This document shows positions 1-64,000 of a stretch of DNA of 64,000 nucleotides, piece by piece; positions within the stretch are counted from its first letter, which is position 1; every line of letters begins with the position of its first letter. Origin of the DNA: Dysidea avara (Eukaryota; Porifera; Demospongiae; Dictyoceratida; Dysideidae). A program made the position numbers and the translations under genes. The stretch lies in NCBI RefSeq assembly GCF_963678975.1, contig NC_089276.1:17241272-17305271 (forward strand). Direction: 5' to 3'. The notes beneath the pieces were generated by a model, which saw only the letters and a program-made list of their open reading frames with translations, did no database searches and had not been told where the DNA came from.

Positions 1-126
1 AACATGAAATATAAAGATAAAGACACCCTAGAAATAAATATTTGTAGTAAAGCATAGTTCTGTAAGGAGGTTTGTAAATAAGCACAACTACAACTGTAGC
101 AGAACATGATAGTAGTTAGTAGCTAC

Positions 127-1184
127 CTGTAGAGAATTCAGGATTGCAAATATCCACGCAAATGCTATGGTGTCATCATTCACAGCCAGAACTCCAATTA
201 TCCATGTCAACCCAAGTAATGGCAGTAGTATCACCATGGCCTTCAGGAGGTCCCTGGTATCCAGTAGTAATGAAACACAGTTTATACATTACTTATAGAA
301 CTTACTTTGCTGTGGCTTCTTTAGTAGAAGCTCTTTCACGGTTAGTGTTTCGCGTATTTTGATATAAAACTTTTAGTGTAATTCCAAGAAACACACAGTT
401 TATCTGCAATTGATTGTCATGTACTATATATTACACAGGGAAGAGTTCATTACCAAGATCATAGCCCCAATAGGTGCAATAAATGCTGCAATTGCTCCAT
501 CCTCTGATTTTATCCAGCAACTATTAGTGCTCAAAATTAGAATCATAACACTAATAGTTCACACTCACTAGTCATCAGTCCCATAGTGTCTGTGAACTAT
601 TCCAGCTGATATTGCAACTATTGGAATTGCTGGACCTAATGTAAAAATTATCATATAATTATACAATACAATTACTTATGTGCACTTGTGCTCACCCCAA
701 CCCAAGATAAAGAAGAAAAGTCGACGATTCAGTTTATTACCAAACACAGTCACCAACATCATATACAACATTACTCCTTCACATAACATCCAACAAAATG
801 CAGATATGAAGAAATATTGTAGAAGTACTGCCACAATTATACAAGAGGCCTAAAAATTACAATTTTACATTTTACAAAATTTATTCTACAGATGTATTAA
901 TGCCTACTTGGTATTCAGTAGCAGTTTCTGTTCCAGAAACAAATACTATCAGACCCAACGCAAGTGCAATGCATAGATTAAGATGGATGAAGATGTTATT
1001 CTTCTTATCTTTTGTTCTATATCAAAAATAACAATGAATCATAACATACTGAGTGTAAATACAGAAGGACCACTTACCTAAACAGCACATATGTCAGTAT
1101 CACAATAGAAAGACAAAGACACACTAGAGATATTGCACATCCAATATATGAAATTATTGACAATGCATCATCAGCTGGGGTTGG
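127..1184 (-). CDS. Seven-transmembrane exons TM1 to TM7 of the adhesion GPCR
   Basis: Seven exons, with phases that join exactly: 1078-1184 (TM1, ALSIISYIGCAISLVCLCL), 908-1016 (TM2, IHLNLCIALALGLIVF), 696-849 (TM3, with FCWMLCEGVMLYMML and the ECL1 Cys), 569-635 (TM4, GPAIPIVAISAGI), 454-520 (ECL2/TM5, CWIKSEDGAIAAFIAP), 306-403 (end of TM5 and intracellular loop 3) and 127-253 (TM6 and part of TM7, LLPLLGLTWIIGVL). The Cys of TM3 and the CW of ECL2 are the conserved disulfide pair of the family. Introns are short (54 to 85 bp), in contrast to the transposon-filled ectodomain introns. No stop or frameshift was found in this block. The exon completing TM7 and the cytoplasmic tail is not recognisable in 1-120 and must lie outside the window. 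Confidence 0.93.
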
Positions 1185-1247
1185 CTATGGAGGGAAGCAA
1201 TATTATACATACATATTTAATTATGCTCCCTAATTATATCTCCTTAC

Positions 1248-1466
1248 TTTTGTGCCACGTACGCTCACAAGTACAGCAAAACTAGTCAAATGAGTTGTAA
1301 GACAAGTTATTCTTGTGTCAGTAGAACTGTTATCTAATCTTAATCCTTCCTGTGACCAACCACCGGCTTGATTACTATGGACAGTACGAACAATTTGCAA
1401 ATTATTATGAAAATGATTTACTATATAAATGAGATCTCTGTTTAGTAACCACATTAGCCATAGTTG
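1248..1466 (-). CDS. GPS exon of the adhesion GPCR
   Basis: The exon (73 codons, phase 0-0 if the acceptor at 1467-1468 is used) carries the autoproteolysis site: GGWSQEGLRL, then TCLTTHLTSFAVLV just before TM1. The HL|T tripeptide cleaved in GAIN domains is kept. The usual four cysteines are largely missing: there is no Cys-x-x-Trp in the preceding strand, GLRL stands where W..GC is expected, and the C-x-C before HLT is C-L-T. The 5' border is less certain because the acceptor lacks a pyrimidine tract; an alternative lies at 1446-1447. Confidence 0.85.
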
Positions 1467-3453
1467 CTGCCCTTAAACATTATTGCCAAATTTGGCCAAA
1501 AAAGGTCCTCCTAAATTTGGGCTTAAAAGAGCCAGTTTTGGAAACTTGGTAACTTTTACATTAATTTTGTTGTTGTCACAACATTGAAGTTGCATTTCGT
1601 AATTTCCGGCCAACAATGGCAAAATAAAATTCTTCACATTGCCAAACTTTGCTTTTAAGGGTGTTCCAACTTTAGCAATAACCCAAAAGCTGTAAAATAT
1701 GGAACCCAATAGAAAGACAAAAATGGCAACATGTTGGATCTACATTTGGCAAAATATGGACAATGTTGAATTTACCAGCATCTGGGATAAGCCTAATTTT
1801 GCTACAATTGGCAAAAATATGATACCAAATGTTGCCAAAACTGGCAAAAAGCAGGTTTATCAAAACCTTCCAAAATTGGCTGTTGACATACCTGCCACAT
1901 GTATTAAAGTTATTATGTGCATGCAGTAGCAGTGGAATTTAATTGGTAAAATCAGTAATACTGTGCTTACAGTTGCAAATCCTGCAAGTTGTGATCATAA
2001 AATTGACATGATTTGGTTCTCAGTTGTCTTGATACAAGTGTCTGCAGAGTAGTTGGTAAATTGCGAGAAAGTTTCAAGCTTTCAAATATCTGTGAGTCAT
2101 CTTTCTATTAGAAGACAACATAATTGTTACAGTGAGTATACAGGTACTACAGTAAGTTTAAGGTAGTTGCAGTAATTATTGTAAATCATAATCATTGGAC
2201 AGTAACCATCATACAGTGCAATAGTACTGTATAGTATTGGGACCACAAAGATATGGATGTGCCTCCACAAAGATATGGGTGTGACCCTTGAAAAAAAAAC
2301 ACCTTTCCCTGATGATGGTGAGGCAGTATTGGTTAGGTAAAACTAAGCCCAAAAAGCCTTTAGATTGACCAGAAACACTTTCAACAAGTTGCTACGGATT
2401 TTTTAACAAATTATTAAACAGAATTTTCTACTGACTGAGTAACTGATGCCTTAATTCAGACAAGCATAACTTGATAATGGCTAAGGCTATGCGCTTGATT
2501 TTTTCACTGTTTGATGTTGACCAGTCATAATTTTATTTTGCAAAAAAAGGTAACAAACAAGTACACAGAAAAATACGGAATTTTCAACTAGAGTAGGGAC
2601 TATAGCACATTGATAAAAAGTACTGAAACAAACTGGAGCAGTGCACGATATTAAATCACAGTAAAACAATGAGAAATCTTATATCCCTACTCTGCTCAAG
2701 ATACCACAAGGAAGAGCACAGTAGAGATATAACACTTCTTATTGTTTTACTGTGATTTAATATCGTGCATTACTCCAGCTTGTTTCGGTACTTTTTATTG
2801 ATGTGCTACAGTCCCTACTCTAGTTGAAAATTCCAAGACGCTGATGTGTACAGGTTATAGGTTGAATATAACATCAAGATGTAATCATATCTTGTACAAA
2901 ATGTAAACGTACAATCACTTTTTATACAGGTTTCTTAGTGATATTAGGAGCCTCAGTAAATTTAAAATATTAAATGATTCTGTGCATACCATATAAACCT
3001 GAAAGATGAAAGATAATTATGTATACCATTTTCTAAATGGAGTAAAAATACACACTTATAGCACTGTAAAAACTACACACCAATACAGCCTAGTAGAAGA
3101 AACAGAAATTTAGCAATTAGCTGCTATGTAGCTAATGGTGCATGGATGAAGCTAGTAAACAAGCTAGGTCTTTCAACTAATTGATCAGATATAATATGTT
3201 GTATTAATAGAACACAAAGTTCAAATGCACAATGCCATTGATGTTTGTTCAGCAAGGTTACTGTGAAATATTGGTGGTGCTAAAAGAAAAATTAATGGTG
3301 GTGATTGTGTGCTGTCTAACTAAATATAAGAACAAGTCAGATGCATATCAATTGAACTACAGACATAAATTACTTCTCAATTGTATCACGTGTAAAGTAT
3401 CACAAAAGTAGTATGAAATGTGCAGTTTCTGTATGGTGTACGTATATACTCAC
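1467..3453 (-). other. Intron between GAIN and GPS exons, repeat-filled
   Basis: No exon was recognised here. About 1480-1880 is studded with the words TTGCCAA and TTGGCAA and looks like a diverged MITE. About 2320-2470 is a diverged copy of sequence also found at 31,865-32,040. A foldback element sits at 2549-2861. The rest is AT-rich with no recognisable content. Confidence 0.5.
2549..2861. mobile_element. Foldback MITE, copy 1
   Basis: Arms of about 110 bp face each other around a centre near 2700; the left arm contains CACGATATTAAATCACAG and the right arm its complement. A second copy with the same inner words (for example AAGTACTGAAACAA) is at about 38,078-38,380. No coding sequence and no clear target duplication. 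Confidence 0.65.
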
Positions 3454-5949
3454 CACAGGAAATGATACCATGATGGCATTGTTTTCAGAAGTATTAACAG
3501 GTACAGGAGCTTGAATGGAGACTATTGGAGTAATTGGAAGAAATGTTTCATTTCTAAGAAAGAAACACAATATATAGCAGTAATGTTTATTATGACTTGC
3601 TACTGTTTTCTTACTCATTGTTAGGGTTAGGCAATTGTATAATATCATCTCTGAGTATTGTACTGGTAATTGGAAATCCCATAGTATCTATAGTGATTTT
3701 AATAAATCAGAGTAAAGAACTGATTAGTGTCCTTAATTAATCAGACAAACTATACATTACAAGGTTAAAATAAAATATACATGTACATGTTGTGGGTTCT
3801 AGTTTGCAGACACCTACATAGTTAGTCAAGTATTAATTGATAAAGCTCAGTAACTTCTGGAACTGACAGATATTTGAAATCATTCATATGATAGTAAATG
3901 GATCAGTTAGTCAAAAAAGTTGTTGGAACAATTAAAGAGCAATTTAAAAGAATGACAAAATAGGAGGAAATATCTCAACTGTTTTATGGAGTGTCTGTCG
4001 TCTTTTCTCATGCAAATTGCTTAGAGAAAGCCATGAGGCTGCCCTTCATTTTCATTTGCATAAGTATGGACATGCCCTCTTCCTCTGTGAAAGAATTCAT
4101 TATTTCTGGTAGCCCATGATGCCAGATAAGCTGGTTTTTGGTTGTTTTATGCCCATATAGCCCATTGTTAAAGCCATTCATTACACATTCAGGAACCTGC
4201 TTTACCCATTTTTCAAGTTGGCATGAATACACTGCCTCAAAGCAAAAGCTTACGTATCGGGAAGGTTTATACTGGCTTTGTGCAGCCTTCATCTCTCACA
4301 TACAGGCTGCTTTTAACATAAACCACTTTGCTCACGTGGGTGCGGAAAAACAAATACCATAAAGTGGGTTATTTTTGAAACAGAAAATTTCATACAAGAA
4401 GCAAAATCTGAATTTCAAAGGATTTTAATTTCGAAGAGTGCATATTTTTAAGTCCGGATGGATTTCAAATAAACAGAAATTTGCGTCACATTTTATGAAG
4501 ATGCATGAATGTTTGCCAAAAACTGACGTACTGATGGAATAATTCCCATCCCTGTGCATTGGGGAGAAAAGACTGAGGGAGTCTTGAGTGGAGTAAGTTC
4601 ACCAGCTCGATCACGCTTGATCATAGCTAGCTACAGCCATAGCGTAGCTTCTAGGCATCAATTCTCATTCTGGATCTCCTGGTTTCTGGTTATTGGCACA
4701 GTAATGATACAGTTTACCCATTATCATTAGTAATACTGAGCTAAAACTCAAGGAATACACAAGTGAATCGCTGAAAGTTGGATCATGCTTTCACTTGTGG
4801 GAATTTATTTCGAAGAACAACTAGACGTGGGAATTTATTTTTTGAAGAGAAGGCCTCTTTGAAATATCCAAAATAAAAACCTTTCAAAAATTACCAGCTA
4901 TATGGTATACTATACATACATAAAAACACACACATTTTTTGGAAAACAATTTCAGTAAACCAGGCACGTGTTCACAGCCAGCCTTCTTAATAACACTAAA
5001 TTTAAGACTTGGATCATAGTGAGGAGAATAACAAACACACTTTAAAGACATTCCAGACTGATTGAAACTATACTAACTGCCATTTTGTACCATCATGATT
5101 AACGTATGTATGACATTTGCAATATGACAATACAAACCTCTCTATACATGATATTCTTATACAACACACACTTACAATTCGGAAGTTGTTTTAAAACACC
5201 TTTCAATGCATCATTAGGGAATCTAAACTGAGTATTTCCACCAGTAAAGTTACTCAAGTCATCATTTTCTCTGGGAAACACATAATCTTCTCCTGCTTGT
5301 ACACTATCGTTGGATATCAGTGAAGCTTTTATGACTAAAAATAGTAATGATGATAACAGATTCAAATACTTTTTAATGAGCATACTTACCAACATTACTC
5401 CTAATTGTAATAGCTTCTGGTGTTTCATCATTTAGTGTTCCACCTAAAAGTGTTCCAAATTGTTTAGTGCTATTAACCAAAGACTGGCTGGTTTCTGGTG
5501 ATGTCTACATTAAGAATTTACCACAATTAAAATGTATTAAAGTATTAGTATATACTTTGCGCAACTGTGTCCATTTATCTTGGTTGCTGTTATCAAGTAG
5601 GTTATTAATGACTGAAGCTGTTTCCTGTTAGTATAATATTATAAACATGAATAACACAATACACTGTCTACTCTACAATATGTATTAAAGTTTACTTACC
5701 TCAAATAATGTATCATTAGGTTTCAACTTGGTAACTACTGTTCTTGTAACACTATACATTGCATATAATCATACATATACATTAATGACATTCAATTTAC
5801 TTTGTAACAGTGTCTAGAACACGAACTGCTAAGTCAATATCCTCTGCAAAAACATCATCTTCTGGAGTGGTCAAGTTGGAAATGGCCATAACAACACCAG
5901 TAGCTGCATCTATTTTCTCTGTTTCATTTAGTGTGGAAATGTTTTTTGC
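3454..5949 (-). CDS. GAIN-domain exons of the adhesion GPCR
   Basis: Seven exons with consistent phases: 5801-5949, 5700-5751, 5556-5624, 5390-5504, 5176-5325, 3615-3687 and 3454-3553. The translation begins with the helical GAIN subdomain A (DAATGVVMAISNLTTPED, then ETASVINNLLDNSNQDKW) and passes into the beta subdomain (DYVFPRENDDLSNFTGG, PVPVNTSENNAIMVSFPV). Many N-x-S/T sites agree with an extracellular location. The GAIN domain holds the two receptor fragments together after cleavage at the GPS. No stop or frameshift was seen. Exon borders are standard GT-AG. Confidence 0.88.
3688..5175 (-). other. GAIN intron without recognised genes
   Basis: A 94-codon minus-strand reading frame at 4008-4292 is open, but it has no family signature and no splice context, so I do not call it a gene. 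The segment near 4920-4990 (ending in AAACCAGGCACGTG and CACAGCCAGCC) is related to 60,890-60,980. Otherwise nothing recognisable. Confidence 0.4.
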
Positions 5950-6001
5950 CTTGAGTGAAAAACACTTGCTATTTGTGATACTCACTGCGTCACAAAATTA
6001 C

Positions 6002-8043
6002 CTCATCTAACAACTCCTTAAATCTTACTCTAAAGCACTTCACAAATTCCTCCCAATCATCTTCACCTTTGCATCTCCTTTGTACAGTACCTAGTTGTGT
6101 AATCATGTTTCTGAATTGATTACTATGAAGGTGACAGTTTTAAAACAAATACACATGAAGTGTCTTCTCAGCTATTTTGTACTTTCTCTGTCATGTTTTC
6201 TTATGCAGATTCATTATATGATAACTAGTATTTAATAGGAACCAAAAACTTAATATAGAGATTCATCTCTCAATAATAACAAACTCAGTCAAGTGCATTG
6301 TAATTTGTGCAAAAAGGGGTCTTGTAGACTTTCCAATTGCATGTAATTGGCAATCCATACCTGACTTGTGAGTATGGTACCAGCCTGACATTTGGTCACT
6401 TTACACCCCTAATATAGCACTACTCCTGAATGTAATTCTGACTTTTACGAAGTGTGAGCACATACAGCACGCATATACATGCTAAGCTAGGGCAGATTTG
6501 CAGTGGTGGGGTTGCATTAGTTTTGATAGAAACCCTTTTGAAATAGTGAAACAAATCACAGGGTGGGCAGGCAATACTGTGTACATGCAGACTGCAGTGG
6601 GAACTCAGTTACCTGGACCTCTTGGGACCAGGGGTGGTCCATAAGTCTGAAAAGTCCATATCTCTGAAATGGTGTATAAATTACTTTAAAATAGCATAAA
6701 ACATTTTAAATTTTCCAGTATTATCAACTACCCTAATAGAACAGTCACTACTCTAATAGAGCAGTCATTTCTGTAGTTCAGTTAACCAAGAATACAGATA
6801 AGTGGGGTCCAGATAACTGAGGTTCCACTATAACTGAATGGTGTCTGAGCAATATTATAATCAAAATTTACTAAGCACCAGTATTATTAAGCTACACAGC
6901 TTCATATATGTGTGTATTCAGCAGAAATGAAGGTGACTAGCTGGGGATCAGCTGATCTACAGTCTCTCCACTTTTATTTTAGAAGAGATCCACTTTTCAA
7001 AATTAATTAAGATACTATAGTAGTCAGCTAATCTAATAGAACAGTCATGTACTCTAATGAAAACATCAGGTGCAGATATATAGATGCATAGTGTAGAAGG
7101 GGAAGAGGGGGGTATAAGGCTACGTGGGCTAGAGCCCTTACTTGTCCTGGTCTAATGAGAACATCAGATGCATTCAAGTTGAGAGTAGACATATAGATGC
7201 ATAGTAGAAGGCACTGCACAAAAATATATGTTTCCACGATGTTTCTATATTGAAACTTTACTGAAATTTTCAGAAAATGTATAGAATTATCACAAAATTG
7301 TCATAATTAATGTGAAAGGAATTTAGCACATTCTTTAAAATATATTACTGAAAGGTTGTGACAGTTCTGTACAGAATTCTGTATATATTCCCTTTAATCC
7401 AGCAGATTTGGGTATTTCTGACTCCAGGAAATGTCATAATTCATTATGCATGAAACCTCAGGAAACATTTTTTTTTTGTGCAGTGAGGGGAAGAGGAGGT
7501 AAGGATATGTCTCATCTAATGAAAACATCACATGCATTTGAGAGTAGATGCATAGCAGAGGGGGAGGCTATGTAGGCTAGAGTCCTGGTGATAATATGCT
7601 TAGGAGAACCTTTCAATATAGTTGCTTTGGCTGTAGTATTTTTGTGATGATTATAACACCACTTTAAAACTATTTTAAAATCTTACAGTTTCTGGGGGCT
7701 TGAGAGTGACAACCCTCTGAAATCACTTCCACTTACAAGTACTGCAAAATGATCGACTGATGACACTTGGGATCTGTACATACAGGGTATACAACCCAAA
7801 GCAAGAGGCAAACCATCCTTCTTTTAAGTTAATTGTCCAATGGTTAACTATTATAATCCTTTGCTTTCCACATTGAGAAAAGAATATACATTGTTTGTAT
7901 TAAAGACTTGTGCCTGTTTGGGCATGGCATACCATTTAATCCAGGTCCAGTACATGGAGTTTCTACAGTAACACCAACAAGTGTTTCATTCCATGTAACA
8001 TTGAATCCAGTATAGTTTATTGTCACTGGATTACAGAATCGAT
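6002..8043 (-). CDS. Hormone-receptor motif (HRM) exons
   Basis: Two exons, 7933-8043 and 6002-6090, join in phase 1 to give FCNPVTINYTGFNVTWNET, a Cys in VETPCTGPGLNG, then TVQRRCKGEDDWEEFVKC. The spacing of Cys, Trp and Arg-x-Cys...Trp...Cys matches the HRM that precedes the GAIN domain in many adhesion GPCRs. The second exon ends in phase 0, as the first GAIN exon needs. The motif is small and diverged, so HRM is a family inference, but its position between Ig and GAIN supports it. Confidence 0.75.
6091..7932 (-). other. HRM intron with a pogo-like MITE
   Basis: No exon recognised. It holds a pogo/Tigger-like MITE (6594-6832), copies of the dispersed 18-bp motif near 6735, 6755 and 7033, and three related stretches near 7035, 7150 and 7510 that share TCTAATGARAACATCA and the word TAGATGCATAG. 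Confidence 0.5.
6594..6832. mobile_element. pogo/Tigger-like MITE
   Basis: The ends are inverted copies: CAGTGGGAACTCAGTTACC on the left and, on the reverse strand at the right, TAGTGGAACCTCAGTTATC. This is the classic terminal sequence of Tigger/pogo elements. About 240 bp with no coding capacity. A single related end, CAGTAGAGCCTCCCTTATCC, is at about 18,475. Confidence 0.65.
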
Positions 8044-8097
8044 CTTAAGGAATAATAATATAGTTAATGTCTGAAACCATATTGTATGTATACTTAC

Positions 8098-8358
8098 TCA
8101 GGATCAGTGTGGCTACGCTAGATTGGTTAAATCCTCCATATTTATTCCTAACAGTACACTGATAGTCTCCAGTGTTATCTTCTGAAGCAGTAGCAACAAG
8201 ACTTGAGCTTTCTTCCCCACTAACAGGAACTCTATTCAGTAACCAGCCATATGTAAAGCTATTTTCAGCTATACCAGTAGCTGAACATGAAAATGTAACT
8301 TGCTCTCCTCTATCAGCTGTTATATTCAATGGTGAGATGGTTACCACAGGAGGGTGTG
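8098..8358 (-). CDS. Intact Ig-domain exon
   Basis: A 261-bp, phase 1-1 exon. It encodes PPVVTISPLNITADRGEQV, the first Ig Cys in TFSCSATG, the core Trp in YGWLLNR, and the DNTGDYQC motif with the second Cys, ending in NQSSVATLIL. That is a complete I-set/C2-type Ig fold of about 86 residues. It lies outside the cell just upstream of the HRM and probably contacts ligand. The acceptor (AATAG) is only about 40 bp from the end of the MITE at 8398-8798. Confidence 0.92.
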
Positions 8359-8397
8359 CTATTCAAAGAAAACGTCAATGTTTCTTCTAATACTTAT

Positions 8398-8798
8398 GCA
8401 CTTGTCAATTTCATGCCCCACCCCCCCACCCCCGGGCGTCCCCACGCCCCAGGTGTGGATTTGACATTGCTTCTTGTCCCCACCACTGGGGCAATTGACA
8501 GTTGTCCCAGGACGGACCGATTTTCGGTAGTTGCATTTCTAAACTATAAAATCGTGCTTGCTATAGCTAATTTTACTAGCTACAGGGCAGGCTTATTACT
8601 AGTCGCATGCATGAAATATGCGCTTAGTCATCCTTGAGGTGTCGTCAAATCCCCTACTATAGGGGTGGGGACATAGTGGGGATTTGACAGCCGATTTTGC
8701 CCCAGTAGTGGGGAATTTGACACCACGATTTGTCAAATCCCCTGTATTCCCCCACCCTCCCTGGGGGTGGGGGGATGGGGCATGAAATTGACAAGTGC
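8398..8798. mobile_element. GC-rich MITE next to the Ig exon
   Basis: Inverted ends read GCACTTGTCAATTTCATGCC inward from both sides, followed by C-runs and G-runs. The inside has tracts such as GTCCCCACCACTGGGG. About 400 bp, no coding sequence. The target duplication could not be resolved. Confidence 0.7.
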
Positions 8799-8992
8799 AT
8801 TATTATTATGTTATTTGCCAATCACAAATGCCCTATCTGTCTATACCATATTTACTTGATTTGTGTCCCAGGGGTACTATCATTCTTACCCCAAAAATAA
8901 GGATAAAACCCTTCAAGTAGTGCCGCACTGCAGTATTATTCGAGGGTGCGATACAAATATTTTTAACCAATTCAACAATCTAGCGCGCGCAC

Positions 8993-9320
8993 TAATTAAT
9001 TAGAATACACTTACGATACACTAGTACTAGCAGTGATAAAGCGTGATAGAGGATATTTGTTGTAGCGCAGATGTTTTCCTTTCTTACTTTAGCACTAGTG
9101 CTAGGGTTGTAGAGATGAGCCAGTAATAAGTTAGCAGGGTAGCTAGTATAGGTGGCACCGCCCAGCGAGGTGATGGGGCTAAGCAAATAAACTGACTCAT
9201 CACTACAGGCCTAACACTAGTGCTAAGTACTGGAGCAACAAAAGAAAAACACCTAAGCTGCAACGATAGCCTCTATCACGCCTTGTCACTGCTAGTACTC
9301 GTGTATCATAAGTGTATTTT
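8993..9320. mobile_element. Palindromic MITE, target of the DIRS insertion
   Basis: Two arms of about 115 bp (8995-9108 and 9206-9320) are inverted copies; both contain GCGTGATAGAGG and the word GCACTAGTG. The left end is preceded by GCGCACTAATTAATTAG. The matching right end, AATTAATTAGTGCACATG, is found only after the DIRS element (16,314 on). The DIRS therefore inserted into the right terminal repeat of this MITE. Confidence 0.75.
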
Positions 9321-9324
9321 AATT

Positions 9325-9453
9325 GTATTCCGGAGGTTCCGGATACAAGGAACAGTGCTAACTAGTGGTATTACCTTCGTCACTCCTTGCCCACAGCACA
9401 TTCAAAGCTGAGCTTTAAATAGAATTCTTACTTCTAATTAACACCTTCTTTAC
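9325..9453 (+). repeat. DIRS left inverted terminal repeat
   Basis: 9341-9453 is the complement of 16,144-16,255 with few differences. The outer 16 bp (GTATTCCGGAGGTTCC) are unique to this end and reappear inverted in the internal complementary region. Confidence 0.9.
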
Positions 9454-9488
9454 TTGCTCAATCAGCACGTGATACTTCAATTCACAAC

Positions 9489-10018
9489 GTGATGGATGAG
9501 AACTCTGTGTTAAGTCTTTTGGAGAGCATTTCTTCTAGCGAATCACTGAGGAAGAAGTTCCTGGATGCACTTCGAAACCCAGTTCAGCAGGACGAGGATA
9601 GAGAAGGACAACAGCGTGGCAACCAGGCACGCGATCAATCAGGAAACACTGTAGCCAGTCCCCCAGTGGTTGAAGACCACCCTCCTGATTATGGAGAAGA
9701 CCAATTGACAGCCGGGGTGCGTCAATCTGGTATTAATGCCTCGCTGGGAGCCGGTGTGCCCCAGTTGAGAGGGGTTAGCGGGCTGGATGCCGGTGTGCGC
9801 CAGTCGTCAGCTAGCTCTCTGGGAGATGGGGACTCCCAGGCTATTAGTAATGATGGAAACAGCTCGGAGGGATCCACACTATTTGATCCTAACAACTTGA
9901 AGTCGGACGACGATTTCACCTTTGAAACCCATGAGGTAATTAAACGGTATCTAGAAAACACTTTCGCACGTCTCTCGATAAAGACGTGCGAAAGGAGATG
10001 CATAAGGAGCACCCGGTA
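9489..10018 (+). pseudogene. DIRS gag, 5' part
   Basis: Begins MMDENSVLSLLESISSSESL at an ATG, with an acidic, Ser/Gly-rich N-terminal region. Near 9955 the conserved reading (RKEMHKEHPV) moves from the ATG frame to another frame, which a single missing base in the AAAA run at 9955-9958 would explain. Coding is cut at 10,018 by the foldback element. The continuation resumes at 12,160 with PRTPAMKVPKVDRFVLDHL, as expected for DIRS gag. Confidence 0.75.
10010..10018. repeat. 9-bp target duplication of the foldback element (left)
   Basis: CACCCGGTA, repeated in the same orientation at 12,151-12,159. Removing one copy and the insert restores the gag coding context. Confidence 0.9.
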
Positions 10019-10085
10019 AAGTGGCATTACAGACAGGATGTTATCCGTAACACGGAACTAATATACTATTAGAAACGGAAATTAA

Positions 10086-11013
10086 CCTGTCTATACAGTC
10101 TATAGTGACTAACCTGTCTATACAATCTATAGTGACTAACCTGTCTATACGGTCTATAGTGACTAACCTGTCTATAGTGACTAAGCTGTCTATACAGTCT
10201 ATAGTGACTAAGCTGTCTATACAGTCTATAGTCACTAACCTGTCTATACAGTCTATAGTGATTAACCTGTCTATAGTGACTAAGCTGTCTATACAGTCTA
10301 TAGTCACTAACCTGTCTATACAGTCTATAGTCACTAACCTGTCTATACAGTCTATAGTCACTAACCTGTCTATACAGTCTATATAGTCACTAACCTGTCT
10401 ATACAGTCTATAGTCACTAACCTGTCTATACAGTCCATATAGTGACTAACCTGTCTATACAGTCTATAGTGACTAACCTGTCTATATAGTCTATAGTGAC
10501 TAACCTGTCTATACAGTCTATAGTGGCTAATCTGTCTATATAGTCTATAGTTACTAAGCTGTCTACATAGTCTATAGTGACTAACCTGTCTATATAGTCT
10601 ATAGTGACTAACATGTCTATATAGTCTATAGTAACTAACCTGTCAGTCTATAGTGACTAACCTGTCTATATATAGTCTATAGTGACTAACCAGTCTATAC
10701 AGTCTATAGTGACTAACCTGTCTATATAGTCTATAGTGACTAACCTGTCTATACAGTCTATAGTGACTAACCTGTATATACAATCTATAGTGACTAACCT
10801 GTCTATATAGTCTATAGTGACTAACCTGTCTATACAGTCTATAGTGACTAACCTGTCTATATATAGTCTATAGTGACTAACCTGTCTATATAGTCTATAG
10901 TAACTAACCTGTCAGTCTATAGTGACTAACCTGTCTATACAGTCTATAGTGACTAACCTGTCTACACAGTCTATATAGTGACTAACCTGTCTATACAGTC
11001 TATAGTGACTAAC
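10086..11013. repeat. 27-bp satellite, left array
   Basis: About 34 tandem units of consensus GACTAACCTGTCTATACAG plus TCTATAGT, with small length variants (TATATA insertions and short units). Direct spacing measured at 27 bp. Confidence 0.92.
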
Positions 11014-12060
11014 CTATAGTCACTATAGACTGTATAGACAGGTTAGTCACTATAGACTATATAGACAGGTTAGTCACTATAGACTGTATAGACAGGTTAG
11101 ACAGGTTAGTCACTATAGACTGTATAGACAGGTTAGTCACTATAGATTGTATAGACATGTTAGTCACTATAGACTATATAGACAGGTTAGTCACTATAGA
11201 CTGTATAGACAGGTTAGTCACTATAGACTGTATAGACAGGTTAGTCACTATAGACTGTATAGACAGGTTAGTCACTATAGACTGTATAGACAGGTTAGTC
11301 ACTATAGACTGTATAGACAGGTTAGTCACTATATAGACTGTATAGACAGGTTAGTCACTATAGACTGTATAGACTGGTTAGTCACTATAGACAATATAGA
11401 CAGTTTAGTCACTATAGATTGTATAGACAGGTCAGTCACTATAGACTATATAGACAGGTTAGTCACTATAGACTATATAGACAGGTTAGTCACTATAGAT
11501 TGTATAGACAGGTTAGTCACTATAGATTGTATAGACAGATTAGTTACTGTAGACTATTTAGACAGTTTAGTCACTATAGACTATATAGACAGGATAGTCA
11601 CTGTAGACTATATAGACAGGTTAGTCACTGTAGACTATATAGACAGGTTAGTCACTGCAGACTGTATAGACAGCTTAGTCACTGTAGACTGTATAGACAG
11701 GTTAGTCACTATAGATTATATAGACAGGTTAGTCACTATAGATTGTATAGACAGATTAGTCACTGTAGACTATATAGACAGGTTAGTCACTATATATACT
11801 ATATAGACAGGTTAGTCACTATAGACTGTATAGACAGATTAGTCACTGTAGACTATATAGACAGGTTAGTCACTATATACTATATAGACAGGTTAGTCAC
11901 TATAGACTGTATAGACAGATTAGTCACTGTAGACTATATAGACAGGTTAGTCACTATAGACTATATAGACAGGTTAGTCACTATAGACTTTATAGACAGG
12001 TTAGTCACTATAGACTGTATAGACAGGTTAGTCAATATAGACTCTATAGAGAGGCTATAG
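11014..12060. repeat. 27-bp satellite, right array (inverted)
   Basis: The complement of the left array: ACTATAGACTGTATAGACAG plus GTTAGTC, about 38 units. Variant units (TGTAGACTATATAGACAG) cluster between 11,530 and 11,960, which suggests local amplification after the inversion formed. Confidence 0.92.
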
Positions 12061-12159
12061 TCTCTATACACAAGGTGGTTAGAATTATTAGTATACTAGT
12101 AAAATCCCATTATCCGTGTTACGGATAACATCCTGTCTCTAATGGCTGCTCACCCGGTA

Positions 12160-12800
12160 CCTCGTACTCCCGCGATGAAAGTGCCAAAAGTTGATCGCTT
12201 TGTCCTCGATCATCTAAACCAACGCTTCCCGAGGTCACGTGATGCCGAACTTGGCACGATACAAGTGGCGTTGTTGCGATGTGCTGGGCCCCTCTCGTGT
12301 CTGTGGTCGGAATGAATTGATAACGATCTGTTGAAGGATGAGGATTCTATGATAAACGTTCATGATGCGCTAAGCGTTGTCCAGCACACTTTAGTGCTGT
12401 TGGGGAATGCCAACGAACTAGTCTCCCAGACAAGAAGATGCAACATCCTCCGGTCTGTTGACCAAGGTCTGGAGAAGTATGGTAAGGAGCCCCCCACTAA
12501 TAGTGAAGAATTCTTGTTTGGGAAAGAGTTTTTCCCCAAGCTGAAAGCGACAGTGGAGTCTGATAAGACGTTGGCACAAGTGGTTCAAATATCCCACCGC
12601 TATCAGCCATATGACCAGAAGAGCCGCCAGTCCACATTGGGTCGCAGTAAGAAACAGTTTTTTCGACCAGGCCCTACCGGCAATTTGGGGTCCGGCAGGG
12701 CAATGTTCCCCCATCCAACAAGCAGCCTTACAAGCCATACCATCAGTACCCCCATCCTCAGAAGCAGTCCACTTTCCAGGCCCACAAACACTCGGGGAGA
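12160..12800 (+). pseudogene. DIRS gag, 3' part
   Basis: Continues gag in one frame: KVPKVDRFVLDHLNQRFPRS, then GPLSCLWSE, an in-frame TGA at 12,313-12,315, then VQHTLVLLGNANELVSQTRR and a basic tail (RSKKQFFRPGPTGN). The stop is internal to the conserved region, so this copy is dead. The frame overlaps the start of the RT frame, which is normal for DIRS elements. The end near 12,800 is an estimate. Confidence 0.75.
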
Positions 12801-14901
12801 TTGGAAAAGTCCTGAACAACTTACCCCTACCACATACCTCTTTTCAAGCACTCAATTTGAATCTGCACCTTCTGCCTCGACATACACTAACACCAGTAGC
12901 AGGAAGGGCTGCCTTGTTCCTAGAGAACTGGGCCTGCCTGACCAAAGATCCTTGGGTGCTATCCACCATCAGAGGGTATCAGATACCCCTAGAGTGTTTG
13001 CCAGAGCAGCACAGGTCCACCATCACAGTCAGCAGGGAACAACAATCAGTTCTGCAGGAGGAAGTGTCCAAACTGAGGGAGAAAGGGGCAGTTCACCCAG
13101 TGCAGCAGTCAGAAGCTCACATAATCAGTCCGATCTTTGTCGTCCCCAAAAGCGGCGGAGGTTGGAGACTGATTATAGACCTGAGATACCTGAACTCCCA
13201 TATCACTTCAAGATGGAGGGCCTGTACATGCTACCAAGCATCATCAGTCAGGGGTGGTTCATGGTGAAATTGGACCTAAAGGATGCGTACTTAACCATCC
13301 CTGTGGCCCAAGAATCTTGGAACCTTCTAACCTTCCAAGCAGGTCCACCACACAACTTGATGCAGTTCCAGTGCCTCCCATTCGGGCTTTATACCGCACC
13401 ATTCACCTTTTCAAAAGTTACAAAGCCTGCAACCCAGTTCCTACGTCAGTTAGGCATACATCTAATTATTTATCTAGACGATTTGTTACTGGCAGCTCCT
13501 ACCAAAGATCAACTATTGGTGGACCTTTCAACAGCCATATGGTTGCTTACCAGTCTAGGGTTTCTAATAAATATCCCAAAGTCCATCACAGCCCCCACCT
13601 GTCATCTAGAGTTTCTGGGGTTCATAGTGGACACAGACAACATGGTAATTTCTCTCCCAGCACACAAGTTGCACTGTATCCAGAAGGAAGCATCTCATCT
13701 TCTTTCTCTGGACAGAATTCCAATGAGGACTCTGGCTTGCTTCATTGGGACACTGGTAGCAACCAAACCAGCTGTATGGACAGGCCCTCTCCATTATCGT
13801 GCCTTACAGGATATGAAGATTCGATCACTTCGTCAACACCCTCACTACCAGGATTCTGTGAGCCTGTCGAAGGAGGCACGGGTAGACCTTCAGTGGTGGT
13901 GCTCGGAGCTGCCTTCCCACTGCTCAGCCCCAATATGGAAACCAGAGGCCTCAACAGTGATCGAGTCAGATGCCTCCAAGTTGGGCTGGGGGGCAGTCTG
14001 CCAAGGGGTACCAACTGGTGGCAGGTGGACACTAGAGGAGACCAAGTTCCACATCAATTATTTGGAGCTCAAAGCAATGTTTCTGGCCTTGCAGTCCTAT
14101 CTGAAGGACAAAACCGATATAGCAGTACTGGTCAGGTCAGACAATCGCACTGCAATAGCTTATTTGAACAAGCTTGGCAGTCCGTTGAGATCCCAACTGT
14201 GTCAGTTGGCCCTGGAGATTTGGGAGTGGTGCCTCCTACATCGGATTACACCACATGCAGAGTATCTGGCAGGGAAGGACAATGTCTTGGCAGACTGGGA
14301 GTCTCGCCACCACGACAGCAGCGATTGGCAACTCCTACCATCAGTCTTCGATGCTGTCCACCTCCTCCTTGGTCCTTTTACAATAGACCTATTTGCGAGC
14401 AGAACGAATGTTCAGCTGCCAGATTACTACAGCTGGAGACCAGACCCACAGGCAAGAGTGGTAGATGCCTTTTCAACATCTTGGTCGCAAGACCAGCCTT
14501 ATCTCTTCCCTCCCTTCAACCTGATTGGCAGAGCACTGTCGAAGATTTGCCTGGAAGAGGTAGACTATGCTTGTCTAATAGCCCCAACTTGGCCAGCTCA
14601 GGTGTGGTACTCCCAGGTATTGAGAATGTTAGTGAGGAATCCTATTCTACTCCCCATGGAACAGGATTTGCTCCTGAGTCCAGATCTGAAGCCCCATCCT
14701 CTAATCCAGGAGAATCGGATGTCTTTAGCCGCATGGCCTGTCTCAGGCAAGCTTTCTCAACACAAGGATTTTCTGAAAGAGTTACAGAACTGCTCCTGCA
14801 CTCCTGGAGATCTAACACCCATGCAGCATAGAATTCAGCCTGGTCTAAGTGGTGTGGCTGGTGTGCTGGAAGGCACATTAATCCACTTTCAGCATCTTTA
14901 G
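12611..14901 (+). pseudogene. DIRS reverse transcriptase, RNase H and methyltransferase-like domain
   Basis: The RT start is in frame 2 (12,611-13,205: LFLENWACLTKDPWVLSTI, FVVPKSGGGWRLIIDLRYLN). The rest is in frame 1 from about 13,200 (HFKMEGLYMLPSIISQGW, LDLKDAYLTIPV, YLDD at 13,471-13,482), so a small indel near 13,200 splits the RT. RNase H follows with ESDASKLGWGAVCQG, ELKAMFLAL and SDNRTAIAYLNK. The methyltransferase-like domain is IDLFASRTNVQLPDYYSW and PYLFPPFNLIG. The frame ends IHFQHL at 14,901. The protein copies the element RNA into DNA. The large alternative frame at 13,254-14,690 is a shadow. Confidence 0.9.
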
Positions 14902-15746
14902 GAAATGTGCTAGAGTTCCTTGCAGACCAATTTGATTTAGGCTTACAATACCGTTCACTTAACACATTACGCTCTGCAATCTCAACTTCTCACCCACAAT
15001 TAGATAACGTTAATGTGGGAAGCCATCCTTTAGTGTCTAGGTTACTAAAGGGCATGTTCAATGCCAGGCCACCAGCTCCTCGCCTTAGTGTGTCATGGGA
15101 TGTAGCTGTAGTTGTCGAGTACTTTAGAAGCTGCCCTTCAGAAGGTCTCTCAACTCTGGAGCTGGGCAGGAAGGTGGCAACGTTAATGGCACTAGCTAAT
15201 GCAAGCAGGTGTTCAGACCTAGCAGCCCTGGACAGGGATCATTTGAGATGGACACCCACTGGGGCCCAATTTACAGTAGTTCGGCTGACTAAGACTCGTA
15301 CCCCAGGTCCCCCTAGGACAGTACACTATTCTTCTCTGCCAGAGGATGCTGACGTATGTCCAGTTACTTCCCTTCAATTATATCTCTCCAGAACATCAGA
15401 ACAAGCAGCTTCAATAACTTCACCTAAGCCAGTATTCTTGACTTCAAAGAGGCCATTTAGAAGAGCTCGTCCAGGAACTTTGGGTCACTGGATTAAACAC
15501 AGCTTGGGAAAGGCAGGCATTGATACTGAGCAGTTTACAGCCCATTCCACCAGAAGTGCCAGTTCTTCACGAGCTCGGGCTAAAGGAGTCCCTGTTGCTG
15601 AGATTCTCAAGGTGGCAAATTGGTCTTCAAGAAGTACCTTTGAGAGATTCTATTACAGAAGTGAAGGGTCTTCTGAATTTACTAGAGTTGTTCTATCAGG
15701 ACCCTCTAGCAGGTATGATTTGTGCTTTAAACGTACCACTAGTTAG
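14690..15746 (+). pseudogene. DIRS tyrosine recombinase
   Basis: The N-terminal core-binding part (LRQAFSTQGFSERVTELLLH, SAWSKWCGWC, NPLSASLGNVLEFLADQF) and the catalytic part with HSTRSASSSRARAKGV, the W of ANWSSRSTFERF and the nucleophile Tyr (YYR) are in one frame. It overlaps the end of the RT frame. A TAG at 14,829-14,831, inside the core-binding domain, interrupts it; the apparent start at 14,907 is only a GTG after that stop. The enzyme integrates the circular DIRS DNA. The stop codon at 15,744-15,746 lies inside the internal complementary region. Confidence 0.88.
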
Positions 15747-15859
15747 CACTGTTCCTTGTATCCGGAACCTCCGGAATACAATTCACAGATTCCCCGAGGA
15801 CAAGGTCCGCAAGGGGAGGATGGATTGTATGAGGAGGTGGAGGATACAAGGAACAGTGC
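15735..15859 (+). repeat. DIRS internal complementary region
   Basis: The first part (to 15,779) is the complement of the left terminus (CCGGAACCTCCGGAATAC). Then comes AATT (15,780-15,783), then the complement of the right terminus (CACAGATTCCCCGAGG onward to 15,859). It is the template by which the two ends are joined in the circular intermediate. Confidence 0.92.
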
Positions 15860-16143
15860 AATCCCACCCACATGATATAATGTGCCTTATACCCTCCCTT
15901 TCTATAGCTCCATGGAAATGGCAGAGGAAGAGGGAGATCTGGAGGTGTGAGTGATTTTGACTATTCATTGAACTAACTCTGATTAAGTAGTGTGATTAGT
16001 ATTCTACTTGTATTGTACATGATTCTTTGGGGTTACTTACCCCGTATACAGGTGTGTAGATTGATTTTAATTATATACTTGCACGAGCAAATCAAATTGT
16101 GCTGGTGAAACAGTAATTTGTGTATACTGCTTCTTTTCACTGC

Positions 16144-16313
16144 GTAAGAAGGTGTTAATTAGAAGTAAGAATTCTATTTAAAGCTCAGCTTTGAATGTGC
16201 TGTGGGCAAGGAGTGACGAAGGTAATACCACTAGTTAGCACTGTTCCTTGTATCCTCCACCTCCTCATACAATCCATCCTCCCCTTGCGGACCTTGTCCT
16301 CGGGGAATCTGTG
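16144..16313 (+). repeat. DIRS right inverted terminal repeat
   Basis: 16,144-16,255 is the complement of 9341-9453. The outer 58 bp, ending GGGGAATCTGTG, are unique to this end and appear inverted in the internal complementary region. Confidence 0.9.
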
Positions 16314-17154
16314 AATTAATTAGTGCACATGCTAGTTTGTTGACTTGTAAGGAAGAGCAGTATCAGCAGTTGTAGCTCGATAGTCGTGTCTCCAGTGTTG
16401 CAAGAGATGGATAAGGCCTGGATTATTGTTTACTAGCTGTTTCCAGCTCAGTCCGCGAGTCCAGTCCGTGAGTCCAGTCCGCGAAATGCATTAGGCCCAC
16501 TACTATAGCTGTTCTACATTATAGTTTTATAAAAACAATCTGCTACTTACTTGTTCTAAACAACACCTTTCTTTCACTCAAGTCCTTGTAGCACAATCAT
16601 GTCATGCCTCATGCTACGTGGTAAATTTACTAACTAATATCTGGAATTTTGATTATGTGACAGCCATTTAAGTTTTACCAGAACAATGCCTTCCTTAAAT
16701 CAAGATGGAGATTAATACTAAAGGATGAGAACTCTACTAAACAGTAATTACGAAAGTATAGCATAGTACTATTCAAGGGTGTGGTACAATTAATTTTATT
16801 TTCAGAAACAATGATAAAGACCTTCAAGTAGTACAGTGCTGCACTGCAGTACTATTTGAGGGTGCAGCACAAATCAAGTAAATACAGTATGCCATTACAG
16901 CAAAATTAACATTGGATACCACAAATATACCTTCAACAGTAAGTCTAGCATAGTTAGAAAAATTTCTTCCATGTTGATTGACAGCTACACATCTATATTG
17001 GCCTGCATTAGGTGGTATTAAATGAACAAGTGTGAGGATATTGCCGGTCTTCTTTTCCTAAAGCACCAGTTGGTATAACACCATCTTTTCTCTGCCAGAA
17101 ATAAGACAATGCTCCCTTAGCCATACATGTTAACTGAACATCTGTAGTATGATC

Positions 17155-18058
17155 CAGCGTTGAAACCGGGTCGGTTCATCCGGGTCACATTTTCTCCGGG
17201 TCATCCGGGTCTGACCCGGTTTACAATTTATCCGGGTCTGACCCGGATTTGGATCACGTGAGAAACGAAATTGTTCGTTTTACGACGTGGAAACTTATAA
17301 ACGCTATCGCGTAGCTCTTTCGTGAGCCACGCCCACTTATCGCATTACCAACATACGCTCAGCCACGCTCATTTGTTAGTACTAGTGTAGTATGTAGCAC
17401 GAAATTGAGGGTATCTATGGTGAGGGGTAGCTATACATAGGCGGCGGAAAGGGGGGGGGGGGGGGGGGGGCTAGGGGGCTAAAGCCCCCCTAGGTCTGCT
17501 GAGGGGGGGCTTAGTCCCCCCCTCAGAATTATATCACACCGAAATTATCTTTCTTGGAGTGGGGCTGAAAACCGTGATAAAGATCGAGATACTCTAATAG
17601 AGCAGTCACTCTAATAAAGTAGTCAGTGTGTAGCGAGCTATGTAAGGATTTTTATGTAGTTTATCGGCTAGAAATGGTAGCTGGTGAGGTGGAAAGCTCT
17701 TGTGAGTTGGTTGTGACCTTTTTTTTTTGGTCTCACTTTACCAAACTATAGAAATAAGTCTGGGTCAGCTCAACGGAGCCCCCCCTCATATCAACTACTT
17801 CCTCCGCCGCTGTAGCTATATAGTGTCAGTAGGTGAAGACCTTTTTTTTTTTTTTTTTTTTTTTTGGTCTTTAACCTACAGCTAGGCTGAAGTTGCAATA
17901 TTTACTCAACACGAATCGAACGCTCAAAATGTAGACTCGTTCGCTCGCTCGAGACTAGCCGAAACGCGTCTTGGCTTTAATTAATCCGGGTCACATCCGG
18001 GTCAAATCCGGGTCCTTGGGTCATCCGGGTCAGCAGTAGTGACCAGGTTTCAACGTTG
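17155..18058. mobile_element. hAT-like non-autonomous element inside the Ig exon
   Basis: Flanked by the perfect 8-bp duplication GTATGATC (17,147-17,154 and 18,059-18,066). Inverted ends CAGCGTTGAAACC and CAACGTTGAAACC. Subterminal clusters of (T)CCGGGTC near both ends are typical transposase-binding repeats. A second element (17,436-17,812) is nested inside. A diverged relative is at 33,241-33,560. There is no transposase. hAT assignment rests on duplication length and the CA-type ends. Confidence 0.88.
17436..17812. mobile_element. Nested hAT-like element with G-run
   Basis: Flanked by the perfect 8-bp duplication TAGCTATA (17,428-17,435 and 17,813-17,820). Ends CATAGGCGGCGGAAAG and, inverted, CAGCGGCGGAGGAAG. 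Contains a run of 20 G at 17,451 and the palindrome of GGGGGCTAAAGCCCCC type. Confidence 0.85.
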
Positions 18059-18172
18059 GTATGATCATTATTGACTTCAACAAGTTTACTGAGTGGATGA
18101 GTGATGATTTGTGGATGTGCTATTAACAGAAAAATCAGTTTATAACTACATGTAATAAAGAATTTTGCCTAC

Positions 18173-21100
18173 TAGTATCATTTATTATTCCTCTTGCACT
18201 ACTGACATCACCAAGTTCTACTCTCACACCAGTAGCAGGTAATATACCCAAAATTACACTAAACTCCTCGTCTGTTTCATTAACCACTCTATCATCCACC
18301 ACTGGTATCGTCACAGTGACACTAGTCTCTCCAGTATCAAACACAGCAGTCAGTCGAGTAGCATCATAATCATCACCAGCTATTTCAGCAAACATGTAGC
18401 ATTCATACACATAATGTTACTATTACTTTTGCACCTATATCCTATGTTCAACATTGTTAAGTATAAACTAGTACAGTAGAGCCTCCCTTATCCAGACCAG
18501 CCCAAAGTAGTCATGTGGCTTGTAGTCTATTAACCATAATGAAGTTTGGGTTTGATGAAAGCACAAGGGTAAGTAGAGTTTGAGGAAAATGAGAACAGGA
18601 TGGGAATGGAAAGCAGGAATGGGAATGACCCATGGAAAATGCTTGATAAAGGTCATCACGCAATATACAGGTTGGATTTTACAGCACAATACTTTGTAGC
18701 ATTGTCTGTATCCTTCCCCTCAAACGATCAAAACACTCTAATAGAGCAGTCACAAGAATGTTTTATTAACTATCCCACATTGATGGCCTGTGAATTGATA
18801 GGCTATATCTGTCATATATGTAATAGTTGCAACATGGGCATGAGGGCTTTTCCTGATATGTATGCCCGACTGCCCAAGGGCCCAGGCCTGAGGGCATACA
18901 TATCAGGTAAAGCCCGAATGCCCATGTTACAGCTAATATGTAACACATATCAGGCTGATAGCTGTACAGGGTGATTAATCACCCAAGCCAATATGAGTGC
19001 AGTCACTGGCTGTATTATATATGCATACCTAAAATTTTCGATTATGGGTCAGCAGCTAGAACATTCTGGTTACGTTAGGTTATGATGAACGGACATATAT
19101 CCTACAGATATCATGGAGAATTTCCATTATATGAGTTTAATGTCTTAATCAGTGCTATTGAATCGTTTATGGAAAAGTACAGAGTTCACTAAAGGCCTAG
19201 ATGGGTAAGTGGTGCAGCACTATAATAGCTTAATTTATTGGCGAACGAGCATGTGGTATACAGATACCGGCTCAGCCCAGCAGTTGTACTGCTTCCCATT
19301 CATTCAGACGAGTGCAGTGTTGTGTGTTCATTTGTTCCAGAGAGATTTACTTCCTTGTTAGTCCTTGATGTATTAGCCTTGTATTGTGGCTCCCTGTGTT
19401 GGTCTGGTGTTTGGTTTCGTTTCAAGCCTTTGAACTAATTAGTGGCCAGAGTGTGTGGCCAAAAGGAGGTACTTAGCCATGCTACAATTATTTGTAAACA
19501 GTTTACAACTGATCTGTAACACTGGTGGCAGCCTTTGATCTGCCCACACACCATACTACAAATATTATTATCATGTATGCATGTATGTATAGAGTTTGTG
19601 TAAACTGATAACTCAAGGGTAAAATTTTAATAACAATCCTTAGGTGTAACTGCTTGTTTAAATTATCATCACAACTATGTAATGATAATACTTCAAAAGC
19701 AGCTACTTCTATATGCAATAGTATTAATAATCATGGAAGTATCATCATGTAAACTACTGAAAAGGATGAAGGCACATGATAGTGTATTGTGTGGCCAGCA
19801 CACCCAGTGTAGGTGGTGTATCTGATTTGGTAATAAACTACTGTCTGGCACCAAAAGGTAGCCCAACCAGTAGGATACAGTGTGAGATATTCCAATAGGT
19901 CTACACTTACAAGATGGAAATCTCAACATAACTTTCACTTAAAGTACATAAAATGATACAGTTTTCAAATTACATGGACTGCCACTCTACTTTGGTGCAA
20001 TATGAAAGTGTAAGGTTAACAAAGATTTGAGATTTGGCTAACTAGCAGAGAACCTTGTTACTTGAAGAATTATATTTCCATACATCAACAGCTGTACAGC
20101 AAAATTATATACTGAAATATGTGACCTGATTTTGGAAAACCTACCTTTCAGGTGCATAAACAAGTTAAAATAACACCAGCATGAGATAGCTACACTGTCC
20201 AGCTAACAATTACTCTAACTTTGTCTTAAAGCTATCAGATCTGCGTTATTGAGACAAACTTTTGTAGGCATGTCAAAGCCAACACATTGCTCTAGAGGTC
20301 TTGAGAAGACACTGGAGTAACTCAAGACCATGTTATTAGCTTGAAGTGGCTGGCCAATTTTATGTTTTGTGCTGTTGCAGTCCATCAGGAGCTTCCACGG
20401 TTGACTTGGATTATGACATCATGATACCCATCCATTTTGTGCTCTGACTATTTCCCACCCCACCACTCCATACCCTCCACCCATTTTTGGGAAAGTGAAT
20501 CGGTGGAAAATGTTTCTTGTACTCTAGATGCTCTGAAAGGCCATACTGACTCTATATTCAGAGAAAAATTCACCTGCCTAGCTGTCATGGTTGGTGAGTT
20601 ATTATCATTGAAATACAAAATAGGTTTTATCTGCAATTGCATATTGTTTTACAAAATATTTCTCTACAATGGCTATAACTTTCATTGGTTGATCCTGGAC
20701 CTGGCAAGGAGCTACAATGAGGAAATTTGGTACAAGAAAGGAATCAGAAGTTATATATAATTGGAGGTATTTGTAAAAACTTATAATGCAACAAGTTATC
20801 AATGTACAAGTTTGACTGTTCTATTAGAACATTTATTAATTCTAACTCACGTGTGACCAAAATGAAAGATTCAAAAACTGCCATAAAATACAAACTCATA
20901 ATCTGATCATCACCGTTCAGTTTAACTTACATTTGAAAACCATTTGAATAATGTTTATTCACATACTAAAAATTAATATCAATTTTTGTAATGGTTATAG
21001 GGGAGATACCCTATGGAACTTACTCAATGGGAGTTACTCAATGGGCATTAACATCATTACAGCCATTCATTGTCAACAGCCATTGATTGTACAACCTTTA

Positions 21101-21329
21101 ATCACTGATTACGATAAATCTACTGTTTTAGTGATTACTGCATACTATGTAAGTAAAACTTCCAACAGAATTTTTTCCCTTTGCTCACCTGTAGCAGTCA
21201 CTGGTGATGTGGTCACAGAAACATTAAAGTCATGACTTGCAGTTCCTCCTAGTAGATTTATGGTCACTATTATGGAACCAGATTTTTCTGTTCCATTTAA
21301 TGTTGTTTTGTTGAACTGAACAGTCAACT
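18173..21329 (-). CDS. Calx-beta domain 7 (two exons)
   Basis: The first half, 21,189-21,329, encodes LTVQFNKTTLNGTEKSGSI and LLGGTASHDFNVSV. The second half, 18,173-18,379, encodes GDDYDATRLTAVFDTGET, then VDDRVVNETDEEFSVILG with the acidic loop and ARGIINDTS. Both are phase 1-1. Calx-beta domains are calcium-binding beta sandwiches outside the cell. No lesion was seen. Confidence 0.88.
18380..21188 (-). other. Intron inside Calx-beta domain 7
   Basis: No exon recognised. It contains a pogo-like end at about 18,475, one copy of the dispersed 18-bp motif near 18,737, a perfect-looking palindrome at 18,790-18,955, and at 18,970-19,150 a segment related to 24,035-24,215 (both with CCAGCCAACATGAGTG-like words). 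19,150-21,150 shows only short spurious frames. Confidence 0.5.
18790..18955. repeat. Palindromic MITE
   Basis: Arms contain CCTGATATGTATGCCC and its complement GGGCATACATATCAGG, and further out TTGCAACATGGGCAT with its partner ATGCCCATGTTACAG. Centre near 18,880 (GGGCCCAGGCC). Confidence 0.7.
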
Positions 21330-21382
21330 CTATTAGAGTAATCGCACATAACAACACATACACAACACTGGTATGTTATTAC

Positions 21383-21788
21383 CTTCATCATCAATGATGG
21401 TAATAGTGAAGGAATGGTCATCATTAATAGTTACTGGCAGACAACTAGACTGTAGATCAACAGTTAAAGAAAATGTTTCATTTTCTTCTTGTATCGAGTC
21501 ATTAACAACATTCACACTAAATGAGACAGATAATTGTCCTCTAGGGATGGTAACAGAAGTAGTAGGTTGACCATAATCTGACCCATCTATTTTATAAATA
21601 CAACTTTAGTATACTATTAAGACTACATACAGCATAATTACCTGTAGTAGTAATGCCTGTAATGGTGATCATGATAGTAACATCATGAGATGTTGTAGCA
21701 ATAAGTGTGAAGTTCATGTTAAATGAACCACCTGACTCCTTTACAGCATGTGGTTGTTCTTCATTAAACATTATGCCAAGTGCAGCAA
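21383..21788 (-). CDS. Calx-beta domain 6 (two exons)
   Basis: The first half, 21,642-21,788, encodes LGIMFNEEQPHAVKESGGS and LIATTSHDVTIMITI. The second half, 21,383-21,586, encodes GSDYGQPTTSVTIPRGQLS, DSIQEENETFSLTVDL and FTITIIDDEG. Short 55-bp intron, phase 1-1 exons. The E-E-N-E-T acidic loop and the terminal IDDE are standard Calx-beta calcium-ligand positions. Confidence 0.92.
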
Positions 21789-23562
21789 CTAAATGTGCAT
21801 AAAATAATACTAAAATATTAATCCACCTTTGGCTATAATAATTTTTATCCATACACAAAGAACTACTACACATTCTCTCACATAAGCATTACCAAATCCA
21901 CACAGACAATTCAAGTACTCAGGCTACTGGCACTGGTTGCCTTCAATACATGCACATAATTTTGCCATCTGTATTGTAAAGTAATATTTACACTAAAGAT
22001 AATAAGAAATGTGGTCAAAATTATGTCGTAAATAATGAATGAATTGATGTATGCAAAAACTACAAGGTCCACAGACATGCATTAACCAGCAATAGAATTA
22101 CCATTGAATGAAGGCACAAACACATAATGCTTACTCATTTTCGTGCTGGTGACTGAAAAGTCTGTTATTCCATATAACACACACTACAAAACAGTTAATT
22201 AAGGTGGCCATGCCAACACCAACAAGAAGGAAGTTCACCACGCCAGCTGCACAAAATGAGTAATAGCGGTATGTTTGTTTGTTTGCAGTGTTTACTTGTA
22301 TTGTATGCTTCCACCTGGCTTGCTAGACTCTGGTTGGCTTGACTGTCTGTTTGTAAATGCATTGTAAATGGAGGGCATGGTATGTTTTAATGTTTGTTCG
22401 TATTGTTGACTTGCAATGTACATTTTGCTTCACTTGACTTGCTGGCTTGGCTGTCTTTTTTATCTGGTTCACCTGGTTTGCATACTCCTACAGTATTGTG
22501 TATCTCCTGCAAGTTGTGTATGCATATAGTGTGTACACATCACTGTGCCATTTCAACACCACAGATGAACCACATTTAGCTACTGGTGACCTCTAGTTGA
22601 TACTGTACTATATATTGGCTTACATAGTTGAATAATTTCTATCTTTGGTGATTATGTATTGCTGCACACAATACTACAGTAATGTATAGCTCTCTACTGT
22701 ATGTTTTGTACTGTGCACATCACTATGCCATTGCCACACCAATGATGTACCAGCACTTAGCTACTGGTGGCCTCTAGTTATGATGTACTATTGTGTTATA
22801 TCTGTCACTGTTGTGCCATATTCAGTTGATTTCGGATCGTAATTATTTTACTAGTGCATAGCCTCACTGGGGGATTGTCATGTTGGTGTATATTCTTGGT
22901 TGGATGTGACCTGGTCCTAGAATAACAATAATAATAATAATTGAAAGGATCTTGGTAGCAGTCAATGAGCAGTGGTAAATAAACAAAGAATTTATTACAA
23001 GTAGCTTTATGCACTCTGTGCAAAAACCGGAGGCAATAATTTAGCACTTTCAAGAGGAGGCTTCTGAAAATATGTTTCACTAAGCCGCATATAGGTGATC
23101 ACTGGAATGCCAACTGGGAGGCATGCCATATAGGAAACATCAAAGCTTTGCATGAGATTGCATTTAGAATACATTATGATATTCCAAGGCATGATAATAC
23201 AAATATAATGTTACACCTATTATGAAATAAAGCTAGCTACTCATGAGGCCACAAATTTGCCTTAAATTTGTCTGTTCTATTAGAATAGTAAATTGACTGT
23301 CCTTTCAATCTTTTGAATAAGAAAACATATTGCTGAAGATTAGCTGTATACTAGTTAAGTAGCATCCCATAATATGCTGCTGCAATGTAATATTATTAGC
23401 AGCTAGGCTATACATTGATAGATAATAATAACTTCAAATCAATGTAATAACGCTGAGCTAGCCAGTCTACTACTGAGCTTACCTTAAAAAGGGACTTTAA
23501 CTGAAATTAGCAAAACTCATAGGTAAAGTAAACATCACTATATACACTTAACTTCCTTATAC
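21789..23562 (-). other. Intron between Calx-beta domains 5 and 6
   Basis: No exon recognised. About 22,525-22,610 and 22,705-22,790 are a diverged tandem pair about 180 bp apart, both with TTAGCTACTGGTG and CCTCTAGTT. An (AAT)n run lies at 22,925. Confidence 0.45.
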
Positions 23563-23943
23563 CATCATCATTAATGATAGTTACTTGAGCAGTATTCCCA
23601 CTAACCAATCCACACCATGATGTAGGGGAGATAACCAAGTTAAACACTCCAGTACATTCAACAATGTCATCATTATTCACAGTTATATTAAATGAGAGTA
23701 ATTGAGAAGAATTTCTAGCAACTGGTACTGTGATAGTTTGTAGTGTATAGTCATCTCCTACAGTATTATTATAGGCATGTGTAGGTTTATATATTTAACA
23801 TTTACCTGTAGTGTTTACATCCATTAAGGTAACAGTCATGTTAAATGCTTCAGGTGATGGTTGACTAAGTCTGATTGTGGGTGATAGTGACCCAACATTT
23901 TTTTTATTAATAGTGTATACTGGTGGATCAAATGTCATCTTAA
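23563..23943 (-). CDS. Calx-beta domain 5 (two exons)
   Basis: The first half, 23,806-23,943, encodes MTFDPPVYTINKKNVGSLS and PEAFNMTVTLMDVNTTG. The second half, 23,563-23,757, encodes GDDYTLQTITVPVARNSS, VNNDDIVECTGVFNLVI and AQVTIINDDG. Phase 1-1 exons, a 48-bp intron, no lesion. The acidic loop reads NNDDIVECTGVF rather than the usual NDE-x-F, so its calcium site may be weakened. Confidence 0.9.
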
Positions 23944-25058
23944 CTGTAGAATGATAATAATAGATTATTCACTATTATAGAACTTTGCGTGGGAAAGCCA
24001 GTAGAGGCTGATAGCCTTCGCCATGCTGAGTGGTCAATCGCCCCAGCCAACATGAGTGGTTCTACTGGATTGCTTTTATAGACATGCCTAAATGTTTTGA
24101 TGATGGGTGGGAGAAGGTAACATTGCTGTTACGTTTGTTAATATAAATGGACAAGTCCTGGAGATACCATGGAAATACTCCACCACGTGTCACAATAGAA
24201 TCGATTGTGGGTTTTGAGCTAAACCTGACAAAAGACACGATAAATGTCCACCATGCCAAACTATGGTGAGTTATGTGTGAGTTGCTTTGTTAAACTAATT
24301 TTTGTGTCCATTCAGGCTACTAATAATTCGTGCAACACATGTTAATGGATGAATTTCATAATAACTAAAGTTGCTCCTAGCAATCTGAATTTTACAACAT
24401 TTGTAGGGGTAAATGTCTATAATAACATTGCCAAATTTTAAAAGGATAGCATATGTAGGTCATGAGATATGACATTTTAAACTTTGTCATTTTTCATACA
24501 TTGTCTATGAGAGGGGGTAACAGTTGCCCCTTCTGGGAAATCACACAAATAATGTGTGGGAAATCAACAAATTCAATTAATGTCATTTCTCAATTTAACA
24601 ATATATTTTGTAGGTAAGCATCTCACAATTAACCTCTCCAAATTTTAAAATGAAAGAGTATAAAGATCATGAGATATGACATTTTGAAATTTGTGGTTTC
24701 CCATATATTATCCATGTGATTGCCCAGAAGGGGCAACTGTTACCCCCTCTAATAGATAATGTATGGGAAAACTGCAAACTTTAAAATGTCATATCTCATG
24801 ACTTATGTGATATGCTATCCTTGTATAAAGTGGAGACATTACTTTTGACATTCACACTTATGAAATAATGTAAAATTAAGGTTACTAGAGGCAACAGTTT
24901 AGAATAGCGTATTATGAAAAGCCCTAGTGTATGTTGAAACTATATGACAAGAAAGTTTGCTCGTGCTATATGAAAGTACTCAGCCGCACGCCTTGTACTT
25001 ATTTTTCATATAGTACTCGCATGCAGCTATGCTTTAACATAATACATACAATACTAAC
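23944..25058 (-). other. Intron with a foldback element
   Basis: No exon recognised. About 24,300-24,925 is an inverted-repeat element: GGGGTAACAGTTGCCCCTTC at 24,515 is the complement of sequence at about 24,733-24,755, and TCATGAGATATGACATTTTA recurs in both orientations. 24,035-24,260 is a separate repeat shared with about 18,970. Confidence 0.55.
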
Positions 25059-25274
25059 CTGTTGAGTCAATGATCACTCCAGTAGCAATTTATGGATGAC
25101 CTAACTTAACCACCACATCATCACGTGATACTGATACTATTGATAAACTGATGTTGAACATCTCAGTTCCTTCAACTAGTTTATCACAAGTTACTGATAC
25201 ATTGACCATTTCTGGATTTTCTCCAGAAGGAAACATGACCATAATTTGAGTGGAGTTAAAGTCAATACCAGATC

Positions 25275-26560
25275 CTAAACAACAAATTCACCATTAATGC
25301 TAAATCGTGTACAGTAAATAGTGAAGCTTAATTATACAGTACTACTGTATAGTAGGGGTCAACCACTATAAATTAACACCCTCAATTAAAGGTTATCACA
25401 GATTTTAAACATTGAAAAATGCTTTCACAAAAGAAGAGTCTTAATGTTGTTACAAATATGACCAGATCTGTGAAAACATGACATTATCTCCTTTTTTTTT
25501 GAGTTCCTGTTTATTCAATATTTATAATCTACTAATAGCCAAGTGTACCCACTGGCAATTAAAGTTTCAGCTTCATATGCCAATAACTTTGGGAGTTACA
25601 GCCCTACAAAATAGCAACAACAGAAAAATAGATTTGTACAGCAAGTATCATACAGTACAATAGTACTGTATATTATGGACATCGAAAGTGTGGGGGCAAT
25701 CTGTGATCAAGACACACGGTAGTGTGTCGTGCAGCGGTGCGCCACACCCGTGAGTATATTGACAGGAAGAACGAAAACGTCATTTGCACACCTTTGTATC
25801 TCAGTGATCACTTATCCGATTGGAACCACATTTACTACACAGTTGCCCGCCAGCCAGGAGAGTCTACATTCCAAATTTGAAGGAAATCGCTCCAGCCATT
25901 TCCGAGATACGAGCTGCCAAAGTTTCGTTTTTTTTCTTCGTTTTTTTCTCTTCTTCTTCGTCTTTTCGCACACTTGAAAAAATTGCTATAACAAGCAAAC
26001 GCGTACTCCGATCGCCATGAAATTTGGCACACCGAATGGGAGTCCAACGGCGCATCCTAGCATCAAATTTGATATAATTCCGATGAATTGTGCAGGAGTT
26101 ATGACCGATTATTCGCGTAAAACAAGAGCGATTTGTTGTCACGCTTACAGGGTAAACCGCTTCATGGAATGAGTTGAAAATTGCTATGTAGATGGAGTAA
26201 CCATCGTAGGAGTGCCTTTTGGTGGTTTGAAAGGAATCGAGATAAAAACCATGGAGATATGACACAAAATCCAACCTGTGTCACAATTACGCGATCGATT
26301 TTTATTAATAAAAAAAGTATTAGTTTTCACGCCTACTAGGCAAACCGCTTAGAGCAATGAGCTGAAAATCGGTGTATAGCTGGAATAATCTTCATAGAAA
26401 GTCCTTGCAGTAGTACAGAAGAATCGGATTACAAACCACTGAGTTATGATTCTAAAGCCAACTCCGTGTAGCAAATGCAAGATCTAGATACTCTAATAGA
26501 ACAGTCACCCTAACAGAGCATTAGGCTAATTTATTTACTCCATTATAGAATTTTATTACA
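25275..26560 (-). other. Start of the giant intron, CpG-richer repeat at 25,690-26,470
   Basis: 25,690-26,470 is richer in CpG than its surroundings and includes a T-rich stretch (CTTCGTTTTTTTCTCTTC). Two diverged units about 180 bp apart start with CACGCTTACAGGGTAAACCG (26,139) and CACGCCTACTAGGCAAACCG (26,319). It is probably a piece of an unknown transposon. No gene was recognised. Confidence 0.45.
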
Positions 26561-29500
26561 TCACAAGTTATTCTGTAGGGAGTTCAGCTGCAAACAGTTA
26601 ATCTTATAGACAGTTCAGCAAGAAGCAAGTCACCATGTGGAGAGTTAAGCAAATATATCACTATAGAGATTCAGAACATTACAAGTCACACTGAAGAAAG
26701 TTCAGCTATAAACAAGTCATGCACCCTGTAGAGAATTCAGCTACAATTAAGTCACTCTCTAGAGAATTTAGCTACACAGAATTCAGCTACACACAAGTCA
26801 CCGTGGAGAGAGTTCAACTACAAACAAATTACCCTTTAGAGAGATCAGCTACAAACAAAACACTTTGCAGAGTGTTCAGCTACAACAAATCAACCTTTAG
26901 AGCGATCAGCAATGAACAAATCAACACAATTCTACCTGTAGAGAGATAAGCTAGAAACAAATCACCCTGTAGAGAGTTCAGCTACAAAAAATCACCCTGT
27001 AGAGACATCAGCTAGAAACTAGACACAATGTAAGGAGTTCAGCTACAAGCAATCACCCTGTAGAGAGTTCAGCTAAAACAAATCAACCTGCAGAGAGATC
27101 AGCTACAAACAAATCACCTTATAGACAGTTCAGCTACAAACAAATTACCCTGTAGAGAGATCGGCTACAAACAAATCAACCTGCATAGAGATCAGCTACA
27201 CACAAATCAACTTGTAGAGAGATCAGCTATAAACAAATCACCCTGTAGAGAGATCAGCTAGAAACTACACACAATGTAAGGAGTTCAGCTACAAATAAAT
27301 CACCCTGTAGAGAGTTCGGCTACAAATAAATCAACCTGCAGAGAGATCAGCTACAAACAAATCACCTTATAGACAGTTCAGCTACAAACAAATTACCTTG
27401 TAGAGAGATCGGCTACAAACAAATCAACCTGCATAGAGATCAGCTACACACAAATCAACTTGTAGAGAGATCAGCTATAAACAAATCACCCTGTAGAGAG
27501 ATCAGCTAGAAACTACACACAATGTAAGGAGTTCAGCTACAAATAAATCACCCTGTAGAGAGTTCGGCTACAAATAAATCAACCTGCAGAGAGATCAGCT
27601 ACAAACAAATCACCTTATAGACAGTTCAGCTACAAACAAATTACCTTGTAGAGAGATCGGCTACAAACAAATCAACCTGCATAGAGATCAGCTACACACA
27701 AATCAACTTGTAGAGAGATCAGCTATAAACAAATCACCCTGTAGAGAGATCAGCTAGAAACTACACACAATGTAAGGAGTTCAGCTACAAATAAATCACC
27801 CTGTAGAGAGTTCGGCTACAAATAAATCAACCTGCAGAGAGATCAGCTACAAACAAATCACCTTATAGACAGTTCAGCTACAAACAAATTACCTTGTAGA
27901 GAGATCGGCTACAAACAAATCAACCTGCAGAGAGATCAGCTACACACAATTCAACTTGTAGAGAGATCAGCTACAAACAAATAACCCTGTAGAGAGATCA
28001 GCTACAAACTAGACACAATGTAAGGAGTTCAGCTACAAGCAAATAACTCTGTAAAGAGTTCAGCTACAAACAAACCAACCTGTAGAGCGATCAGCTAGAA
28101 ACAAATCACCCTGAAGAGAGGTCAGCTACAAAAAATCACCCTGTAGAGATATCAGCTAGAAACAAATCACCCTGAAGAGAGGTCAGTTACAAAAAATCAC
28201 CTTGTAGAGAGATCAACTACAAACAAAACACTTTGCAGAGAGTTCAGCTACAAACAAATCAACCTGTAGAGAGATCATCTAGAAACAAATCAACCTGCAG
28301 AGAGATCAGCTACAAACAAATCAGCTTGTAGAGAGATCAGTTACACACAAATCAACCTGTAGAGAGATAAGCTAGAAATAAATCACCCTGTAGAGAGTTC
28401 AGCTACAAGCAAAACACCCTGTAGAGAGTTCAGCAACAAAGAAACCACCATGTAGAGAGTTCAGCTAAAACAAATCAATCTGCAGAGAGATCAGCTACAA
28501 ACAAATCACCTTATAGATAGTTCAGCTACAAACAAATTACCTTGTAGAGAGATCGGCTACAAACAAATCACCCTGCAGAGAGATCAGCTACACACAAATC
28601 AACTTGTATAGAGATCAGCTACAAACAAATCACCTTGCAGAGAGATCAGCTACAAACTAGACACAATGTAAGGAGTTCAGCTACAAGCAAATTACCCTGT
28701 AGATAGTTCATCCATAAACAAATCAACTTGTAGAGCAATCAGCTAGAAACAAATCACCCTGAAGAGAGGTCAGCTACACAAAATCACCCTGTAGAGAGAT
28801 CAGCTAGAAACAAATCACCCTGAAGAGAGGTCAGCTACAAACAAAACACTTTGCAGAGAGTTCAACTACAAACAAATCAACTTTTAGAGCGATCAGCAAC
28901 AAACAAATCAACTTGTAGAGAGATCAACTAGAAACAAATCAACCTGCAGCGAGATCAGCTACAAACAAATCAGCTTGTAGAGAGATCAGTCACACACAAA
29001 TCAACATGTAGAGAGATAAGCTAGAAATAAATCACCCTGTAGAGAGTTCAGCTACAAGCAAAACACCCTGTAGAGAGTTCAGCAACAAAGAAACCACCAT
29101 GTAGAGAGTTCAGCTGCAAACAAATCACCTTATAGAGAGTTCAGCTACAAACAAATTACCCTGTAGAGAGATCGGCTACAAACAAATCAACCTGTAGAGA
29201 GATCAGCTAGAAACTAAACACAATGTAAGGAGTTCAGCTACAAGTAAATCACCCTGTAGAGAGTTCAGCTAAAACAAATCAACCTGCAGAGAGATCAGCT
29301 ACAAACAAATCACCTTATAGACAGTTCAGCTACAAACAAATTACCTTGTAGAGAGATCGGCTACAAATTAATCAACCTGCAGAGAGATCAGCTACACTCA
29401 AATAAACTTGTAGAGAGATCAGCTACAAACAAATCACCATGTAGAGAGATCAGTTAGAAACTAGACACAATGTAAGAAGTTCAGCTACAAGCAAATCACC

Positions 29501-31300
29501 CTTTAGTGAGTTCAGCTACAAACAAATCAACCTGCAGTGAGATCACCTACAAAAAAGCACCTTGTACAGAGTTCAGCTACAAACAAATTACCCTGTAGAT
29601 AGATCGGCTACAAACAAATCAACCTGTAGAAAGATCAGCTACACACAAATCAACTTGTAGAGAGATCAGCTACAAACAAATCACCCTGTAGAGAGATCAG
29701 CTAGAAACTAGACACAATGTAAGGAGTTCAGCTACAAGTAAATCACCCTGTAGAGAGCTAAAACAAATCAACCTGCAGAGAGATCAGCTACAAATAAATC
29801 ACCTTATAGACAGTTCAGCTACAAAAAAAATTACCTTGTAGAGAGATCAGCTACAAATTAACCAACCTGCAGAGAGATCAGCTACAAACTTGTAGAGAGA
29901 TCAGCTACAACAAATCACCCTGTAGAGAGATCAGCTAGAAACTAGACACAATGCAAGGAGTTCAGTTACAAGCAAATCACCCTTTAGTAAGTTCAACTAC
30001 AAACAAATCAACCTGCAGTGAGATCACCCACAAAATGCACTTGTACAGAGTTCAGTTACAAACAAATTACCTTGTAGAGAGATCAGGTAGAAGAATTCAC
30101 CTCGTAGAGAGTTCAGCAACAAAGAAAACACCATGTAGAGAGTTCAGCTGCAAACAAATCACCCAGTAGAAAGATCAGCTAGAAGAAGTTACCTTGTAGA
30201 GAGTTCAGTTACAAAGAAACCATCATATAGAGAGTTCAGCTACAAAGAAATTACCCCGTAGAGAGTTCAGTTAGAAGAAGTCACCTTGTAAAGAGTTCAG
30301 CTACAAAGAAACCATCATGTACAGAGTTCAGCTACAAAGAAACCACCATGTAGAGTGCTTAGCTGCAAAAATTCACCTGTAGAGAGTTCAGCTAGAAACA
30401 AATCACCCTGTAGAGAGATCAGCTAGAAGAGGTCAGTTCAGCTACAAAGAAACCACCACATAAAGAGTTCAGCTACAAATAAATCCCCCTGTAGAGGGAT
30501 CAGCTAGAAGACGTCACCTTGTAGAGAGTTCAACTACAAAGAAACCATCATGCAGAGAGTTCAGTTACAAACAAGTCACCCTGTAGAGAGATCAGCTAGA
30601 AGAAGTTACCTTGTAGATAGTTCAGCTACAAACAATTCACCCTGTAGAAAGATCAGCTAGAAGAAGTCACCTTGTAGAGTGTTCAGTTACAAAGAAACCA
30701 TCATGTAGAGAGTTCAGCTGCAAACAAGTCACTCTGTAGAGAGTTCAGCCTCAAATAAACCACCTTGTAGAGAATTCAACTACAACAAATCACCCTGTAG
30801 AGAAGAAGTTACCTTGTAGAGAGTTCAGCTACAAAGAAACCATCATGTAGGGAGTTCAGCTACAAAGAAACCACCATGTAGAGAGGTTAGCTGCAAACAA
30901 TTCACCTGTAGAGAGTTCAACTAGAAACAAATCACCCCGTAGAGAGATCAGCTGGACGAAGCCACCTTGTAGAGAATTCAGCTACAAAGAAACCATCATG
31001 TAGAGAGTTCAGCTGCAAACAAATCACCCTGTAGAGAGTTCAGCTACAAAAAATCACCCTGTAGAGAGTTCAGCTAGACGAAGTCACCTTATAGAGAGTT
31101 CAGCTACAAAGAAACCACTATGTAGAGAGTTTAGCAACAAACAAATCACCTGTAGAGAGTTCAGCTAGAAACAAATCACCTGTAGAGAGACCAGCTAGAA
31201 GAGGTCACCTTGTAGAGAGTTCAGCTACAAAGAAACCATCCTGTATATAGTTCAGCTACATTTCAAGTCACCCAGTAGAGAGATCAGCTGCAAAAAAATA
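26560..31300. repeat. 31-bp satellite with a 248-bp higher-order unit
   Basis: About 150 tandem copies of a 31-bp unit of the type AGCTACAAACAAATCACCC plus TGTAGAGAGATC. Between 27,083 and 27,900 a block of eight units recurs at exactly 248-bp spacing (TCAACCTGCA at 27,083, 27,331, 27,579 and 27,827) with almost no differences, so that part was amplified recently. The right third uses variants such as AAGAAACCATCATG. No spacers and no coding capacity. Confidence 0.93.
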
Positions 31301-31840
31301 TCCTGTGGGGAATAATGGGCATGTAATAAATATGTATATAATTTGTATAATTACTAATAAAATCAAAAATTATTGAAGTATTAAAATTCTTTTTTAAGTT
31401 CTTTTCTTCTTCCTTTGGTAAAGAAAAAAACACATGGGTTAAAAAAGCCCCAAAGCCATAGGCCGGCTTTGCAGTATACAAATACAAAAAGAAGTGATAT
31501 CTAATCAAAAACAGCCAAGCTGTAAAAAAAGGTGCGGTCCCCAAAAAGGCCATGGCGAAAAAAGATGCGAAATCCAAGGTGGCGGCCAAGAAATGGCTGT
31601 GATGGTAGGTTAATGGTTACATTTTAATAACGACAATTCAGGTGAATTTTGTGCCGCTTGGTCTTGGCACCAAATTCACCTGAATTTTTGTTATTAAAAT
31701 TTAACCATTAACCTACCATCACAGCCATTTCTTGGCCACCACCTTGGATTTCACATCTTTTTTCACCATGGCCTTTTTTGGGGCCGCACCTTTTTTTACA
31801 GCTTGGTTGTTTTTGATTAGATATAATATAACCCAAAAAC
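31300..31840. repeat. Palindrome attached to the 31-bp satellite
   Basis: Arms of about 165 bp meet near 31,663 and match at most positions: AACGACAATTCAGGTGAATT against AAATTCACCTGAATTTTTGT, and GCCAAGAAATGGCTGTGATG against its complement. The same palindrome follows the second satellite array at 62,100-62,585, so satellite and palindrome are parts of one repeat family. Confidence 0.88.
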
Positions 31841-32293
31841 CTGCCACAATTTTTCCTAACAACGACATAACAGTATTGGTTGGGTAAAACCAAGCCTAAA
31901 AGTGTCTTCAGATCGACCCAAAACATTTGTATCAAGTTGCTACAGAATTTTTAAAAAAATTATTCAACAGAATTTTCTACTGCCTGCCTGCCTGACGCCT
32001 TCAGTCAAGCGTAGCGGGAAAGTGGCTACAGCTACAGCCCTAATTTTTTTGCAGAAATGTTTCTAGTTCACTTAAGAAAAAACCTTTGGTATATTGATAA
32101 GCATACAATGCTTGCACTTTTGTCTTAGCTTTTATCCTTGTTTATCATGGCCATCAGTCAAGGTTCTACCGCTGAGTGTTAATAGATTACAGTACGGCTT
32201 CCATACCAGTGTATGTTGCATCAAACTATTCGAATACACGTGGTCGCTGGTTGCACCAAAAACACACGCGTACGTGACTCACTGTTGATATTG
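31840..32293. other. Unassigned repeat sequence
   Basis: 31,865-32,040 is a diverged copy of sequence at about 2325-2465 (CAGAATTTTCTACTG and CAGTATTGGTTGGGTAAAAC type words). 32,040-32,293 holds nothing I can identify before the LINE fragment. Confidence 0.4.
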
Positions 32294-32307
32294 ATCAGAG
32301 AGAGCAA

Positions 32308-33160
32308 TTTAACAGAGCAGGGATTCCATCTGATGAAGCAAGAATTTTGGGATGCCTTGCATCTTAGATACGGCTGGAAGCTCCTGAACATACCCAGTCA
32401 CTGTGTTTGTGGGGTCCCATTTTCTGCGGATCATGCTATGATTTGCAGACATGGAAGCCTCACATTTGTTCGCCACAATGCTTTGCGAAACATCACTGCA
32501 GAGTGGCTTTCCAAGACATGTCATGATGTGGCCCTTGAGCCACCTTTACAGCCACTTACTGGGGAGATCATTGCACCTAAGACTGCCAACCGTCAGGATG
32601 AGGCTAGGGCAGACATACATGCTAAGGGATTCTGGGGGCAGCGGCAAAGTGCCTTTTTTGACGTAAGGGTGTTTCATCCTAATGCACCGAGCTACTGCAA
32701 CACCAGTGTCCCCTCTTTGTATCGACGTCACGAGGCACAGAAGAAACGTGAGTATGGTGACCGTGTCAGAGAGGTTGAGCAGGTCTCCTTCACTCCCCTT
32801 GTGTTTGCAACCAATGGAGGTATGGGAAGGGAGGCAATAGTTTTCTACCGTCGTTTGGCTGACCATCTATCTCGCCGCGGCTCTACTAGTTACAGTCAGA
32901 CTCTGGCTTTTATCCGATGCACATTGTCTTTTTCTCTACTTCGGTCAGCTACAATGTGCATACGTGGAAAGTAGGTCCATCTCGCATCGCTCCTCTGATG
33001 CCTCTCCTGAGATGGACCGCATTGATGAGCACAGGGACTTTTAAACTTTTAGTAATCTGGTTCTTTTTATTCAGTTGTCCAGCACGTGCTTTCTTTGTGC
33101 TGGGGGTGGTAGGCAAGGGCAGTCCATCCAGCCCGGGGAAAAAAATAAAAAAAATAAAAA
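32308..33160 (+). mobile_element. LINE 3' end with endonuclease-like C-terminus, copy A
   Basis: Flanked by the 14-bp duplication ATCAGAGAGAGCAA (32,294-32,307 and 33,161-33,174) and ending in an A-rich tail, so it is a 5'-truncated target-primed insertion. It has an open frame to 32,974 with CVCGVPFSADHAMIC, VRHNALRNITAEWLSK, NRQDEARADIHAKGFW, AFFDVRVFHPNAPSY and FTPLVFATNGGMG. The Cys-His cluster followed by D...FFDVRV looks like the C-terminal domain of certain non-LTR retrotransposons, possibly a restriction-like endonuclease; that assignment is inference. The polymerase domain is absent. Confidence 0.82.
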
Positions 33161-33240
33161 ATCAGAGAGAGCAACTCAAGGCGAACCATATAGTAATGTG
33201 TAAGTCAATAAATATAGTTTATTTAGTAACAATGTTAAAC

Positions 33241-33560
33241 TGAGTCGGGTCATCCAGGTCCTGCTTTACAGATTATTCGGGTCTGACCCCACGTGCTAAA
33301 TTAAATGTGGACATGTTACTACACGTCATAGCGTAGCTCTGCTTCTTTTGTGAGCCACGCCCACTTACGTAAATTACAGTCAGTAGAAATATGGTAGCCA
33401 CGTTCATTCATCAGTGTTTAGGTATGCACGAATCCACGCCCACTTACGTAAATTACTGTCTGTAGACATATGGTAGCCACACCCATTCATCAGTCCATAG
33501 GTATGCACGAATCTACGTCCATTATTGTCTGCAGGCTTATGTAGAGCCATGCCCACTGAT
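33241..33560. mobile_element. Fragment related to the 17-kb hAT-like element
   Basis: Shares TTCGGGTCTGACCC, ATAGCGTAGCTCT and GTGAGCCACGCCCACTTA with 17,215-17,345. It contains a 79-bp tandem duplication: CACGCCCACTTACGTAAATT at 33,356 and 33,435. Confidence 0.65.
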
Positions 33561-33732
33561 CAATTGTTATTGTATGAGTCATAATCTAGTATAACAGTGC
33601 TGTGAGTAAGGCCCCTATTTGGTGATTATTAGTTTCTCATCCACCGCCCGCATCTTTCTTAAGCTACCGCATGGTAAGCCATTATTTACTCTGCGCATGC
33701 TCAGAACACGTGATACCAAACTGTTATAATTT

Positions 33733-34790
33733 TTGTTGATGAACGCTACAATGCGCTATATATCACCAGGAGAACTGTTGTTTTCCTTAGCAAATTGCTG
33801 CAGTGCCAGTTGCAATCGTGCTCTATCTTTAGGCCTATCCATGTCCTCACAGGAGTTTGTATGTTCTCTTCGATACTGGCTTGGTGTCCCTCTCTTTTCT
33901 GCCACTTCTCCAGTTCGCTGCCCATGTGGTAGTGTTGTTGATCAATTTGGTGATCATCTGCTTGGCTGTGGACATGGACCCATGCGTATACGTAGGCACG
34001 ATGCTTTATGTGATGTGATATATCATGCTTTACTTCAGGACAACACTGGTTGCCGTAAAGAGCAACGGTGTGCTGGTTCCCGATTGGATCGCCCGGGTGA
34101 TGTTTTTCACCCTGACTTTGTGCATGGGAAGCCTGCGTACTTCGATGTTACTGTACGTTGTCCATTACAAGAATCTCTGTTGGGTCGGTCTGCAGTTTCA
34201 GCAGGTGTGGCTGCTGCTAAGCGAGAAGAATATAAGGATGCTCACCATGATGAGCTTGTACAGGCTGCTGGAGGTGTTTTTGTCCCCCTGGTGGTTGAGT
34301 CCTTGGGTTTGTGGTCTGCTGCTAGTCGTCCTGTCTTGCAGGATATTGCTTTGAGGACAACCACCAGAAGTGGCATTTCTCGTGGCCTAGCATACCGCCA
34401 TCTGCTAGAGCAACTCTCTGTTTGTCTGTGGCGCCACAATTCCCGGACATTTTTACATCTATTTAGCCTGTTGCCTGGCAGTCCTTTGTGGGAGTTGAAC
34501 TCTGTTTCATGCTCCCACCCCCTGCAGTTTGGCCAGTAGACTGCAGGGCTTTCTTGTTAAGGCCCCTGTCCGGGGGTTTTGCTGTGTGTATGCTGGCGGT
34601 CCATGCGGTGTTTTTGTAGGCCTGTGTAGGCTCTGTAGGTTTAGCTGTTTTTTCTTTTTTCTGCTTTTTGTCATTTATAAATTAAATTAGGTTTAACTTC
34701 TAGCTAGAGATCGGGGAGGATGGGAGTGCCATTCGGGCCGGAATAAAATTTAAAAAAAAAATAAATAAATAAATTTTAAAAAATTTAAAA
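33733..34790 (+). mobile_element. LINE 3' end with endonuclease-like C-terminus, copy B
   Basis: A frame to 34,539 has the same layout as copy A: CPCGSVVDQFGDHLLGC, IRRHDALCDVIYHALLQ, RPGDVFHPDFVHGKPAYFD, VTVRCP and FVPLVVESLGLW. Copies A and B are different families (little residue identity beyond the motif). A 3' UTR and an A-rich tail with AATAAA-type repeats follow to about 34,790. Truncated at the 5' side; no polymerase domain is present. Confidence 0.78.
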
Positions 34791-34935
34791 AAAATTAAAC
34801 TTCATCAAAGCAGGCTTTCAGTTGACTGTCGAAAAACAGTTGGCGATCACGAAAAGTAGAATCAGCTGGTGAAGGAAATGTTTGTAGTAAGAAAAAAAAG
34901 ACAATTTGGACAAGGTCTGTACATCAGTGTGTTAA

Positions 34936-37923
34936 TGTTCTATACCATATGCGTATTTTGTACCATACGCGTATGGTACATACCATATGCGTATACGCGT
35001 ACGGTACAACCATACGCGTATGGTACGGAAAATCGTACCATCTGAGTATAGCTAACCTGGTATGCGTATAATATCAAGCAGAAGGTTTTTGCACTGCCGT
35101 ACCTATTGACTACGCCTGATGGCACTCTGCTTTCATTTCTGTTCGGGGAAGAGGGAGGGGGGAGGAGCTAGTCTTTCTGTTCAGTGAAGATCGAGATACT
35201 TTAATAGAGCAATCATATATTTTATTATTACTATATAATTGCAAGACCTCGCACAGCGAGTATAAATGCAATATACAAATCAGATATATAGCTACAGCTA
35301 ACTAATTACAATTTTACAGTTCATTTATAAGGTTGGTGATAGATGAAGCTTCAAAAGTCTCTGGTTGCAAGTTGTTCCATATAGCAGTGGAAGGAAAAAA
35401 GCTGAATTTATATGTGTCAATTCTAGTGAATGGCAGGGTAAGTTGATCTGATTATAGCTATTCTATTCTCTAGAGCTAAGATCAATTTAGCTTTACTGCG
35501 ATTAAGATATAATTTACTTTACTGCATGATGCAAACCTATTTAAAATAAAGCATTCCTTAAAATAAAAGAATAATATGATATCTCGCATGACTATATATA
35601 AGTGATGAAACTGACATCTTGATTTAGGACAATATATGATAAAAACAATCATGAATTCATCACACTGTTGGCAGATCCAGTCTTGAATTGTGTTAAGTCC
35701 TGCTGATCTGGTAGGATCTGATGAAATTCTACATTGTCAAAACTAATAAAGGTCAATCATCTGGGTTGGAAGCTTTACGAAAAACATGATAACACCTAGC
35801 TGCATACAGTATAAGTCTGAAAAGTATAAATCAAAGGAAGGGGATTAAATATAATATGTCTTGATTTATACGTAGTCATTGGTGTATATCTAGCTATAAC
35901 AATGTATCTCGTTGTCTGTTTAACATTTCATTTCATCAAAGCATCTGACAGTTCCACAAAATACGTGCAATAGAGCCATCACCCATATAATTATGATGGT
36001 TTATGTATAAGCACCTGTGGATTATTTTCTTGAGGTCTTCTGACTTTTGTACATATTGATTTATTGCCTCGTCCCGCTGTCTACTGCCTTATTTGTCATG
36101 GATTTCCATCTTGCATTTTTATAATAAATGACTTCATTTATCCACAGTGTAATTGATTTGAAAGTACACAAGCTGGTATACTGTATACGTTCTTTAGAAT
36201 AGTTGAGTTAAAATGACCAGATTTGTGAAAAGGTACTTTTCCACACATTTTACATACCAGCAAACAAAATGGTGTAACACTTGATTCCTTACACTGATAA
36301 ACTTGCTCTTAGTATCAAAATGCAGATAGATACTAGTAGCTACTGTACACTCATGGATAATTGCATGCAGGCAATTATAAGGTATATGTTCTAAAACTTA
36401 CGAAACCCCAAATTTCAAAATATGCATGGGTCAAATTTTGTCTGTGAAAAAGGTACCTTTTTGCAAATCCGGTCACAAATTATCTAGTTGTTGCATAGCA
36501 ACTGCACACACTGACAACGTATGGTAAATTTAAATTTTTGTTTTAATTTTTGATTTGTTAGTACACTAGCTTCCACTTAAAAATGGATATTTATGCCTGG
36601 TGGCACTAAAGGTGTGTCACAGTTGAGCAGACAATTTTAATCAGATGAGCTCGAGAAGTACAATGTATAATGATTGCTCAAACAGAGGAAGACCTGGAGA
36701 ATGCTGATACAATAACATTGAGGGAGGTAGCAAAGAGATATAACTGTAGAGAAAGTAATGTTTTTAGTTTGCAAATCTGCATGGCTGTAGCTTATAGCAA
36801 TATTAGACATGCTATACTATAAGACTGATGTGCATAGTAATTAATTGTGCAATAAATTTTTTTAAACTGTAGTTCTGTTCGCTGAATCTTTGCTATTGAA
36901 TGAGGCATGTGCATTGCCTGCTGAGATGAAGTAGGAAAACATAACATGGCAGAGATTTTATGGTGAGTTTATGAGTTCTAATGTATAGTTCAGTAATGAA
37001 TGTATATTAAGTAGCATTGTTTTATTATTGTTAAGTGCGTTGTATAGCTACTCGCTACTTACTGTCATGCTTGTGGATGGGAAGACAATGTGTTTAGCTA
37101 CTCTTATCTGAATGTATACTCTTTAAAGTTAACAACATCCACATTAATTTGTGCTGTAGGTCCAGTGTGATGAATATACTATTTACAGTATGTATAAACA
37201 AGAAAAGTAAGTAAACAAGAAATTGGATCCTCAAAAGAAGAAGAGTGTACATATAGTATATAAAAATGCAAATACAGTGAGGAGCCATGTTGCACAACTG
37301 ATGACACTTACGAAGTTCATTTTTCCAGTTATTAGCTTTGCACAAGCAGTATAATTCAGTTAGAACTTACTAGCTACCTACCATGCATGTTGTAATTGCT
37401 CTCCTTGCTTATTTACCCAATTCTGTTGTAAATTGTCAGTTATCCACACTTATAATTGAGTATATTATATAAGACCATCTGCATGCTTCTGATAGCTAAT
37501 GTATAAAGTAGTATACATGCACAGTACCATTTATGTAAAGTTCTGCAGACAGAGTGAGATCATGTACATAAGATTTAGGTACATTAGTATAGGACTATAG
37601 TGGGTATTGCATGGGCATGGCTATTTAAGCTAGGATAAAATGCATGTGTGTGCTGATGAATAAATTTATAGTTACAGCTCAGTAGTAAGCAGATTATTGT
37701 GTTGTGTTCTAAGTTTGCTCAGCTAGAAATACTTGTAAAGACAGCCCATTGTAGCTAGGTGATGGCAAGGCTAGAAGATACTGAGAAAAGGCATAATACG
37801 CATATGGTACGTACCATACGCGTATGTCTATACCGTACGCGTATGGTACGGAAAATCGTACCGTACGCGTTACCATACGCGTATATACGCGTACGGTACA
37901 AAATACGCATATGGTATAGAACA
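34936..37923. mobile_element. TTAA-flanked element with CATACGCGTATG palindromes
   Basis: A 2988-bp element between TTAA (34,932-34,935) and TTAA (37,924-37,927). Inverted ends TGTTCTATACCATATGCG, extending about 120 bp and packed with short palindromes such as ACCATACGCGTATGGT. TTAA duplications are typical of piggyBac-like elements, but the TIR start is not the usual CCY, so the superfamily is open. The inside is AT-rich with no recognisable transposase. Confidence 0.82.
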
Positions 37924-38077
37924 TTAATATTATAAAATAATGGTATAATGGTAATACCCTCCCGCCCGCATCATAATAATTAGAAAGGCTGGATGAGAAA
38001 CTAATAATCACCGAATAGTGGCCTAACTCAGCAGATATTTAGTGGTCATACGCTTGCAAACAAACTTCACAAACAAG

Positions 38078-38380
38078 TATAAGAAAAAACTTGGAGTTTT
38101 AACTTAGATTAGGGACAGTGTATAATGCTGCAATATAAAGTACTGAAACAAGCTGGATCAGAGTAGTGCATAATCTCCAAATACTGTAAAACAATAAGAA
38201 GTGACTAGAATATCACTACTGTGCTAAACTCAATGCACAGTAGGGATATTCACTTCTTATTGTTTTACAGTATTTGGACATTACGTACTACTCAGATCCA
38301 GCTTGTTTCAGTACTTTTTATTGCAGCTTTATACACTGTACCTAATTTAAAACTCCAAGTTTTTTCTTATACTTGTAGGG
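38078..38380. mobile_element. Foldback MITE, copy 2
   Basis: Inverted ends ACAAGTATAAGAAAAAACTT. Inner words match the copy at 2549-2861 (AAGTACTGAAACAAGCTGGA, CTTCTTATTGTTTTAC). Confidence 0.7.
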
Positions 38381-38592
38381 AAAATAAATTACAGGCGCTT
38401 ACGAAAACGGTTGTAACTTACCAATGGATTGAGGTATGGAGCTAACGTTTTCATCATTATGTTTGCCATGAGCAGGGGAATCAATTACTGGGTAAGTTTT
38501 CCTTTACTCACCCTTCTTCACTGCATATAAAGGTGAAATTTGTGAAGAAAAATTGATCGCATACAATCGCTTTGACATGACGTAAACAAGCA

Positions 38593-41500
38593 TAGGGTCC
38601 GCAATCCGAAAAATCAACTTTCACAAATCAACCCCCCTACCATTGTGGGATGTTCATTGTAGTATCCCATTGCTAGATCCACCATGAAACCGGAGGCACG
38701 ATTGTTGTCTTCACAGATATATCGATTTTAGTATTTCGTGAGATACAAAAATTATTATTTTTAATTTCGTGCTCTACACAAAGAACAGGATAGAACTTGC
38801 TGCTTAGCTAGGTATTATCTAGAGTTAATGTAGTTAAAAAGTACGCACAGTAATAAGCAAATGATTCACTGGGTTACCGGCACAGGGTTGCTTTCTCTTA
38901 AAAGCAGAAAACAAAACACGAATTTTCAAATTCAAACTGCCCTACCAGCCAAGATAAGAAAAGCCAACTCTTCCTCATAGTGATGTGATAAGGTTGGATG
39001 CATAGTCTGTCTATGCTGTTAGTCTGGAAAGGATCTGAGACTTCTCACCATCTGGGTGAAGAACGTCAAAATTTTCGTGCGTCATTTCAAGGGATTCTCT
39101 CAATGGTACCAAAGTGCTTTCCAGTACTTCTGATGCCACACTGGTCACTTAATTTTGTTCAGAATGATGATAAAAGATGGTTCAAAACTTTTGGTAGTAG
39201 TAGTAGTTGGTATTTCTATGATTTCATATGATGTGGTATACCAGCAGCTGGTGGGGACTATTCTACGGAACGGAACGGAACGGAATGATGGACTAAACTA
39301 CGGAACGGAACGCTTTCTCAAATTGAAGCTTGCAACTTACCATTACTGAAACTGCCCTTACGAGTTATCAGTGGCACCTCCAGTGGGTGATTAAACATAA
39401 GATAAAAAGAATTAAAGGATCGATTGTGGGTTCTTGTTGGTTGTCATTAGTAACGAAGTATTAATTGTGGGATGAGCTGTATCAGTGATGTTCATCCTTG
39501 GTTCATCTACGGATATACCAAGAAGGGCACTTTATGTCAGCTGGTTTGCTCATTTTGGCTTTAGAAAACAGTCTGGGCCAGCTTTTCAAGTCATATGTCA
39601 GTGTACAAATAAAGCAAGCAGGAAGACACCGGTAACAGGAAAGAGCCAGCTGAATTAAAACTTGAAGAATTTTGTGCAGTGTGAGAGGAGCAAATATTTT
39701 GGCAAAGGGGCTATATTCTGCAAACATCATTGAATTGTATGCATGGAGTTATTAACAGCCGGTGCAGTGGACTAATGCTGTATTCAATAGTGAACTGATT
39801 TTTTTCTGTTGCACAAATTCAAGGATGTGTCTGACTGCTAACCTTGAATCAAGCCAAATGCCAAAACTCCAAGATCAACCAAATCTCAATTATAAGCCTA
39901 GCTATGCATGTGAAACCATGCCCATAGCCACCAGGCAAATGTGATTTGGACCAAGATGTGTGTGTAATTTCAATGTATCTAGTCAGACCGGAAATGGAAC
40001 ACTCACATTAATTACATACCACCTAAGAATCCTAGGATTTCTTAAGTGTAACATTTCACATGCTTCACTTCAAACAAAACAGGTTAAATTTGTTCATCTA
40101 TTTTCAAGGGATTCCCAGTCCAGCTGCATGGTCCATGAAATTACAGTGGGATCTTACAGTGTGGGCTGCTCTGTGTTAGATCTACTCTAGAGTTGAAATT
40201 TCAAGGTAGACTGCCAATGTACCGACACTGTTGTAGTATATTTAAGTGGAGGACAAATGAATACAGTAATGCTAGATTATTTAAGTATACAAATTTTTCA
40301 TAATGAAATTGATATCCCATTTTGATTTGTACCTCCACTTTGCAACATATTCAAGAACAAGAAGTTACCACCCTTATAATCTCCAACCGCTGTCATTAAA
40401 TAACCAAGATCTCACCAGTCCTTGTTTTTTCCATCTACAATTTTGCTTTGGAACAATAAATTTAAAGGCTCTAATTCATATTTAGTATTTAAATCTGTAA
40501 TTCACCTTGCGGTTTTACTAATTTTATTCTTCATTTCCTTTGAAGTTGTACAGTATAGGTAAACAAAGATAAATTTTCTCTCCCATCTTATTCTAGGACT
40601 GAGAAAAATTTAATTATTTGTTTACAGGCTCAAAATTGAGAAAATATAAAGCAAGTGAATTAATATTATACAGTCAGTTTGCTTTTGGATATTTAATGTC
40701 TCCAACTGTAACAAAAATTCAATGAATCCATGCATGCATCTCATCGCTGGTTGTCTGAACATTCTGCAAGTGATACCTCACTCAATCAACCATATATTCT
40801 GTTTATTAGACTGAATAAAGTCATGATCACCTAGACTTTTCCTGTCACCAGTAACTTTCTACTTAATTTCTCTGTGGATATTATGCTCTGAAACTGAAGA
40901 AATTGAGTGGTCTTCTAAACTATTTATCTTGTCAAGATCACCAGAAGCAACTGACATCCAATCAGCTACTGTATTGTAGTAACAAAACTTGCCTTGGTCA
41001 TGCAATAAATGAATTGAAGAGACCTGCTTGATATATCAGGTAGTAGAACAATGCACTGCATGAAACAGCTATTAATATTTTATTATTATCCTATTCCATT
41101 TCCTGGAAGTTCCACTGATGAATGCAACTTCAGCAATGATAGCGGCTAGACAATGTTTATTATTAGTAACTGTAACATACACAATGTAGCATACATACTT
41201 TAACTTATTGATTGTAACGTGTTCTGTGATTTACATCCTAGGCAAACCAGCTGTGCTGCCTGCCTAGTAATTAATAATAATAATAATAAAAAAAAAAAAA
41301 AAAACAAGCTGTAAGTTTTGATTCAGAAAGCATTCCATTCTGTAAAATAGACCCCATCCTGGATTCAACTCACTACTCAGGCTAAGATAACTGACATTAT
41401 GTAGTCCACTATTCTGTTAATGAATCATTGATGTTCACACAATATAGCCTCCTTGAGGTATCTGAATGTTTGCTTTTCACACACTGCACAAATTCCTTTA

Positions 41501-43538
41501 GATTCTGTTTAGCCTGACAGAGTTGATTCAGCTTGTCACCATACTTGTTTCCTTTGTAGTGTAGCTACATACTATGCCTATTAGAAAAGCTGAGCCCCAG
41601 ATTGTACATTCTAAAGTCAAAGTAAGCAAAAACAACTCCATATTAGCAAAAAAAGTCATGCATTAAGTTCCCTACTTGATACATCCGAAGATAAACAGCA
41701 AGAACCCACAATCGATCCTTAAGTTCGTTTTATCTTTCTTGGGGTACGTTTGTTTACCAGCTGGAAGTGCCACCGATAACTTGTACAGCAATGGTAAGCT
41801 GCAAGCTTCAATTTGAGAAAGCATTCCATTCCGTTCCGTTCCGTTCCGTTCCGTTCCGTAGAATAGACCCCACCCACCAGGAGCTCCATCCAGCTCGAAT
41901 CAAAAATGAAAGATTTTGTGCATTTTCCGGTTTGTTTTGGGATGTTTTGAAGCATAATGGTGATGTAGGGTGATCTAGTGAAGATTCAAAGCTGCTGTGG
42001 AGCGTGAGAGGTGAAGTCAAATTTGGACGATTTTGCTGCCTCCCTTGATGCATAGCTTAGAGCGAGGAGTGGAAGCTGTGGATGAAACAATGATTGACAA
42101 CCGCTCATATCAAAACATATGTATGGGATTTGTCAAATCAAGCATTTTCAGGTGGTCAACATTAAAAGTTTTCAAACACTGGGTTAAAACCTTTAAAATT
42201 TAAGAATTATACATTAAATAAATCTAATATCTGTTTAATATCCTTTTTGAAACCTCAACTTGGTAAAACAGGCTGATCATAAAATCTCATCATTCCTTGT
42301 CATTTGTTGTCCAATACAAAATACATGTATTTTACACTACACGCAAAAACATTAATTTACAACCTTTAACTCACACAATTTCTACAGCACACCATACAAT
42401 AAAAGAAAGCCCTTGAATTTCTCTATCCAATTCCGACCGTACAAATGGGAAAATGTCGCCATAGCGACAGTTATTTACTGCTGATGATGACATAATACGC
42501 GCTCCATACATTAACCTATTGGAAAATTTAATTATCCCGCCAGGAAAATCCCAATTTACAAGTTGTTATCCTCAACCAAATTCGCTAAATTTGGTATCAT
42601 TCTACGCAGCGAAGGATGCTTAATAAGACTCCGACCGTACAAATTGTTAAACAGGTTAGTTTATAGAAATATGTTTAAAAACACGTGTTTTTACGGCATT
42701 CTGAACACGTAAATTTCGCGGTACAAGGCTCCTTTCTAGCTTCCCCTTCGTTACTACACAAAGAATTTATACATGAATCGAATCGCCTTTCATCAAGGAA
42801 TCTGATAAACCAAACTTCGTGTCTGTCAACCAAAGTACGCGGAAGTTATGGCGCCTTGTTTAGAGGACGGTGTTATTTTATATCAAACGGGCGTAACCCA
42901 TTCGGAAATCCGGAATATCTTACACAAGTTTTGATATGTATTGCCAAACGTTCAGGGACATCTTTTGCCATAGTTTTAGTCTATAATTGATGATTGTTGT
43001 GGCTGCAGAAGCGCTGGAAATGGCTAGAAAGCGCGACACAATTCTTTGATGTTGCAGAAAATTTTGACGCTCGTCACCCAGATGGTGAGAAGTCTCAGAT
43101 CTTTTCCAAACTAACAGCATAGACAGACTATGCACCCAACCGTATCGAAACACTATGAGGAATAGTTGGCTTCTCTTGCCCTGGGTGGTAGGGCAGTTTG
43201 AATTCGAAACTTTGTATTTCTTTGGCTGTTTTTTCAAAGAAAGCAACCCTGTGCCGGCACCCAGCAAATCATTTACTTATTTCTGTGCGTGCTTTTCAAC
43301 TACAACAACTCTGGATACAATTTGGCTAAGTAGCAAGTTTCATCCGGTCCTTTGTGTGGAGCACGAAATTTTAAAAATAAATCTTGCATCTTGTGAGATA
43401 CTGAAAATGATATTTCTGTGAAGACAACAATCGTGCCTCCGGTTTCATGGTGGATCAAGCAATGGGATACTACAATGAACATCCCACAATGGTAGGGGGA
43501 TTGATTTGTAGAAGTTGATTTTTCGGATTGCGGACCCT
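38593..43538. mobile_element. 4.9-kb element with long inverted arms (hAT-like duplication)
   Basis: Flanked by the 8-bp duplication AACAAGCA (38,585-38,592 and 43,539-43,546), with ends TAGGGTCCGCAATCCG and its complement CGGATTGCGGACCCT. The left arm 38,593-39,440 matches the right arm in two blocks, 42,990-43,538 and 41,700-41,880; 41,880-42,990 is extra on the right. Arms include (CGGAA)n near 39,270 and (CCGTT)n near 41,830. The interior 39,440-41,700 has only short frames and no recognisable transposase. Superfamily is inferred from duplication length. Confidence 0.8.
41268..41304. repeat. (TAA)n and poly(A) run
   Basis: TAATAATAATAATAATAA followed by about 19 A within the 4.9-kb element. 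Confidence 0.9.
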
Positions 43539-43877
43539 AACAAGCACTAATAACTTACATATCATTGGGTCTACTGCAACGAAACAAAGATTTTCCAACT
43601 CCTCTTGAGCAGGCGAATAAGATGATAGGGTAAACCACCAATGTCCAACCACCATCGGTTCGGACGTGATTTTTCTTTAAACCTGCATAAACTCTTGCAT
43701 GCAAAATTTCAGACCTGCAGCTTTCTTCGTCTGGCTGCAGGAGCTGCAAAATGACCTGTCCAAATGTTCTCAATTCTCGGACAAAAATATCTATTATCGG
43801 TCGAGTGGCACTGCTCTTAATGCTTGAAGCTGATCACGTCTTTCTGTGCTTGATATGAAAGAGTAACTCTTATACTC

Positions 43878-44035
43878 TGTCACGGAAAAATCGGTCCGGG
43901 TAAAATTGGTCCGGCCGGACCAGTTTTGGAAGCTATAAGTGGTCAGGCCGGACCAAATTTAGTCTACCAAAATTGGTCCGGCTGGACCGATTTTGGTATC
44001 CAAAATTAGTCCGGCCTGACCAATTCTGGTCCGGC
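43878..44035. repeat. Ginger1-like left terminal inverted repeat
   Basis: TGTCACGGAAAAATCGGTCC start, then five variants of the self-complementary word GGTCCGGCCGGACC separated by AATTTTGG-type spacers. Pairs with 53,240-53,385. The subterminal palindromes are candidate transposase-binding sites. Confidence 0.88.
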
Positions 44036-45625
44036 CACGGGCTTGCTCAGTATATATAGGTGAGACTATACGCGCAATCGCGGACCGGCTTACATCATAG
44101 ACCTGGCCGCTTAGTGCGCGTGCCAGAGACGGCGGAGAAGGATAACTTGCAATGGTGTAGCTACCATGTAGGCAGGTGAGGCAAGTGCCTCACCAAAATT
44201 TTGGTAGTTGCATGACTGAGAAACAGCTCATTGAACACTTATATTAGCAATTAAATAATAGTATTGAAGCATTAGCATTTAACTTGTGATTTATAATTCA
44301 ACTTACCTCCTGTATGATTAGTAAGAGTCTATTCTAAAAGGGCTTCTGAGGATTAGAACAGAAATGGTCAAGTTAGATTGAGATCGACATACTCTAATAG
44401 AGCAGTCACCCTAATAAAGCAGTCACCCTTATAGAGTAGTTATACCCTATTAGAGCAGTCCCCCTAATAGTCATCCTATCCAGGGCGGTCGACGGGGGGG
44501 TGGGGAGGGGGGAACTGGGGCAAAATGCCCTGGGTCCCAGGCTCCAGGGGACCCCACTGTTCTACCATAGAAAGATCGAAATACTCTAATAGAACAGTCA
44601 GGCAAATTTTCAGTTGTAGTATAATTACTCTAGCAAGCTGTTAAAATTGTCTCAGATTCAATTTCAGAGATGTATTTTTCAAAAAAATTCTCAGTAGGGA
44701 ATAGAGTAACCACCAGTCCAATAAAATTATCAACAAAATGCTACTGAAAAATGCTACTGAAAACACTCTCAAATTCAATTTCAGAGGGTCTAATTTTCAA
44801 AACTCTCCTGTGGGAGCATGCCCCCAGACCCCTCTACATTAAAATTGGTATACTTCGCATGCAAAGCACACTAAGGTGTAATTACTGGTATAATAGGGCC
44901 CCATATTCTTTTTTTTGGCCCTGGCCTCTTGAATTCTTTCAGCAGCCCTGATCCTATCACAACAGTTGTAGCTTTGCTACACTGCTGAAATCACCCTCCA
45001 TGTAGTCTAACTTCAGATGACCTAACTTATGTCCACAGATCAGAGCCCCCTAGCTATTCTATAATAATATACATGTTAAAGTGTGTGGAGTGTACTCTAG
45101 TGCATGCATCATTTTAAGGCTACCATAAAGCAATGCCAAGTCTGCCTCAAATTTCTGGCTATGCCCTTTACTTGATGATGTTAATGTTTCAGATCACATG
45201 ATTATTAAGCTTCAGATCCATGATCATTAAGCTGTTTATGGAGCCTGCTAGCTAGCTACATATTCAGCCATGGATTATAGTTACATCGCACACTAGTTTT
45301 TCACTCACCATTGTAGCTATATAGCTATGCATACCAATTTTTAAAGTTGTGCCACATGCATAGCTATGTTGCTATTGTTTAGATGTTTTACTATTACAAA
45401 CTATATAGTTCTGTATGCATGTTCTTGCATAATTGTGACTTGAGCTATCACTTCAGCGGTGTTTTTTGGGGGAGGGGTGCATGCATGCATGGATTACTTT
45501 TATACCATCAATAGCATGTGTAAAATCAATGAACAGTTTGACTGTGATAAAGTTTTAAGATCATATGCAGCAGACAATAATAATAGTACAGCTGTAACCC
45601 TCAGGTACACAAAACAAACCACGTC
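44036..45625. other. 3' non-coding part of the Ginger1-like element
   Basis: No exon. 44,385-44,470 is a short tandem array of the 18-bp motif (CTCTAATAGAGCAGTCAC variants). 44,490-44,520 is G-rich. The rest is AT-rich without recognisable content. Confidence 0.5.
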
Positions 45626-45893
45626 TTACACATCTATAAAATGACTAGTTTTATTTATGCTAGAGAAGCATTCTAAGCAATGGAATGCTTTGCTCTTAAT
45701 ATCATCTAGTTTAACACCAGCACACTTTGTGTGGCTCCAGGATTTGCATTTATCACATTTTACCTGTGGTGGATAGCTATATATAACATAGAGTGTGCAT
45801 GGCCAAAGAACTCACTCACCCAATCATTATAATCTGGATGGCTTACACTGGTATCACCTGCTCCACACATCATACATCTTTCACGCATATCTG
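45626..45893 (-). CDS. PHD-finger exons of the Ginger1-like gene
   Basis: Exons 45,820-45,893 and 45,626-45,763 join in phase 0: DMRERCMMCGAGDTSVSH, then VKCDKCKSWSHTKCAG and FHCLECFSS, ending SHFIDV and TAA. C-x2-C, C-x2-C, W-x-H-x2-C, C-x2-C is the C4HC3 PHD pattern, with the usual Trp before His. It is at the very C-terminus. Confidence 0.87.
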
Positions 45894-46012
45894 CTACAGA
45901 ATGGAATTATAGTATACAAACTATATAGATGCATGTAGTTGTATTTACTTGAATATGACAGCAAAGTGATTCCAATATTCTCACGGGCTTTGTCAACATT
46001 TAAACATCTTAA

Positions 46013-46753
46013 GGTTACGGGATACTGTAAACCCCACATGTACACTATTGATCATTTTTCATGATTAGGGGTTTGATTTTTCTTAATGCATTGTTATCAA
46101 ATATTTATGCATTCTTAACTTCTCATAAATCGACATGGAATTCAAATGTTGTTATGGAAACATGAGTTGTCCCCATGCCAAACAGTGAAAACTGTGAACC
46201 AAAAATCAGACCAATGAAGAACCATGAGAACTTACTAACAATTCTAAGGTTTGAAGAACATCACTTGTGAGGGACTGACAAGAGGATTTGTGAATAATGT
46301 GTATAGTTGCTGAAATATGACTACAATATGGCCTAAAGCAAGACACTGTGGTCACAAAATTAATTTTTAAATTGATATCACAAGCACTAGAAACATTATT
46401 TCTAACAAATGGCTCCATCAGGACCTAGACAAGAAGCCAGACTAGTAGTCTGTTTATACAAAATGTTAACAACTAGTTTGACAGTCCTGATTTTTGGTTC
46501 AGGAAAATATCGCCATTAGTCAGCAAAACTACGCATGCGCTTACAGGTGCGCCAGTTGCTAAGTGTGTTGTATCTATGTTATCTTGTACTGTTACGTGTG
46601 TTTTCTTGTACCTTGTAACTGTCCAGTCAGCACACTATTATTCTCCCAACAATTTAAGCCTGTTACCAGCTGATACAAAACACAACAACACCAAGCCCGC
46701 CTTAATTACGTAATAAAATTTTTTGTTTGACAGTCGCTCACTATCCCGTAACC
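46013..46753. mobile_element. TTAA-flanked MITE at a Ginger1 exon edge
   Basis: Flanked by TTAA (46,009-46,012 and 46,754-46,757), ends GGTTACGGGATACTG and GGTTACGGGATAGTG. About 740 bp without coding capacity. If it is removed, a perfect acceptor (AACGCAG at 46,758-46,764) is followed in phase 0 by LRCLNVDKARENIG, joining the Ulp1 Cys exon to the PHD exons. The insertion therefore separates an acceptor from its exon. Confidence 0.88.
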
Positions 46754-46848
46754 TTAACTGCGTTTTATTGATTTTCCCTGAATTTAGCTGTTCAGCCATC
46801 TAAACATGTACAGTACAAGGCGGAAATGACACTAGCTTTAATGTATAC

Positions 46849-47596
46849 CTTTAAGCAGTAAACTCCGCAGCTACAACCATCATATTGAACACGTTTTTCC
46901 AATCTAAATTTCTCTATGTTGATCTTATCTGTCCCCAAGAAGTTGTTTCTTGTCTTGAAATATTTCCTATGTATAGTATAAAAAACTGTCGTTCATTATA
47001 ATGGAAAACTAACTTCAATGCACCAAAAGTCCCACGAGCAGAATGGCTTGATCTAGATGGGTTCAGATGGTAAAAGATTTTTGCTTCCAGATCTATTGCC
47101 TACATGATTTATGACAAATGCACATATGTATATAGCTGCATGCACTACAAATTATGAACTTACAACGAATATCCAATGATTGGTGCCTTGGTTGTAGGTT
47201 GTACAAACCTGCAAGCATCTTCTTTGTAGTTAATACCTCCTACATGTGACATAATGTATATAGTTGTAGTGGACTTTTGTATGAGTTACAATATACCTTT
47301 GACAATAAATGTGAAGAAATGTTGACAGCAGCACGGTTAATTATAGCTGTCAATGAAAATGTTCCAATGATATAACAATTCCCGTGTATGTTTACTATCA
47401 GTCGAAGGTATCCATTGACAATCTTTTAGTTGGACATGTCAAATAATCAACATGACTCTATATTATACCTAACCTCATCATTGATATAAGTTCTAGGCTT
47501 CAATGTATGGAAACTTCCATGGTGTATGGTAAAACTACCAATTCTTGCCTTCACTACATGACATGACTGCCCTTTTAAAATGCTTTCCAATTGTTT
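46849..47596 (-). CDS. Ulp1-type cysteine protease exons of the Ginger1-like gene
   Basis: Exons 47,474-47,596, 47,297-47,422, 47,164-47,208, 47,014-47,099 and 46,849-46,966 have matching phases. They encode KPRTYINDE and IVNGYLRLIVNIHG (the substrate-groove start of C48 peptidases), TNHWIFV with the catalytic His, AIDLEAKIFYHLNP with the likely Asp, and QYDGCSCGVY with the oxyanion Gln and catalytic Cys. All triad positions look intact. The domain follows the integrase in the same gene. Confidence 0.87.
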
Positions 47597-47762
47597 CTGT
47601 TATTAAAGCAAGCACATACAACAATATGCAATATATACAAGAGCATTATAATAAACTTGTATGCATATACATAAGCTAGAAACTACGTATTAGACATGAA
47701 ATTTAATGTTAAAGTATACATAACTTTTTAGTTGTTGTTGGAAATGTAACACCAATAGATAC

Positions 47763-48421
47763 CTTAGAACTAGTTGAGATAGCTGTAGTGGTAGACTTGT
47801 CTGGGACTGCTGTAGTTGTAGGCATAGCTGTAGAGGTAGAGTTCACTGGGATGGTCGTAGTTTTAGCTATACTGGTGGTAGAATTTACTGGGATGGTAGT
47901 AGTGGTAGAATTGATCAGGATACCAGTAGTGACATGGCCATAAGCATCACACTGTAATTTTTATGGTTACAATAGCAATAATGTGAATGATCATAATTAT
48001 GAATACCTTTGATTTCTCTTGCACATCCATTTCAACATTATCTGTCTAAATAACGAAAATAAAATTGGTTGAGTGAAGTTGAATTCTAGAGCATGTATAC
48101 TGTGTGCATATTAGCTACTATACATAAAGTTGGCAATGGTTATGAAGGGGTAGACTGGCTTGTATAACAATTACGCATACCTTGAGAAGTTTACGTTTTC
48201 TCTTCCTAGGATTTTGTTGCCTTGCCACATTGTCATCATCTGAAAATTGAAGTTTTCTTTTACATTTACTGATGCCTGTTGGTAAATCCAATATTAATGC
48301 AACATGTTCCTTTCCTAGGTAAGGTGATACTTAATGCATGCATCATAATACCACACATTTACCTTGCGATGCTTCACAGCTAACACTTTTGTCGAAAGCA
48401 GGAATTTTGGATATGGGCTTA
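47763..48421 (-). CDS. Linker exons: basic and Thr-rich segments
   Basis: Exons 48,363-48,421, 48,181-48,275, 48,007-48,045 and 47,763-47,951. They encode KRKLQFSDDDN, then RQQNPRKRKRKLLK (likely nuclear localisation), TDNVEMDVQEKSK and repeats of the TTTIPVNSTT type. Low-complexity linker between GPY/F and protease. The first of these exons does not match the phase left by the exon at 48,870-49,389, so its border or that exon needs correction. Confidence 0.65.
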
Positions 48422-48869
48422 CTACATGATGTACAAACAATGGGGGTATAAACATATTCTCAATATTCCATTATCTCAGCATACATACATACATATGCCA
48501 GTTCAATCACAAAAGTATTCAGACAAGATGAATTGAAGCTTACACTTGAAGAATATTAAAATTTACAGGAACTTTTCAGGAGCTGTTCAGGAAAGTCTAT
48601 ATAGGAAATTCTGCGCTGTACTGAAACTTTCTTGTTCAGGAAATTTTAAAATTCTTTGAGTGTTATATTCACAAAATTATACAGAACTTCAGTCAAGTAC
48701 TCTAATCATATTATACTAAAAAGTACAGCTGGCATCAAAATAGAGCAGTTATAATTAGTTGTACATGCTCCAATATTTAAGGGCTGAATAATTGAAGTCC
48801 TACTATGTATACCCCCAGATTAAGTTATCACTACATAATTATATATATGCACACTGCAAAATCGTGTAC

Positions 48870-49389
48870 CTTTAGAACACACCGCTGGAAATTGTACAAT
48901 AGGTGATAGGAGCTTTCTATCTTTAAAGAACACTGGGAGAAATCCACCTGGTTTAATAGGTGAGCTAGCATCTGCTGGTTCATTGTAATTTCTGCCCACT
49001 TCATACAAAGAGTGATCCAGTGAGAGCCCATGTTGGTCAATAAATCCAATATTTCCTTGAGATATAGTATTGTGAATGATAGAATACGAGCCATCATGAT
49101 TTCCTCGAGCTCCTTGCATTAAACTTCTAGAGCAGATAGAATTGTCCTTTCTCCCCACTTCATAGAAAGAGCGATCTAGGGAGAGGCTGTGTTGGTCAAT
49201 AAATCCAATATTTCCTTGAGATATAGTATTGTGAATGATAGAATACGAGCCATCATGGTTTCCTCGAGCTCCTTGCACTGACTTTCCAGAGCAGACAGAA
49301 TTACTGTTTACAGATTGATTGTCAGATTGAGATTGGTTACTGTCACGATTCTTTAAAGAGCTGTCACTGTCTTGTTCGGAATCCGGTCC
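48870..49389 (-). CDS. Linker exon with a 53-residue tandem duplication
   Basis: The exon encodes a Ser/Asn/Gln-rich start (DSEQDSDSSLKNRDSNQSQS), then two copies of a 53-residue unit containing GARGNHDGSYSIIHNTI and GFIDQHSLSLDRSFYEVG / GFIDQHGLSLDHSLYEVG. The DNA repeat is 159 bp (CCTCGAGCTCCTTG at 49,262 and 49,103). High identity of the copies implies a recent event. Unit function unknown; I recognise no family. Confidence 0.85.
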
Positions 49390-49450
49390 CTATATACATA
49401 CATGCACATTAAACAAAAAGTATGCACAACCCTATATTATAGCAACTTAC

Positions 49451-50661
49451 ATAATGTATAGGAGATAAGTACTGCTTAAGGTGGGCACCGTTTATCCTAG
49501 TGATCTCATATGAACTATCTGCTGCCTTCAAAGAGTACAGTCCTCGACCCAAGCATTTGGTAATGGTGTAGGGACCTCTCCACTTGTAATCTAACTTTCC
49601 TCCCTTCCTTTTCTTTCGATTAAAATCTTTTACCAACATGTTAGCTCCAACTGAGTAACAACCTATGCAAACAAGTGAAGCAAAATGGATCATCTAGAAT
49701 GCAACAATTGTAGCCCACCTGGTTTAAAATGTCTTTTATCATATTGCAATTTCTGCTTCAGCTGTGCTTTTGCTATGTTATCCTTAGCTGCTTCAAGCAC
49801 CATTTCATGCACTTCTCTTGCTTCATCGAAAGGGTAATCTCCAGCTTTATTGTAGTCATCTAAAAGTACTTCTGTATCCTTCTTTTCTACATCAATATCA
49901 ATTGGAAGCAACGGCTTCCTTCCAAACATCAACTCGAATGGTGTATAATTAGTTGAGTCATGCCGTGCAGTATTGTATGCGAAAACGCATGTGTCAAGGT
50001 ACGCTTCCCAGGAATTTTTTTTTCCTCTACTAACTTTACAAGCATGCTTTGCAGAGTTTGATTAAATCTTTCATCCAGACCATTTGCCTATTATTATATA
50101 GACAAATAAACATAGCTAACTACATGAATGGAGTTACCTGTGGATGATAAGCTGTCGTTAAAAGGTGTTTAATGTTCAACTTCCTCATCAGATCAGAATT
50201 TAATTTGTTATTAAATTCTGACCCTAGATCACTTGTTACAAGCTTGGGAATACCCATTCTCATACATGTATAAAACCAGACAAAATAATACATGCAAACT
50301 GTACATAAAACAAATACATATTGAGCATATTACCTATTATATTGCACGTATGTATACCTTAAACAAGCAGCTGCAAACTTCAACAGCACTTTTATTAGGT
50401 GTTGCAAATGCTTCAACCCACTTTGTACAATAGTCACTGGTAGTCAAGATATATCTATTTCCTATAAAATAATGTGCCATGTAACTACACAGCTATTATA
50501 AATAAGCAGCCGGCTGTACCTGCAGGGGATTTATAAGCAATAGGTCCTATAAAGTCAATTCCTATATGGTGCCATGGTGACTTCACTGGTACTGGATACA
50601 TCTTTGGAGATACAATATCTAGCTTCCTGTTCATTCTTTGGCAAACATCACATCGTTTCAC
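49451..50661 (-). CDS. Integrase catalytic core and GPY/F exons
   Basis: Exons 50,520-50,661, 50,358-50,461, 50,138 to about 50,270, 49,719-50,087 and 49,451-49,662. Visible residues: first Asp in IGIDFIGP, second Asp in TSDLGSEF, Glu in LDERFNQ (D, D, E order of rve integrases), TPFELMFGRKPLLPIDIDVE, and the C-terminal GPYTITKCLGRGLYSL with INGAHLKQYLSP. In exon 49,719-50,087 the frame changes at a run of nine A (minus strand, near 50,018-50,026): before it LQSMLVKLVEE, after it SWEAYLDTCVFAYNTARHD. Ten A would restore it. Confidence 0.87.
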
Positions 50662-51442
50662 CTATAATAATACAAGTTTGACTGGCTTTGTAAGATACTG
50701 AAGACTGATTCCATGATTTCTAGATATACAAGTTCAAGATATAGCTAGCTATCTGCATACATATACACTGCATGTAGTCCACTATACATACACTTTTACT
50801 GTATCATGTGCATAATAGAGATTGCCTATATATGTTTAAAATCCTGATAGAATACACAGCTTAACAGCTACAACCTTATAATAATCAACCATAATGCAAC
50901 CACTAAAGAAGCTTTATAAGTAAATTTGGAATGAGTTGTTGTATATTATCATCATTAAGCACATCATATGGCACAAATGCTATGTGTGAGATATTTCAAG
51001 TAGGTACTATAGGCTTTGAATGGATAATTATAGTTATTGTGAAGCGGTTTAACATGCTAATTTGTTAGACTCTTGTTTCAGCAATCAAAATATTGTACCC
51101 TATAGTATTAGAAGTAGCTAAATGGGTACTCACCACCTCTTCTATATCCTTTGTCATGCCATACCACGTGAACCTTTCTGTTACCCTTGACATAGTTTTC
51201 TTATAGCCCAAATGGCCAGATGTAACATCACTGTGACAAGCTTTGATGATTCTTTGCTGCTCTTCTGTATTTCTAATGTACCTCACTTGAACATCACTCT
51301 ATATAGTATACATAAACATGTGAAAAAATAGTATAGCTGTTTCATTAATAAATTCACTGTATAGCTATATACTGCACATGCATGCACAATAGCTATTATG
51401 ATCTATAATATCTCGCTACACTGTGAGCTAACTGTTTAATTA

Positions 51443-52519
51443 CAGGAGCGGATCCAGAAGGGGGGCTATGGGGGCTGAAGCCCTCCTTCACTTTTAAATT
51501 GTACTTGATCAGGACCACAATGAATTTTTTTGTCTTAGCATAATAGTGTCACTAATAATAAAAATACACCTTAGAACTATCTTTCCAAGGCATTATCATC
51601 GGATTTGTGTTAAATATTATGCAACAAGGGCCTGAATCAGCCATTGGCAGTGCACAAGATTGAGATACTCTAATAGAGCAGTCACATAACTACTCTAATA
51701 GAACATGCATTCAGCAGAAACATAAAAGTTGGTTCTGTTATGGAATTTATTCAAATCTATAAGATGTACCTACACATAATGAAGTGCATTGGTCTATTTC
51801 AAAAGCCTTCAATAACTAGTATAGTATAATTGCCGTATAAATAGAAATATACCTTAAGTGGACACATGTACCACAGAAAATGCTCTCAGATTCTATCTCA
51901 AATCTCAAAATTTTCCAGTAGGGCTGGGCATGCTACAAGACCTTTCTGATAGTCTGTGCTATAGCTAATGATTATAAAATCTTTTAAATTACAAATACCT
52001 ATAATCGGCTATAATAATACAACCCCTACCTTTGAAGTACCAGACAAGTCTATTTCAGTTCTACAAAGCTATAGGGCAGATAAAGGGAAAAAATATTGCC
52101 CTGCATATATAGGATGGAAGATTTATGCACCCTCTTACATTGTCTAAAATTTATGATATATAAGTAAGCATTATATGCTGAAATCAGTGTTACCAAATTG
52201 CAGTGTTTTGGCATGTATTTTTCAAAATTTTCCTGTGGGAGGCATGCCTCCAGATGATGCACCCTCTTACAATATCCAAATTTTAACAAAAGGTATAGGA
52301 TATAATGATATAATTAAAAGGACACTGAAATAGTTACAAACATGCATGCAGAAAGGATTTTATGCAATGTTACCAAATTGCAGTATTATGGCATCTATTT
52401 TTCAAATTTTCCTGGGGGGGGGGGGGGGGGGCATGTCCCCAGCTCCAGCATGCGAGTGTCATCAGACAAATACTTCAAGTTAGCTCCCCTCCTTTATAAA
52501 TCCTATAGGTCCGCCTCTG
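51443..52519. mobile_element. hAT-like element in Ginger1 intron 1
   Basis: Ends CAGGAGCGGATCCAG and, inverted, CAGAGGCGGACCTATAG, flanked by the 5-bp duplication AATTA (51,438-51,442 and 52,520-52,524). It ends only 11 bp from the exon-1 donor at 52,530. Interior non-coding, with a run of 15 G at 52,415 and two copies of the 18-bp motif near 51,665 and 51,695. Confidence 0.65.
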
Positions 52520-52746
52520 AATTAACTAACCGTTCCTTTCCTTTTCTTATTTAAGTACATCTCTCCATCAATGATAGTAAACTTTGAGGCTTTCTTCCTG
52601 ATGATTCTTTTACAGTTCTCAGAAGTTCCGTCCGCATAACATTTCTCTGTGACGTAGAGGTAAACTTTATCCAAGAGCTCTTCTTCGCCAGTATCCGCCA
52701 TTATGTCATCACCTTAGAGCCAGCTCGCGAGATAGAATATTAGCTA

Positions 52747-52997
52747 CACAGTAAAAATAAACTAGTGAACGTCACTACTAAATGTAGTGAACGTCACTAC
52801 TAATGTCTGCCACAATGCTCACTATTTTTGTGTAGTGACGTTCACTACTAATTTTGTAGTGAATGTCACTACATTGACAACCAAGTAGTGACGTTCACTG
52901 CAAAAAGTAGTGACGTTCACTACAAAAAGTAGTGAACGTCACTACTAAAAGTAGTGAGTATTGTGGCAGAGCAATTCACTACTAAATTTTTACAGTG
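52747..52997. mobile_element. TA-flanked palindromic MITE with GTGAACGTCAC units
   Basis: 251 bp between TA dinucleotides. Ends CACAGTAAAAAT and CACTGTAAAAAT, resembling mariner/Tc1-type MITEs. The interior repeats TAGTGAACGTCACTA about eight times, itself a palindrome. It sits 46 bp upstream of the Ginger1 start codon, within the likely promoter region. Confidence 0.75.
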
Positions 52998-53239
52998 TAG
53001 CTATATAGAGTCCGCTCTCTTCGCTGAGTATACGTTGCAGCTAAAAGGAAATGCCGGCCACTTCGCTAGAATTTCGCTGAACACGTGTGCACATACTGCA
53101 CCATAGTGCACTTTTTTTATCTCGAGAAATAGCTAACTATCATTCCTCAAAAGGCATCAAAGTGAGCATCAAAGCAAGCATCAAAGCTATGGACATCGAG
53201 TCAAGTGTGTGCCGACTGTTATAGCTACATTTGGCCAGC

Positions 53240-53385
53240 GAATTTGCATTTAACCCAGCCCGGACCAGTTTTGGTCAGGGCGGACCAATTTTGGATGCCA
53301 AAACTGGTCCGGACGGACCAAATTACGTCAACCAAAATTGGTCCGGCCGGACCGATTTTTTCCCCGGACCGATTTTGGCGTTACA
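53240..53385. repeat. Ginger1-like right terminal inverted repeat
   Basis: Complementary to 43,878-44,035 in word order, ending CGATTTTGGCGTTACA. The inner part has GGACCAGTTTTGGTCAGGGC. Confidence 0.88.
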
Positions 53386-54651
53386 ACTCTCCAAATATAT
53401 GCAGATATTTGGCTTACTCCTTATTGACTGTGAATTACAAAGTTCCAAAGTCACCTCTGTTGTACAATCTTAAATTCTGCCACATGTGAAACTTGTGCAA
53501 ATCAAATAGTCACCTATATCGAATCCAAAGCTATTTTTTATGAACATTGAGAGCATCAGTTACCCTTCAATAGTAAATAGATACATGCACCTTAATTTTT
53601 GCCCAAATATATAGGCTTCTCTGACAATAGCAGCCTAGCTACTGCACCCAGCATACATACACACAATTCAAATCCATTTAAATGGGGTTTTGACTATCCC
53701 CTGTCTTAAAAATGTCAAAAGTTTCTCTGCAAAATGTCCAGGACATTAGCCAGATCGAAATACTCTAATAGGGCAGTCAATTACCCTAATATAATGGTCA
53801 GCCAATGTATTATCACATGTAATCAGTATTTAAGCATTGTGATCAACTAAATTCACATATTACCAGTCTTATTGAAGTGAATATACCTGAGAATGGCCCT
53901 TAGATTTCTAACTGTTCCAATTGTATAATACGTGACTGTTCTATTAGAGTGTTTCGATCTGGCTAATGTCCTGGACATTTTGGAGAGAAACTTTAGATAT
54001 TTTTAAGATAGGGGATAGTCAAAACCCCATTTAAGTGGATTTGAATTGTGTGTATGTGTGCTGGGTGCAGTAGCTAGGCTGCTATTGTCAGAGAATCCTA
54101 AATGCAATGTAGCTATTTGGGTAAAAATCAAGGTTCGGTAATCGTGCATGTACAGTATATATTTACTATTGAAGGGTAACCGATGCTCTCAGTGTTCATA
54201 AAAAATAGCTTTGGATTCGATATAGGTGACTATTTGATTTGCACGAGCTTCACATGCAACCGAATTTAAGATTGCACGACAGAGGTGACTTTGGAACTTT
54301 GTAATTCACAGCCAATAAGGAGTAAGCCAAATATCTGCATAAATTTGGAAAGTATAAGAGTTGCTCTTTCATATCAAGCACAAAAAGACTTGATCGGCTT
54401 CAAGCATTACAAGCAGTGCCACTTGACCGATAATACATATTTTTGTCTGAGAATTGAGAACATTCGGACAGGTCACTTTTGGAGCTCCTGCAGCCAGACG
54501 AAGAAAGCTGCAGGTCTGAAATTTTGCATACAAGAGTTTATGGCCTAGACCTCTCCAAAAGCATAGCAAGAGCAAAAGTTTTCTTTGCAGGTTTAAAGAA
54601 AAATTGCGTCTGAACCGATGGTGGTCAAACATTGGTGGCTTACTCTATCCA

Positions 54652-55788
54652 GGTTTTTATTGTTAGTCCCTTCCTTCACTAAGTAAGAGGGGTTAAAAAA
54701 TTTACAGAATTTTTTCAATAATAAGCAAGTATTTCACCCAATGTATTCAATGCTTTATACTGTTAATTTAGGCTTGTGCGATTATGTCCCTTTATACAGA
54801 TCCGGTCACAAATAGGAATATACTCACAAAAGCACCAATATTATGTATTTTACAACATGATTTTTGCTGTTCTACCTGCCTGCTGACTTGCCTCACCACA
54901 GTCAAAGAGCTAGTAACTAAATCATGCATTGTATACCCTTAACAATCCAAGTTGGGAATATGTCGTTTGGGGTTCTAACAAATGTCCATTCTTTGCGGTT
55001 TTCCTTATCTCTTATTTACAATTCTTTTCATCACCACCTCTTCTTCATGTGAGGAACCATACTGAGGCATGAACTCTTACTTTCCTTGTAGATGCATAAT
55101 ACAGACAGTACAAAGAATTATTTGACTATATTTTCATTAAAGGTAGTGGTAGCTGAACATATTCTATATCACTACAAAAGTTTAACATTGTTATCGTGTC
55201 CCTAAACAACTTTTCAACTTTACCTGAGACCAGGCTACTATGAACAACTAGATTGAATACCCTATTAAAGCAGCCACCCTAATACAGCAGTCATGGAAGT
55301 GATCAAGGTAAAAGTTAAATACTTTTGTGTGCTTTGAGACTGACAATGCTTTAGCTTGACTAGAGAACTTTCTCAGTGGATTAAATGGTAAAGTTGTATT
55401 GAACAACACTCATTAAGGATTGAATACTTTGTTACAATACTTCAACGATATTCCTAACTGATACTGATTGGCTAAATCAAGTTACACGGTACATAACCTA
55501 CAAGGATAATGCTTTTAAGCTGAACAACAGATAAATTAATACTTCCAAGCTGGGAACATACAACAAGTTAAAACTGTTGCTAAAAGACTAATGAGAGTTT
55601 GATGGTGAAGTTCATGCAATACAATAAGCAACAAATAAGAAACACAACATTCAGTAAACTTAGCACTCTATTAATGCTTTTAATGGATTTAATAATTTAA
55701 CGGGAGACTAGAAAAACTGTTTTTCAGTAGTGTCCTACAAATAGCATATTAAGAAACATACAAAGCTATTACATAACGCACTAAGTAC
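54652..55788 (-). other. End of the giant intron, no feature recognised
   Basis: AT-rich sequence with only short spurious frames. One variant of the 18-bp motif occurs near 55,260 (CCTATTAAAGCAGCCACC). Confidence 0.45.
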
Positions 55789-55997
55789 CTGTTGCTGATC
55801 TTGGTGAAAACTCTGATACTGCTACTTCAATCTCAATCAAGATATTTTTTATTTCATAATATGATAAAGCAATCTTAGTTGTAACAAAATGAGATGCTTC
55901 TAAGTTAGTAAAGTTGTTACTAGTAAAATTAACCAACAGACCTGTGGCAATAACAAAATTGACTAAAATAATGTTCTAAGTTAACCAATATTGTGAC

Positions 55998-56420
55998 CTG
56001 TTGTATCAATAATTTGGCCAATAGCTGTGGTAATGTGTCCTGGTTCAACATCACTTGGAGATGAAGGAATAATAGTAAAGTTTAGGTCAAATGTTTCTAA
56101 TCCTTCTCCAATGTTGTCTTTGATTACTGGTACATCAATTCTAGTACTAGTAGTTTCAGCAATGAAGGTGGCAGTGATAGGAGAAGAAGTGTAGTCCACT
56201 CCATTACCTGATCAGACAACACTAACTAACTAGTCAGTATAGGACACACATCTCTTACCCTCAGCAGATAATGGTGACTGGTCAGATGGTATCACATTTA
56301 CACTTATGTCACTAACAGATGTTCCTCCTTTCAGCAATAACATTACAGGAATCAAACCAAAAGAGTCATCAGTTGGTTCAGAGCCATTGAAATTTTGTTG
56401 AGCAAACTCAATTGTTAATT
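55998..56420 (-). CDS. Calx-beta domain 3 (two exons)
   Basis: The first half, 56,259-56,420, encodes LTIEFAQQNFNGSEPTDDSF and GTSVSDISVNVIPSDQ. The second half, 55,998-56,207, encodes NGVDYTSSPITATFIAETT, IKDNIGEGLETFDLNFTI and IGQIIDTTG. Phase 1-1, 51-bp intron, no lesion. Confidence 0.92.
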
Positions 56421-56468
56421 CTACAAAATTAGAAACATCACACATATAGTTTGCTACCTGTTACTTAC

Positions 56469-56838
56469 TTTCATTATCTATAATTGTTAAAAGAAATGTA
56501 GCATTGGAGACTGTGAGAGTAAAACTTTCATCACCCTCCAATATACTATAGTCATTTATTGGAATATCAAATGGAACACTGATCTGTCCAGCAGTGAACG
56601 TGACAGTATATGGTCCAGAATCATAATCAACACCTCCTCCTGTAATATTATTACTACTATTAACATTTTGTGATGATGTTACTCCACTTACTAGTGGAAG
56701 TATTTGGAGGGTAGGGAGTATCAGTAATTTGTACAGTAATATTAGTTGATGATGGTTTACTGAGAACTAGTACAGGTTGTGCTGGTCCATCACCTTCATC
56801 AACACTGTATGTTGACCGACTGAAGCTCAAATTGATAA
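56469..56838 (-). CDS. Calx-beta domain 2 (two exons)
   Basis: The first half, 56,692-56,838, encodes INLSFSRSTYSVDEGDGPAQ and LVLSKPSSTNITVQITD. The second half, 56,469-56,639, encodes GGVDYDSGPYTVTFTAGQ, ILEGDESFTLTVSNATF and LTIIDNES. Phase 1-1, 52-bp intron, no lesion. It is a close paralogue of domain 1 at 59.5-59.9 kb, which has decayed. Confidence 0.93.
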
Positions 56839-57060
56839 CTACAAAATTATAAGTGCAGAACAGTTCCATGTATTTGGTAGACAGCAAAATGTGTGGAAAA
56901 TGTCAAGTCATTGATATATGCATAGCATAATTTATAGATTGGTGTTTATTTAAGTGGTGTGGTCTGGATGTGATTAATTGAGAACAACAACTAATTTAAT
57001 CCTGATTTGTACACTTTGTTCAATATAACCTTCAACACAGACAACCAATTATGCTATAGT

Positions 57061-57497
57061 TAGGGACCCGCCGATTATGCTCATTATTTTACCTATTATG
57101 CTATGCTGCACTGCTCAAAATTTTGCCTATTATGCTTAAATTAATGCTCAATATTTACCTATTATGCTCAAATTATGCTCAATATTTATATCTCAGTTCC
57201 CATGTTTTTCTAGTACTTTATGGGAAACAGTAAGTTGCTGAAGCACAGCTCTAAATCCTTGCTTGTCAAATTGCATGTCACAGAGGAGATCAATATACTC
57301 TAATAGAACAGTCAGTTGTCTGATTATTCTCTGACTGTTCTATTAGAGTATATCGATCTTTTTCTGTGATATGTATTTTGATAAGCAAGAATTTATGGTA
57401 GTGCACAAGTGTTGTGCCTATTATGCTAGCATTATGCTCAATGCTTTCAGGCACCTATTATGCTCATTATTATGCCAGCATAATCGGCGGGTCCCTA
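57061..57497. mobile_element. hAT-like MITE (437 bp)
   Basis: Flanked by the perfect 8-bp duplication GCTATAGT (57,053-57,060 and 57,498-57,505). Inverted ends TAGGGACCCGCCGATTATGC. The interior repeats TATTATGCT and contains, at 57,290-57,360, an inner palindrome built from the dispersed 18-bp motif. Confidence 0.9.
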
Positions 57498-58329
57498 GCT
57501 ATAGTCATATCTGCAAGTGGAAAATAAAAAAATTTCTATTATTAAATTAATATAAACGTGAACTAGGAATCCAAGCAATAAAAGTAGCGATGAATGATGG
57601 TATTACAGCATAGCTCTGTGAGAAAATTCCTACAATGGCATGTTGTAACAATGATTTTGTTCAATACCAAACAAAGTAAGGATTTTCCCATCAAGCTATG
57701 CTTTTTTCACTACTTTTTATCACTTGAATCCCTATTTCATTTAAAAATTAAATTACTAGTTTATTTGATTTGTTGTTATAGCATACAGCTATACACATGT
57801 GACTGTTCTATTAGGGTGTCTGATGCATTAGAATGTATCGAGACAGCCTTTCACCTACCCAAGGGGCATGTCATTATTCCATTATGTACATTGTGCTAGC
57901 ATTATAAATACAGCTTGACTATTAGTAAGAGGTATAGTCATTATGATCGTGTAAATAGATTGATAAGGTGAATGGTCCCACATTCAATTGTTATTAATCT
58001 GCTAATGGGGGTAGTCTCGATCCAATTGTGCAGTTACAGGTATCTACACAGTTACAGGTATCTACTGTGCATGAGCACTGTAAATAAGTTTGTGACACCT
58101 AATATGCTGCTCAAGGAAAGTAATGATATGGAATATTAATGCCTTGATATAATTTCCATGTATGAAGAAGACGATGACTAGCCTGATTGAAGATAAAAAG
58201 AAAGGCATAGCACAGAGGGCATACACTCGTTGGAACCCCAAAAGGCACATTCTACTGGTGAGTTTGTTATTGTGGTGCAAAATGATGGCCATGTGCTGCT
58301 TTGTTTGGCCTCCAGCCTTGTGACTGTGG

Positions 58330-58512
58330 GCAAACAGGCAGGCAGGGCGGGCAGGCAGGCACGGCAGGCAGGCAGGCAGGCACGGCAGGCAGGCAGGCAG
58401 GCAGGCAGGCACGGCAGGCACGGCAGGCAGGCAGGCACGGCAGGGCAGGCAGGCAGGGCAGGCAGGGCAGGCAGGCAGGGCAGGTAGGGCTGGCTGGGCT
58501 GAGCTGGCTGGC
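58330..58512. repeat. GGCA/GGCAC microsatellite
   Basis: Tandem GGCAGGCAGGCA interrupted by GGCACGGCA and GGGCA. No biological reading beyond slippage-prone DNA. Confidence 0.95.
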
Positions 58513-59497
58513 TGGCAGGCAGGAGGATGTGTCTAGGATTACTTTTAAAGGCAGGAATTTTGGAAGCTTGTGGGGTTACCTCTACTTACTTATCAATTCC
58601 ATGTATTTCATAATTTTATTATTTTGTAATTTATTAATCACCACCTTCCATTGTGAAGGTAGCGTAACTCAAACGAACCACAAACACTCAAAACTACTTA
58701 ATTGATTATTGTTTATCAATGGTGTTTCTTTAGGAAAATTCTCTTGACAAAAAGCCTTGCTTTTGTTCTTCATTTTCTTGTCACACACCTCCTTCAACTT
58801 GTAAGGGAAATGCAATTTCTGGTAGCCTACAAGGCTGGCACTGTTGTTGTTTGGTCACTACAACTACTGGGAAGGCTGGTCACACCATATTCAGAAACCA
58901 GGTTCACCCATACTTTGAACAGACATGAAGTATATGCCTCAGAGTAAACTTTCCCTGCCTATACATAAGTGTAATAAAACACTCACACTAGCTGCTTTTA
59001 GCATAAACCTTCTTTGCTGCAAGTGCAGATTTGGTCAGATGAAATACCGTACACATACACACCCATTTTTGGAATCAGAAACCATGTGTATGACCAGATG
59101 TAGCCCAGGCAAGTTTCCAATCAGGTTTCATTACGAATGTAGCCCGGGAAGCTCTTTTGATATGAAGTGTCAAAGTGGTAATTACATTTATCTCTTATTC
59201 TATTTCAAAGCTAACACTACTATGTCCATTCAGCATACTTCTAACACAATGTAGTGTTTGTCCAATGCAGTGTTTATGGCTATATTTATACAGAGAATAA
59301 TGGGTCCACTATGTGAATTTGAATTTTATGTTAGCTCCTTCTTTGAACATAAACTACATAGTATCAAATTCAAATATTATAATTACTAATGATCTAGTTC
59401 AATGGCTAGGCACAGTACTACCTTTTGTACCAACAGAGCAGTACTTGTTTGCTCCATAGATTGTTAACACAGCAATTAATTCTAAATAAAAAAGTAC

Positions 59498-59892
59498 CTT
59501 CATCATCCAGTATAGTCACTGTAGTAACATTTGGAACACCACGATAAACATTATTGGGCAGTGAGGAAGAGGTAACAGCAAGGTTAAATGTTTCTCAGCT
59601 TTCCACTATATCATCATCAATTATTGGAACATCAAATGAAACACTGGTTGTGCCAGCAATAAACGTGACATTGTATGGTCCAGAATCATAATCATCACCT
59701 CCTGTAATATTCTCACTGTTAACATGTTGTCAAAGTTGATGTTGGTCTACTTACCAGTTGCTGTAATGTCATTACTTCTAACTTGTACAGTAATATCAGT
59801 TGATGATGGGTTCCTGAGAACTAGCGCAAGTTGTACTGAACCATTTTTCTCAACAATGGAATATGTTGATCATTGAAAGCTTACATTGATAG
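59498..59892 (-). pseudogene. Calx-beta domain 1 with two stop codons
   Basis: The first half, 59,755-59,892, has TGA at 59,870-59,872 between INVSFQ and STYSIVEKNG; the paralogue in domain 2 has CGG, an Arg codon (SRSTYS), at this site. The second half, 59,498-59,701, has TGA at 59,595-59,597 in the acidic loop (DDDIVES, stop, ETFNLAV). Splice borders are intact and phase 1-1. This is the most upstream domain in the window. Confidence 0.88.
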
Positions 59893-60803
59893 CTACAGTG
59901 TAAAATCACAAAGTAATAGAGGCTGTTGAAATGGGGGAGCCATGGCTTCCCAATTTTCATTGACCGATGCTTGTCAAAAGATCGAGGTACTCTAAAGGGG
60001 CAATCTACCACTATAATAGAGCAGTCACATTACTGTCTTAAAAACTACAAGTAGTTACTTGATTGATCCATATCAACATAGTAAAAGTTGTCTAAAATGC
60101 TATCTCAGAACTTCTAAAATCTAAAAAAAAAAACAAGTTGATGTTGTGCTACTTCTAAAAATCAGGCGCCATGCAGCTAGCTAACTCATCTGGAATTAAC
60201 CAACTATCTGTATTACTATTTTATTATTCTAACCAATATAGGTTTTGGTTGTGCAATAACTCATAATTAATTTATTGTAATTGTCAAATTTGGCAATTCA
60301 TGAAATTTTCATAATTCTTTAATTAAGTTGCTAAGGACTGCTAAGGAAGTGCTTGTTAAACAAAGCGCTTTTAACAGCATTTTATGCACAGAAGTATTTT
60401 CTAATCTGTTTTATAGTTTGACTATCGTGTGTATTCCACAAATTCTCTCAACAAAGCCTCAAAACTGCTCTTCATTTTTGTTCGCATATATAGGGATATT
60501 CCCCCTATCTAACTTGAAGGTATAGGCTATTCCTGGTAGTCTACAAGGCTTGCAGAGTTGTTTTTCAGTTGTCAAACACCTGTAAACCCTGAAAAGAAGG
60601 TAATTCACAAAGTTTAAAATGAGTCGCCACCAGTATCTGTAATTCTGACCACCAAAAAAACCGCCTCAGAGCAAAGTTTACCTGTGTGAAAGTTTAATAC
60701 AGACTTCGTTTTGCTTTTACTTCTTACGTAAAAGCTGTTTTACCAATTTTAAGGACTTTGCTCGTGTGAGTGTGTACGGACAAACATGGGTAGATAGGTA
60801 GAT

Positions 60804-60835
<32 letters not shown>

Positions 60836-61410
60836 AGACACAGACACACACAGACACACAGACACACACAGACACAGACACACTTTTATGAAAAAAATTT
60901 CAGTAAACCAGGTGCATGCCCACAGCCAGCCTTCGGCTGACTGTGGGGCTGACTGTGGGCACATTCCTGGTTTAAAAATCATATTAGTCAATAGTCACCC
61001 AGGCCAGTATAACAATCAAACTCAACCATGAAACCTTCATGGACAAAGTGACTCTGCACTCTTTGACCACCCATAAGTAAAAAAAAAAATTAAAAAATTT
61101 GTATACTGTAGCAGCTGAAGAGGTGATAAAAATTTACAAAGCTGGAAAAAGATGCTGTAATGTATTACTAAATTCCTATGGTAAAAAATCAAATAACATA
61201 CAGTGCAGAAAAATTTACAGTGTGTTCCTATCACAAAGCCAACTTAGTACCTGGCCCATTATCAAAAGTATCAGCTGTTAAAAAACTGGATCCATTAGTT
61301 TACAATGGCAACAATTATTATACTCAGTTATATGAGCCTATTCATATATGCACAAGTACACAAAAACAATTTGGAATTATCAACTATAGTAGGGTTGACC
61401 ATAGCACGTT
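59893..61410. other. No gene recognised; microsatellite at 60,799-60,882
   Basis: The 18-bp motif occurs near 59,990 and 60,020. (CA)n and (CAGACA)n run from about 60,799 to 60,882, and a hairpin at 60,906-60,976 (AAACCAGGTGCATGCCCACA against its partner) is related to 4950-4990. Confidence 0.5.
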
Positions 61411-61417
61411 GATAAAA

Positions 61418-62090
61418 ACCACCATGTAGAGAGTTCGGCTGCAAACAAATCACCCTGTAAAAAATTCAGCTACAAACTAATCACCCTGTAGAAAGATCAG
61501 CTGGAAGAAGTCACCTTGTAGAGAGTTGAGCTACAAAGAAACCATTCTGTAAAGAGCTCAGCTGCAAAAAATCACCTATACAGAATTCAGCTACAAACAT
61601 ATCACCCTGTAGAGAGATCAGCTAGAAGAAATTACCTTGTAGATAGTTCAGCTACAAACAATTCACCCTGTACAGAGCTCAGTTAGAAGAAGTTTCCTTG
61701 TAGAGAGTTCAGCTACAAGCAAATCACTCTGTAGAAAGATCAGCTAGAAGAAGTCACCTTGTAGAGAGTTCAGCTACAAAGAAACCACCATGTAGAGAGT
61801 TCAGCTGCAAACAAATCACCTTGTAGAAAATTCAGCCACAAAAAAATTGCCCTGTAGAAAGATCAGTTAGAAGAAGTTACTTTGTAGAGAGTTCAGCTAC
61901 AAAGAAACCATTATGTAAAGAGCTCAGCTGCAAACAAATCACCTGTACAGAATTCAGCTACAAACACATCACCCTGTAGAGAGATCAGCTAGAAGAAGTT
62001 CATTCAGCTACAAACAATTCACCCTGTAGAGAGAGCAGTTAGAAGTCACCTTGTAGAGTGTTCAGTTACAAAGAAACCACCATGGAGAGT
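61418..62090. repeat. 31-bp satellite, second array
   Basis: About 22 units of the same family as 26,560-31,300 (GTAGAGAGTTCAGCTAC, AGAAGAAGTCACCTTG). No higher-order unit is visible. Confidence 0.92.
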
Positions 62091-62585
62091 TCTGTAATAA
62101 ATATATGTATTATATTATAATTTGTACATTTACTGATAAAATCAGAAATATTTAAAGTATTTAAAATCTGCTTCATCTTTTCTTCTTCCTGAGGTAAAGA
62201 AAAAAACATAGGTTAAATATGGCCAGCTTTGGGGTATACAAATACAAAAAGAAGTGAAATCTAAACCAAAACAGCCAAACTGTAGAAAAAGAGTGTGGCC
62301 CTCAAAAAGGCTATGGTGAAAAAAGATGTGAAATCCAAAGTGGCGGCCAAGAAATGGCTGTGATGGTAGGTTAATGGTAAAAATTGTAATAACGACAATT
62401 CAGGTGAATTTGTGCCAAGACCAAGCGGCACCAAATTCATCTGAATTGTCGTTATTAAAATTTTTACCATTAACCTACCATCACAGCCATTTCTTGGCTG
62501 CCACCTTGGATTTCACATCTTTTTTCACCATAGCCTTTTTGAGGGCCGCACTTTTTTACAGCTTGGCTGTTTTGGATTAGATACG
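62091..62585. repeat. Palindrome attached to the second satellite array
   Basis: Same sequence and orientation as 31,300-31,840: left arm with GTGGCGGCCAAGAAATGG and right arm with CCATTTCTTGGCTGCCACC, centre near 62,430. Confidence 0.88.
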
Positions 62586-64000
62586 TAGTATATACTGTAC
62601 CTGCAACCCTTGGGTCAAAAAATCCCTTGCAGCCATGGCAAAATTATTACATACACATAATAATTTAATCGCATGTTTCATAAATTTTATCTGCTAGTGG
62701 AAGAGATAACACTGGATCTGGGATTTCACAACAGGGTACTAAAAGAGATAGTTGCAGACCTCCAGCACTTGTACTGTAAAGCCTTAATAAAAATTAATAG
62801 TGCTGAAGGTCTGTGGGATTCCTAGTCCTACACTAGTTTAAAGTTGTTACAGAAGAAAGTATGTTTGAAAAAAGGTGGAGAAAGGAGAAAAAATCCATGA
62901 CTGGACCTAGGCAGCTTTTATACACTGAAGCAGTATAATGTGCATATATTTTTTTCTGTAGAAAGTATATGCATTTTATCCAATGCATTTCAATGCTTTC
63001 TTTTTATAGCTATTAAAGCAAAATATGCCAAAATGATAGATTTGTCCTTGGGCAATCACAAAACCTTTTGTCTAAAGAATATCTTTCCAAGCATGCCAAT
63101 ACTAGGGGATCTTGGGGCATGTTCCCACAGGAAATTTGAATGCTTTGAAATTGAAAGTATTTCAGTGGTAAATGTGTGCTTGAATAGGATACTCCTGTAA
63201 TTTAATGGCAATGTTCTGAAAGGCTCATGCATTTGATTTATATTCTGTTATTGGAGACAGATTGAATAAATTGCATACAATAATAGTAGCAGAACCAACT
63301 TATATATTTTTGCTGTTTGTTCTATTAGAGCAGTTAGTGACTGCTCTATTAGAGTACTTTGATCTAATACACTTCCAATACTGATTCATGTATATAGTAT
63401 TCCATTTTTGCATAATCTTTAGCACAAATCATACTAAGCCAAAGCAAAATAAATTGGCTACGACTTATTAATTGTACAGTATTATCAAGTCTACCAGTTG
63501 GGCACTGGAGATTTTGTACAAGAGGGAGAGCCTAGCCTGTATGAGGCATACCAGTAAAAATTGTTGAGTTTAGTATCCTATATATAGTGAAGCAGGACAA
63601 GTCACAAATGCTGAAATAAAAGCCAATCCCAGCGTGACTTCAATTTGCAGGCCACCCGGATACTCACCAAGCGCCACACTCAGTGCTCAAACCAGAGAGG
63701 CCACCAAAGTAGCTAGGGAATTGTTAAACAATTGTTATCAAGGTACAATACAGTGTAGTTACTGTACATTGGCAGAAAAAAGTGAAGATGCACTGCCCCA
63801 GCCCTCCACTCTTCAAAAAGTAATGGGAAGGGGGGCAGTTGCCTCCTATTTCTTTGCCCCTGAAGCCTGCAACAAATGGCTACAATGATAATAATGTCAT
63901 ATATAGTTTTAGTAAATGATATGCCTTTGCATGGTCGTTAATAAAATAAAAGCTACATGATACATGTGTAAATTCTAAGGGATCTAGGGGTAGATTGTAA
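62586..64000. other. Right end, no gene recognised
   Basis: Only short frames without family signatures, including one at 63,634-63,888 on the + strand. Two copies of the 18-bp motif form a small palindrome at about 63,317-63,360. Upstream exons of the receptor, if any, lie further right. Confidence 0.4.

Follow-up and report, generated by a model that had tools for sequence, protein, structure and literature searches.

A probable Ginger1-type DNA transposon with G...C-edged insertion sites in the sponge Dysidea avara

We analyzed a 64,000-nucleotide stretch of the Dysidea avara genome (the window; assembly of 550.8 Mb) and identified a transposon that spans positions 43878-53385, 9508 bp in all and about 8.5 kb once two younger inserts are subtracted. 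Very probably this is a Ginger1-type DNA transposon residing in a sponge, with an integrase-type transposase, a 4-bp stagger, and insertion sites edged by G and C. Because the CCGG/CCGT target was found in 0 of 69 left flanks, the sponge element is a Ginger1 variant rather than a standard member.

Results

A preliminary description of this DNA had proposed a complete Ginger1-like transposon with TGT...ACA ends and ACTC on both sides, and the ends and the duplication prove exact to the base. The ends and the nested insertions are as follows:

43874..43877, no strand: left target duplication ACTC
43878..44034, plus strand: left terminal inverted repeat, whose subterminal units of ~33 bp are built around GGTCCGGCCGGACC
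46013..46753, no strand: nested insertion of 741 bp, bounded by GGTTACGGGATA...TATCCCGTAACC and with a TTAA duplication
52746..52999, no strand: nested insertion of 254 bp, made up of palindromic repeats and lying upstream of the start codon
53260..53385, minus strand: right terminal inverted repeat, whose subterminal units measure ~34 bp
53386..53389, no strand: right target duplication ACTC

At the left junction, ACTC is followed by TGTCACGGAAAAATCGGTCCGGG..., and at the right junction ...CCCCGGACCGATTTTGGCGTTACA is followed by ACTC. Both 5' ends fit TGTNR in inverted orientation (TGTCA and TGTAA). The terminal inverted repeats are imperfect and measure ~126-157 bp; complementarity is 86% across their outermost 28 nt and 82% between the arms 43941-44034 and 53260-53353. 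Local alignment of the two ends scored 103, whereas 300 random window pairs averaged 18.6; this control is imperfect in that its largest value, 229, exceeds 103 and the window holds tandem arrays. The internal repeats seen earlier were recovered as well: GGTCCGGNCGGACC, with at most two mismatches, has 14 matches in the window where 0.12 are expected, all of them within the two ends. The ends are real beyond chance, since other genomic copies begin and stop at like ends and carry their own 4-bp duplications.

The single intron-rich integrase gene of the preliminary description lies on the minus strand and has about 20 exons in our hand-made model:

52531..52701, minus strand: exon 1, start codon and YPYY-like segment with proline changed to alanine
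51134..51298, minus strand: exon 2, H2C2 zinc-binding segment
50520..50661, minus strand: exon 3, which completes H2C2 and holds the first catalytic Asp (GIDFIGP)
50358..50461, minus strand: exon 4, integrase core
50138..50258, minus strand: exon 5, second catalytic Asp (TSDLGSEF); 5' edge uncertain
49719..50087, minus strand: exon 6, which holds the catalytic Glu (NGLDERFNQ) at DD35E spacing
49451..49662, minus strand: exon 7, GPY/F motif (WRGPYTI)
48870..49389, minus strand: exon 8, a linker that contains two direct repeats of 159 bp
48363..48421, minus strand: exon 9, into which 2 bp are inserted by comparison with copies L009, L010, and L011
48181..48314, minus strand: exon 10, start revised by eye in the frame of the homolog P0019
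47763..48045, minus strand: exons 11 and 12 (48045-48007 and 47951-47763)
46849..47596, minus strand: exons 13-17, Ulp1-like (Peptidase_C48) domain
45651..46012, minus strand: exons 18-20, end of the Ulp1-like domain, PHD finger, and C-terminus; exon 18 start placed by eye, guided by uninterrupted sister copies

Four Pfam domains matched above their cut-offs: Integrase_H2C2 (3e-21), rve (4e-9), Peptidase_C48 (1e-5; 26.0 bits, cut-off 20.7), and PHD (4e-7; 30.5 bits, cut-off 24); the SH3 part gave a match below cut-off only (0.015). The integrase core carries a DD35E catalytic triad, and the Ulp1-like triad has retained its His and Cys but not its Asp. The YPYY region, with alanine for proline, aligns with that of five Ginger1-type relatives, and some relatives also lack the proline. 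Pfam detected neither RT nor RNase H in the exon pieces and ten other frames. Structure prediction and fold search were carried out on the relative P0001 rather than on the window protein, and the best matches of this model (pTM 0.54) were PFV intasome chains and the Ty3 integrase.

The claim of completeness holds for the two ends, which are intact, and fails for the interior, where the gene is damaged and two younger insertions have landed. Exon 6 is out of frame at an A-run in the window copy, L009, and L011 alike, and no intact transposase was found in frame, all three copies alignable over exon 6 being frameshifted. Compared with the sister copies L009 and L011, exon 5 of the window copy is missing 7 bp that include the splice acceptor. 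The 741-bp insertion borders exon 18 on its 5' side, parting this exon from its likely splice acceptor, and is missing in L009, L010, and L011; the 254-bp palindromic insertion is missing in L009 and L011. What remains in the window is a damaged relic that, in its present state, seems incapable of producing a transposase of its own.

The host assembly contains many relatives with like ends. Among 29 independent two-sided copies, 26 have identical 4-bp flanks (22/24 in a first set and 4/5 added), and 22 of these 26 matched duplications are GNNC. The three other pairs are L009 (GTAC/GATC), L044 (GGTC/GTCC), and L121+L085 (GACC/ATCC); L034, removed as a duplicate, is also mismatched (GAAT/TCAC), and no right end was found for L010 and L013. 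We read 75 left flanks and counted 69, after the removal of six as duplicated (at least 13 of 16 bases alike). GNNC occupies 55 of the 69, with G at position 1 in 62 and C at position 4 in 62, against a GNNC background of 3.4% in the window and 3.9% in the fetched loci. Right ends that have no known partner gave GNNC in 13/19 (L068, AACC, excluded from the count). Of the 55 GNNC sites, 26 have RY as their central step, versus 24.5% of the GNNC words of the window (p = 0.0002). A target preference for GNNC, leaning toward GRYC, is supported. Outside the 4 bp, weak deviations occur at position -7 (p = 0.0004) and position -3 (p = 0.01), both uncorrected. CCGG, CCGT, or ACGG was found in none of the 69 left flanks. 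The earlier suggestion of another target preference is thus supported genome-wide in the form of GNNC, and not in the form of ACTC, which is off-consensus, occurs in 1/69 left flanks, and is rejected as the preferred target. No excision event was seen.

We built a tree of 40 rows, 14 of them polyproteins that bear RT or RNase H. The window protein pairs with P0016 (98/93) inside a 17-row clade of Hydra and sponge proteins (100/99), from which the 14 polyproteins are separate (100/100). It is thus placed with Ginger1-type Hydra and sponge proteins and apart from Gypsy polyproteins, in a tree whose rows are judged Ginger1-type by their C48, OTU, or PHD domains and include no named Ginger1, Athila/Tat, other YPYY-bearing Gypsy, Ginger2, Polinton, or GIN1 references. 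The domains, the tree, the TGTNR ends, and the 4-bp duplications agree on Ginger1 membership. The host genome also contains other integrase families. A scan of viral contigs returned 11 loci, with identity of at most 36%.

Discussion

The integrase resembles those of PFV and Ty3 in sequence and fold, and Gypsy LTRs likewise start with TGTNR (PMC2836005), as expected if the element were a Gypsy-type LTR retrotransposon or a remnant of one, with a leftover polyprotein integrase surrounded by chance inverted repeats. This is very improbable. The ends are inverted, not direct, and matching duplications recur in many copies; the gene has Ulp1-like and PHD parts, and the tree sets the 14 sampled polyproteins apart. 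We reject an LTR retrotransposon identity on the lack of LTRs, the failure to find RT in the exon pieces and the ten other frames, and the tree placement. More improbable still is a standard Ginger1 with CCGG-type targeting, in which ACTC and the other sites arose by post-insertion drift: the domains, ends, and duplication length do agree with the 2010 description, but drift would not leave 26/29 flank pairs still matching, and with 0/69 left flanks of the standard kind we reject such targeting.

It is also possible, though unlikely, that the G...C preference belongs mainly to a short subtype, perhaps moved by another of the genome's integrases, and that the window family is looser in its preference. 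GNNC was found in 9/15 left flanks of copies with window-type ends versus 46/54 of the other (short) subtype, and in 1/3 of the window-type copies with a matched duplication (a fourth, L116+L067, added later, has GCCC). However, 9/15 is still far above the ~4% background (p = 8e-10), and G stands at position 1 in 13/15. Moreover, the ends are nearly the same in both subtypes, and two P0071-like (family B) copies adjoin the same 19-base end.

For a Ginger1-kind transposon with G...C-edged sites, transposition is presumably cut-and-paste. The transposase would bind the repeated GGTCCGGCCGGACC units of the ends. As the 4-bp duplications show, it joins the CA-3' ends to the target across a stagger of 4 bp, and the GNNC counts, with their lean toward GRYC, show that it chooses sites with G...C edge base pairs. 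The probable reader of these edge bases is the SH3/GPY region at the C-terminus of the integrase, by analogy with Arg329 of PFV, which touches bases where the integration site begins and ends (PMC4422553). The alpha-2 residue is Ser in SDLGSEF, aligns with HIV-1 Ser119 and PFV Ala188, and differs from relative to relative (S, T, R, G, N, K); its retroviral counterpart is reported to act three bases outside the joint (PMC4422553). As this residue varies and its counterpart acts where the deviation seen here is weak (position -3), the C-terminal part is favored as the putative reader of the target preference. Shorter, internally deleted relatives with like ends were presumably mobilized in trans.

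We lean slightly toward the view that, within one transposase clade, the required target edges flipped from C..G (CCGG, Hydra) to G..C (GNNC, sponge), while the center went from a flexible YR to a leaning RY. Site preferences of retroviral integrases are weak and palindromic. If the flip is real, Ginger1 would be a natural series of specificity mutants, whose target-reading residues comparisons and domain swaps could identify, a mapping hardly possible with retroviral integrases because of their weak preferences. Near-fixed yet differing edge bases in two animal lineages would offer a direct route to these residues, and natural copies could reveal how integrases pick insertion sites. Ginger1, which has been discussed as kin of the source of LTR retrotransposon integrases and as an origin of domesticated host genes (PMC2836005, PMC12863088), also gains a lineage from sponges whose target rule is clear. 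Titles and abstract openings on Ginger together with sponge or Porifera, a scope outside which Repbase Reports lie, contain no report of a sponge Ginger1.

Ginger1 elements are described as 2.6-7 kb long, with 0-4 introns, terminal inverted repeats of 40-270 bp, and an OTU or Ulp1 protease, in some cases also PHD, at the C-terminus (PMC2836005); the target in 112 Hydra copies is given as CCGG in 75% and CCGT or ACGG in 24% (PMC2836005), and Ginger1-9_HM is listed with C-terminal Ulp1 and PHD (PMC2836005; Bao, Kapitonov, Jurka 2010). The sponge element shares the TGTNR ends, the 4-bp duplication, inverted repeats within that length range, the H2C2, DDE, and GPY/F succession, the C-terminal Ulp1 and PHD parts, and the presence of introns. 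It differs in its GNNC target (leaning GRYC) in place of CCGG, CCGT, or ACGG, in its 9.5 kb and about 20 exons, in the replaced YPYY proline and the Ulp1 aspartate that is not retained, and in its sponge host. With Ginger2/TDD it has in common a Gypsy-type integrase, TGTNR ends, and 4-bp duplications (5-bp in TDD), but unlike that group, whose reported target is RTATAY and which lacks GPY/F and YPYY, it has GPY and GNNC flanks. Finally, similar to Gypsy elements (Metaviridae) and PFV/Ty3, it combines H2C2 and DDE with an SH3-like C-terminal fold and staggered strand transfer, whereas its inverted ends, its lack of LTRs and of any RT found, and its separate tree branch set it apart from them.

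Element structure and transposase gene

The preliminary description had placed a complete Ginger1-like transposon in this stretch, and both its ends and its ACTC duplication were confirmed at exactly the bases given. The features referred to below are:

43878-53385, Ginger1-type transposon, ACTC directly outside both ends
52701-45651, minus strand, transposase gene of about 20 exons (hand-made model)
46013-46753, 741-bp element with ends GGTTACGGGATA...TATCCCGTAACC and a TTAA duplication, at the 5' edge of exon 18
52746-52999, 254-bp insertion with GTAGTGAACGTCACTAC-type palindromes, upstream of the transposase start codon
12316-15743, reverse transcriptase frame (RVT_1, 4.6e-15) then tyrosine recombinase frame (PF00589, 5e-7), presumably a DIRS-like retroelement
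10083-12068, 26783-31306 and 61416-62089, long tandem arrays with units of 27 bp and ~31 bp, the longer of which occurs at two places 30 kb apart

Read at the window coordinates, the left end TGTCACGGAAAAATCGGTCCGGG matches the reverse complement of the right end TGTAACGCCAAAATCGGTCCGGG. The inverted arms are imperfect, span about 126-157 bp and do hold the claimed internal repeats, as units of ~33-34 bp centred on GGTCCGGCCGGACC. The gene model bears out the single intron-rich integrase gene also claimed, with GT donors and, nearly throughout, AG acceptors. Two of its boundaries were placed by eye: exon 10 was made to start at 48314, following the homologous proteins P0019 and P0071, whose segment order agrees over parts of exons 6-10, and the start of exon 18 (46012) was taken from uninterrupted sister copies. 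H2C2, rve, Peptidase_C48 and PHD all score above the Pfam cut-off, the catalytic spacing is DD35E, and a GPY motif was found. The Ulp1-like domain retains His and Cys but not Asp, and the YPYY region has Ala at the proline position.

Completeness holds for the ends but not for the gene. Set against three sister copies (L009, L010 and L011; aligned stretches 95-99% identical), the window copy is 7 bp short at the acceptor of exon 5, bases that are present in L009 and L011, and carries 2 extra bp in exon 9 that none of the three has. All three copies that align over the A-run of exon 6 (the window copy, L009 and L011) are off the homologous frame there. The 741-bp element stands between exon 18 and its likely splice acceptor; it is absent from all three sister copies, and L009 and L011 have a single TTAA at the site. 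One of its frames gives a CEBP_ZZ match below the Pfam threshold. The 254-bp insertion is likewise absent from L009 and L011. With these exon lesions and two inserts, the window copy is probably not autonomous, and no intact copy of the transposase gene was found in this genome.

Relationship to other integrases

The protein search gave 230 matches; the best 120, which were listed, include Ephydatia, Amphimedon, Hydra and Dysidea proteins, together with a few unnamed ones at 83-84% identity. Among 10 relatives run against Pfam, Peptidase_C48 was above cut-off in P0008, P0028 and P0045, PHD was above cut-off in P0004 and below it in P0045, and P0038, P0081 and P0089 had an OTU domain. The phylogeny against Gypsy that the preliminary description named as a check agrees with its Ginger1-like assignment, as do the Pfam domains, DD35E and GPY. 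In this 40-row tree, which leaves 10 of its 37 inner branches open, the window protein pairs with P0016 (support 98/93) inside a 17-row clade including Hydra proteins (100/99), and 14 polyproteins with RT or RNase H domains are separated from the Ginger1 side (100/100). P0106, on a long branch, and P0050, neither labelled RT/RNase H, form deeper branches on the Ginger1 side. The closest solved structures by sequence are the PFV and Ty3 integrases; a fold search with the structure predicted for P0001, a relative from Ephydatia (mean pLDDT 79.6, pTM 0.54), likewise gave PFV intasome chains as the top match, followed by Ty3 integrase.

Target sites

The host genome (550.8 Mb, 108 contigs) was searched for terminal inverted repeats (40 scored of 274 candidates) and for right ends (40 scored of 375). 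An exact 19-base pattern found 69 left ends, and its reversed control none. We read 75 left flanks, 40 from the first search and 35 further ones from the pattern, and excluded 6 as duplicates (at least 13 of 16 flank bases alike). Of the 69 independent flanks, 55 are GNNC, against background rates of 3.4% (window) and 3.9% (fetched loci); G at position 1 and C at position 4 each occur in 62. CCGG, CCGT and ACGG occur in none of the 69. The proposal of another target preference thus stands, but that preference is GNNC, and the ACTC of the window copy lies off it. By subtype, GNNC flanks 9 of 15 window-type left ends and 46 of 54 of the other subtype. The centre of the 55 GNNC flanks is RY in 26 (p = 0.0002 against 24.5% expected) and YR in 12; C is seldom found at position 2, or G at position 3 (11/138 together). 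Deviations beyond the 4 bp are weak, with uncorrected p values.

Tabulating both sides of other copies, also named as a check, gave identical 4-bp flanks in 26 of 29 independent copies with both ends read (two sets, of 24 and 5). Of these duplications 22 are GNNC, the others being GAAG, GGTA, GAAT and ACTC. The two sides differ in L009, L044 and L121+L085, and also in L034, excluded as a duplicate. Unpaired right ends are GNNC in 13 of 19, a count that includes L066 and L067, with one common flank, and excludes L068 (AACC); L078 turned out to be a left-type end. Two copies 29 kb apart (G000:C2:38862856 and C2:38891624) have common flanks in opposite orientation, which suggests an inverted segmental duplication.

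Short copies and other families

The short-subtype copies (L014-L047) have ends nearly identical to those of the window; where both ends were read, most are 1.6-3.4 kb long and two about 6.1-6.3 kb. Integrase-core fragments occur in all 10 tested, some with stops. L012, with a window-type left end, consists at 126 bp of little beyond two fused ends, with GACC on both sides. The short copies must, we infer, have moved in trans. The 6.3-kb short-subtype copy L053 has a 901-aa frame at 2824-5526 (left end first), apparently a further nested element.

A second intron-bearing family, of P0071 type, lies at G000:C6:11794164-11798356, C11:25557400-25560451, C1:2651621-2655145 and C12:3831705-3838914. 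The Dysidea avara protein P0071 aligns to the C6 copy exon by exon at 86-100% identity, and on C6 and C1 there are TGTCACGGAAAAATCGGTC ends, flanked by GGTC and GGCT, no more than about 2.5 kb away from the copies. Other integrase families occupy at least about 33 places at 39-47% identity to P0071 and at least about 15 at 54-56%, among 88 scored of 492 candidates, many with identical scores.

Mechanism and comparison with known systems

The matching 4-bp duplications on both sides show that strand joining is staggered by 4 bp, and the nearly fixed, symmetric G...C at their edges shows that the outer base pairs count in the choice of site. The C-terminal domain of PFV has an arginine, Arg329, that touches bases at the edges of the integration site, and Ala188 (HIV-1 Ser119) acts three bases outside it (PMC4422553). 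By analogy with Arg329, target specificity probably resides in the C-terminal part of the integrase.

Ginger1 was described with 0-4 introns and lengths of 2.6-7 kb, and 112 Hydra copies had CCGG in 75% and CCGT/ACGG in 24% (Bao and colleagues, PMC2836005). A 2023 paper gives "4 bp for Ginger1" (PMC10045372), and the main text of the 2026 Imagin paper (PMC12863088) contains none of TSD, "target site" or CCGG. The kind is already known; target rule, host group and gene structure make the element a variant. Its sites do not fit the targets given in the 2010 description, so we class it outside the standard members: in its way of working it resembles Ginger1, and it belongs to the Ginger1 clade.
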